A stretch of 33,176 bases of DNA from Yinghuangia soli (GTDB lineage: Bacteria; Actinomycetota; Actinomycetes; Streptomycetales; Streptomycetaceae): the NCBI RefSeq assembly GCF_021502675.1, contig NZ_JAKFHA010000012.1, positions 207,739 through 240,914 on the forward strand. Direction: 5' to 3'. Below the pieces are notes generated by a model. That model saw only the letters and a program-made list of their open reading frames with translations, had not been told where the DNA came from and did not search any database. Made by a program: the position numbers and the translations under genes. Positions 1 to 33,176 of this stretch are shown piece by piece (position 1 is the first letter of the stretch; each line of letters starts with the position of its first letter).

Positions 1-86
1 ACGGGCCCCCTCGCAAGCAACGGCGGGGGCGCCCCCCCCCCCCCGGGGGGGGCCGCACCGGCATGCGCGTTCGCCCCTGGGACCGG
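1..86. other. Intergenic end with C13/G8 homopolymer tract
   Basis: Short region downstream of the P450 gene, which ends at 87 on the minus strand. It contains a run of 13 C (32-44) directly followed by 8 G (45-52), preceded by a G-rich stretch (25-29). The C/G runs are self-complementary and could act as a terminator hairpin for the conservon operon, although no U-rich tail is visible. Homopolymers of this length are also frequent sites of sequencing or assembly error, so the exact length should be treated with caution. No gene is seen here. Confidence 0.5.
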
Positions 87-1292
87 TCAGCCCCGGGTGC
101 GGACCGGGACCTTCTCCCACACCCGCAGCACGTTGTTCAGCACCCGCTCGGCCGGGGCCTCCGGGTCGGCCGACAGCTCCGGGAAGTGCTTGCCCAACGC
201 CGCGAAGATCGCGTCGAACTCCATCAGCGCAAGGTGATTCCCCGCGCACAAGTGAGCACCGAAGCCGAGCGCGAGGTGGTCCTCGGTACCCGGGCGGCGG
301 ACGTCGAAGCGGTCCGCGTCCGCACCCCACTTGTCCGCGTCGCGGCCGGACGAGCCGAACATGACCCACACCTGGTCGCCGGCCGGGATGGTCACGTCGC
401 CGATCTGCGTCTCGCGGACGACGCGGCGTCCGAAGCCCTGGATGGGGGCGTCGAAGCGCAGCGTCTCTCCGAACAGCGCGTCGTACCCGACCTTGCCGTC
501 GCGCACCAGCTCCCACTGCTCGCGGTCGGCGACCAGGTGGTGCACAGCCGTCGCGATGGCGTGGATGGTGGTGTCCATCCCGGCGGTCAGGTACGCCGCC
601 ATCGTCATCACGCACTCGATCTCGGCGATCTCGCCCCGGTCCGCGGCCGCGTGCGCGGCGCCCAGCCAGCTGTCCGGGCGGACGTTGTCGCGCGTGCACA
701 CGGTCTGCAGGAACTCGAACATCGCCTGTGCGGACGGCAGTCCGGCGTACGTGCGCTGGTTCGGCGCGGCAAAGGTGTCGAAGACCGACTCGATCTGCTT
801 CATCAGACCGCTGCCGTCCACCTGCGGCAGACCCATGAGGTCCATGATCACGCCGGTGACGTACGGCGCCGCGAGGTCGCTCACCACGTCGAACGACTCG
901 CGGTCGGCAAGCCCGGCGACCAGCTCGTCGGCCCGGCTGCGCAGGCTCTCCGCGAGGTCCTTGATCGCCCGCGGCGCGAGTTCCTTGGACAGGACGCGGC
1001 GCAGGCGGGCGTGCTCGAGGCCGTCGGTGGCCAGTACCGAGTTCGCGGTCACCCACTGGTTGCCCTCGGGGTTGAGGTGCAGGCCGTTGACGCTGGAGAA
1101 GGTCTCGGGGTCGGCGAGCACCGCCTTGGCGGACTCGTACCGGGGGACGCCCCACGCCTGCGCGCGTTCGAGGCGGACGACCGGTCCGAGGGCGCGCAGT
1201 TCGGCGTACGTCGGGTACGGGTCGGCGACGACCGCGTCGTCGAACAGGTCGACCTGGGTCGATATCGCGGCGGGTACGGCGGATTCGGTCAT
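87..1292 (-). CDS. Cytochrome P450, conservon-associated
   Basis: A 401-residue soluble bacterial P450, a typical length for the family. Visible motifs are the I-helix AGMDTT (about 237-242), the ExxR pair in ETLR (276-279) and the heme-binding loop FGAHLCAG (344-351) with Cys349 as the thiolate ligand. The ATG at 1292 is chosen because AAAGGA lies a few bases upstream and because upstream in-frame codons fall inside cvnD; the gap to the cvnD stop is 11 bp. It is the last gene of the conservon operon. In Streptomyces some conservons (for example cvn9, also called rarABCDE) end with a P450, so the context is familiar. The substrate is unknown. No ferredoxin or ferredoxin reductase gene is in the window, so electron donors must be encoded elsewhere. 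Confidence 0.95.
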   Translation of the reverse strand: MTESAVPAAISTQVDLFDDAVVADPYPTYAELRALGPVVRLERAQAWGVPRYESAKAVLADPETFSSVNGLHLNPEGNQWVTANSVLATDGLEHARLRRVLSKELAPRAIKDLAESLRSRADELVAGLADRESFDVVSDLAAPYVTGVIMDLMGLPQVDGSGLMKQIESVFDTFAAPNQRTYAGLPSAQAMFEFLQTVCTRDNVRPDSWLGAAHAAADRGEIAEIECVMTMAAYLTAGMDTTIHAIATAVHHLVADREQWELVRDGKVGYDALFGETLRFDAPIQGFGRRVVRETQIGDVTIPAGDQVWVMFGSSGRDADKWGADADRFDVRRPGTEDHLALGFGAHLCAGNHLALMEFDAIFAALGKHFPELSADPEAPAERVLNNVLRVWEKVPVRTRG

Positions 1293-1303
1293 GGTGATTC
1301 CTT

Positions 1304-1894
1304 TCAGCGCAAGGCGGCGGCTTCGGCGCGGGCGATCAGCCGGTTCATGAGGGCCAGCATCACGTCGCGGGCCGAGGAGCGGTCCCGGGCGTCGAGCATG
1401 AGCACCGGGGTCGTGGGGTCGACGAGGTCGAGGGCGTCGCGGATGGCCTCGGGCGTGTGCCCTTGCCGCCCGTCGAAGCAGTTCGCCCCGATGACGAACG
1501 GCGTACCGCGCTTCTCGAAGAAATCGACGGCGGCGAAGCTGTGGTCCAGGCGGCGCGTGTCGACCAGCACGACGGCGCCGAAGGCGCCGCGCAGCAGGTC
1601 GTCCCACATGAACCAGAAGCGTTCCTGGCCGGGCGTGCCGAACAGGTAGACGATCGCGTCGTCCAGCGTGATCCGGCCGAAGTCCATGGCCACGGTGGTC
1701 GCGGTCTTGTTCTCGATGCCGTTCAGGTCGTCGACGCCGACGCCCTCGGCGGTCAGGCGTTCCTCCGTCCGGAGCGGGCGAATCTCGCTCACCGTGCCCA
1801 CGAACGTGGTCTTCCCGACGCCGAAGCCGCCGGCGACCAGGATCTTGATCTGCGGTACCGCGGCTGCCGTCGCGGCGTCATAGCTTGCGGGCAA
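1304..1894 (-). CDS. cvnD: Conservon small GTPase CvnD (ATP/GTP-binding protein)
   Basis: A 196-residue Ras-like P-loop protein of the CvnD family. The Walker A motif is GGFGVGKTT (about 22-30). The switch II equivalent is LFGTPGQERF (84-93), and the G4 position reads NCFD (138-141) instead of NKxD, a divergence in the base-recognition motif. The predicted start is TTG at 1894, overlapping the end of cvnC by 17 bp. An ATG at the overlap (1882) is in another frame and would not encode this protein. In studied conservons the CvnD GTPase is part of a membrane-associated complex with CvnA, B and C that is compared to eukaryotic GPCR/G-protein signalling. The family call is firm; the start codon is less certain. 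Confidence 0.93.
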   Translation of the reverse strand: MPASYDAATAAAVPQIKILVAGGFGVGKTTFVGTVSEIRPLRTEERLTAEGVGVDDLNGIENKTATTVAMDFGRITLDDAIVYLFGTPGQERFWFMWDDLLRGAFGAVVLVDTRRLDHSFAAVDFFEKRGTPFVIGANCFDGRQGHTPEAIRDALDLVDPTTPVLMLDARDRSSARDVMLALMNRLIARAEAAALR

Positions 1895-2267
1895 GGCCGT
1901 CCCTGACTCGGTGGAGGAGGCGGATATTGGTGGCGTCGGCCCCGCTCGCGGCCGGCTGGTGCACGATCAGCCCTTGGGAGACCAGATCGCCCAGCATCGC
2001 CGTGAGCGGGGTGATGAACACGTGCAGCCGGGCGGCCAGTTCCGTCACGATCACGGTCCGCGCGGGCGCCGAGTGGCACACCGCGAGGACGGCGCGCCAC
2101 TCGTCCGGCAGCGGCGCGGCCGCGTCCTCGGCGATGGCCGCCGTCACCAGGGAGTTCATGGTGATGGCGGCCGACGCGGACGGGACCTGGCCGCCGGCGA
2201 GGGCGAACGGCCGGGTACGCCGGCCGATCGGACCGTCCTCGCCGCTGCCCGGGGGGAGCCCCGTCAT
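1878..2267 (-). CDS. cvnC: Conservon DUF742 protein CvnC
   Basis: A 129-residue DUF742 protein. The N-terminal part has the family-typical RTRPFALAGG segment (about 17-26). The rest looks like a winged-helix fold, with a TELAARLHVFITPLTAMLGDL segment split around residues 75-95 and a C-terminal positively charged end. The ATG at 2267 overlaps the TGA of cvnB as ATGA, which supports translational coupling. The same frame stays open far upstream, but that extension is antisense-type low-complexity sequence and is excluded. The protein is cytoplasmic and has no catalytic motif. In conservons it sits between the Roadblock protein and the GTPase and probably bridges them; that role is inferred from family context. 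Confidence 0.92.
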   Translation of the reverse strand: MTGLPPGSGEDGPIGRRTRPFALAGGQVPSASAAITMNSLVTAAIAEDAAAPLPDEWRAVLAVCHSAPARTVIVTELAARLHVFITPLTAMLGDLVSQGLIVHQPAASGADATNIRLLHRVRDGLARKL

Positions 2268-2689
2268 GGAGCGGACGCGTTCGCCCGGGGCGCGGTGCCC
2301 ATGAAGTCGCCGACGGCCTTGGCGACGCGGAGTACTTCGTACATCACCGCGCCCATGTCGGCCTTGGCGCCGGTCACCACGACGATCGTGCTGCCCTCGC
2401 CGCAGTTGGTGATGAGCATGGTGCGGTCGGCCATCTTCACCACGCTGTGCAGCAGCGGGCCGCCTTCGATGCTGTGCGCCAGGCCGCGGCCGAGGCTCGC
2501 GTACCCGGTGCCCGCGGCGGCCAGGTGCTCGACGGTCTCGCGGTCGAACCCGAAGGACGACTTGGCCAGGCCGTCGTCGGACAGCAGGACGGCACCCAGC
2601 AGTTCGGGGACGTCCGCCAGGTTCACGTGCAGCATCCGGTAGACCTGCTCGTCGAACGGGTTGGCGCCGGGGGACTCTTCGCTGAACAT
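2264..2689 (-). CDS. cvnB: Roadblock/LC7-domain protein CvnB
   Basis: A Roadblock/LC7-family protein of 141 residues if started at the ATG at 2689. The core shows the alternating helix/strand pattern of the family, including LLGAVLLSDDGL and the later MLITNCGEGSTIVVVTG strand pair. I chose ATG 2689 because GGAAG lies at good spacing before it. A GTG at 2710 overlapping the cvnA stop as GTGA would add seven residues and is a real alternative. In bacteria, Roadblock proteins regulate partner small GTPases (as MglB does for MglA), so CvnB is expected to act on CvnD. It overlaps cvnC by 4 bp. It is cytoplasmic, with no signal or membrane segment. Confidence 0.9.
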   Translation of the reverse strand: MFSEESPGANPFDEQVYRMLHVNLADVPELLGAVLLSDDGLAKSSFGFDRETVEHLAAAGTGYASLGRGLAHSIEGGPLLHSVVKMADRTMLITNCGEGSTIVVVTGAKADMGAVMYEVLRVAKAVGDFMGTAPRANASAP

Positions 2690-2706
2690 GCGTCTTCCGT
2701 TCCCTG

Positions 2707-5235
2707 TCACGACTGCGGGTCGCCGTCGGCGCGACCCGGGTGGTTGAGCCGGCCGGGCTGCACGGTCCCGGGGGACTGCTCGGCCGGTCCGGACTGCCCG
2801 GCCCGGCCGACATGGTCGGCGTGGTCGGCATGGTCGAAGGCAGCCTGGAGGCCGCGGTACATGTCCCGGGCCGCCTCCGGCGAATCCGGGGCGTACGCCG
2901 CCGGAGCGGCCGCCGGGGTGTCGTCGCGCAGTTGCTCGGCCAGGTGCGAGCCGCGCGAGCGCTTGGGCAGCGGGGCGGCCTCGGCGTCCGCGACCGGACG
3001 GTATCCGGCGGCGTCCGCCGCCCGTCCGCCGCCGCGCGGGGCAGGGACGTCCGCGGCACCGCGGGTGAAGGCGAACGGCTCCGCGTACGGCTGCGCGTGC
3101 GCCTGCGGGTAGGGCTGCGCGTGTCCCGGCGCGGACGACCGGGCGTGGGCCTGGTCCTGCGCGTGGGCATGTGCGGGTTCGGGCTGGGCTGCTGCCGCAG
3201 GCCGGCGTATCGGAAGAGGCTTCGGTGCACCCGGTGTCGCCTCGGCGGCCGGGGCCGCGGCGGCAGGTTCGCCGCCCTGGCCCGCGAGCAGGCTCCGCGG
3301 GATGAGCACGACCGCCGAGGTGCCGCCGTACACCGAGCGCCGCAGCGTCACCTCCAGGCCCAGCCGGGCCGACAGGCGGCCGACCACGAACAGGCCCAGC
3401 TGCGCGGCGTTCTCCGCCATCTCGGCGTAGAGCGGAACGTGTCCGAGACGGGCGTTGAGCGCCTCGTACTGCTCGGGGCTCAGGCCGACGCCGCGGTCCT
3501 CGATCTCCACGGTGACGCCGTGCACGGCCGGCTGCGCGCGGACGACGACCTTGAAGTCGGGCGGCGAGTACCGCGCACCGTTCTCGATCAGCTCGGCGAG
3601 GACGTGGGTGAGTTCGCTCGCCGCGGACGGGATGACGCGTGCGTCCGCGAGGAAGTGCTTCTCGACGCGCTCATGCCCGGCCGCCTCGCCGGCCGCGTCC
3701 ATCAGCAGGTTGGCGATGTGCGCCGGCTCCTCGTGCGGGTTGGCGATCACGCCGCCGGACAGCACCTGCAGGTTCTCGATCTGGCGGCGCAGCCGGACGG
3801 TCTGGTGGTCGAGCCCGTACAGCTTGGAGATGAGCGCGACGTCCTGGTCGCGCTCCCGCATCAGGTCGTCCAGCAGGCGCAGCTGCACGCCGACCAGCAC
3901 CACCGAACGGCCGGTGACACCCTCGGCGAACCGCTCGAAGCCCTGGCGTTCGCGGTACACGAGCTCGGCGCCGTCGGACGCCTGCCGGGCCAGCACGGCC
4001 ACCGCGTCGCCGATCTGGCCGATCTCGTCCTTCGCGCCGACCGTGCACGGCAGGTCGGCGGTGTCGACCTCCTCGCCGCGCTGGAACGCGGTGACGATGT
4101 CCGGCAGCCGTTCCTCGGCGAGACTCAGGGCCTGCTTGCGCAGCGCGTTCGTGCGGCGCAGGACCGTGCGGATGATGAGCACCACCATGATCACGATCAC
4201 CAGCACGGCGGCGGCGCTGAAGCCGGCCAGCCACCAGGCGCGGTGGCGCAGCTCGGCGGCCTTGCCGAAGGTGTTGTCCAGGAGGCCGCTGACCCGGCTG
4301 ATGTTCAGGCCGGTGGTCTGGCCGCGCACCGGTTCGCGGGCGGCCTGCCATTCCTGGATGCTCGCGGGCAGCGTGACCAGGCCGTTCGTGGAGGTCTTGT
4401 GCTGCGCGACGACCTGGTCCTCGATGCGCGTCTGGGCGGCCCACCCCGGCGAGCCGACGAGGGCGTCGTACATCGCCTTGTCCTTGGCCGGCAGGTACGG
4501 CGCGACCCAGGTGCCGTAGACGAAGCGCTGCACGCCCACATTGCGGGCGAACTCGGCGTACTGCGCCTCGGTGAGCACCCGGTTCGGGCCGGCCAGCGCG
4601 ATCAGCGCGTCCTCGCGGGACAGCGCCTCGAACGCGTGCATGAGGCCGACCATCGGACGGGTCTCGTAGGTGAGACCGCCGTCGTCCATGTTGGACATCT
4701 CCTGGTACAGCCGGATCATCTGGTCGATGGCCGCGGTGTAGAAGTCCAGGACCTTCTGCGGGTCGCCGGTCCGGCTGTCGGCCAGCCGGCGCTGCTCCTG
4801 CAGGCCGACCAGCTTGTCCTTGACCATGACGACGTAGTCGTAGACGTACCGGTCGGACGCCGGGAGTTCGGCGCTGGACAGGTGCTGGAACGAGGCGTTC
4901 GCCTGGTCCGTCGCGGCGCGCTGCTTCTCCAGGTCTTGCTGCGAGACCTGTCCGCCGCCGAGCCGGACCGCGGTCAGGCGGCGCTCGGCCTGCATCTGCT
5001 CCAGGACCATGTAACTGGGTACGCCGGCCTTGTTGCCGGTGACCGAATCGTCCCGAATCTTGTCTGCTTGATCGAGTAACCTCCAGGCCGCTGCGGCGAC
5101 TTGGAGGCCGAGAGCCAGCGTCACGACCACCGCCACCAGGATCAGCAGCGTGCGGATGCGTACGGCGCGGGGCGGGCGGGGGACACCAGGGGGTGGCCCG
5201 TCGGGCGAGGGGCCGGATGGGGGCGTAGGAGTCAT
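2707..5235 (-). CDS. cvnA: Conservon sensor-kinase-like membrane protein CvnA
   Basis: An 842-residue nitrate/nitrite-sensor-type histidine-kinase-like protein. TM1 is at about 29-51, an extracytoplasmic sensing (NIT-like) domain at 60-325, TM2 at 334-357 and a HAMP-like linker at 355-425. An LDHQTVRLRRQIENL helix (475-489) holds the His position, and the ATPase domain shows ELIENGARY (N box, 548-556), EDRGVGL (G1, 579-585) and GLFVVGRL (G2). The last ~190 residues are disordered, rich in Ala, Pro, His and Gln, with short AHA/QPY repeats and DHADHADH near the end. The ATG at 5235 has GAGGA just upstream; 50 further in-frame residues are rejected. No response regulator accompanies it, as is usual for conservons, where output goes through CvnB, C and D. 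Confidence 0.94.
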   Translation of the reverse strand: MTPTPPSGPSPDGPPPGVPRPPRAVRIRTLLILVAVVVTLALGLQVAAAAWRLLDQADKIRDDSVTGNKAGVPSYMVLEQMQAERRLTAVRLGGGQVSQQDLEKQRAATDQANASFQHLSSAELPASDRYVYDYVVMVKDKLVGLQEQRRLADSRTGDPQKVLDFYTAAIDQMIRLYQEMSNMDDGGLTYETRPMVGLMHAFEALSREDALIALAGPNRVLTEAQYAEFARNVGVQRFVYGTWVAPYLPAKDKAMYDALVGSPGWAAQTRIEDQVVAQHKTSTNGLVTLPASIQEWQAAREPVRGQTTGLNISRVSGLLDNTFGKAAELRHRAWWLAGFSAAAVLVIVIMVVLIIRTVLRRTNALRKQALSLAEERLPDIVTAFQRGEEVDTADLPCTVGAKDEIGQIGDAVAVLARQASDGAELVYRERQGFERFAEGVTGRSVVLVGVQLRLLDDLMRERDQDVALISKLYGLDHQTVRLRRQIENLQVLSGGVIANPHEEPAHIANLLMDAAGEAAGHERVEKHFLADARVIPSAASELTHVLAELIENGARYSPPDFKVVVRAQPAVHGVTVEIEDRGVGLSPEQYEALNARLGHVPLYAEMAENAAQLGLFVVGRLSARLGLEVTLRRSVYGGTSAVVLIPRSLLAGQGGEPAAAAPAAEATPGAPKPLPIRRPAAAAQPEPAHAHAQDQAHARSSAPGHAQPYPQAHAQPYAEPFAFTRGAADVPAPRGGGRAADAAGYRPVADAEAAPLPKRSRGSHLAEQLRDDTPAAAPAAYAPDSPEAARDMYRGLQAAFDHADHADHVGRAGQSGPAEQSPGTVQPGRLNHPGRADGDPQS

Positions 5236-5754
5236 CTGTCCTCGTAGGGGGTCGGATGGACCTCGCGCAGGTTCCGTGCCGCCGAGCGGCGGGCGCCTGC
5301 TCCGATCCGGCTGGATGCCGTCGACGCCGTACCGGCATCCTCGGGGGCGCGCTCGTGATGCAGACCCGCAGGTCGACGCAGGCATATGCCTGACACCGCG
5401 TCAGGACCGCTGTAAAGTCCCGCACTTCGCACGTTCACGCGCGTGGCCCTCCCGTTGCTGCGGCGCGTCGCTGCACGCTACTACGGCCGTGGCGGGAGTG
5501 GCCAATGTGCCAGAAGTGACTAATGGGACAGAGTGATCATTCGCCAACGCCTCATCCCACTGCGGGAATTCGTCCGCAATTGGGGGGCGGTCAAGGGGGC
5601 GTACGGCCGCTGTCCCGCCGAACGAGTCGCTCGTCCGGCACACGAGTGAATGGTGTCGATGCCGAACGCGCATAGGTCCTACAGTCACCCTCGTGTCCGC
5701 GAGGGCAAGGACCGGTCCGCCGGGGCAGTCCCGGCACCGACATCGGGAGATCAC
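5236..5754. other. Divergent intergenic region between cvnA and the aldolase-like gene
   Basis: 519 bp without a convincing gene. It must hold the conservon promoter (leftward) and the promoter of the aldolase-like gene (rightward). A perfect 14-bp palindrome lies at 5379-5392. A TACAGT hexamer at 5680-5685 could be a -10 for the rightward gene, but no good -35 is seen 16-18 bp upstream, so I do not call it as a promoter. Open frames here are low-complexity and lack ribosome sites. Confidence 0.6.
5379..5392. promoter_or_regulatory. Perfect 14-bp palindrome upstream of cvnA (possible operator)
   Basis: The sequence CAGGCATATGCCTG reads identically on both strands and lies about 145 bp upstream of the cvnA start. 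It is AT-rich at its centre in otherwise GC-rich DNA. This is the geometry of a dimeric-regulator operator, but no regulator can be named and chance is possible. Confidence 0.35.
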
Positions 5755-6555
5755 ATGGCGAACTCGCTCGACGACCCCAAGCACGTGCTGGTCGACCGCG
5801 CCGAGCGCCGGATGGCCGAGCAATTCGGGGACAGCGGGCTCAGCGTCCGGCAGAAGCTCGCGCTGACCTGTCGCATCCTCTTCGACGCCGGGCACGACGC
5901 CGGGCTCGCCGGGCAGATCACCGCACGCGGGCCGGTGCCCGGCACGTACTACACCCAGCGCCTCGGACTCGGGTTCGACGAGATCACCGAGGACAACCTG
6001 CTGCTCGTGAACGAGGACCTGGACGTCCTCGAAGGCGCCGGCATGCCCAACCCCGCCAACCGCTTCCATACCTGGATCTACCGGGCCCGCGAGGACGTGG
6101 GGTGCATCATCCACACCCACCCGCTGCACGCGGCGGCCCTGTCGATGCTCGAAGTCCCGCTCGTGGTCTCGCAGATGGACGCCACCCCGCTGTACGACGA
6201 CTGCGCGTTCCTGCCCACCTGGCCCGGGATCCCGGTCGGCAACGAGGAAGGTGAGATCATCAGCGCCGCGCTCGGGGACAAGCGCGCCATCCTGCTCGCC
6301 CACCACGGCCAGCTCGTCGCGGGCGCCGGCGTCGAAGAGGCCTGCAACCTCGCCGTCCTGATCGAACGCGCCGCCCGGCTGCAGCTCCTCGCCATGTCCG
6401 CCGGGACGATCAGGCCCCTGCCCGACGCCCTGGCCCGCGAGGCCCACGACTGGACGTCCACGCCCAAGCGCCACCAGGCGACCTTCGCGTACTACGCGCG
6501 CCGGGCCCTGCGCCGGCACCCGGACTGCGTCGCGGCGGGAACCGAGGTCGGCTGA
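5755..6555 (+). CDS. Class II aldolase/adducin-family protein
   Basis: A 266-residue class II aldolase/adducin domain protein, the family of fuculose-phosphate aldolase and ribulose-phosphate epimerase. These use a metal held by histidines to cleave or isomerise sugar phosphates. The metal site is visible as HTHPLHA (His120 and His122) plus LLAHHGQLV around 181-188 for the third ligand. The FHTWIYRAREDVGCIIHTH region, in two parts from 104 to 122, matches the family's core helix-strand. The ATG at 5755 is preceded by GGGAG. In-frame upstream ATGs (5650, 5659) would add an unlikely N-terminal extension. It stands alone, convergent with ung 21 bp downstream. Substrate is not predictable; many actinobacterial members are uncharacterised. 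Confidence 0.85.
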   Translation: MANSLDDPKHVLVDRAERRMAEQFGDSGLSVRQKLALTCRILFDAGHDAGLAGQITARGPVPGTYYTQRLGLGFDEITEDNLLLVNEDLDVLEGAGMPNPANRFHTWIYRAREDVGCIIHTHPLHAAALSMLEVPLVVSQMDATPLYDDCAFLPTWPGIPVGNEEGEIISAALGDKRAILLAHHGQLVAGAGVEEACNLAVLIERAARLQLLAMSAGTIRPLPDALAREAHDWTSTPKRHQATFAYYARRALRRHPDCVAAGTEVG

Positions 6556-6572
6556 GCGGCGGCCGGGCCGCT
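6555..6572. terminator. Short hairpin between convergent aldolase-like and ung genes
   Basis: AGCGGC (6555-6560) pairs with GCCGCT (6567-6572) across a 6-nt loop, exactly in the 21-bp gap between two convergent stop codons. It has no U tract, as is common in high-GC actinomycetes. Weak but well placed. Confidence 0.4.
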
Positions 6573-6576
6573 GCCG

Positions 6577-7257
6577 TCAGGGCAGGCGCCACTCGATGGG
6601 CGCGGCGCCCTGCTGCTCCAGCATCGCGTTGACCCGGCTGAACGGCCGCGAGCCGAAGAAGCCGCCGTTCGCGGACATCGGGCTGGGGTGCACCGACTCC
6701 ACTACATGCGGCGAACCGCCCAGGTGCTTGCGCTGATCGCGGGCATCGCGGCCCCAGAGAATGGCGGCCAGCGGGCGCCCGCGGGCGGCCAGCGCGCTGA
6801 TCGCCTGGTCGGTGATCGCCTCCCAGCCCTTGCCGCGGTGCGCGGCCGGCTTCCGCGGAACGGTGGTCAGCGCCCGGTTGAGCAGCAGGACGCCCTGGTC
6901 CGCCCACGGCGTCAGGTCGCCGTTGGACGGCTTCGGCGTCCCCAGGTCCTGGTGCATCTCCCAGAAGATGTTGAGCAGGCTCGGCGGCACCGGATCGACC
7001 TCGGGCGCCACCGAGAAGCTCAGTCCGACCGCATGCCCCGGAGTCGGGTACGGGTCCTGGCCGACGATGAGCACGCGCACATCGTCGAACGGCTGCTGGA
7101 AGGCGCGCAGGATGTTCGGGCCGGCCGGGACATAGCTGCGTCCGGCAGCCACCTCGGCACGCAGGAAGTCGCCCATCCGCGCGATGTCGTCGGCGACCGG
7201 TTCGAGGGCCTTGGCCCAGCCGGCCTCGACGATTTCATGTAGGGGTCGTGGAGCCAT
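6577..7257 (-). CDS. ung: Uracil-DNA glycosylase, family 1
   Basis: A 226-residue uracil-DNA glycosylase that removes uracil from DNA to start base-excision repair. The water-activating motif GQDPY is at 66-70 (Asp68) and continues into [13 protein letters not shown]. The uracil-contacting Asn is in LLLNRALT (about 127). The DNA-intercalation loop HPSPMSA is at 190-196 (His190), with Met where most homologues have Leu. The length matches the family. The ATG at 7257 is used because the preceding GGGA gives a plausible ribosome site and the N-terminus [10 protein letters not shown] fits; a long in-frame extension upstream overlaps the GT4 gene antisense and is rejected. It is a housekeeping gene with no operon partner here. 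Confidence 0.95.
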
Positions 7258-7268
7258 GGTCCCGTACC

Positions 7269-8414
7269 CTAGCGAGCGGTTCCGACAGGACCGCGTGCGG
7301 CCGCGGTGTACAGATCGGCGTACGCCTCGACCATCCGGGCCCGCGTCAGCCGCGCCTGCGCATGCTGGCGCGCCGCGTAGCCGAGCATCGCGCGCAGGTC
7401 GTCGTCGGCCACCAACTCCCTTACCGCGAAAGCGAGTGCGTCGAGGTCGCCGGGACGGACCGCGCGTCCGGTCACGCCGTCCTCCAGGACGTCGGAGAGA
7501 CCGCCGCGGGCCGGGCCGGCCACCGCGAGGCCCGCGCACATCGCCTCCGCGACCACAGAGCCGAAGCCCTGCCGGGCGCCGGTGGACAGGAAGATGTCGC
7601 CCGCGTCGAAGATGTCCTGCGGGCGCGTGAGCGGCGGCACGATGCGGACGCGCTTGCCGATGCCCGCCTCCTCGATCATCGCGCGCAGCCAGCCGTCCGG
7701 CCGCCCCACGACCGCGAACGCGACCGCCGGGCCGGCGTCGCCGAGCACCGCGAGCACCTTCGCGGCCACCCCCACGAACGCCGCGAAGTCCGGTTCCCCC
7801 GACCGCTGGACGCCGATCACCAGGCGCGTGTTGGGAGCCACGCCGAGGGACGTGCGCAGCCGGGCGCGGGACGCCGCGTCCGGGGCGGGCACGTCGACCC
7901 CGACCGGCAGGAGCGGGATCGCGGCGCGGGGGATGCCGAGCACCGCGGCTGCCGCGTCGCGCACCCCGCCGGAGTGCGCGAACGGCCGGAAGCGGCCGCG
8001 GGTGACGAGCGTTCGCAGCAGCCGCCCGTACGGCAGCGCGTCCCCGGGACGACCCGCGGCGGGTGCGGAGGACTGCGGCGGCTCGTGGAGTTCGAGGACG
8101 CGGGCCGCCCCGGGTGCGGCCAGCGCGGCGGGCAGCGCCTGACCTGCGCTGCCGCTGTGCACATGCAGGACGTCGGGGCGCAACTTCCGGACCTCGGCGG
8201 CACTTTGCACCGGATGCGCGGTGACCACATGGCAGGCGAACCGCGCCGGGTCCAGATCCGCGAGCACTTGGCGGCTGCTCATCGGAGCGAACCCGCCGTC
8301 GCCGCGCCCGGACCGCCCCGGCCGGCCGACGACGTGCACCACTTTGATGCGGCCGGCAGGAGAGGAACCCGTGCTGTCGCCGACATCGCCGCGTCGGTCG
8401 GTGCGGTCGTCCAT
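7269..8414 (-). CDS. Glycosyltransferase family 4 protein
   Basis: A 381-residue GT-B fold glycosyltransferase of the GT1/GT4 type. The N-terminal Rossmann half begins [11 protein letters not shown] after a 23-residue polar leader and includes [12 protein letters not shown]. The C-terminal half has [17 protein letters not shown], which corresponds to the family's EX7E nucleotide-sugar motif but has Gln in place of the first Glu. The ATG at 8414 is chosen because AGAGG lies 6 nt upstream; a GTG at 8447 would add 11 residues. It is divergent from the macrodomain gene and lies 11 bp upstream of ung on the same strand. Acceptor and donor are unknown. A role in the same surface glycan as the locus at 13-24 kb is possible but unproven. 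Confidence 0.88.
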
Positions 8415-8675
8415 GCGCTGCCTCTCGCCGGTCCCCCCGGGCCGCACCCCCGGGCGGCCCCTGCCGAGGGCACGCTAACAACCCGCGCCCCGACCGCGAG
8501 GCCGAACTACTCGCTCTGCCAAGGGATTACGCCTTACCCGCCATCGATGATCGAGAACGGACAACAAGCGATCACATGGCGGCCGCGGCCGTGCTCCGCA
8601 TCGGGATCCCGAGCGGATGTCCGACCGCGTCCCGGGCCGGTTCTCCTGTCGGTGCGGCCGGGTACCGTCCCCCGG

Positions 8676-9155
8676 GTGAGCGCAAATGTGACGTATATAA
8701 AGGGCGACGCGACGGCCCCGCAGGGCAAGGGCGTCAAGATCATCGCCCATGTGTCCAACGACCTCGGCGGATGGGGCAAGGGCTTCGTCCTCGCCCTCTC
8801 CAGGCGCTGGAAGGAACCCGAAGCCGAATACCGGCAGTGGCACCGCGGCCGCGCCGGCAACGACTTCAGGCTCGGTGCCGTCCAGTTCGTCCAGGTGGAC
8901 ACCTACCTCTGGGTGGCCAACATGATCGGACAGCACGGGCTCAAGGCCGGGAGCCACGGGCCGCCGGTCCGCTACGAGGCGATCGGCGAAGCGCTGCGGA
9001 CCGTGGGGGACAAGGCGCTCGAACTCAAAGCCTCGGTGCATATGCCGCGTATCGGCTGCGGACTCGCCGGAGGGCGATGGGAGTTGATCGAGCCGCTGGT
9101 CACCGCCGGACTCACCGGTCGCGGCGTTCCGGTGACCGTCTACGACCACGACTGA
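8676..9155 (+). CDS. Macrodomain protein (ADP-ribosyl hydrolase, TARG1/DarG-like)
   Basis: A 159-residue stand-alone macrodomain. The N-terminal strand VTYIKGDAT leads to the ADP-ribose loop AHVSNDLGGWGKGF (about 24-37), and the second loop is MPRIGCGLAGGRW (123-135). These two loops resemble the TARG1/DarG/Poa1p group more than the MacroD group. Lys35 in GWGKG sits where DarG-type enzymes carry a catalytic Lys. Expected chemistry is hydrolysis of ADP-ribose from nucleic acid, protein carboxylates or ADP-ribose-1''-phosphate; the substrate cannot be decided here. The GTG at 8676 gives the complete fold; GTG 8688 would trim the first strand. No DarT-like toxin is adjacent. No strong ribosome site is visible, so the start is moderately certain. 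Confidence 0.87.
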   Translation: MSANVTYIKGDATAPQGKGVKIIAHVSNDLGGWGKGFVLALSRRWKEPEAEYRQWHRGRAGNDFRLGAVQFVQVDTYLWVANMIGQHGLKAGSHGPPVRYEAIGEALRTVGDKALELKASVHMPRIGCGLAGGRWELIEPLVTAGLTGRGVPVTVYDHD

Positions 9156-9289
9156 ACGGATGGTCTGCCGCGGCCGCTCCCTTCCCCTATCGAACCGGCC
9201 TTATGCCTGCGTAGTCTTCCCGTGCCTGGCAGGATGGGCGGACCGGCGCCGGGGAGGGGAGTCCCCGGTATGTGGGGGGAGAGCAGCGC

Positions 9290-10444
9290 ATGCGCATCGT
9301 GATGATCGTCGGATATCCCGGAGTCCCCTGGGAGACCGACTGGGTGAAGGCCGCAGGCCATGCGGGCGAGGTCGTACGCCTGTCCAACACCGAGGAGTTG
9401 ACCTGGCCGCAGGTCGACGGCGCGCCCTTCCTCGCGCAGGACCCGGACGACCCCCGGCACTACCAGATCAAGACCTTCACCTGGCGGCCGTCGCGCCTGC
9501 TCGGGCGCCTGTCGCACGTCCTCATGGCCCGCCGCTACCAGCAGGCCGTGAAGTACGTGGCCGGCAAGTACGGCCCGGTCGACGTCGTGCACGCGCACTT
9601 CTACTGGGCGCACTACCTCGTCGCCATGAAGCGCGACATGGGCATGCCCTACGTCGTCACCGAGCACCACACCTCGTGGCAGGGCCACTGGACCGAGCCG
9701 CCGCCCAGCCCGCTGGGCATCAAGCGGGCCCGCGAGCTGTACGCGGACGCATCGACCGTGGTCACCGTCTGCAAGTCGCTCTCCGACAAGATCGCCGCGT
9801 ACGGAATGACCGGCAACTTCGAGGTGCTGCACAACCCGGTCGACGCGTCCGGCTTCGCGATGCCCGACGCATCCCCCCGCGCCGAGCGCGACACCGTCGA
9901 GTTCGTCTCCGTGGCGCGCCTCGCCCCCGCCAAGGGCTTCGACGTCCTCCTCGACGCCTTCGCCGCCGCCTCGCGCGAGGACGCCCGGCTCCGGCTGACC
10001 ATCGTCGGCGACGGCCGCGAGCGCGCCAAGCTGGAGGAGCAGGCCGCCCGGCTGCGGATCGCCGATGTGGTCACCTTCGCCGGCCGGCAGCCGCGTACCG
10101 AGATCGCCCGCCTGCTGCACGAATCGGACGCCTTCGTGCTGGCCTCGCGCGCCGAGAACCTGACCGTGGCGGTCCTCGAGGCCTGGTGCGCCGGCCTCCC
10201 CGTCGTGACCACCGACGTCGGCGGGCATGCCGAGGTCATGGAACCGCACCTCGGCCACCTGGTCCCCTCCGAGGACACCGCCGCGCTCGCCGAGGCACTG
10301 CGCGCGGTCGCCGCCGCGCCCGAGGCGTACGACCGGCAGCGCATCGCGGTCGAGGCCCGCAAGCGCTTCGCCCCCGAGGCGGTCGGCGCCGAGCTGGACC
10401 GGATCTACCGCACGGCCGTCGCGGGCGATCGGGCAAGATCGTAG
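9290..10444 (+). CDS. Glycosyltransferase family 4 protein
   Basis: A 384-residue GT-B glycosyltransferase. The N-terminal half starts MRIVMIVGYPG and contains VDVVHAHFYWAHYL (about 96-109) and TEHHTSW, typical of GT4 acceptor-side loops. The donor-side half contains FVSVARLAPAKGFDVLLDAF and the intact EX7E motif in RAENLTVAVLEAW. The ATG at 9290 has GGGGGGAGAG just upstream; a GTG 18 bp earlier would place the ribosome site inside the gene. It is cytoplasmic, with no membrane segments. It is followed 89 bp later by a methyltransferase on the same strand, possibly cotranscribed. Sugar and acceptor are unknown. Confidence 0.93.
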   Translation: MRIVMIVGYPGVPWETDWVKAAGHAGEVVRLSNTEELTWPQVDGAPFLAQDPDDPRHYQIKTFTWRPSRLLGRLSHVLMARRYQQAVKYVAGKYGPVDVVHAHFYWAHYLVAMKRDMGMPYVVTEHHTSWQGHWTEPPPSPLGIKRARELYADASTVVTVCKSLSDKIAAYGMTGNFEVLHNPVDASGFAMPDASPRAERDTVEFVSVARLAPAKGFDVLLDAFAAASREDARLRLTIVGDGRERAKLEEQAARLRIADVVTFAGRQPRTEIARLLHESDAFVLASRAENLTVAVLEAWCAGLPVVTTDVGGHAEVMEPHLGHLVPSEDTAALAEALRAVAAAPEAYDRQRIAVEARKRFAPEAVGAELDRIYRTAVAGDRARS

Positions 10445-10533
10445 GGTCGCGGGAGACCTGCCCGCGGCAGGACCCGCCCGCGGCCGCCCACGCCGGACGA
10501 CGCAACGGGCGCCGACGGAAGGCGGTCGTCCAG

Positions 10534-11133
10534 GTGGACGCCAAGGCATGGGACGAGCGGTACACCGGCACCGAACTGGTGTGGTCCGCGGAGCCGAACC
10601 GGTTCGTCGAGGCGGAGACCGGGGACCTCCCGGCCGGCCGCGCCCTCGACCTGGCCGCCGGCGAGGGCCGCAACGCCATCTGGCTGGCCAAGAACGGCTG
10701 GCAGGTCACCGCGGTCGACTTCTCCGCCGCGGCCCTGGCCAAGGGCAAGCTGCTCGCCGACGCGCAGGGCGCGGCGGTCGACTGGGTCACCGCCGACCTG
10801 CTCACCTGGCAGCCGGAATCCGCCGCGTACGACCTGGTGCTGATCGCCTACCTGCACCTGCCCGAGGACGAGATGACCGCGGTGCTGGCCAAGGCCGCCG
10901 CCGTCCTCGCCCCGGGCGGCACGTTCCTCCTCGTCGGGCACGACCTGCAGAACCTGACCGACGGGGTCGGCGGCCCGCAGGACGCCGCGATCCTGCACAC
11001 GCCCGAGAAGGTCGCCGAGCGGCTGACCGGGCTCCGCGTCGACCGCGCCGAGCGCGTCACCCGCCCCGTCACCGTCGAGGGCGAGCCGCGCGAGGCGATC
11101 GACACATTGGTGCGAGCCGTCCGGGAGGAGTGA
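10534..11133 (+). CDS. Class I SAM-dependent methyltransferase
   Basis: A 199-residue small-molecule-type methyltransferase. The SAM-binding motif I is ALDLAAGEGRNAIWLA, followed by the acidic end of strand 2 in VTAVDFS and motif II/III in VTADLL and YDLVLIAYLHLP. The N-terminus WDERYTGTELVWSAEPNRFV matches a group often annotated as TehB-like or generic methyltransferases. The GTG at 10534 is the only good start before the conserved WDERY segment; a GGAAGG lies about 13 nt upstream, slightly far. The substrate is unknown. It may be cotranscribed with the GT4 gene upstream and would then be a candidate sugar or lipid O-methyltransferase, but tellurite detoxification or thiopurine-type roles are equally compatible. 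Confidence 0.88.
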   Translation: MDAKAWDERYTGTELVWSAEPNRFVEAETGDLPAGRALDLAAGEGRNAIWLAKNGWQVTAVDFSAAALAKGKLLADAQGAAVDWVTADLLTWQPESAAYDLVLIAYLHLPEDEMTAVLAKAAAVLAPGGTFLLVGHDLQNLTDGVGGPQDAAILHTPEKVAERLTGLRVDRAERVTRPVTVEGEPREAIDTLVRAVREE

Positions 11134-11176
11134 GCCTCAGGGCGGGCTCGCAGGGGGAATCCATTGGGGGGACGAG

Positions 11177-11596
11177 ATGGAAGGGAACGAACCGAACAGG
11201 CACCAGGATCCGGCGATGCAGCGGGGGCTGTATCCGCCGGATCCCACGGAGCCGCAGCCGCGCAGCCGCCTCGGGGAGAGCGTGCTCTACGTCGCGCTTT
11301 ATCTCGCGGCCGGATTCGCGCTCACGATGGCGTGGGTCGTGCAGTGGGGGAAGCTCGACGGCTGCATGGACGCCGAGTGCGAGGACTACTGGTGGGCCGC
11401 GGAGAGTAAGGACGACCTCGCCGCCTGGATCTACTTCGCCGGGCTGGTACCGCTGAGCGCGCTGATCGCCGCGACGTGGCGCCGGAACGGCTCGAAGCCC
11501 ATCCTGCGTTGGGTGACCGCCGCGGTCGCCTGCGCGGCGATCGGCGTCATGATGTCGATCGCGGTGTGGCACCCGGAAGCCCCGAACGACCGATGA
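11177..11596 (+). CDS. Small three-helix membrane protein, unknown function
   Basis: 139 residues with a polar Pro-rich N-terminus (about 1-32) and three hydrophobic segments: 36-54 (VLYVALYLAAGFALTMAWV), 83-98 and 110-126. Between the first and second helices is an acidic, cysteine-containing loop with CMDAEC, which would face outside if the N-terminus is cytoplasmic; the two cysteines could form a disulfide. A strong GGGGGGACGAG precedes the ATG at 11177. I do not recognise a family. It follows the methyltransferase by 43 bp and ends before a strong hairpin at 11630, so it may be the last gene of that transcript. Confidence 0.75.
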   Translation: MEGNEPNRHQDPAMQRGLYPPDPTEPQPRSRLGESVLYVALYLAAGFALTMAWVVQWGKLDGCMDAECEDYWWAAESKDDLAAWIYFAGLVPLSALIAATWRRNGSKPILRWVTAAVACAAIGVMMSIAVWHPEAPNDR

Positions 11597-11629
11597 ACAC
11601 CGAGGCTGCCCGCGGCTGATCGTTTCCTT

Positions 11630-11661
11630 GCCGGTTCGGCGCATACCTGTGCCGAACCGGC
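11630..11661. terminator. Strong intrinsic-type hairpin
   Basis: GCCGGTTCGGCGCA (11630-11643) pairs with TGTGCCGAACCGGC (11648-11661) across a TACC loop: 14 pairs with a single G-U. It lies 34 bp after the stop of the small membrane protein and before the lipoprotein gene. There is no U tail, as is usual in actinomycetes. Confidence 0.7.
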
Positions 11662-11704
11662 CTGGACTATTCCGGGGCCCGATCTCCGCTGCCAGCATGA
11701 CCGC

Positions 11705-12331
11705 ATGCCGAAGCCGAGATCGCAGCCGCCGACGCCGTACTCGATGCCGCGCCGCCGTCCGCGCCCGCGGACCGTCCTCGCCGCGGTCCTGCCGGGCCTG
11801 GTGCTGCTCGTCTCGGCATGCACCGGCTCCGACGCCGGGCCGCCCGACCAAGTGGCCCAGCGCCCCTCGAAGTTCACCCCCACCGCGCCCGTCACGGGGA
11901 TCGGCAACGACACCCTCGACTGCACCGCCGCCATTGAGACCATCACCGCGCTGCCGGACAACTACGCGAACCTGCTCGATGTCGTCGGAGTGATCGCCCC
12001 GGACACGCCCCTGACGCTGTCCCCGGAAGCCGCGCGAGATCAGGGCCGCACCTTCGTCAAGACCGGCCTGGTGGTACGCGCCGGCCGCGCCTTCGAACTC
12101 GGCGTGCCCAGCGACGCCGCGGAACGCCCCGCGATCCAGTGGGGCAGCCGACGGGAAGCCGCATCCGTCGTGACGGTCCCCGCCTGCCCGGCACGCGAGG
12201 ACGCCGGGACGTGGATGGCCTTCGTCGGCGGCTTCTACGTGGAACACCCCATGTGCGTCCCCCTCACGGTCCGCACCCCCGACGGGAAGCAGCAGACCCA
12301 CCACATCCCCATCGGAAAGCCGTGCCCCTGA
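11705..12331 (+). CDS. Putative lipoprotein, unknown function
   Basis: 208 residues. A basic N-region (about 1-22, many Arg) is followed by a hydrophobic core VLAAVLPGLVLLVSAC. The sequence VSAC forms a lipobox with Cys39 as the lipidation site. The mature part is about 170 residues, with four cysteines in pairs likely to form disulfides (for example around 53, 160 and 181), and ends GKPCP. No catalytic motif is recognised. The ATG at 11705 gives a long n-region; the ATG at 11744 (residue 14) would give a more typical lipoprotein signal and may be the true start. It is convergent with the PH-like gene 16 bp away. The lipoprotein call is well supported; function is unknown. Confidence 0.8.
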   Translation: MPKPRSQPPTPYSMPRRRPRPRTVLAAVLPGLVLLVSACTGSDAGPPDQVAQRPSKFTPTAPVTGIGNDTLDCTAAIETITALPDNYANLLDVVGVIAPDTPLTLSPEAARDQGRTFVKTGLVVRAGRAFELGVPSDAAERPAIQWGSRREAASVVTVPACPAREDAGTWMAFVGGFYVEHPMCVPLTVRTPDGKQQTHHIPIGKPCP

Positions 12332-12351
12332 CGGGGGACCCGAACCGTCAG
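12328..12351. terminator. Convergent terminator overlapping both stop codons
   Basis: CTGACGG (12328-12334) pairs with CCGTCAG (12345-12351) across a 10-nt loop. The left arm contains the TGA of the lipoprotein gene and the right arm contains the complement of the TGA of the opposing gene. One symmetrical element could therefore serve as stop and bidirectional hairpin. Confidence 0.5.
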
Positions 12352-13004
12352 GACAGCGGCCCCGTCGGGGGCGGTACGGCGAACCCCGGCGAGGCAGTCG
12401 GCGGTGGGGCCGCCGGCGCAGGTGCCGGCGCGGACGGCCGAGGCGGCACGGTCGGCGCCACAGGTGCCGCGGCGCTTGCGCGCAGGCTCGCGAGTTCGTC
12501 ACGCAGGACCTGAGGGCCCACGACCTCCAGCGGCGTGCCACGGGTCGCCAGGGGAGCGTTCAAGTCGAGCATCAGCGCCCGGAACATGCCCTCCTCGACG
12601 GGCACCAGGCACACCGACGACGTCCGCCCGCCCACCGCGGCCGCATCGACGAACGCGACGCCATTCCTCGAGTTCTGCCCGACCTGGAAGCGCACGCGCA
12701 CCGATGCGATCTCGTCCCAGCCGCAGTAGGTGCGAGTATTCCCCCGGACGACCGCCAAGCCGGCCTCGGAGAGCACCACGCTTCGCCGACTCCGGATGTA
12801 CGCGACGAGAGCGAAGGTCGCGGTGAGTGCGGCCCACACACCGGTCGCCAAGGCCATCAGGCCGACCGGCGGCGCAGGGTCGAGGGTGAAACTCAAGACG
12901 GCGAACACCACGGTCATGACACCGCAGACAAAGGCCGACCACCAGGTGGCGGCCTGCTGACCACCGTGCCACTCCACCCGGTCGGCGAACACCAGTCGGT
13001 TCAC
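12348..13004 (-). CDS. Membrane protein with PH-like domain, unknown function
   Basis: 218 residues. Two hydrophobic helices (about 22-42 and 48-69) are followed by RSRRSVVLSEAGLAVVRGNTRTYCGWDEI in two parts (72-100) and a beta-rich segment to about 150. This layout resembles actinobacterial two-helix plus bacterial-PH proteins, where W-x-E-I sits at the start of a conserved strand. The C-terminal 45 residues are Pro/Ala-rich and disordered. The GTG at 13004 is preceded by GGGGGA; an overlapping ATG is in another frame. Function is not known. The PH-like assignment rests on pattern only and is moderately sure. Confidence 0.72.
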   Translation of the reverse strand: MNRLVFADRVEWHGGQQAATWWSAFVCGVMTVVFAVLSFTLDPAPPVGLMALATGVWAALTATFALVAYIRSRRSVVLSEAGLAVVRGNTRTYCGWDEIASVRVRFQVGQNSRNGVAFVDAAAVGGRTSSVCLVPVEEGMFRALMLDLNAPLATRGTPLEVVGPQVLRDELASLRASAAAPVAPTVPPRPSAPAPAPAAPPPTASPGFAVPPPTGPLS

Positions 13005-13052
13005 GTTCCATCCCCCGTACTCGGCCGCGACCGGGCCGGTCAGCCGAGCCTA

Positions 13053-13080
13053 GCGGGGCTGTGCGGGGCTGTGCGGGGCC
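13053..13080. repeat. Short tandem repeat, 10-bp unit
   Basis: The unit gcggggctgt occurs at 13053-13062 and 13063-13072, with a partial third copy to 13080. It lies in the 107-bp gap between the PH-like gene start and the GT2 stop, downstream of the GT2 operon. It may be involved in termination or may be simple slippage. Confidence 0.6.
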
Positions 13081-13111
13081 GCCAAGAACCAGCCCGCACG
13101 CGGTGGGCGGG

Positions 13112-14203
13112 TCAGACCGGGCGGGCCTTGTTGCCGTGCCAGCGGACCCAGTCGCGGCCGCGCTGCATCGTGACCAACGACGTCACCGGCGCCAACTTGC
13201 CGCAGCGGGCGGCGCCCAGGGCCATGCGGGTGCGCAGGCCCGGGTACTCCGGCAGCTTGCGTACATCGGCCAACTCGTTTGCCAGCTCGTACAGTTCGTC
13301 GACGGTCAGACCGTCCGCGGTGGCATCTCCGGCGTCGAGCGCACGGATCGCCTTGCGGAGGACGCCGCGCGCCAGCTTGCGGTGCATCTGTCCGCGGACA
13401 TCCTCGCGGTACGGCAGGTCGCTGCCATCGTTGTCGAGGAAGGACTCGTAGCCGTCCTTGAGCTGCGCGAGCCGGGCCCGGGCGTCGAAGTTCGAGTGGT
13501 GCATGTTGCTTTCGTGCATGCGGTAGTACGCCTGGTCCGAGTCCGGCAGCCAGCCGACCGAGCCGCGGTGCGCCAGCCGCAGCCACATCTCCAGGTCCCC
13601 GGAGTGCGGCAGCTTCGGGTTGTAGCCGCCCGCGTCGTGGTGCGCCGACGTGCGGGCCACGACCTCGGGGGACAGGATCAGGTTGCGGCCGGCCTTGAAC
13701 ACACCGCGGATCCACCGGTCGCCGTCCCACACGCGCGTACGGGTCCCGGCGCGGGCCACCGGCAGCGGGCGGCCGCTGATGAACCGGACCGGATTGCCGT
13801 ACACGAACGTCACGTTCGGGTCGGCCTGCATCACCCCGGTGGCGCGCGCGAGCGCCCCCGGCGGCAGCAGGTCGTCGGCGGACAGCAGGACGCAGTAGTC
13901 GCCGTCCGCCCACTCCAGCAGGCCCTCGTTGTACGTGGCGATGTGGCCCTTGTTCTGCTTGTGCCGCTCGTACGTGACGCGCGGATCGCGGGCCAGGTCG
14001 GCGCCCACCTCGGGAGTGTTGTCGCTCGACGCGTCGTCGAGGATCAGCACCCGGACCTCGACGCCCTCCTGATCGAGCAGGCTCCCGACGTTGGTGGGCA
14101 GATAGCGGGCGTAGTTGTACGACGGCACGACGATGCTGACGCTCGGCAGCGGTGCTCCGGGGTTCTGCGCGTTCATGTCCTGCCCACCCTGCGTCTCGTG
14201 CAT
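13112..14203 (-). CDS. Glycosyltransferase family 2 protein
   Basis: A 363-residue GT-A fold glycosyltransferase. The N-terminal VSIVVPSYNYARYL and LILDDASSDNT are the nucleotide-binding signature of family 2. LLSADDLLPP holds the metal-binding D-x-D equivalent, and SGDLEMWLRLA the catalytic-base region (ED/QxW-like). After about residue 260 there is a helical tail. The ATG at 14203 follows GAGGCAGGAC and starts 8 bp after the GNAT stop. A second ATG at 14176 has its own GCAGGAC and would give 354 residues; both are usable. It is last in a leftward deacetylase-GNAT-GT2 operon. It probably adds one sugar to a lipid-linked surface glycan; donor unknown. Confidence 0.93.
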   Translation of the reverse strand: MHETQGGQDMNAQNPGAPLPSVSIVVPSYNYARYLPTNVGSLLDQEGVEVRVLILDDASSDNTPEVGADLARDPRVTYERHKQNKGHIATYNEGLLEWADGDYCVLLSADDLLPPGALARATGVMQADPNVTFVYGNPVRFISGRPLPVARAGTRTRVWDGDRWIRGVFKAGRNLILSPEVVARTSAHHDAGGYNPKLPHSGDLEMWLRLAHRGSVGWLPDSDQAYYRMHESNMHHSNFDARARLAQLKDGYESFLDNDGSDLPYREDVRGQMHRKLARGVLRKAIRALDAGDATADGLTVDELYELANELADVRKLPEYPGLRTRMALGAARCGKLAPVTSLVTMQRGRDWVRWHGNKARPV

Positions 14204-14211
14204 GTCCTGCC

Positions 14212-15324
14212 TCACCTTTCCGGAACCGGCTCGTGCCGGTGGTGCGCCGCCCGCCGGGTCTGCGCCGCCTTCGCGGCCACCCGGCCCTCCAACAGCACGC
14301 GGGACAGCCCGCGGCCGGCCAGCCAGGTCGTGTCGTGCCGGTCGACCGCACCGAAGCGGTACTTGTACTCCTCGGCACCGCGCAGGAAGTCGAACACCGC
14401 GGCGCCTTCGGCCTTCACCGCGGCCACCGTCTCGGCGACCAGCACGGTGCCCAGACTCAGCCGGGCGTACGACGGGTCCCAGCCGGTCTGGTAATACGAG
14501 AACGTCTCGCCCCACAAGAAGCCGTACAGCACGCCGACCGGGCCGTCCGGGCCGTCCGCGACCAGCGCGCACGGCCCCCGCCCGGGGCCGGACCGGTCCA
14601 TGAGGGCCAGGTGGAACGCCTTGCGCGACGCGTCGAAGGTGGTGGCCCGGCCGATCGCAGCCTGGCGCAGCGCGTGCAGGTCGAGCAGCCGGTCGAAGAG
14701 CTTCTCGTCCACCCCGGTCGGTCCGACGAACCGGAACTCCACGCCCTCGGCGGCCAGTCGGCGCCCGTAGTGCCGCAGGTCCTTGCGGAACCGCGCCGAG
14801 CCGATGCGCTCCGGATCGGCCGGCATCGTCGGGCAGGCGGTCCGCTCGACGAGCCGCGCGCCGGGCGGCACGAAGGCCGCGCCGGTCTCGGCGTCCAGGT
14901 TCGGCAGCCACAGGGTGTGCCGCCGGGCAGCCGCGGCGAACCACGCGCGCACGTCGTCCGCGCGCTGCGGGGAGACCGCGAAACCGCAGTGGTCGGCCGC
15001 CCCCGCGCCGCTGCCCAGCACCGTCAGGCAGCGCGCGCCCGCGGGCAGCCGCGGGTGCAGCGCCTGCCGGGCGTCGAGCAGCGGGACGATCGCCTCGGGA
15101 CCGCCGTCCGCGCCGCGCCACACGGCGACGACCGGCCGCCCGCCGGCCGCCTCGGTGCCCAGCGTTTCGGTCCAGGACAGCACCCAGTCGGGGGTCGCGA
15201 AGTACGAGGCGCCAGTGGCCGCCGCGAGGTCGCGCCAGGCCGGGGCGAGGGCGGCGAGTTCGTCCGGGTCGCGGACGAGGACCGGCAGCGCGGACGCCGC
15301 CTCCACGCGTACGTCGGCGTTCAT
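14212..15324 (-). CDS. GNAT acyltransferase, CelD/FemAB-like
   Basis: A 370-residue protein with two tandem GNAT-like halves, of the CelD/BcsL and FemAB-related type found in exopolysaccharide loci. The N-terminal half has LVRDPDELAALAPAWRDLA and ATPDWVLSWTETLG. The second half has FRKDLRHYGRRLAAEG (a conserved basic helix) and VLYGFLWGETFSYYQTGWDPSYA followed by LSLGTVL, the conserved acyl-CoA fold part of the family. It ends with a basic tail. The ATG at 15324 overlaps the deacetylase stop as ATGA, indicating coupling. There is no signal peptide, so it acts in the cytoplasm. It probably acylates an amino sugar in nucleotide- or lipid-linked form; whether it uses acyl-CoA or aminoacyl-tRNA cannot be told. 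Confidence 0.88.
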   Translation of the reverse strand: MNADVRVEAASALPVLVRDPDELAALAPAWRDLAAATGASYFATPDWVLSWTETLGTEAAGGRPVVAVWRGADGGPEAIVPLLDARQALHPRLPAGARCLTVLGSGAGAADHCGFAVSPQRADDVRAWFAAAARRHTLWLPNLDAETGAAFVPPGARLVERTACPTMPADPERIGSARFRKDLRHYGRRLAAEGVEFRFVGPTGVDEKLFDRLLDLHALRQAAIGRATTFDASRKAFHLALMDRSGPGRGPCALVADGPDGPVGVLYGFLWGETFSYYQTGWDPSYARLSLGTVLVAETVAAVKAEGAAVFDFLRGAEEYKYRFGAVDRHDTTWLAGRGLSRVLLEGRVAAKAAQTRRAAHHRHEPVPER

Positions 15325-16193
15325 CCGCGCCCCCGAAGCCCGTGCACCGCGGGGTGCAGGCCGGACAGTATGGTCTCGAACCGGTCGGGCGGCGTGGTCG
15401 ACGCGATCCGCAGCCGCGAGATGCGCAGCGGGTGGTCGGGCAGCCGCGGCCCGAGGCGGTGGTCGAACAGGAAGCCGGTGCGGTAGCCCAGGTCCTGCAG
15501 CACGCGCTCGGCGCGCACGTCCCAGTTGCCGTTCGGATAGGCGAAGGACGTGGGCTCGCGGCCCAGGATCCCGGCGAGCTGCCCGTGCGCCGCGGTGATC
15601 TCCTCGCGCACGTCCGCATCCGTGCACCGGTCGAGCAGCGGGTGGGTCAGCGAGTGGTTCTCGACCCGGATGCCGTCCGCGTCCAGGCGGCGCACCTCGT
15701 CGGCGGTCAGCTGCGCCTGCCGGACCGGTTCGCGGCCCTCCCGCAGCCGGTCCAGTTCGGCCAGCCGCTCGGCCTGCGGCACGGTCTTGAGGTGCCGCAG
15801 CCACTGCGCGGTGGTGCGCCCGGAGTCCGCCCCGGCGCCCGCCGCGACGAGGGTGGCGACCTCGTGCCACCAGAAAGGCGTGTCGGTGTCCAGCAGCGAC
15901 GGGGTCACGAACGCCACCGCGGGTATGCCGCGTTCGCGCAGCAGCGGAAGGCCGCGCTCGTAGACGCTGCGCTCGCCGTCGTCGAAGGTCAGGAGCACGG
16001 CGCGCCCGGGCAGCGGGCGGCGGTGCTCGACGGCGTCCTCGACGTCGGCCAGCGAGACCGGCCGGGAGATCCGCATCAGGCGGTCCAACTGGCGGGCGAA
16101 CCCCGCCTCGTCGTCGACCCCGTGGTACCCCAGCACCGCCAAGCGTGTGGCCGCGCGCCCGCCGAACCACCACTGGGCCGGCGACCGGCGCAT
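15321..16193 (-). CDS. NodB-type polysaccharide deacetylase (cytoplasmic)
   Basis: A 290-residue carbohydrate esterase family 4 protein. Motif 1 is TFDDG (69-73) with the catalytic Asp and metal Asp. Motif 2 is HSLTH (His180 and His184), and motif 3 is FAYPNG (217-222). These residues are the zinc site and catalytic base of NodB-type N-deacetylases. No signal peptide or membrane helix is visible, so the enzyme should act on a cytoplasmic or lipid-linked substrate. The ATG at 16193 follows GGGGAC. A TTG at 16337 would add 48 basic residues without a good ribosome site and is rejected. It is first in the leftward operon, coupled to the GNAT gene by ATGA. Confidence 0.92.
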   Translation of the reverse strand: MRRSPAQWWFGGRAATRLAVLGYHGVDDEAGFARQLDRLMRISRPVSLADVEDAVEHRRPLPGRAVLLTFDDGERSVYERGLPLLRERGIPAVAFVTPSLLDTDTPFWWHEVATLVAAGAGADSGRTTAQWLRHLKTVPQAERLAELDRLREGREPVRQAQLTADEVRRLDADGIRVENHSLTHPLLDRCTDADVREEITAAHGQLAGILGREPTSFAYPNGNWDVRAERVLQDLGYRTGFLFDHRLGPRLPDHPLRISRLRIASTTPPDRFETILSGLHPAVHGLRGRG

Positions 16194-16367
16194 GACTTTG
16201 TCCCCGCCGGTGCGCAGATTCGCGCGCAGGCTCGATCGCAACTTCGCTCCCCACCGTCCACGACGTGCGGCGGCATGCCGCGCACCGCGGCCGCCGTCGA
16301 TCACGGCAGCCGGCCTCCCCACCCCGCACCGTAACAAGGGTTTTCACCCACCGTCAGCCGGTTGCCG

Positions 16368-16402
16368 GATTGGCCGCCCGGCTGCCGAGCGCCGGGCCAA
16401 TC
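16368..16402. promoter_or_regulatory. Large inverted repeat in divergent promoter region
   Basis: GATTGGCC (16368-16375) is exactly complementary to GGCCAATC (16395-16402). Inside it CGGC (16379-16382) pairs with GCCG (16391-16394), leaving a 3-nt bulge and an 8-nt loop. Placed between two divergent operons, it could be an operator or an RNA hairpin in one leader. The function is inferred from position only. Confidence 0.45.
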
Positions 16403-16692
16403 GCGAATTCCTGGCGAAACCACCCGCATGGCGGCTTGCGTGGCCCTAGGCTGATGCGCGGGTGGGCTGTGTCCGGGTGGGGGAGCACAAGGACGCCGCC
16501 CAAGAGCACGCTCCGGCTCTGCTCACGCCGGGGCTGAGAGACGCTGGGGTCTCATGGTGGGGGCGGTATCAGCCATGCGCCGCGACAGAGTCGTCGGGCG
16601 CAGGGCAGTCAGGGAAACCAGCGCAGGGAGACGGCAAGACGCTGCCTGCGCGCTGTTGTCGCGGTCGAAACGGCCGACGAGGCAGCCGACGG

Positions 16693-16717
16693 AACGGCCT
16701 ACCGGGGTGGTAGGGCC
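16693..16717 (+). promoter_or_regulatory. Hairpin in the leader of the rightward polysaccharide operon
   Basis: GGCCTACC and GGTAGGGCC flank a GGGGT loop, about 50 bp before the TTG start of the GNAT gene. One C is unpaired. It could be an attenuator or RNA-stability element. No poly-U follows. Confidence 0.35.
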
Positions 16718-16765
16718 GGACCCGAGGAGCCGCCGAGTCGGTCCGGCACGGCCGAAGGCGGGCCG

Positions 16766-17992
16766 TTGAACGCCCGCCTGCCGGACGCCCGCGGGGAACT
16801 CCTGCGCGCGCAGGACCTCGACGCCGGCTTCGGCACGGCCTGGGACGCGCTCGCGGCCGGCCGCGGCGTCCTCGCCGACTGCTTCGACACCCACGCCTGG
16901 GCGTCCGGCGTCCTGCGCCACAACCCCGCCGCGGCCGACCGCGCCCGCATCGCCGCGGTCCTCGACCCGGCCACCGGCGCACCGCACAGCATCCTCGCCC
17001 TCGAAGAGCTCGCGCCCGGCCGCTTCGCCACCTTCGCCGCCGACCGGCCCCGCTCGCGCGTGGTCAGCGACGCGGACGACCTGACCCCGCTGGCCGAGCA
17101 ACTGGCCCGGGCCGGCGTCCGCGACCTGCGCCTGCACCGGATGCCCAGCCGCGACCCGGCCACCCACCGGCTGCTCGGCGCGCTGCGCCGCACCGGCTAC
17201 CGCGTGCACGCCCGGGAGCGCTCGTGCGACATGCTCGCCGACGCCCGGGACGGCTGGGCCGGGCACCGCAGCCGCTTCAAGTCCTTCCACACGCACTGCG
17301 GCCGGGTGTCCCGCAAGGCTGCCAAGCAGGCCGACATCACCTTCGAGGTGCAGACCGAGCCGGACCGCATCGGGGACGGCTTCGAGGTGTACGCCGACCT
17401 GTTCCCGCGCAGTTGGAAGGGCCCGCTGAACCCGCAGACCCGCGCCGAGCGCCGCGACCTCGTGCAGCGGGCCGCCGAGAACGGCTGGGTCCGCCTGTAC
17501 ATCCTGCGCGTCGACGGCCGCCCGGCCGCCACCTACCTGTGGTTCCGGGTGGGCGGCGTCGCACTGTGGCATTCCACCGCGTACGACGAAGAGTTCGCCG
17601 CGCTGGGCGTCGGCAACATCGCGATGTGGCAGGCCCACGAGCACATCCTCACCGAGGACGCGGACGACCCGCCCGCCCTCGTCGACCTGCTGCCCACCAG
17701 CACCGAGCAGAAGCTGCGGCTGGCCCCCGAACGGCCGCCGCTGCTGGACATCGAGGCGGTCCGGGAACGCCCGTTCGCCGCCGCCGTCCTGCCGGTGCGG
17801 GCCCTGGCCCGGACCGCCAAGGCCGGCGCCACCGCCCGGCTGAAGGCCCGGGCCCGCCGCACCGCACCGGTGCCGGCAACCGCACCGCAGGCAACAGCGC
17901 AGGCAACAGCGCAGGCAACACCCGAAGCAGCACCCGAAGCAGCACCGCAACCGCACGGACCGCAGGCATCTCCAGGGGGCACGACCGCATGA
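16766..17992 (+). CDS. GNAT acyltransferase, CelD/FemAB-like (second copy)
   Basis: A 408-residue CelD/FemAB-related protein, clearly a distant relative of the one at 14212-15324 but too divergent to be a recent duplicate. Family features are the basic helix SRFKSFHTHCGRVSRKAAKQ (about 168-187), FEVYADLFPRSWKG, and the C-terminal acyltransferase half with AATYLWFRVGGVALWHSTAYD and LGVGNIAMW. The last 60 residues are a basic then Ala/Thr/Gln/Pro-rich tail encoded by 12-bp tandem repeats. The start is TTG at 16766 with AAGGCGG upstream; no ATG or GTG lies nearer in frame. The stop overlaps the deacetylase start as ATGA. It is cytoplasmic and probably N-acylates a deacetylated amino sugar; the substrate is inferred from context. 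Confidence 0.87.
   Translation: MNARLPDARGELLRAQDLDAGFGTAWDALAAGRGVLADCFDTHAWASGVLRHNPAAADRARIAAVLDPATGAPHSILALEELAPGRFATFAADRPRSRVVSDADDLTPLAEQLARAGVRDLRLHRMPSRDPATHRLLGALRRTGYRVHARERSCDMLADARDGWAGHRSRFKSFHTHCGRVSRKAAKQADITFEVQTEPDRIGDGFEVYADLFPRSWKGPLNPQTRAERRDLVQRAAENGWVRLYILRVDGRPAATYLWFRVGGVALWHSTAYDEEFAALGVGNIAMWQAHEHILTEDADDPPALVDLLPTSTEQKLRLAPERPPLLDIEAVRERPFAAAVLPVRALARTAKAGATARLKARARRTAPVPATAPQATAQATAQATPEAAPEAAPQPHGPQASPGGTTA
17888..17943 (+). repeat. In-frame 12-bp tandem repeats in GNAT C-terminus
   Basis: The unit caggcaacagcg occurs at 17888-17899 and 17900-17911, with a partial third copy to 17920. The unit acccgaagcagc follows at 17920-17931 and 17932-17943. Both are multiples of three and encode QATA and PEAA repeats, so gain or loss of copies would change tail length without a frameshift. 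Confidence 0.8.
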
Positions 17993-18801
17993 CCAGACTC
18001 AGTGGCGACCAAGTCCGGACCGCGGTCAAACGCGGCCTCGCCCGGTGCGCCGGGCAGCGGCCCGGACCCGGCGCGACGGTACTGATCTACCACCGGGTCG
18101 GCGGCGGCACCCGCGACGAACTCGACATGCCCACCAGCGAATTCGCCACCCAGCTCGACGCCCTCCCGGGCGACGCCGTGGTCCCGCTGGACACCGCGCT
18201 CGACCGCCTCGACGCCCACGACCGCACCCCGTCCGTCGTGCTCACCTTCGACGACGGCTTCGCCGACGTGTACGAGAACGCCTGGCCGCTGCTGCGCGCC
18301 CGCGCCCTGCCCTTCACCCTCTACCTCGCCAGCGGCATGGTCGGCGGCACCATGCACTGGGAAGGCTCCACCGGCACCAGCTCCGGAGCCCCCGCGCTGA
18401 CCTGGGACCAACTCGCCGAGATGCACGACAGCGGGCTGCTCACCATCGGCAACCACACCCGCAGCCACGCCCGGCCCGAAGCCCTCAGCGAAGACGAACT
18501 CGACGCCGCATCGGACGAGATCGACAAGAACCTCGGCGTCCGGCCGGACCACTTCGCCTACACCTGGGGCATCCCGGTGCCCGCGATGGAGCACGCGCTG
18601 CGCTGCCGCTTCCGCAGCGCCGCCACCGGCGCACTCGGCCGCAACCTGCCCGGCACCGACCCGATCCGCCTCAACCGCGTCCCGGTCCGCCGCACCGACC
18701 CCGCCGACTTCTTCCGCGCCAAGCTGACCGGCAACCTCGGCCCGGAACGCGCGTACGCCCAGGTCGTCAAGCTCTCCAAGAAGGCGGGCGCACGTGCCTG
18801 A
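17989..18801 (+). CDS. NodB-type polysaccharide deacetylase (second copy)
   Basis: A 270-residue carbohydrate esterase family 4 protein. Motif 1 is TFDDG (86-90) and motif 2 is HTRSH (His156 and His160). Motif 3 reads FAYTWG (189-194) where most members have FAYPxG, so the Pro is replaced by Thr. The N-terminus is polar and basic, without signal peptide or membrane helix, so it should be cytoplasmic like the first copy. The ATG at 17989 overlaps the GNAT stop as ATGA. Its own stop lies 8 bp inside the next gene. It is expected to remove an N- or O-acetyl group from a sugar residue of the glycan precursor. Confidence 0.91.
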   Translation: MTRLSGDQVRTAVKRGLARCAGQRPGPGATVLIYHRVGGGTRDELDMPTSEFATQLDALPGDAVVPLDTALDRLDAHDRTPSVVLTFDDGFADVYENAWPLLRARALPFTLYLASGMVGGTMHWEGSTGTSSGAPALTWDQLAEMHDSGLLTIGNHTRSHARPEALSEDELDAASDEIDKNLGVRPDHFAYTWGIPVPAMEHALRCRFRSAATGALGRNLPGTDPIRLNRVPVRRTDPADFFRAKLTGNLGPERAYAQVVKLSKKAGARA

Positions 18802-20047
18802 CCTCGACCCCGCACCGGCCGGCAAGCTGCCCGGCGGCCTCGTCGTCCCGGTCGGCCCCGGCGGCCGCCCGCTGCGCGTCGCCCACCTGACCACCGTCGA
18901 CATGAGCCTGGCCCTGCTGCTGCGCACCGAGCTGGAAGTCGACGTGGCGGCCGGCTTCACGGTCTTCGGACTCAGCGCACCGGGCGAATACGTCCCCGAG
19001 ATCGAGGAACTCGGCGTCACCCACGTACCGCTCGACGCCCTGACCCGCTCCTGGGACCTGGCCCGCGACGCCGCCGCCGCGCGCGAACTCGCCGCCACGC
19101 TGCGCCGCCTGGACCTCGACGTCCTGCACACCCACAACCCCAAGACCGGCGTCCTCGGCCGGCTGCTCGGCCGCGCGGTCGGCGTCCCCGTCGTGGTCAA
19201 CACCTGCCACGGCCTGTGGATCCGCCCCGGCGACCCGTGGCCGCGCCGCGCGTTCGTGCTCGGCGCCGAGTCCGCCGCCGCCCGGGCCTCGCACGCCGAG
19301 CTCTACCAGAACGCCACCGACCACGCCACGCTCGCCCGCGCCGTCCCGGCCTGGCGCTCCCGCGTCGTCGGCAACGGCACCGACCTGTCCCGCTTCCACC
19401 CCGACCCCGAGGCCCGCGCCCGGATCCGCGCCGAACTCGGCGTCTCCGCGGACGAGATACTCGTCGGCGGCGTCGGACGGCGCGTCGCGGAGAAGGGCAT
19501 CGCCGAGTACGAACAGGCCGCCGGCTCCCTGGCCGGCAAGGCCAGGTTCGTCTGGATCGGCCCCGAAGACCTCGACAAGGCCGACGCGTTCACCGTCGAC
19601 ACCGCCTCCGGCGTCGAATACCTCGGCGGACGCTCCGACATGCCGGACATCTACGCCGCACTCGACCTGTTCGTCCTGCCCTCGTACCGCGAGGGCTTCT
19701 CACGCTCGGCCATGGAAGCCGCCGCCAGCGGCGTCCCCATGGTCCTCAGCGACATCCGCGGCTGCCGCGAGATCGGCACACACGGCGAACACCTGCTGCT
19801 CGTCCCGCCCGGCGACGCCGCGGCCCTGGCCGCCGCCATCGACCGGATGCTCACCGAGCCCGGGCTGCGCAGCCGCCTGGCCGCCGCCGGCCGGGCCCGC
19901 GCACTCGCCGAGTTCGACCAGCGGCGCGTCGCCCAGGTGTCGATCGACACCTACCGGGCGGTCGCCCGACGCAAGCGCCTGGGCTGGGGCACCCGTCCCG
20001 CCGGGGGAGAAGGCGACCGGCACCACAGGGGAGGAGGCACGGCATGA
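18794..20047 (+). CDS. Glycosyltransferase family 4 protein
   Basis: A 417-residue GT-B glycosyltransferase. After a 27-residue Pro/Gly-rich leader the Rossmann fold starts at LRVAHLTTVDMS. The acceptor half has LDVLHTHNPKTGVLGRLLG and NTCHGLW, and the donor half has VGGVGRRVAEKG and the EX7E motif in REGFSRSAMEAAASG. These features are close to those of capsular-polysaccharide transferases that act just after the initiating phosphoglycosyl transferase (EpsD/CapM-like). The GTG at 18794 overlaps the deacetylase by 8 bp, with AAGGCGG upstream; the stop overlaps the next ATG by 4 bp. It is most likely the second-sugar transferase of the glycan. Confidence 0.93.
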   Translation: MPDLDPAPAGKLPGGLVVPVGPGGRPLRVAHLTTVDMSLALLLRTELEVDVAAGFTVFGLSAPGEYVPEIEELGVTHVPLDALTRSWDLARDAAAARELAATLRRLDLDVLHTHNPKTGVLGRLLGRAVGVPVVVNTCHGLWIRPGDPWPRRAFVLGAESAAARASHAELYQNATDHATLARAVPAWRSRVVGNGTDLSRFHPDPEARARIRAELGVSADEILVGGVGRRVAEKGIAEYEQAAGSLAGKARFVWIGPEDLDKADAFTVDTASGVEYLGGRSDMPDIYAALDLFVLPSYREGFSRSAMEAAASGVPMVLSDIRGCREIGTHGEHLLLVPPGDAAALAAAIDRMLTEPGLRSRLAAAGRARALAEFDQRRVAQVSIDTYRAVARRKRLGWGTRPAGGEGDRHHRGGGTA

Positions 20048-22020
20048 TGCGCAGGCTTTTCGACCTCACGACCGCCGCGCTGACGCTGTTGCTGCTCGGC
20101 CCGGCGATGCTGGTGATCGCCGTCTTCATCCGCACCACCATGGGCGGACCGGTGCTCTTCCGGCAGACCCGCAGCGGACTGCGCGGCCGCGAGTTCCGCA
20201 TCCTGAAGTTCCGCACCATGCGGCATCCGCGCTACCCGGACGAGCCCGACCAGGACCGGATCAGCCGCGTCGGGCAGATCCTGCGCACCACGAGCATGGA
20301 CGAACTCCCGCAGCTCATCAACGTGCTGCTCGGCGACATGTCGGTGATCGGACCCCGCCCGACCCTGCCCGAGCAGGTCGCGCACTACACGCCGCGCCAG
20401 CGCGGCCGCCTCGAGGTACGCCCCGGCCTGACCGGCTGGGCCCAGGTGCAGGGCCGCAACGCGCTCAGCTGGCCGGCCCGCATCGAGTACGACCTCTACT
20501 ACGTGCGCAACCACGGCTTCACGCTCGACGTGCGCATCTTGCTGCGCACCGTGGGCGTGCTGCTCAAGCCGCAGGGCATCACCGGCGCGGACGGCGTCAA
20601 CCCCGGCTTCCCCATCGCGGAGAAGGCCGCGGCCGCCGCCAAGCAGCCGGCCGCCGCCGCGGTGATCGCCGGCCCTGCGAACGGGTCGGCCGCATCCGGC
20701 GGGGCGGCCAAACAGGGGCCCTGGACCGTCCCGTTCAGCGCACCGCACAGCAGCGCCAAGGTCGACCCGGTCCCCGCCGAAGAAGCCTCCTGAGGCCCGG
20801 CGCCGGCGAACAGCACGCACCACCCGCAGCAGCACGAAGCCGCGGGGGCGGTCACCCGCCCCCCCGGCGTCGTGCTCCCGCAGCCCCGCCCCAGCCCCCC
20901 GGCCCCGCGCCCCAGCCCCCAACTGATCGTCCGGCGCCGCCGTGGCGACCCCCAGGATCAGGCCCATCGCGATCAGCACCACCGGGAACTCCGCGACGTA
21001 GTCCATCGAGCAGTGCAGGGCGAACGCCGTCAACGTCACCGCGCCCACCGCCACGACCGCGGGCGACTGCCGCGAACGCCATAACCGCACGTACGCCCAC
21101 CCCAGCAGCGCGACCAGCAACGCCACACCCGGCAGCCCCTGTTCAGCGGCCTGCCGCAGCCACAGCGAGTGCGCCGACTTGGTGTCCGCGTCGGCCTGCG
21201 CGGTCGGGCTCTGGGCCAGGAACGTCCCCGGGCCGCTACCCCGCCACGGGTCGTCCTTCACCATCTCCAGCGAGTCGTGCCACACCTCCAGGCGGCGCTC
21301 GGTCAGCCCCTGCTCCGCGGTCCCGCGCACCCCGGACGCCTGCGTGACGCGGTCGCCGCCCAGGTACACCGTCCCGGCCGCCATCACCGCCACGCACAAC
21401 GCGCCCGCGACCACCAGCGAACCGCGGCGCCGCGCCGATGTGGCGGTCAGCCCGATGACCAGGATCGCCACCGCACCCAGCACCGCGGCCAGCGACCGGG
21501 TGGCGAACGCCCCCAGCACCAGCAGCCCGGCCAGCAGGTGCATTTCGCCGCGCCGCCGGTCGCTCGGCGCGGCCAGCGCCCCCAGGCACGCCGCACCCAC
21601 CGCCTGCGCGGCCAGTGCGCCGTTGGCGTTCCCGTAGCCGAGCGGCTTGGCCAGCGTCGCCCCGGTCAGCGCGTCCGGCGACAACAGCAGCAGCACCGCC
21701 ACCGCACCGGCGACCCCGGCGCACACCGTGAACGCCGAACGCGCCCCCGCCACCCGCCCCGTCGCGTACGCCGCGACCGCGGTCGACAGCGCGAGCAGGA
21801 ACCCCTCCGGACTGGCCGGCCGACCCGCCGCGGCCAGCAGCGCCCACACCGCGGCCGCCGCCACCGTGATCACGCCGAGCAGGTCCAGCCGGGACAGATT
21901 CCCGCCCGGCCGCCTGCCGGTGACCCCGAGCGAACGGCGCACCGCACGCGACCTCTTCAGCCGCCGCCACGCCCGCGCCGCCCGCGTACCCCTGATGCGG
22001 TCCCGGATCATCGGCGGCAT
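19951..22020 (-). CDS. O-antigen ligase/polymerase-like membrane protein with anomalous read-through end
   Basis: The first 367 residues (22020 down to 20920) form a polytopic protein with about ten hydrophobic helices and the Wzy/WaaL-type region WRGSGPGTFLA plus AHSLWLRQAAEQGLPG (about 259-298). This is the periplasmic loop of O-antigen ligases and polymerases. After DDQL (364-367) similarity-type sequence ends, but the frame has no stop. It runs through the hairpin at 20831-20876 and antisense over the whole phosphoglycosyl transferase gene to 19951, giving about 690 residues. That extension is charged, low-complexity and unlikely to be real. A one-base indel in the C/G-rich tract at about 20860-20920 would let it stop at TGA 20852-20854. 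The ATG at 22020 is chosen; GTG 22047 is an alternative. Its role is export-side polymerisation or ligation of the glycan. Confidence 0.7.
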   Translation of the reverse strand: MPPMIRDRIRGTRAARAWRRLKRSRAVRRSLGVTGRRPGGNLSRLDLLGVITVAAAAVWALLAAAGRPASPEGFLLALSTAVAAYATGRVAGARSAFTVCAGVAGAVAVLLLLSPDALTGATLAKPLGYGNANGALAAQAVGAACLGALAAPSDRRRGEMHLLAGLLVLGAFATRSLAAVLGAVAILVIGLTATSARRRGSLVVAGALCVAVMAAGTVYLGGDRVTQASGVRGTAEQGLTERRLEVWHDSLEMVKDDPWRGSGPGTFLAQSPTAQADADTKSAHSLWLRQAAEQGLPGVALLVALLGWAYVRLWRSRQSPAVVAVGAVTLTAFALHCSMDYVAEFPVVLIAMGLILGVATAAPDDQLGAGARGRGAGAGLREHDAGGAGDRPRGFVLLRVVRAVRRRRASGGFFGGDRVDLGAAVRCAERDGPGPLFGRPAGCGRPVRRAGDHRGGGRLLGGGRGLLRDGEAGVDAVRAGDALRLEQHAHGAQQDAHVEREAVVAHVVEVVLDAGRPAERVAALHLGPAGQAGAYLEAAALARRVVRDLLGQGRAGSDHRHVAEQHVDELREFVHARGAQDLPDAADPVLVGLVRVARMPHGAELQDAELAAAQSAAGLPEEHRSAHGGADEDGDHQHRRAEQQQRQRGGREVEKPAHHAVPPPLWCRSPSPPAGRVPQPRRLRRATAR
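20044..20793 (+). CDS. Undecaprenyl-phosphate phosphoglycosyl transferase (PglC/WcaJ-C type)
   Basis: A 249-residue monotopic phosphoglycosyl transferase. It has one N-terminal re-entrant hydrophobic helix (about 9-30), then KFRTM (55-59) and the catalytic Asp-Glu dyad in TSMDELPQL (Asp86-Glu87). It continues with LLGDMSVIGPRP and RPGLTGWAQVQGRN, all hallmarks of the small PglC-like class that transfers sugar-1-phosphate from a UDP-sugar to undecaprenyl phosphate. It lacks the large N-terminal domain of WbaP. The last 60 residues are an Ala/Pro-rich tail of unknown role. The ATG at 20044 follows GGGGAGGAGG. It is the initiating enzyme of the locus and the last gene of the rightward operon. 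Confidence 0.95.
   Translation: MMRRLFDLTTAALTLLLLGPAMLVIAVFIRTTMGGPVLFRQTRSGLRGREFRILKFRTMRHPRYPDEPDQDRISRVGQILRTTSMDELPQLINVLLGDMSVIGPRPTLPEQVAHYTPRQRGRLEVRPGLTGWAQVQGRNALSWPARIEYDLYYVRNHGFTLDVRILLRTVGVLLKPQGITGADGVNPGFPIAEKAAAAAKQPAAAAVIAGPANGSAASGGAAKQGPWTVPFSAPHSSAKVDPVPAEEAS
20831..20876. terminator. Long bidirectional hairpin terminator
   Basis: A 46-nt inverted repeat. agcacgaagccg (20831-20842) pairs with cggcgtcgtgct (20865-20876) with one mismatch, then GGGGGCGG (20844-20851) pairs perfectly with CCGCCCCC (20856-20863) around a TCAC loop. It lies 37 bp after the phosphoglycosyl transferase stop and at the place where the opposing O-antigen-ligase-like gene should end. Confidence 0.85.
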
Positions 22021-22061
22021 CCGTTCGTCCGGCGCACCCTCCGGCACGGCAGGATGGCCCC

Positions 22062-22670
22062 ATGCCGTTCTTCATCGCCGGAGCCGGGGGCGTGGGCCGC
22101 GAGGCCCTCGACGCGGCCATCGCCGCAGACGTCGCCGTCGACGCGTTCCTCGACGACTCCCTGGCCGGAAGCAAGATCCGCGGACTGCCGGTCCTGCGGC
22201 CCGCCGAGGCCGGCCCGGACGGGCTCTACCTCGTGGGCATCGCCGCCCCCGCGGTACGCCTGCGCCTGGCCGCCCTGCTCGACGGCCTCGGCCTGCGCCC
22301 CGCGACCCTGGTCCACCCGCGGGCGGTCATCGCCCCCGAGACGACCGTCGCGGAAGGCTGCCTGGTGCTCGCCAACGCGCACGTGTCCAGCAGCATCACC
22401 GTCGGCCCGCACGCCCAGGTGCACTACAACGCCACGGTCGGCCACGACACCGTGCTGGACGCGCGCGTGACGGTCTACCCCGGCGCGAACGTGTCCGGCA
22501 ACGTGCACCTGTGCGAAGACGTGACGGTCGGCAGCGCCGCGGTCGTCCTGCAAGGACTCACCGTCGGCGCCGGTGCGTTCGTCGGCGCGGGCGCCGTGGT
22601 CACCCGCGACGTCCCGCCCGGCGAAGTGGTGGTCGGATCCCCGGCCCGCCCCCTCCGCCGCGCGACCTGA
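22062..22670 (+). CDS. PglD/NeuD-type sugar acetyltransferase
   Basis: 202 residues. An N-terminal Rossmann-like half (FIAGAGGVGREALDA) binds the UDP-sugar. A left-handed beta-helix of hexapeptide repeats (about 84-195: ITVGPHAQVHYNATVGHD and following) binds acetyl-CoA. The catalytic-base position in NATVGHD (His128) matches the PglD active-site His, and the end VVVGSPARPLR is typical. Such enzymes acetylate UDP-4-amino-sugars (PglD) or sialic acid (NeuD). No aminotransferase or dehydratase for a 4-amino-sugar is in the window, so the substrate is open. The ATG at 22062 is divergent from the O-antigen-ligase-like gene with only about 40 bp between starts, so the two promoters must overlap. 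Confidence 0.9.
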   Translation: MPFFIAGAGGVGREALDAAIAADVAVDAFLDDSLAGSKIRGLPVLRPAEAGPDGLYLVGIAAPAVRLRLAALLDGLGLRPATLVHPRAVIAPETTVAEGCLVLANAHVSSSITVGPHAQVHYNATVGHDTVLDARVTVYPGANVSGNVHLCEDVTVGSAAVVLQGLTVGAGAFVGAGAVVTRDVPPGEVVVGSPARPLRRAT

Positions 22671-22709
22671 GGACAGAATCGGTGTGCGCCCCCGCGCCCC
22701 GGTCACCGG

Positions 22710-23660
22710 TCATCCCCGGGGGGAGACCGCGACCCGGGACCGGAACCACGCGACCGTGTCCTCGAGCCCCTGGCGCAGGTCCACCGGTTCGGCATCCGGG
22801 AACAGGCTGCGCAACTCGCTCGAATCGGCCTGCGAGTCCCGCACGTCGCCGGCCCGCGGCTCGACATGCTCCACCTCGACCGGGTGGCCCAGCACGTCGG
22901 CCAGCAGCGCGATCAGATTGTTGAGCGAAGTACGGCTGCCGAACGCCAGGTTCACCGGACCGTCGTGCGTCACCCGGCGCACCACCGCGTCGGTGAGCAC
23001 GCCGCACACACTGGCCACGTTGGTGAAGTCGCGCGTCTGCTCGCCGTCGCCGTGCACGGTCAGCGGCCGGCCGGCCAGCGCGGCGTCGATGAACCGCGGG
23101 ATCACCGCGGCATAGGCGTGGTCCGCGGGCTGCAGCGGACCGAACACGTTGAAGAACCGGAACGGCAGCACCGGCAGGCCGTAGCAGTGGCCGTACGCCA
23201 GCACGTACGACTCGGTCGCCAACTTGCTGACCGCGTACGGGCTCAGCGGCATCGTGCGCAGGTCCTCGCGCTTGGGCAGCACGGGGTTCTTGCCGTACAC
23301 CGACGACGACGACGCGGCGATCACATGCGCCCCGCCCGCCCGCCGCGCGGCCTCCAGGACCATCAGCGTCCCGGTCGCATTCGCGTGGTGGCTGGCCAGC
23401 GGGAACTCGATCGACCGGGGGACCGACGGCAGCGCCCCCAGGTGCACGACCGCGCCCGCACCCGCGCACGCCTTGTCCATCAATTCCTCGTCCAGGAACG
23501 TCCCGTGGTGGAACGCGACCTCGACGCCGGCGAGGTTGTCCAGCGATCCGGTGGACAGGTCGTCCACCACCGCCACCTCGTCGATCTCGGGCCGGGCAAG
23601 CAGAGTCCGGGCCAGATTCGACCCGATGAACCCTGCTCCTCCGGTGACCACGACCTTCAT
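22710..23660 (-). CDS. NAD-dependent epimerase/dehydratase, UDP-sugar 4-epimerase-like
   Basis: A 316-residue extended short-chain dehydrogenase. NAD binding is shown by VTGGAGFIGSN (5-15) and DDLSTG (33-38). The active site has SSSSVYG (117-123) and the catalytic YxxxK in YAVSK (Tyr142, Lys146). FRFFNVFGPLQ is the family-typical substrate loop. The closest functional groups are UDP-glucose/UDP-GlcNAc 4-epimerases (GalE/WbpP/Gne-like). The ATG at 23660 follows GGGGGG; 51 upstream in-frame residues are rejected because MKVVVTGG is the standard family start. It converges on the PglD-like gene 39 bp away. It probably makes UDP-Gal, UDP-GalNAc or a uronate epimer for the surface glycan. Confidence 0.93.
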   Translation of the reverse strand: MKVVVTGGAGFIGSNLARTLLARPEIDEVAVVDDLSTGSLDNLAGVEVAFHHGTFLDEELMDKACAGAGAVVHLGALPSVPRSIEFPLASHHANATGTLMVLEAARRAGGAHVIAASSSSVYGKNPVLPKREDLRTMPLSPYAVSKLATESYVLAYGHCYGLPVLPFRFFNVFGPLQPADHAYAAVIPRFIDAALAGRPLTVHGDGEQTRDFTNVASVCGVLTDAVVRRVTHDGPVNLAFGSRTSLNNLIALLADVLGHPVEVEHVEPRAGDVRDSQADSSELRSLFPDAEPVDLRQGLEDTVAWFRSRVAVSPRG

Positions 23661-24122
23661 GAGCCCCCCAGCGTCTTCCGGCGCCGCCGTCGCAATTCGC
23701 CGCGGCAGACGCGCAGTGCGTGGTGTCTGTTCTGCGTGAAGTTGCCTGAAACCTGCATGAACCCGGCTATGTGCCGGGTCCTCCGGACCGCCGCCGCGAG
23801 CCCCCTTGCGCATGGCCGGTCCGGTGAGGGCATGCTACCCACCGCCTGTGCCCGCCGGGGGCGGGACGGCCAACCACGGCGACCGGGGGCCTCGCGGAGG
23901 CCCGTGCCGAGGTGTGGCGCAAAAACCTTCTTGCGAGTTGGCGGCGGCAACCGTCGGGATGTGCCGACACCAGGGCTGATCTTGCGCAACACTGTGCCCA
24001 GGCAAACTGCCGGCGACGCTCGCCCCCGCCGGAATCGGACCGCGGGGGACGCCGGCAGACGGCCTGGTCGGCGTCCCTTGGGGAGAGGGGCCGATCGGGT
24101 CCTAGGGGTAGGGGTCGCCATC
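23661..24122. other. Divergent intergenic region upstream of the first DUF4082 giant
   Basis: 462 bp without a gene, between the leftward epimerase and the rightward secreted protein. It holds two perfect hairpins: ACCCGGC/GCCGGGT with a 5-nt loop at 23761-23779, and GGGCCTC/GAGGCCC with a 3-nt loop at 23887-23903. I see no clear -35/-10 pair of the main sigma class. The last 30 bases before the ATG at 24123 are G-rich (AGGGGTAGGGG) and supply the ribosome site. Confidence 0.55.
23761..23779. promoter_or_regulatory. Perfect 7-bp inverted repeat
   Basis: ACCCGGC, TATGT loop, GCCGGGT. It lies about 100 bp upstream of the epimerase start and 340 bp upstream of the secreted-protein start. It is a candidate operator or RNA hairpin; the assignment is positional only. 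Confidence 0.35.
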
Positions 24123-27100
24123 ATGCAATCCGCGGCAGTACGCCGTCTCGATTTCCGCAAATTGACGCCGCGGTGGCGGGGGCGCCCCGTGGCACCCGTC
24201 TATCTGCTGCTCTTTGCGCTGCTCGCCGCCATGGCCATCGTGCTGCCCACCGCCGGGCGCGCCTCGGCCGGGCCGTGCGATGCACCGATCGTCAACGCGA
24301 TCGTCTGCGAGAACAGCAAGACCGGTACCGCGCGCACCACGTGGGACATCACGGGCTCGGGCAGCAGCACCATCCAGGGCTTCACCACCGACATCAGCTA
24401 CAACGTCGGCGAGACGGTGCGCTTCAAGATCAAGACACCGGCCACGGGCTACCGGCTCGACATCTACCGGCTCGGTTGGTACGGCGGCAACGGGGCCCGC
24501 AAGATCACCACCGTGAACCCGACGGCGCCGCTGCCGCAGAACCAGCCCAACTGCAACGCGGACAACGCCAACACCGGCCTGATCGACTGCTCGAACTGGG
24601 CCGAGTCGGCCTCGTGGCCCATCCCCGCAGGCCAGGTGTCCGGCTACTACATCGCCAAGTTGGTGCGCACCGACGGCACCACCGGCGCCAGCCACATCGC
24701 CTTCATCGTCCGCGACGACGCGTCGACCTCGAAGATGCTCATGCAGGCCTCCGACTCCACGTGGCAGGCCTACAACGAGTACGGCGGCAACAGCCTCTAC
24801 GAGGGCCAGCCGGCCGGCCGCGCCTACAAGGTCAGCTACAACCGGCCGTTCACGACACGTGGCGACAACCCCGAGGACTGGCTGTTCAACGCCGAGTACC
24901 CGATGCTGCGCTTCCTGGAGCGCAACGGCTACGACGTCACCTACACCACCAACGTCGACAGCGCCCGGCGCGGCAACCTCATCAAGAACCACAAGGTCTT
25001 CCTGTCCGTCGGCCACGACGAGTACTGGTCCGCCGAGCAGCGCACCAACGTCGAGGCCGCCCGCGACGCCGGCGTCCACCTCGCCTTCTTCTCCGGCAAC
25101 GAGGTCTACTGGAAGACCCGTTGGGAGAACGGCGGCATGAACGGCGAAGGCGCGGCCTACCGCACCGTCGTCAGCTACAAGGAGACGCACGACAACGCGA
25201 AGACCGACCCGGCCGGCCCCAACATGTGGACCGGCACCTGGCGCGACCCGCGCTTCTCGCCGCCCGCCGACGGCGGCAAGCCGGAGAACGCGCTGACCGG
25301 CCAGCAGTTCAAGGCCAACTGCTGCACCACCGAGCTCAAGGTCAACAGCGCCGACGGCAAGATGCGGTTCTGGCGCAACACCCGTGCCGCGACGCTCGCC
25401 ACGGGCACCGAGACCCAGCTCGGCAACGGCCTCCTCGGCTACGAGTGGGACGTCGACACCGAGAACAGCGTGCGGCCCGCCAACATGATCCGGCTGTCGG
25501 CCACCACGCAGTCCGGCCAGATGCTGACCGACTACGGGTCGTCGTACGCCAACGGCACCGCGACCCACCACCTGACCCTGTACCGGGCCGCCAGCGGCGC
25601 CCTGGTCTTCGGGGCCGGCACCATCCAGTGGTCGTACGGCGTGGACAACACCCGCAACGTCGGCACCGCCGGCGTCGACACCGCGGTCCAGCAGGCCACC
25701 CTCAACCTGTTCGCCGACATGGGCGTCACGCCCGGCACCTTGATGGCCGGCATGACCGCCCCGGTCGCCAGCACCGATGTCACCCCGCCGACCTCGTCCA
25801 TCAGCGCCCCGGCGCCGGGCCAGAACATCGCGGTCAACGAGCCGTTCACCATCACCGGCACCGCGGCCGACACCGGCGCCCCGAACAGCAAGGTCGGCGG
25901 CGTCGAGGTGTCGGTCGACAACGGCGCCACCTGGAAGCCGGCCAGCACCGGGCGCGAGGCGTGGACGTTCTCGTTCACCCCGACCACCACCGGCCAGATC
26001 ACCATCAAGTCCCGCGCCACCGACGACAGCGTGCGCAGCGAGACGCCCGGCGCCGGAGTCACCGTCACGGTCGGCAGCGGCGGACCGCCGCCCACCGTGA
26101 ACTGCCCGTGCACCATCTGGCCGGAAGGCACCGTGCCCAGCCAGGGCCCGGACCCGGAGGCCGTGGCCGTCGAACTCGGCGTCAAGTTCAAGGCGGACCG
26201 GGACGGCTTCATCACCGGCGTGCGCTACTACAAGTACGCCGAGAACACCGGCACCCACGTCGGCCACCTGTGGAGCAGCAACGGCACCCAACTCGCCGAG
26301 GCCACCTTCACCGGTGAGACCGCCAGCGGCTGGCAGCAGGTGAACTTCGCCAACCCGGTCGCGGTCACCGCGAACACCACGTACATCGCCTCCTACCTGG
26401 CCCCCAACGGCAGGTACGCGGCCGACGAGCAGTACTTCGCGGCCGGCTTCGCCCGCGCCCCGCTCACCGCGTTTGCCTCCGGTGCCTCCGGCGGCAACGG
26501 CGTCTACCGCAGCGGCGGCGGGTTCCCGAACCAGACCTGGAACGCCGCGAACTTCTGGGTCGACGTCGTGTTCAACACCAACGGCACCCCGCCGCCGGCC
26601 GGCCCCGCCGTCACCGGCAAAACCCCCGCCGACGGCGCCGCCGCGGTGGCCGTGGGCACCAACCTGACCGCGACGTTCGACAAGGACGTGCAGGCCGCGA
26701 CCATCGCGTGGCAGCTCAAGAAGCCGGACAACTCCACGGTCAGCGGCACCGCTTCGTACAACAGCGGCACCAAGACCGCGACGTTCGACCCGGGCACCGA
26801 CCTGGCCGCCGGAACCGTCTACACCGCCACGCTCAGCGGCGCCAAGGACACCAACGGCACCACCATGAACCCGGTGACCTGGTCGTTCACCACGGCCGGC
26901 AGCACCCCGCCGCCCACCTGCACCAACGCCGCGCCCTGCACGATCTGGCCGGCAAGTGCGGTACCGGGCACCCCGGCCGACCCGGAGTCGATCCCGATCG
27001 AGGTCGGCGTCAAGTTCAGGACCGACGTCAACGGGTCGATCACCGGCGTGCGCTTCTACAAGGGAGCCGGCAACAGCGGCACCCACGTCGCGCACCTGTG

Positions 27101-27419
27101 GACCGCCGACGGCACCCTGCTCGCCACCAAGACCTTCACCGGCGAGACGGCCACCGGATGGCAGCAGGTCCTCTTCGACACCCCGGTCGCGGTGACCGCG
27201 GGCACCACATACGTCGCCTCCTACTACGCACCGGTCGGACGCTACGGCTTCGACCAGGACGGGCTGCTCCAACAGGCCGGCACCGGCCCGGTCAAGGCGC
27301 TCGCCAACGGTCCGTCCGGCGGCAACGGAGTCTTCAAGGCCGTATCCGGCGGGGGCTTCCCCACCGACTCCTGGAGCGCCAGCAACTACTGGGTGGACGT
27401 GACGTTCACGACGAGCTGA
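24123..27419 (+). CDS. Secreted modular protein: DMFase-beta-like domain, Ig-like and two DUF4082 domains
   Basis: 1098 residues. A long basic n-region and hydrophobic helix (about 24-48, ending GRASA) make an export signal. Residues 85-540 resemble the C-terminal domain of the N,N-dimethylformamidase beta subunit, an amidotransferase-like fold, with LDIYRLGWYGGNGAR, WLFNAEYPMLRFLERNGYDVTY split across 253-274, and SVGHDEYWS (295-303) with FFSGNEVYWKTRW after it. Next come an Ig-like domain (553-651), DUF4082 (664-818), a Big_5-type Ig domain (826-924) and a second DUF4082 (939-1097). No LPXTG anchor is present. Real dimethylformamidase activity is unlikely from context; a surface-carbohydrate role is inferred from the DUF4082 modules and the adjacent glycan locus. 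The ATG at 24123 is the only good start. Confidence 0.88.
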   Translation: MQSAAVRRLDFRKLTPRWRGRPVAPVYLLLFALLAAMAIVLPTAGRASAGPCDAPIVNAIVCENSKTGTARTTWDITGSGSSTIQGFTTDISYNVGETVRFKIKTPATGYRLDIYRLGWYGGNGARKITTVNPTAPLPQNQPNCNADNANTGLIDCSNWAESASWPIPAGQVSGYYIAKLVRTDGTTGASHIAFIVRDDASTSKMLMQASDSTWQAYNEYGGNSLYEGQPAGRAYKVSYNRPFTTRGDNPEDWLFNAEYPMLRFLERNGYDVTYTTNVDSARRGNLIKNHKVFLSVGHDEYWSAEQRTNVEAARDAGVHLAFFSGNEVYWKTRWENGGMNGEGAAYRTVVSYKETHDNAKTDPAGPNMWTGTWRDPRFSPPADGGKPENALTGQQFKANCCTTELKVNSADGKMRFWRNTRAATLATGTETQLGNGLLGYEWDVDTENSVRPANMIRLSATTQSGQMLTDYGSSYANGTATHHLTLYRAASGALVFGAGTIQWSYGVDNTRNVGTAGVDTAVQQATLNLFADMGVTPGTLMAGMTAPVASTDVTPPTSSISAPAPGQNIAVNEPFTITGTAADTGAPNSKVGGVEVSVDNGATWKPASTGREAWTFSFTPTTTGQITIKSRATDDSVRSETPGAGVTVTVGSGGPPPTVNCPCTIWPEGTVPSQGPDPEAVAVELGVKFKADRDGFITGVRYYKYAENTGTHVGHLWSSNGTQLAEATFTGETASGWQQVNFANPVAVTANTTYIASYLAPNGRYAADEQYFAAGFARAPLTAFASGASGGNGVYRSGGGFPNQTWNAANFWVDVVFNTNGTPPPAGPAVTGKTPADGAAAVAVGTNLTATFDKDVQAATIAWQLKKPDNSTVSGTASYNSGTKTATFDPGTDLAAGTVYTATLSGAKDTNGTTMNPVTWSFTTAGSTPPPTCTNAAPCTIWPASAVPGTPADPESIPIEVGVKFRTDVNGSITGVRFYKGAGNSGTHVAHLWTADGTLLATKTFTGETATGWQQVLFDTPVAVTAGTTYVASYYAPVGRYGFDQDGLLQQAGTGPVKALANGPSGGNGVFKAVSGGGFPTDSWSASNYWVDVTFTTS
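26112..27413 (+). repeat. DUF4082-Ig-DUF4082 repeat block in the first giant
   Basis: DUF4082 copy 1 (26112-26576) and copy 2 (26937-27413) share GTHV-HLW, FTGETA-GWQQV, NPVAVTA/TPVAVTA-TTY-ASY and a closing W-FWVDV/YWVDV. The Ig-like domain between them (26598-26894) begins after PAVTGKTPADGAAAV. The same block type is found in the downstream gene. Confidence 0.85.
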
Positions 27420-27444
27420 CGCTCGGCCCACCGCACGTCCACAA

Positions 27445-27471
27445 GGCGGGGCGCCACTACGGCGCCCCGCC
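27445..27471 (+). terminator. Perfect hairpin between the two DUF4082 genes
   Basis: GGCGGGGCGCC (27445-27455) pairs with GGCGCCCCGCC (27461-27471) across ACTAC: 11 perfect pairs. It lies 25 bp after the first stop and 37 bp before the second start. It could be a terminator, a partial attenuator setting the ratio of the two proteins, or an mRNA stabiliser. Confidence 0.75.
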
Positions 27472-27508
27472 GCTCCCGCACCTGAATTTCCACTGAGGAG
27501 TACCGACG

Positions 27509-30500
27509 ATGGCTCGCCGCCACGCGCCGCCACATTCCAGAGGTTTGCGGGCTTTCGGCCCGTTCCGCAGCCGCAAGAAGAAGGCTGCCGTAATGTCCAG
27601 CGTCACCACCGCACTTGCGGCGGTCGCGGCGCTGGTCTTCACGCTGTTCTCCCCGCTGTCCGCGCAGGCCGCACCGTGCAACCCGTGCTCGCTCTTCGGA
27701 TCCACGAGCCCCGGGATCGGCCCCGACAGCGAAGCCATCTCGGTCGAGCTCGGCGTGCGCTTCGTGCCGAAGACCAACGGCCGGGTCCTCGGCATCAGGT
27801 ACTGGAAGGACGCGGCCAACACCGGCACCCACAAGGGCTACCTGTGGAACACCACCACGGGCACCGCCACCCAGGTCACCTTCCAGAACGAGACCGCCTC
27901 GGGCTGGCAGCAGGCCCTCTTCGCGGCGCCGGTCAACGTCACCGCGGGCACCACCTACATCGCGTCGTACCTCGCACCGAACGGCCGCTACACCGCGACC
28001 ACCGGCTACTTCAACGTGGTGCACGACAGTGAGCAGCTGACCGCCCCGGCCAGCACCGGCCAGCAGGGCAACGGCGTCTACCAGGCGGGCGCCGGCGGCA
28101 CGGTCATGCCGAACAACTCCTGGAACGCCAGCAACTACTGGGTCGACGCGGTCTTCGAGCCGGGCGTGGACTCCACCGCGCCCACCGTGACCGCCAAGTC
28201 CCCGGACGCGGGCGCCACCGGCGTGCAGGTCAACACCTCGATCACCGCCACCTTCAGTGAGGCGGTACAGGCCAACACCATCGTCTGGGAGCTGAAGAAG
28301 CCGGACAACTCCACGGTGGCCGGCACCGCTTCGTACGACCCGGGCACCCTGACGTCGACCTTCACCCCGTCCGCCAACCTCGCGGTGTCCACCCTGCACA
28401 CCGCCACGGTCAGCGGCGCGAAGGACCTGGCGAACAACACCGTCACCCCGGTGACCTGGTCGTTCACCACCGCGGCGACGCCGCCGTCCACGACGAACTT
28501 CAGCATCTTCACCGGCAGCGAGCCGGTCGGCACCCCGGACAGCGACGACTCGCCCAACGAGCTCGGCGTCCGGTTCCAGCCGACCGCCAACGGCTTCATC
28601 AAGTCGATCAAGTTCTACAAGAGCGCAGCCAACATCGGCCCGTTCACGGTCAGCCTCTGGAACACCAACGGCACCCGCCTCGCCGGCACCGACAACGTCA
28701 ACCTGACCGGCACCGGCTGGAAGACCGTCAACCTGCCCAACCCGGTCGCCGTCACCGCGGGCACCGCGTACGTCGCCTCGTACCACACGATGAGCGGCAA
28801 CTACGCCTACAACAACGGGTACTTCGCCGGGAACTCGGCAGGCAACGCCAAGCTCGTCGCGCCCGCCAGCACCGCGCAGACGCCCAACGGCGTCTACAAG
28901 TACTCGGCGAACACCTCGTACCCCAACGAGACCTACCAGGCCAGCAACTACTGGGTCGACGTCGTCTTCGCCACCGACGGCACCGACAACATCGCACCCA
29001 GCATCACCGGCCAGACCCCGACGCCCAACGCCGACGGAGTCCCGGTCGCGATCCAGCCGAACGTGGCGTTCAGCGAGCCGGTCAAGCCCGCCAACTTGAG
29101 CTTCACCCTCAAGCAGGGCGCCTCGACCGTCGCCACCACGCTCGAACTGGACGATGCCGCACAGCCCACCCAGGCGCTGCTCAAGCCCAACGCGCCCCTG
29201 GCGTACAACACGCAGTACACCCTGACCCTGGGCAACTACCAGGACCTGGCCGGGAACGGCGCCACCGGCGCCACCTGGACGTTCACCACCGGCAGCCCGC
29301 CGCCACCGGCGCCGTGCTCGTCGCCGAACGCCGGGCCGATCCTGGTCGTGACCGCCAACGCCAACCCGTACGCCTGCTACTACAGCGAGATCCTGCGCGC
29401 CGAAGGCCTCAACTCCTTCACCACGCTGGACATCGGCGCGGTCAACGCGGTCGAGCTCAACAAGTACACGACCGTCATCCTGGGCGACCTCGACCCCAGC
29501 CCGGCGCTCGTCACCGCCCTGACCACCTGGGTCAACAACGGCGGCAACCTGATCGCGATGCGTCCGCGGGCCACGCTCGCCGGACTCACCGGCCTCACCG
29601 CCGGCTCCGGCGTGCTCAGCGAGCAGTACCTCAAGGTCGACGCGGCCACCGGTCCCGGCGCGGGCATCTACGCCGACCGGGCCATCCAGTACCACGGCAG
29701 CGCCGACCAGTGGACGCCCGCCGCGGGCACCACGGTCATCGCCGAGCTCTACCGCCGCAACCCCGGCATCGCCGAACCCGTGTCGGTCGGCAAGCCCGCG
29801 GTCACCCAGCGGACCGTCGGCGCCGGCACCGTCTCGGCGTTCACCTTCGACCTCGCGCGCTCCGTCGTCCAGACCCGGCAGGGCAACCCCGCGGTCGCCA
29901 ACCAGGAGCACGACAGCCTCACCGGGCTGCGGTCGACCGACATGTTCGCCCGCGACTGGACCGACCTGAACCGGGTCGAGGTGCCGCAGGCCGACGAGCA
30001 GCAGCGCCTGCTCGCCAACATCATCGAGAAGGCCAACACCGAGAAGGCCCCCGTCCCGCGCTTCTGGTACTTCCAGGGCAAGGCCGGCGCGCCGACCCCC
30101 GACCTGCACCCGGCGGTCCTGGTCTCGACCGGCGACCACCACAACACCCCGCAGGCCGGCATCACCTACCGCGTCACCAAGTACACCGCCAACAGCGACC
30201 CGGCCTGCGCCAACGCCGGCACCGCCGCCCAGGCCGTGAAGGACTGGCGCTGCATGCGCGGCACCTTCTATATCTGGGACGCCAACGGCGAGGCCTCCGC
30301 GGCCACCATCCAGGGCTGGCGCGACCAGGGCTTCGAGGTCGCCCGGCACGTCTCCGACAACGGCGGCTGCGTGGGCATCGGCCCGGGCGCGAGCCCCTCG
30401 TTCGTCACCTCGAAGCTCACCACGGTCTACACCAACAGCCTGAACGACTTCGAGGGCAAGTACGGCTACACCCCGACCACCAGCCGCACGCACTGCATGA

Positions 30501-32746
30501 TCTGGCCGGACTACAGCACCAACGCCTCGGTCGAGCAGACGTTCGGCATCCGGATGGACACGAACTACTACTACCTGCCGGACACCTGGTCGAACACGTA
30601 CGGCTCGCCGCTCATGAAGAACGCGCCGGGCTACTACACCGGCTCGGGCCTGCCCATGCGGTTCACCAAGACCGACGGCACCATGATCGACGTCTACCAG
30701 GCCACCACGCAGCTGCACGACGAGTTCTGCCAGACGTACCCGACCCAGTTCGACACGATGGTCGACCGCGCCCAGGGCACCCAGGGCTTCTACGCGGCCA
30801 TCACGCTCAACAACCACCTCGACAACGAGCAGGGCAACAGCACCGGGTCCTGCGCCCGCGTCGACCAGAACGTGATCCAGGACGCCGTCATCGCCGCGGC
30901 CAAGGCCAAGGGCGTCCCGATCATCACCGCCAAGCAGCTCCTCGAGTGGACCGACGGCCGCAACCAGTCGTCGATCACCGGACTCGCCCGCAACGGCAAC
31001 AACGTGACCTTCACGGTCAACGCCGCCGCGGCCGCGTCCAACCTCATGACGATGCTGCCCACCGCCGGGGCCGGCGGTACCACGCTCACCGGGATCACCC
31101 GCGCGGGCACGCCGGTCGCCTTCTCCACGAAGACCATCAAGGGCATCGAGTACGCGGTCTTCAACGGAGTCTCCGGCGCCTACACCGCCACCTACGCGGC
31201 ACCGCTCGCCGCCCCGATGGTCCAGACGCTCGCGGCCGCCCCGGCCCCGGACGGCACCGCCAAGGTGTCCTGGACCACCGACACCGCCGCGACCACCGAG
31301 CTCTCGCTCGGCCAGGACCCCGACGCCCTCGCGCCGGTCGCCAAGGTCGCGGAGAACAGCGCCGAGCACCAGGTCAAGGTCCCGGCCCTCAAGCCGGACA
31401 CCACCTACTACTACCGCGTCACCTCGGTCGACGCGGGCGGGCGGCGCACCGTCAGCCCCGGCCCCGCGCAGAAGCCGGCCAGCTTCAAGACCCCCAAGGC
31501 GGACAAGAAGTCGCCCAAGCTGACCGACCAGAGCGTCGTGCCCTGGCCGGACGGGTCCGCGGTCGTCACCTGGAAGACCAACGAGCCGTCCACCACCAAG
31601 GTGGTCGTCGGGCAGGGCCTCAAGGACCTGCGCGTCGCGGTCGACGACACCGAGCTCGTCACGACCCACAAGGCCGTGATCACCGGGCTCGAACCGGGTC
31701 AGTCGTACATGTTCCGGCTCTTCTCTTCCGACGCGGCCGGCAACGAGTCCGTCTACTCCGGAAAGAAGGCCGACACCGCCCGGTTCGACATGCCGAAGAA
31801 CGGCGTCGCCGAGCACACCGGCCCGAGCTTCGCGGGCGGCACCCGTACCGGGGGAGCCGTGGTCAACGAGACCGACGGCACCCTCACCCTCGGCAGCCAG
31901 GCGGAGCAGGACTTCGCCGACGGCACCGGCACGGGCCCCTGGGCCCAGGCCCCGGTCTCGCCCAAGGGCAAGACCACCGTCTCCGAGGGCGCCCTCACCC
32001 TGGACGGCAGCGCGGCCGGCTCCGGCCTCGCCCCGACCTCCGGCCGCAAGCTGGACTTCCAGGCGGTCTTCGACGGCCCGGCCACGCAGTCGGCCGGCTG
32101 GGGCGACCCGGCCACCGGCCCGGCCGCCGCCTTCGAATGGCGCGGCGACGCCCTGTACGCCGTCACCGTCGGAGCCGGGGGCAAGGACCGCACCGACAAG
32201 AAGATCGACGGCGACTGGAACGGCGCACCCCACTGGTACAACATCGAACGGGACGGGAAGACCTTCCGCTTCTGGATCGACGGCCAGAAGGTCGCCGAGG
32301 TCAAGACCCAGCTCCCGCCGATGGCCGCCAAGGCCCGCGACTCGCTGACCGACCGCATCCCGCTGCGCATCAAGCAGCTCCAGGACGGCGACAAGCTCGT
32401 CTCCGGGACGTACACGTCGCAGGTCCTGGACGCGGCCCAGATGGTCAGCTGGGTGCAGGCCACCTGGCAGGCCGACCTCCCGAGGGGCACCTCCCTCAAG
32501 GTCTCGGTCCGCACCGGCAGCAAGGCCGTGCCGGACGCCACCTGGACCGCCTGGCGCGACCTGGCCGGCTCGGGTGCCCCGCTCGGCGGCGGATCCCGCT
32601 ACCTGCAGTACAAGGTGGAGCTGACCGGCACCGGCACCGCCTCTCCGACCCTGCTGGGCATCGCCTTCACCCACGACGGCAAGCCCGCCGCGGAGCCGGC
32701 CGAGGCCCCGCACGTGGGGGAGGTCCCGCCCGCCAAGAAGCAGTGA
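27509..32746 (+). CDS. Giant secreted modular protein: DUF4082 x2, Ig x2, amidotransferase-like, putative NodB-like, FnIII
   Basis: 1745 residues. A signal peptide with a long basic n-region has its core at about 30-50 and likely cleavage after SAQA (54). Then follow DUF4082 (61-217), Ig-like Big_5 (223-322), DUF4082 (330-488) and Big_5 (496-594). Residues 607-785 look like a class I amidotransferase/ThuA-like fold (ILVVTANANPYACYYSEILRAEGL split, WVNNGGNLIAMRP). Residues 845-1150 carry LVSTGDHHNTP (872-881), GFEVARHVSDNGGC (941-954) and FYAAITLNNHLDN, suggesting a divergent NodB-like barrel. Two fibronectin III-like repeats (1233-1327, 1337-1425) and a lectin-like sandwich (1450-1722) end the protein. 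GAGGAG lies 8 nt before the ATG. There is no cell-wall anchor. The enzyme activity is inferred, not shown. Confidence 0.88.
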   Translation: MARRHAPPHSRGLRAFGPFRSRKKKAAVMSSVTTALAAVAALVFTLFSPLSAQAAPCNPCSLFGSTSPGIGPDSEAISVELGVRFVPKTNGRVLGIRYWKDAANTGTHKGYLWNTTTGTATQVTFQNETASGWQQALFAAPVNVTAGTTYIASYLAPNGRYTATTGYFNVVHDSEQLTAPASTGQQGNGVYQAGAGGTVMPNNSWNASNYWVDAVFEPGVDSTAPTVTAKSPDAGATGVQVNTSITATFSEAVQANTIVWELKKPDNSTVAGTASYDPGTLTSTFTPSANLAVSTLHTATVSGAKDLANNTVTPVTWSFTTAATPPSTTNFSIFTGSEPVGTPDSDDSPNELGVRFQPTANGFIKSIKFYKSAANIGPFTVSLWNTNGTRLAGTDNVNLTGTGWKTVNLPNPVAVTAGTAYVASYHTMSGNYAYNNGYFAGNSAGNAKLVAPASTAQTPNGVYKYSANTSYPNETYQASNYWVDVVFATDGTDNIAPSITGQTPTPNADGVPVAIQPNVAFSEPVKPANLSFTLKQGASTVATTLELDDAAQPTQALLKPNAPLAYNTQYTLTLGNYQDLAGNGATGATWTFTTGSPPPPAPCSSPNAGPILVVTANANPYACYYSEILRAEGLNSFTTLDIGAVNAVELNKYTTVILGDLDPSPALVTALTTWVNNGGNLIAMRPRATLAGLTGLTAGSGVLSEQYLKVDAATGPGAGIYADRAIQYHGSADQWTPAAGTTVIAELYRRNPGIAEPVSVGKPAVTQRTVGAGTVSAFTFDLARSVVQTRQGNPAVANQEHDSLTGLRSTDMFARDWTDLNRVEVPQADEQQRLLANIIEKANTEKAPVPRFWYFQGKAGAPTPDLHPAVLVSTGDHHNTPQAGITYRVTKYTANSDPACANAGTAAQAVKDWRCMRGTFYIWDANGEASAATIQGWRDQGFEVARHVSDNGGCVGIGPGASPSFVTSKLTTVYTNSLNDFEGKYGYTPTTSRTHCMIWPDYSTNASVEQTFGIRMDTNYYYLPDTWSNTYGSPLMKNAPGYYTGSGLPMRFTKTDGTMIDVYQATTQLHDEFCQTYPTQFDTMVDRAQGTQGFYAAITLNNHLDNEQGNSTGSCARVDQNVIQDAVIAAAKAKGVPIITAKQLLEWTDGRNQSSITGLARNGNNVTFTVNAAAAASNLMTMLPTAGAGGTTLTGITRAGTPVAFSTKTIKGIEYAVFNGVSGAYTATYAAPLAAPMVQTLAAAPAPDGTAKVSWTTDTAATTELSLGQDPDALAPVAKVAENSAEHQVKVPALKPDTTYYYRVTSVDAGGRRTVSPGPAQKPASFKTPKADKKSPKLTDQSVVPWPDGSAVVTWKTNEPSTTKVVVGQGLKDLRVAVDDTELVTTHKAVITGLEPGQSYMFRLFSSDAAGNESVYSGKKADTARFDMPKNGVAEHTGPSFAGGTRTGGAVVNETDGTLTLGSQAEQDFADGTGTGPWAQAPVSPKGKTTVSEGALTLDGSAAGSGLAPTSGRKLDFQAVFDGPATQSAGWGDPATGPAAAFEWRGDALYAVTVGAGGKDRTDKKIDGDWNGAPHWYNIERDGKTFRFWIDGQKVAEVKTQLPPMAAKARDSLTDRIPLRIKQLQDGDKLVSGTYTSQVLDAAQMVSWVQATWQADLPRGTSLKVSVRTGSKAVPDATWTAWRDLAGSGAPLGGGSRYLQYKVELTGTGTASPTLLGIAFTHDGKPAAEPAEAPHVGEVPPAKKQ
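27689..29290 (+). repeat. Two DUF4082-Ig cassettes in the second giant
   Basis: DUF4082 at 27689-28159 and 28496-28972, each followed by an Ig-like domain (28175-28474 and 28994-29290). The first Ig domain shares a 23-bp identical stretch (28294-28316) plus a second identical block with the Ig domain of the upstream gene (26718-26740), showing a shared origin of the modules. Confidence 0.85.
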
Positions 32747-32778
32747 CGGAAGGCCGCCGCGACGGCCGCTGAAAGCGT

Positions 32779-32810
32779 GTGCGGGACCGCCCTCCGGGGC
32801 GGTCCCGCAC
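32779..32810 (+). terminator. Strong intrinsic terminator after the second giant
   Basis: GTGCGGGACCGCCC (32779-32792) pairs perfectly with GGGCGGTCCCGCAC (32797-32810) across TCCG: a 14-bp stem with a 4-nt loop. It insulates the secreted-protein genes from the rRNA promoters immediately downstream. Confidence 0.9.
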
Positions 32811-32814
32811 CGAT

Positions 32815-32843
32815 TTGGAGCTGCGCCGCAACGCATGTACTGT
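32815..32843 (+). promoter_or_regulatory. rRNA operon promoter, housekeeping type
   Basis: TTGGAG (32815-32820), a 17-bp spacer, and TACTGT (32838-32843): the correct geometry for the main vegetative sigma factor (HrdB/SigA). It starts 4 bp after the terminator and points toward the rRNA leader. It is the most upstream of three candidate rrn promoters. Confidence 0.7.
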
Positions 32844-32910
32844 TCTCCGAGTCCGACCGCGAGGGAGCTCTTCCCGAGGGGGTCGGAAGAGCAGAACAGC
32901 GGAAAGTGAA

Positions 32911-32939
32911 GCGGAAATCATCTGCTAAACTCGAAGCAC
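32911..32939 (+). promoter_or_regulatory. rRNA operon promoter, repeated unit 1
   Basis: An extended -10, TGC-TAAACT (-10 at 32926-32931), lies in a 29-bp unit with flanks CGGAAA upstream and GAAGC downstream. The unit is nearly repeated 82 bp later. No consensus -35 is present, as in several Streptomyces rrn promoters. Confidence 0.65.
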
Positions 32940-32992
32940 CGGAGGAAAGGCCCGCAAGGGAAATTCCAAAGGAAAGCAGAAAGCGAAACAGA

Positions 32993-33021
32993 CCGGAAAC
33001 GGTGTGCTAAGCTGGAAGCGC
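32993..33021 (+). promoter_or_regulatory. rRNA operon promoter, repeated unit 2
   Basis: The second copy of the same unit has TGC-TAAGCT as extended -10 (33008-33013), CGGAAA upstream and GAAGC downstream. Transcription would start near 33020 and read the leader below. Confidence 0.65.
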
Positions 33022-33176
33022 AGAAAGAAAAGAAACAAAAACAGTAACACCGAAGAGCGCAACGCCCGGAGAGACCGGTGAAAGGGTCTCGAAGGAAGCG
33101 TCCGTTCCTTGAGAACTCAACAGCGTGCCAAAAGTCAACGCCAAATAATACCCCGGCGTTCACGAAGCCCTTCGGG
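33020..33176 (+). other. rRNA operon leader (5' part; 16S gene lies beyond the window)
   Basis: Purine-rich leader with a GAGACC/GGTCTC hairpin (33071-33090). It is followed by the antitermination-type box TTGAGAACTCAACAGCGTG (33109-33127) and the characteristic GCCAAAAGTCAACGCCA continuation seen upstream of 16S genes in Streptomyces and relatives. The mature 16S 5' end is not reached before the window ends. Open frames in this region are not genes. Confidence 0.88.
33109..33127 (+). promoter_or_regulatory. boxA-like antitermination element
   Basis: TTGAGAACTCAACAGCGTG matches the conserved actinobacterial rrn leader box where the NusB/NusE-type antitermination complex assembles. It lies about 90 bp downstream of the last candidate promoter. 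Confidence 0.8.

Follow-up and report, generated by a model that had tools for sequence, protein, structure and literature searches.

Two neighboring DUF4082 proteins with dimethylformamidase-type and Agd3-like cores as a candidate exopolysaccharide-editing module in Yinghuangia soli

De-N-acetylation decides the behavior of polymers such as GAG and Pel in biofilms. In Agd3, a fungal polysaccharide deacetylase, a GATase1-like domain without a catalytic triad binds the GalNAc-rich polymer and is followed by the CE domain, whose listed residues are D377/D378, H510xxxH514, R613 and H668 (PMC7229062, in excerpt). For Pel, the UDP-GalNAc precursor is made by PelX (PMC9135694, in excerpt), the protein of structure 6wjb, which is given as P. 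aeruginosa (PMC9165828, in excerpt). Dimethylformamidase holds its iron through Y399, Y440 and E521, and its activity is lost in the variants Y440A, E521A, H519A, N547A and E657A (PMC7686228, in excerpt). In the open-licence PMC literature, we found nothing that ties the dimethylformamidase family to exopolysaccharide, or to polysaccharide in a secreted setting, nothing on beta-phenylalanine acylase, alone or linked to dimethylformamidase, and nothing on DUF4082 beyond one table line; as far as found there, a pair of a DMFA2_C core and an Agd3-like core is undescribed.

Here, we analyzed 33,176 nucleotides of the 9.7-Mb Y. soli genome (the window; G000:C4:207739-240914), which run to the end of contig 4. 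The original prediction of two neighboring giant proteins with export signals, two DUF4082 domains each, Big_5 domains and different cores was confirmed by the open reading frames and Pfam (Table 1). The first giant protein (P0001) and the second giant protein (P0002) are separated by 89 bp, and GC by codon position is of coding type for the reading frames that hold them (third position 0.90 and 0.97). By eye, both N-termini show a basic region, then a hydrophobic stretch, then an A-x-A-like site (about residues 1-49 in P0001). Pfam found DMFA2_C, Big_7, two DUF4082 (1.1e-104) and Big_5 on P0001, and two DUF4082 (3.2e-86), two Big_5, the core and then Pur_ac_phosph_N/fn3 on P0002; the second Big_5 stretch of P0002 sits between DUF4082 copy 4 and the core.

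Table 1. Features of the window, in order of position (start approximate where stated).
Feature	Position	Strand	Evidence
GT2	13112-14296	-	Pfam; start approximate
GNAT (PF13480 acyltransferase)	14293-15366	-	Pfam; start approximate
NodB	15321-16337	-	Pfam; start approximate
GNAT (PF13480 acyltransferase)	16766-17992	+	Pfam; start approximate
NodB	17989-18801	+	Pfam; start approximate
GT4	18794-20047	+	Pfam; start approximate
PglC-type initiating sugar-phosphate transferase (Bac_transf)	20044-20793	+	Pfam, NCBIfam
Wzy_C (O-antigen ligase/polymerase-type) protein	20790-22047	-	Pfam
NeuD/PglB/VioB-family (PglD-type) sugar acetyltransferase	22062-22670	+	Pfam, NCBIfam
NAD-dependent sugar epimerase, divergent from the pair	22710-23813	-	Pfam and structure-relative search
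P0001, first giant protein, 1098 aa, ATG	24123-27419	+	ORF call
DMFA2_C core, aa 112-508 of P0001	24456-25646	+	Pfam, E 1.7e-103
Big_7 Ig-like domain	25788-26006	+	Pfam
DUF4082 copy 1	26130-26561	+	Profile search and Pfam
Big_5 Ig-like domain of P0001	26601-26894	+	Pfam
DUF4082 copy 2	26958-27395	+	Profile search
P0002, second giant protein, 1745 aa, ATG	27509-32746	+	ORF call
DUF4082 copy 3	27710-28144	+	Profile search
Big_5 of P0002, better of two stretches	28169-28471	+	Pfam
DUF4082 copy 4	28523-28957	+	Profile search
Agd3-like core, aa 607-1153 of P0002	29327-30967	+	Predicted structure; inner domain boundary approximate
Post-core stretch of P0002, perhaps the counterpart of the Agd3 C-terminal beta-rich domain	30968-31228	+	Position and sequence only
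Pur_ac_phosph_N/fn3 repeat, better of two stretches	31238-31492	+	Pfam
C-terminal domain common to relatives, up to three copies per chain	31853-32665	+	Relatives' loci

A third gene downstream is unlikely: the 430-base tail matches the stretch just before the 16S rRNA gene in a complete genome of the same genus (G443; 91% over 133 bases and 92% over 50); in that genome, about 440 bp separate the gene from the 16S start. Window positions 32747-33176 thus look like an rRNA operon leader. In the named relative (L055), too, the sequence stops soon after the pair. Rfam gave no match on the window, a tRNA scan of locus L195 found none, and a promoter and terminator scan of 23700-33176 gave 0 promoter-like sites and 7 terminator-like sites versus 7.0 in shuffles.

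The central 547 residues of P0002 match no Pfam family over cut-off and no sequence in the PDB, that of Agd3 included. An AlphaFold model built from 84 aligned rows (the window and 83 of 88 core matches) reached pLDDT 89.5 and pTM 0.92, and its best solved match by Foldseek was Agd3 (6nwz, E 1.9e-11), ranked ahead of the GATase1-like domains of GH42 enzymes, with a mycobacterial polysaccharide deacetylase at rank 49. A viral structure library gave weak matches, which we did not use. Over the whole chain, the core model overlays poorly on Agd3 (TM 0.35/0.30, rmsd 15); the likeness therefore lies in the order of the domains and their local shape, and the domain angles may differ. The model predicts a GATase1-like domain (about the first 240 residues) followed by a NodB-like domain. 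Hence, of the 'amidotransferase-like' and 'NodB-like' domains that had been proposed, the first stands as a fold, with no Cys more than 90% conserved in it, and the second comes from the predicted structure, with no sequence profile behind it. An active class 1 glutamine amidotransferase with a Cys-His-Glu triad was rejected on the same missing Cys; by analogy, this part of P0002 looks like the binding domain of Agd3.

In core alignment numbering, D270, H341, C348, R387, H389, C390, R445 and H497 are found in 84/84 rows and H272 in 83/84; the conserved residues of P0002 are D876, H878, H947, R993, H995, R1051, H1103 and D1105. Of the CE18 motifs, the CM1 Asp-Asp is kept in part: its first Asp stands in 84/84 rows and its second, D271, in 77/84, and this second Asp is His in the window (H877 of P0002, where most relatives carry Asp). 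The CM2 HxxxH is absent from the core alignment: H341 has no second His, Thr is typical at a nearby position and Cys follows. The CM3 Arg and CM4 His are present as R445 and H497, assigned by spacing (52 residues apart versus 55 in Agd3). We infer a metal site of D271, H341 and H389 and a C348-C390 bond. Filing the core in CE18 or CE4 was rejected, as HxxxH is lacking and no PDB sequence matches. By motif, the second core is not CE18, though by analogy it probably works like Agd3.

The core of P0001 had been called dimethylformamidase-beta-like, and Pfam agrees, placing it in DMFA2_C (PF20254). With a profile of 48 rows (the window and 47 of 53 DMFA2_C matches), the best PDB matches were N-acetyl-(R)-beta-phenylalanine acylase (8huy, E 6e-15) and dimethylformamidase (6lvb, 4e-8). 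The dimethylformamidase residues Y399, Y440, H519, E521 and N547 align with Y217, Y226, H298, E300 and N326 of P0001. All are invariant (48/48 rows) except Y226, which is kept in 43/48; one row has Phe, and four loci (L057, L091, L103 and L104) have Tyr one column beyond, perhaps through an alignment shift. E657 corresponds to E441 (48/48 rows), placed only through the 8huy alignment and spacing. From these correspondences, we predict an Fe(III) site of Y217, Y226 and E300, with H298, N326 and E441. Both cores thus look like amide hydrolases. The Y. soli genome holds five further DMFA2_C genes (L033, L038, L042, L040 and L044, on contigs C3, C5, C8, C12 and C78), all away from any DUF4082 match.

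At window positions 30134-30142 (P0002 residues 876-878), a probable metal-ligand Asp is His throughout the genus and Asn in genus g240. The motif reads TGDHH in the window and the two other genus sequences, TGDNH in two g240 genomes and TGDDH in two solo cores. The His at this usual metal-ligand position in the window counts against the two-hydrolase reading preferred below, as do the lack of HxxxH and the poor overlay on Agd3. One could suppose that adhesion or a structural part in the matrix is the main role of the proteins, with cores impaired in the genus, as the long branch of the window core on our tree would also allow. However, all other conserved core residues are kept, and the DMFA2_C site residues are intact in the very genus and g240 genomes with the altered motif, so we consider this reading quite improbable.

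We searched genome contigs with three core rows and found 247 relatives, of which the best 80 gave 79 loci, or 78 without L077, which is the same record as L047. These 78 loci, from the best 80 of 247 relatives, come from about ten phyla. Within this same set, DMFA2_C accompanies the core in 47/78 loci, in the same reading frame in 25 and as a same-strand neighbor in 22; of the 31/78 without DMFA2_C, 20 lie near contig ends and 11 have at least 5 kb on both sides. DUF4082 is present in 73/78. The module was seen in Actinomycetota, Bacteroidota, Cyanobacteriota, Chloroflexota, Pseudomonadota and others, and among named relatives, one from Yinghuangia seranimata comes nearest to the second core (78%). 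In one genome (G165, a BroJett022 bin, also L077), a 3014-aa protein runs DMFA2_C, DUF4082, core and fn3-type C-terminal repeats, colinear with P0001 followed by P0002. A quick tree of the 84 cores, which span ten NCBI phyla (no phylum for four rows; 22/81 inner branches weak), needs at least 6 changes between the fused and split states and at least 2 in domain order. That these two enzymes were joined and separated again and again across phyla is the strongest evidence that both act together, and it supports the claim that the two cores form one system. Counted against a single module are three genomes with DMFA2_C and DUF4082 and no core match (G246, G085 and G189), one with core and DUF4082 but no DMFA2_C (G382), and the core loci lacking DMFA2_C.

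The amide that the first core cuts may be something other than a sugar N-acyl group, such as an aminoacyl decoration, a uronamide or a peptide link. Its solved relatives act on small amides (N-acetyl-beta-phenylalanine and dimethylformamide), and the two PF13480 acyltransferases of the block could make unusual amides. However, the constant partnership with the Agd3-like core fits N-acyl sugars, though it is compatible with other amides. We rate this alternative as possible, appreciably under an even chance. The two acyltransferases belong to two back-to-back sets of PF13480 acyltransferase and NodB deacetylase (window 13112-18801), which G443 carries also.

DUF4082 (PF13313) matched 12/396 genomes of the phylum sample, Y. 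soli included, nine of them over the curated cut-off. Hence, two copies apiece in two neighboring genes go far beyond what chance would give. The four window copies score 153-186 bits against a cut-off of 28.4 and share 42-59% pairwise identity, and they are four of the five copies in the Y. soli genome. The DUF4082 model is a beta-sandwich (pLDDT 91). Among solved folds, it comes closest to part of the phage phi812 baseplate (7.6e-5), followed by a PHR domain (4.3e-4), and CBM35, CBM6 and lectins match only at E >0.01; both points favor a spacer or protein-protein module over a glycan binder, a serious alternative that we place only slightly below even. Against a mere spacer, an alignment of 92 rows (the four window copies and 88 of 90 randomly drawn matches) holds near-invariant aromatics, namely W70 and Y87 (92/92) and W50 (90/92), which are W737, Y754 and W717 in P0001, and DUF4082 keeps company with carbohydrate-type enzymes, a GDSL protein among them. 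Glycan binding by DUF4082 is plausible, and the fold suggestive. In locus L050 (4300-7647; G183), DUF4082 is fused to a GDSL/SGNH esterase-type domain and six fn3 repeats.

The pair was predicted to belong to a glycan locus, and synteny in two genera bears this out. All three genus genomes searched, Y. soli included, carry the second protein, and in G443 the whole order is syntenic: GT2-GNAT-NodB, GNAT-NodB-GT4-PglC, Wzy_C, PglD, epimerase, pair and rRNA operon. The two g240 genomes read (G446 and G469, two of the four with the core) keep the pair, epimerase, PglD and Wzy_C in the same order and relative strands. We then compared about 20 kb around DUF4082 loci with 40 control stretches from seven genomes (G085 11, G225 9, G165 7, G000 5, G246 4, G382 3, G091 1; none from G183 or G189). 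The glycan-class seeds came from the window only, and many relatives' contigs are short. The eight DUF4082 loci, i.e. the 12 matching genomes less Y. soli and three below cut-off, exceed the controls: at least one glycan class occurs in 6/8 versus 4/40 (Fisher P 0.0004, kinship ignored) and at least two in 4/8 versus 0/40 (Fisher P 0.0004, kinship ignored). Among the core loci (best 80 of 247 relatives; kinship ignored), at least one class occurs in 26/78 (P 0.004) and at least two in 16/78 (P 0.0007); the other 52/78 have no match to these window-derived seeds, many on short contigs. DUF4082 pairs lying mostly apart from glycan loci would speak against the original prediction, and the count of 26/78 does so in part, set beside 6/8 for the DUF4082 loci. 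Bac_transf was found in 9/46 core loci versus 0.66 expected (background 224 genes in 324 Mb), where the 46 of 78 loci were hand-picked, mostly for long flanks, and locus matches came from our own profiles and the background from PF02397. Since glycan classes are enriched yet present in part of the loci, the association of the core with glycan-synthesis genes is real but not universal.

Neighbors were tallied by Pfam for up to two genes per side, on our own gene calls. Among the 25 commonest of 256 upstream families (122 proteins) were ABC_tran 7, Wzt_C 6, GT2 5 and WD40-type 5; among the 25 commonest of 198 downstream families (106 proteins) were hexapeptide 8, Gfo/Idh 7 and Response_reg 5 and, more rarely, Bac_transf 3, UDP-sugar dehydrogenase 3 and Poly_export 2. 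Neither list of 25 holds a glycoside hydrolase, a lyase or SusD. These lists, and the place of the pair among glycan-synthesis genes in the genus and in two g240 genomes, argue against a pair that attacks foreign polysaccharides for nutrition or competition, with DUF4082 docking on environmental polymers and the products imported. That reading draws on the secreted, multi-modular build, which is typical of polymer-degrading enzymes, and on a solo core that lies beside an ABC importer in one g249 genome; we hold it unlikely.

The core matched 46/297 genomes in a family search, 42 strongly, and we took the 4 weak partial matches as not real. Five solo-core loci (L198-L202), from the three related genera g249 (L198, L200 and L201), g246 (L199) and g244 (L202), show no DUF4082, DMFA2_C or glycan seed match. 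Two of these solo cores (L198 9061-12168; L199 8611-11742) are about 1040 aa long. Of the two loci scanned by Pfam, L198 in g249 adjoins a sugar-type ABC importer (solute-binding protein and two permeases), and the other has ribonucleotide reductase and an MFS protein as neighbors. The solo core may have a different role, perhaps in nutrition, and these five loci count against action on the cell's own polymer. The L198 solo core carries other, similar-looking terminal modules without a Pfam match.

The epimerase next to the pair has 6wjb (E 5e-63) and 6wj9 as its nearest solved relatives, then an unnamed epimerase, WbgU and WbpP; no NCBIfam epimerase family reached cut-off. Together with the likeness to Agd3, this PelX-like epimerase hints at a GalNAc-containing polymer, a lead rather than proof.

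Our preferred reading, for which we see the scales as evenly poised, is a module of two secreted enzymes by which the cell edits an amino-sugar exopolysaccharide of its own making. The upstream genes would make and polymerize the glycan, with the epimerase perhaps supplying a GalNAc-type precursor. Both giant proteins would be exported, and their DUF4082/Ig arrays and the GATase1-like domain would dock them on the polymer. There, the Agd3-like core would use a metal together with Asp/His acid-base chemistry to take off N-acetyl groups, and the Fe(III) site of the dimethylformamidase-like core would serve to cut a further amide, either a different N-acyl group or one at a different position. 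Such editing would leave a polymer that is cationic, adhesive and in part de-N-acylated, like GAG and Pel.

The label 'dimethylformamidase-like', which suggests solvent degradation, and DUF4082 can thus be recast as a candidate exopolysaccharide-editing module that lends itself to testing. If it is true, a second amide-cutting chemistry would be widespread beside a core that Pfam does not cover and, given that de-N-acetylation governs GAG and Pel behavior, the natural substrate of the dimethylformamidase family would become directly testable. More tentatively, and with rather less than even confidence, we propose that polysaccharide de-N-acylation is natural to the dimethylformamidase superfamily, with an Fe(III) amidase (two Tyr, one Glu) and an Agd3-like deacetylase of a new CE family joined in one module on one polymer in about ten phyla, and DUF4082 as a new carbohydrate-binding family.

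Among known systems, dimethylformamidase (6lvb) and the acylase (8huy) share with P0001 the DMFA2_C fold family and the conserved Fe(III)-site residues; their matched chains have neither DUF4082 nor an Agd3-like core, whereas P0001 has a predicted secreted, putatively polymer-docking build. PelX, a UDP-GlcNAc C4-epimerase, is the closest solved relative of the adjacent epimerase, with WbgU and WbpP also close. Agd3 of Aspergillus fumigatus (CE18 and CBM87) differs from the second core in its HxxxH and in sequence, which gives no match, and the excerpted text of PMC7229062 does not mention DUF4082 or DMFA2_C. PelA (CE21) and Bacillus cereus PelADA, extracytoplasmic de-N-acetylases of GalNAc polymers, have an Asp-His-His site with HxxxH, unlike the second core, and no such second amidase partner is described in the excerpted sources. 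According to those sources, the three-domain plan of PelADA is Agd3-like, and its catalytic His is soon followed by an Asp, comparable to H1103/D1105 of P0002. With Agd3, the second core shares a GATase1-like domain without the Cys-His-Glu triad preceding a NodB-like domain and, as excerpted from PMC7229062, an Asp base, Arg and His acid in similar order and an exopolysaccharide context.
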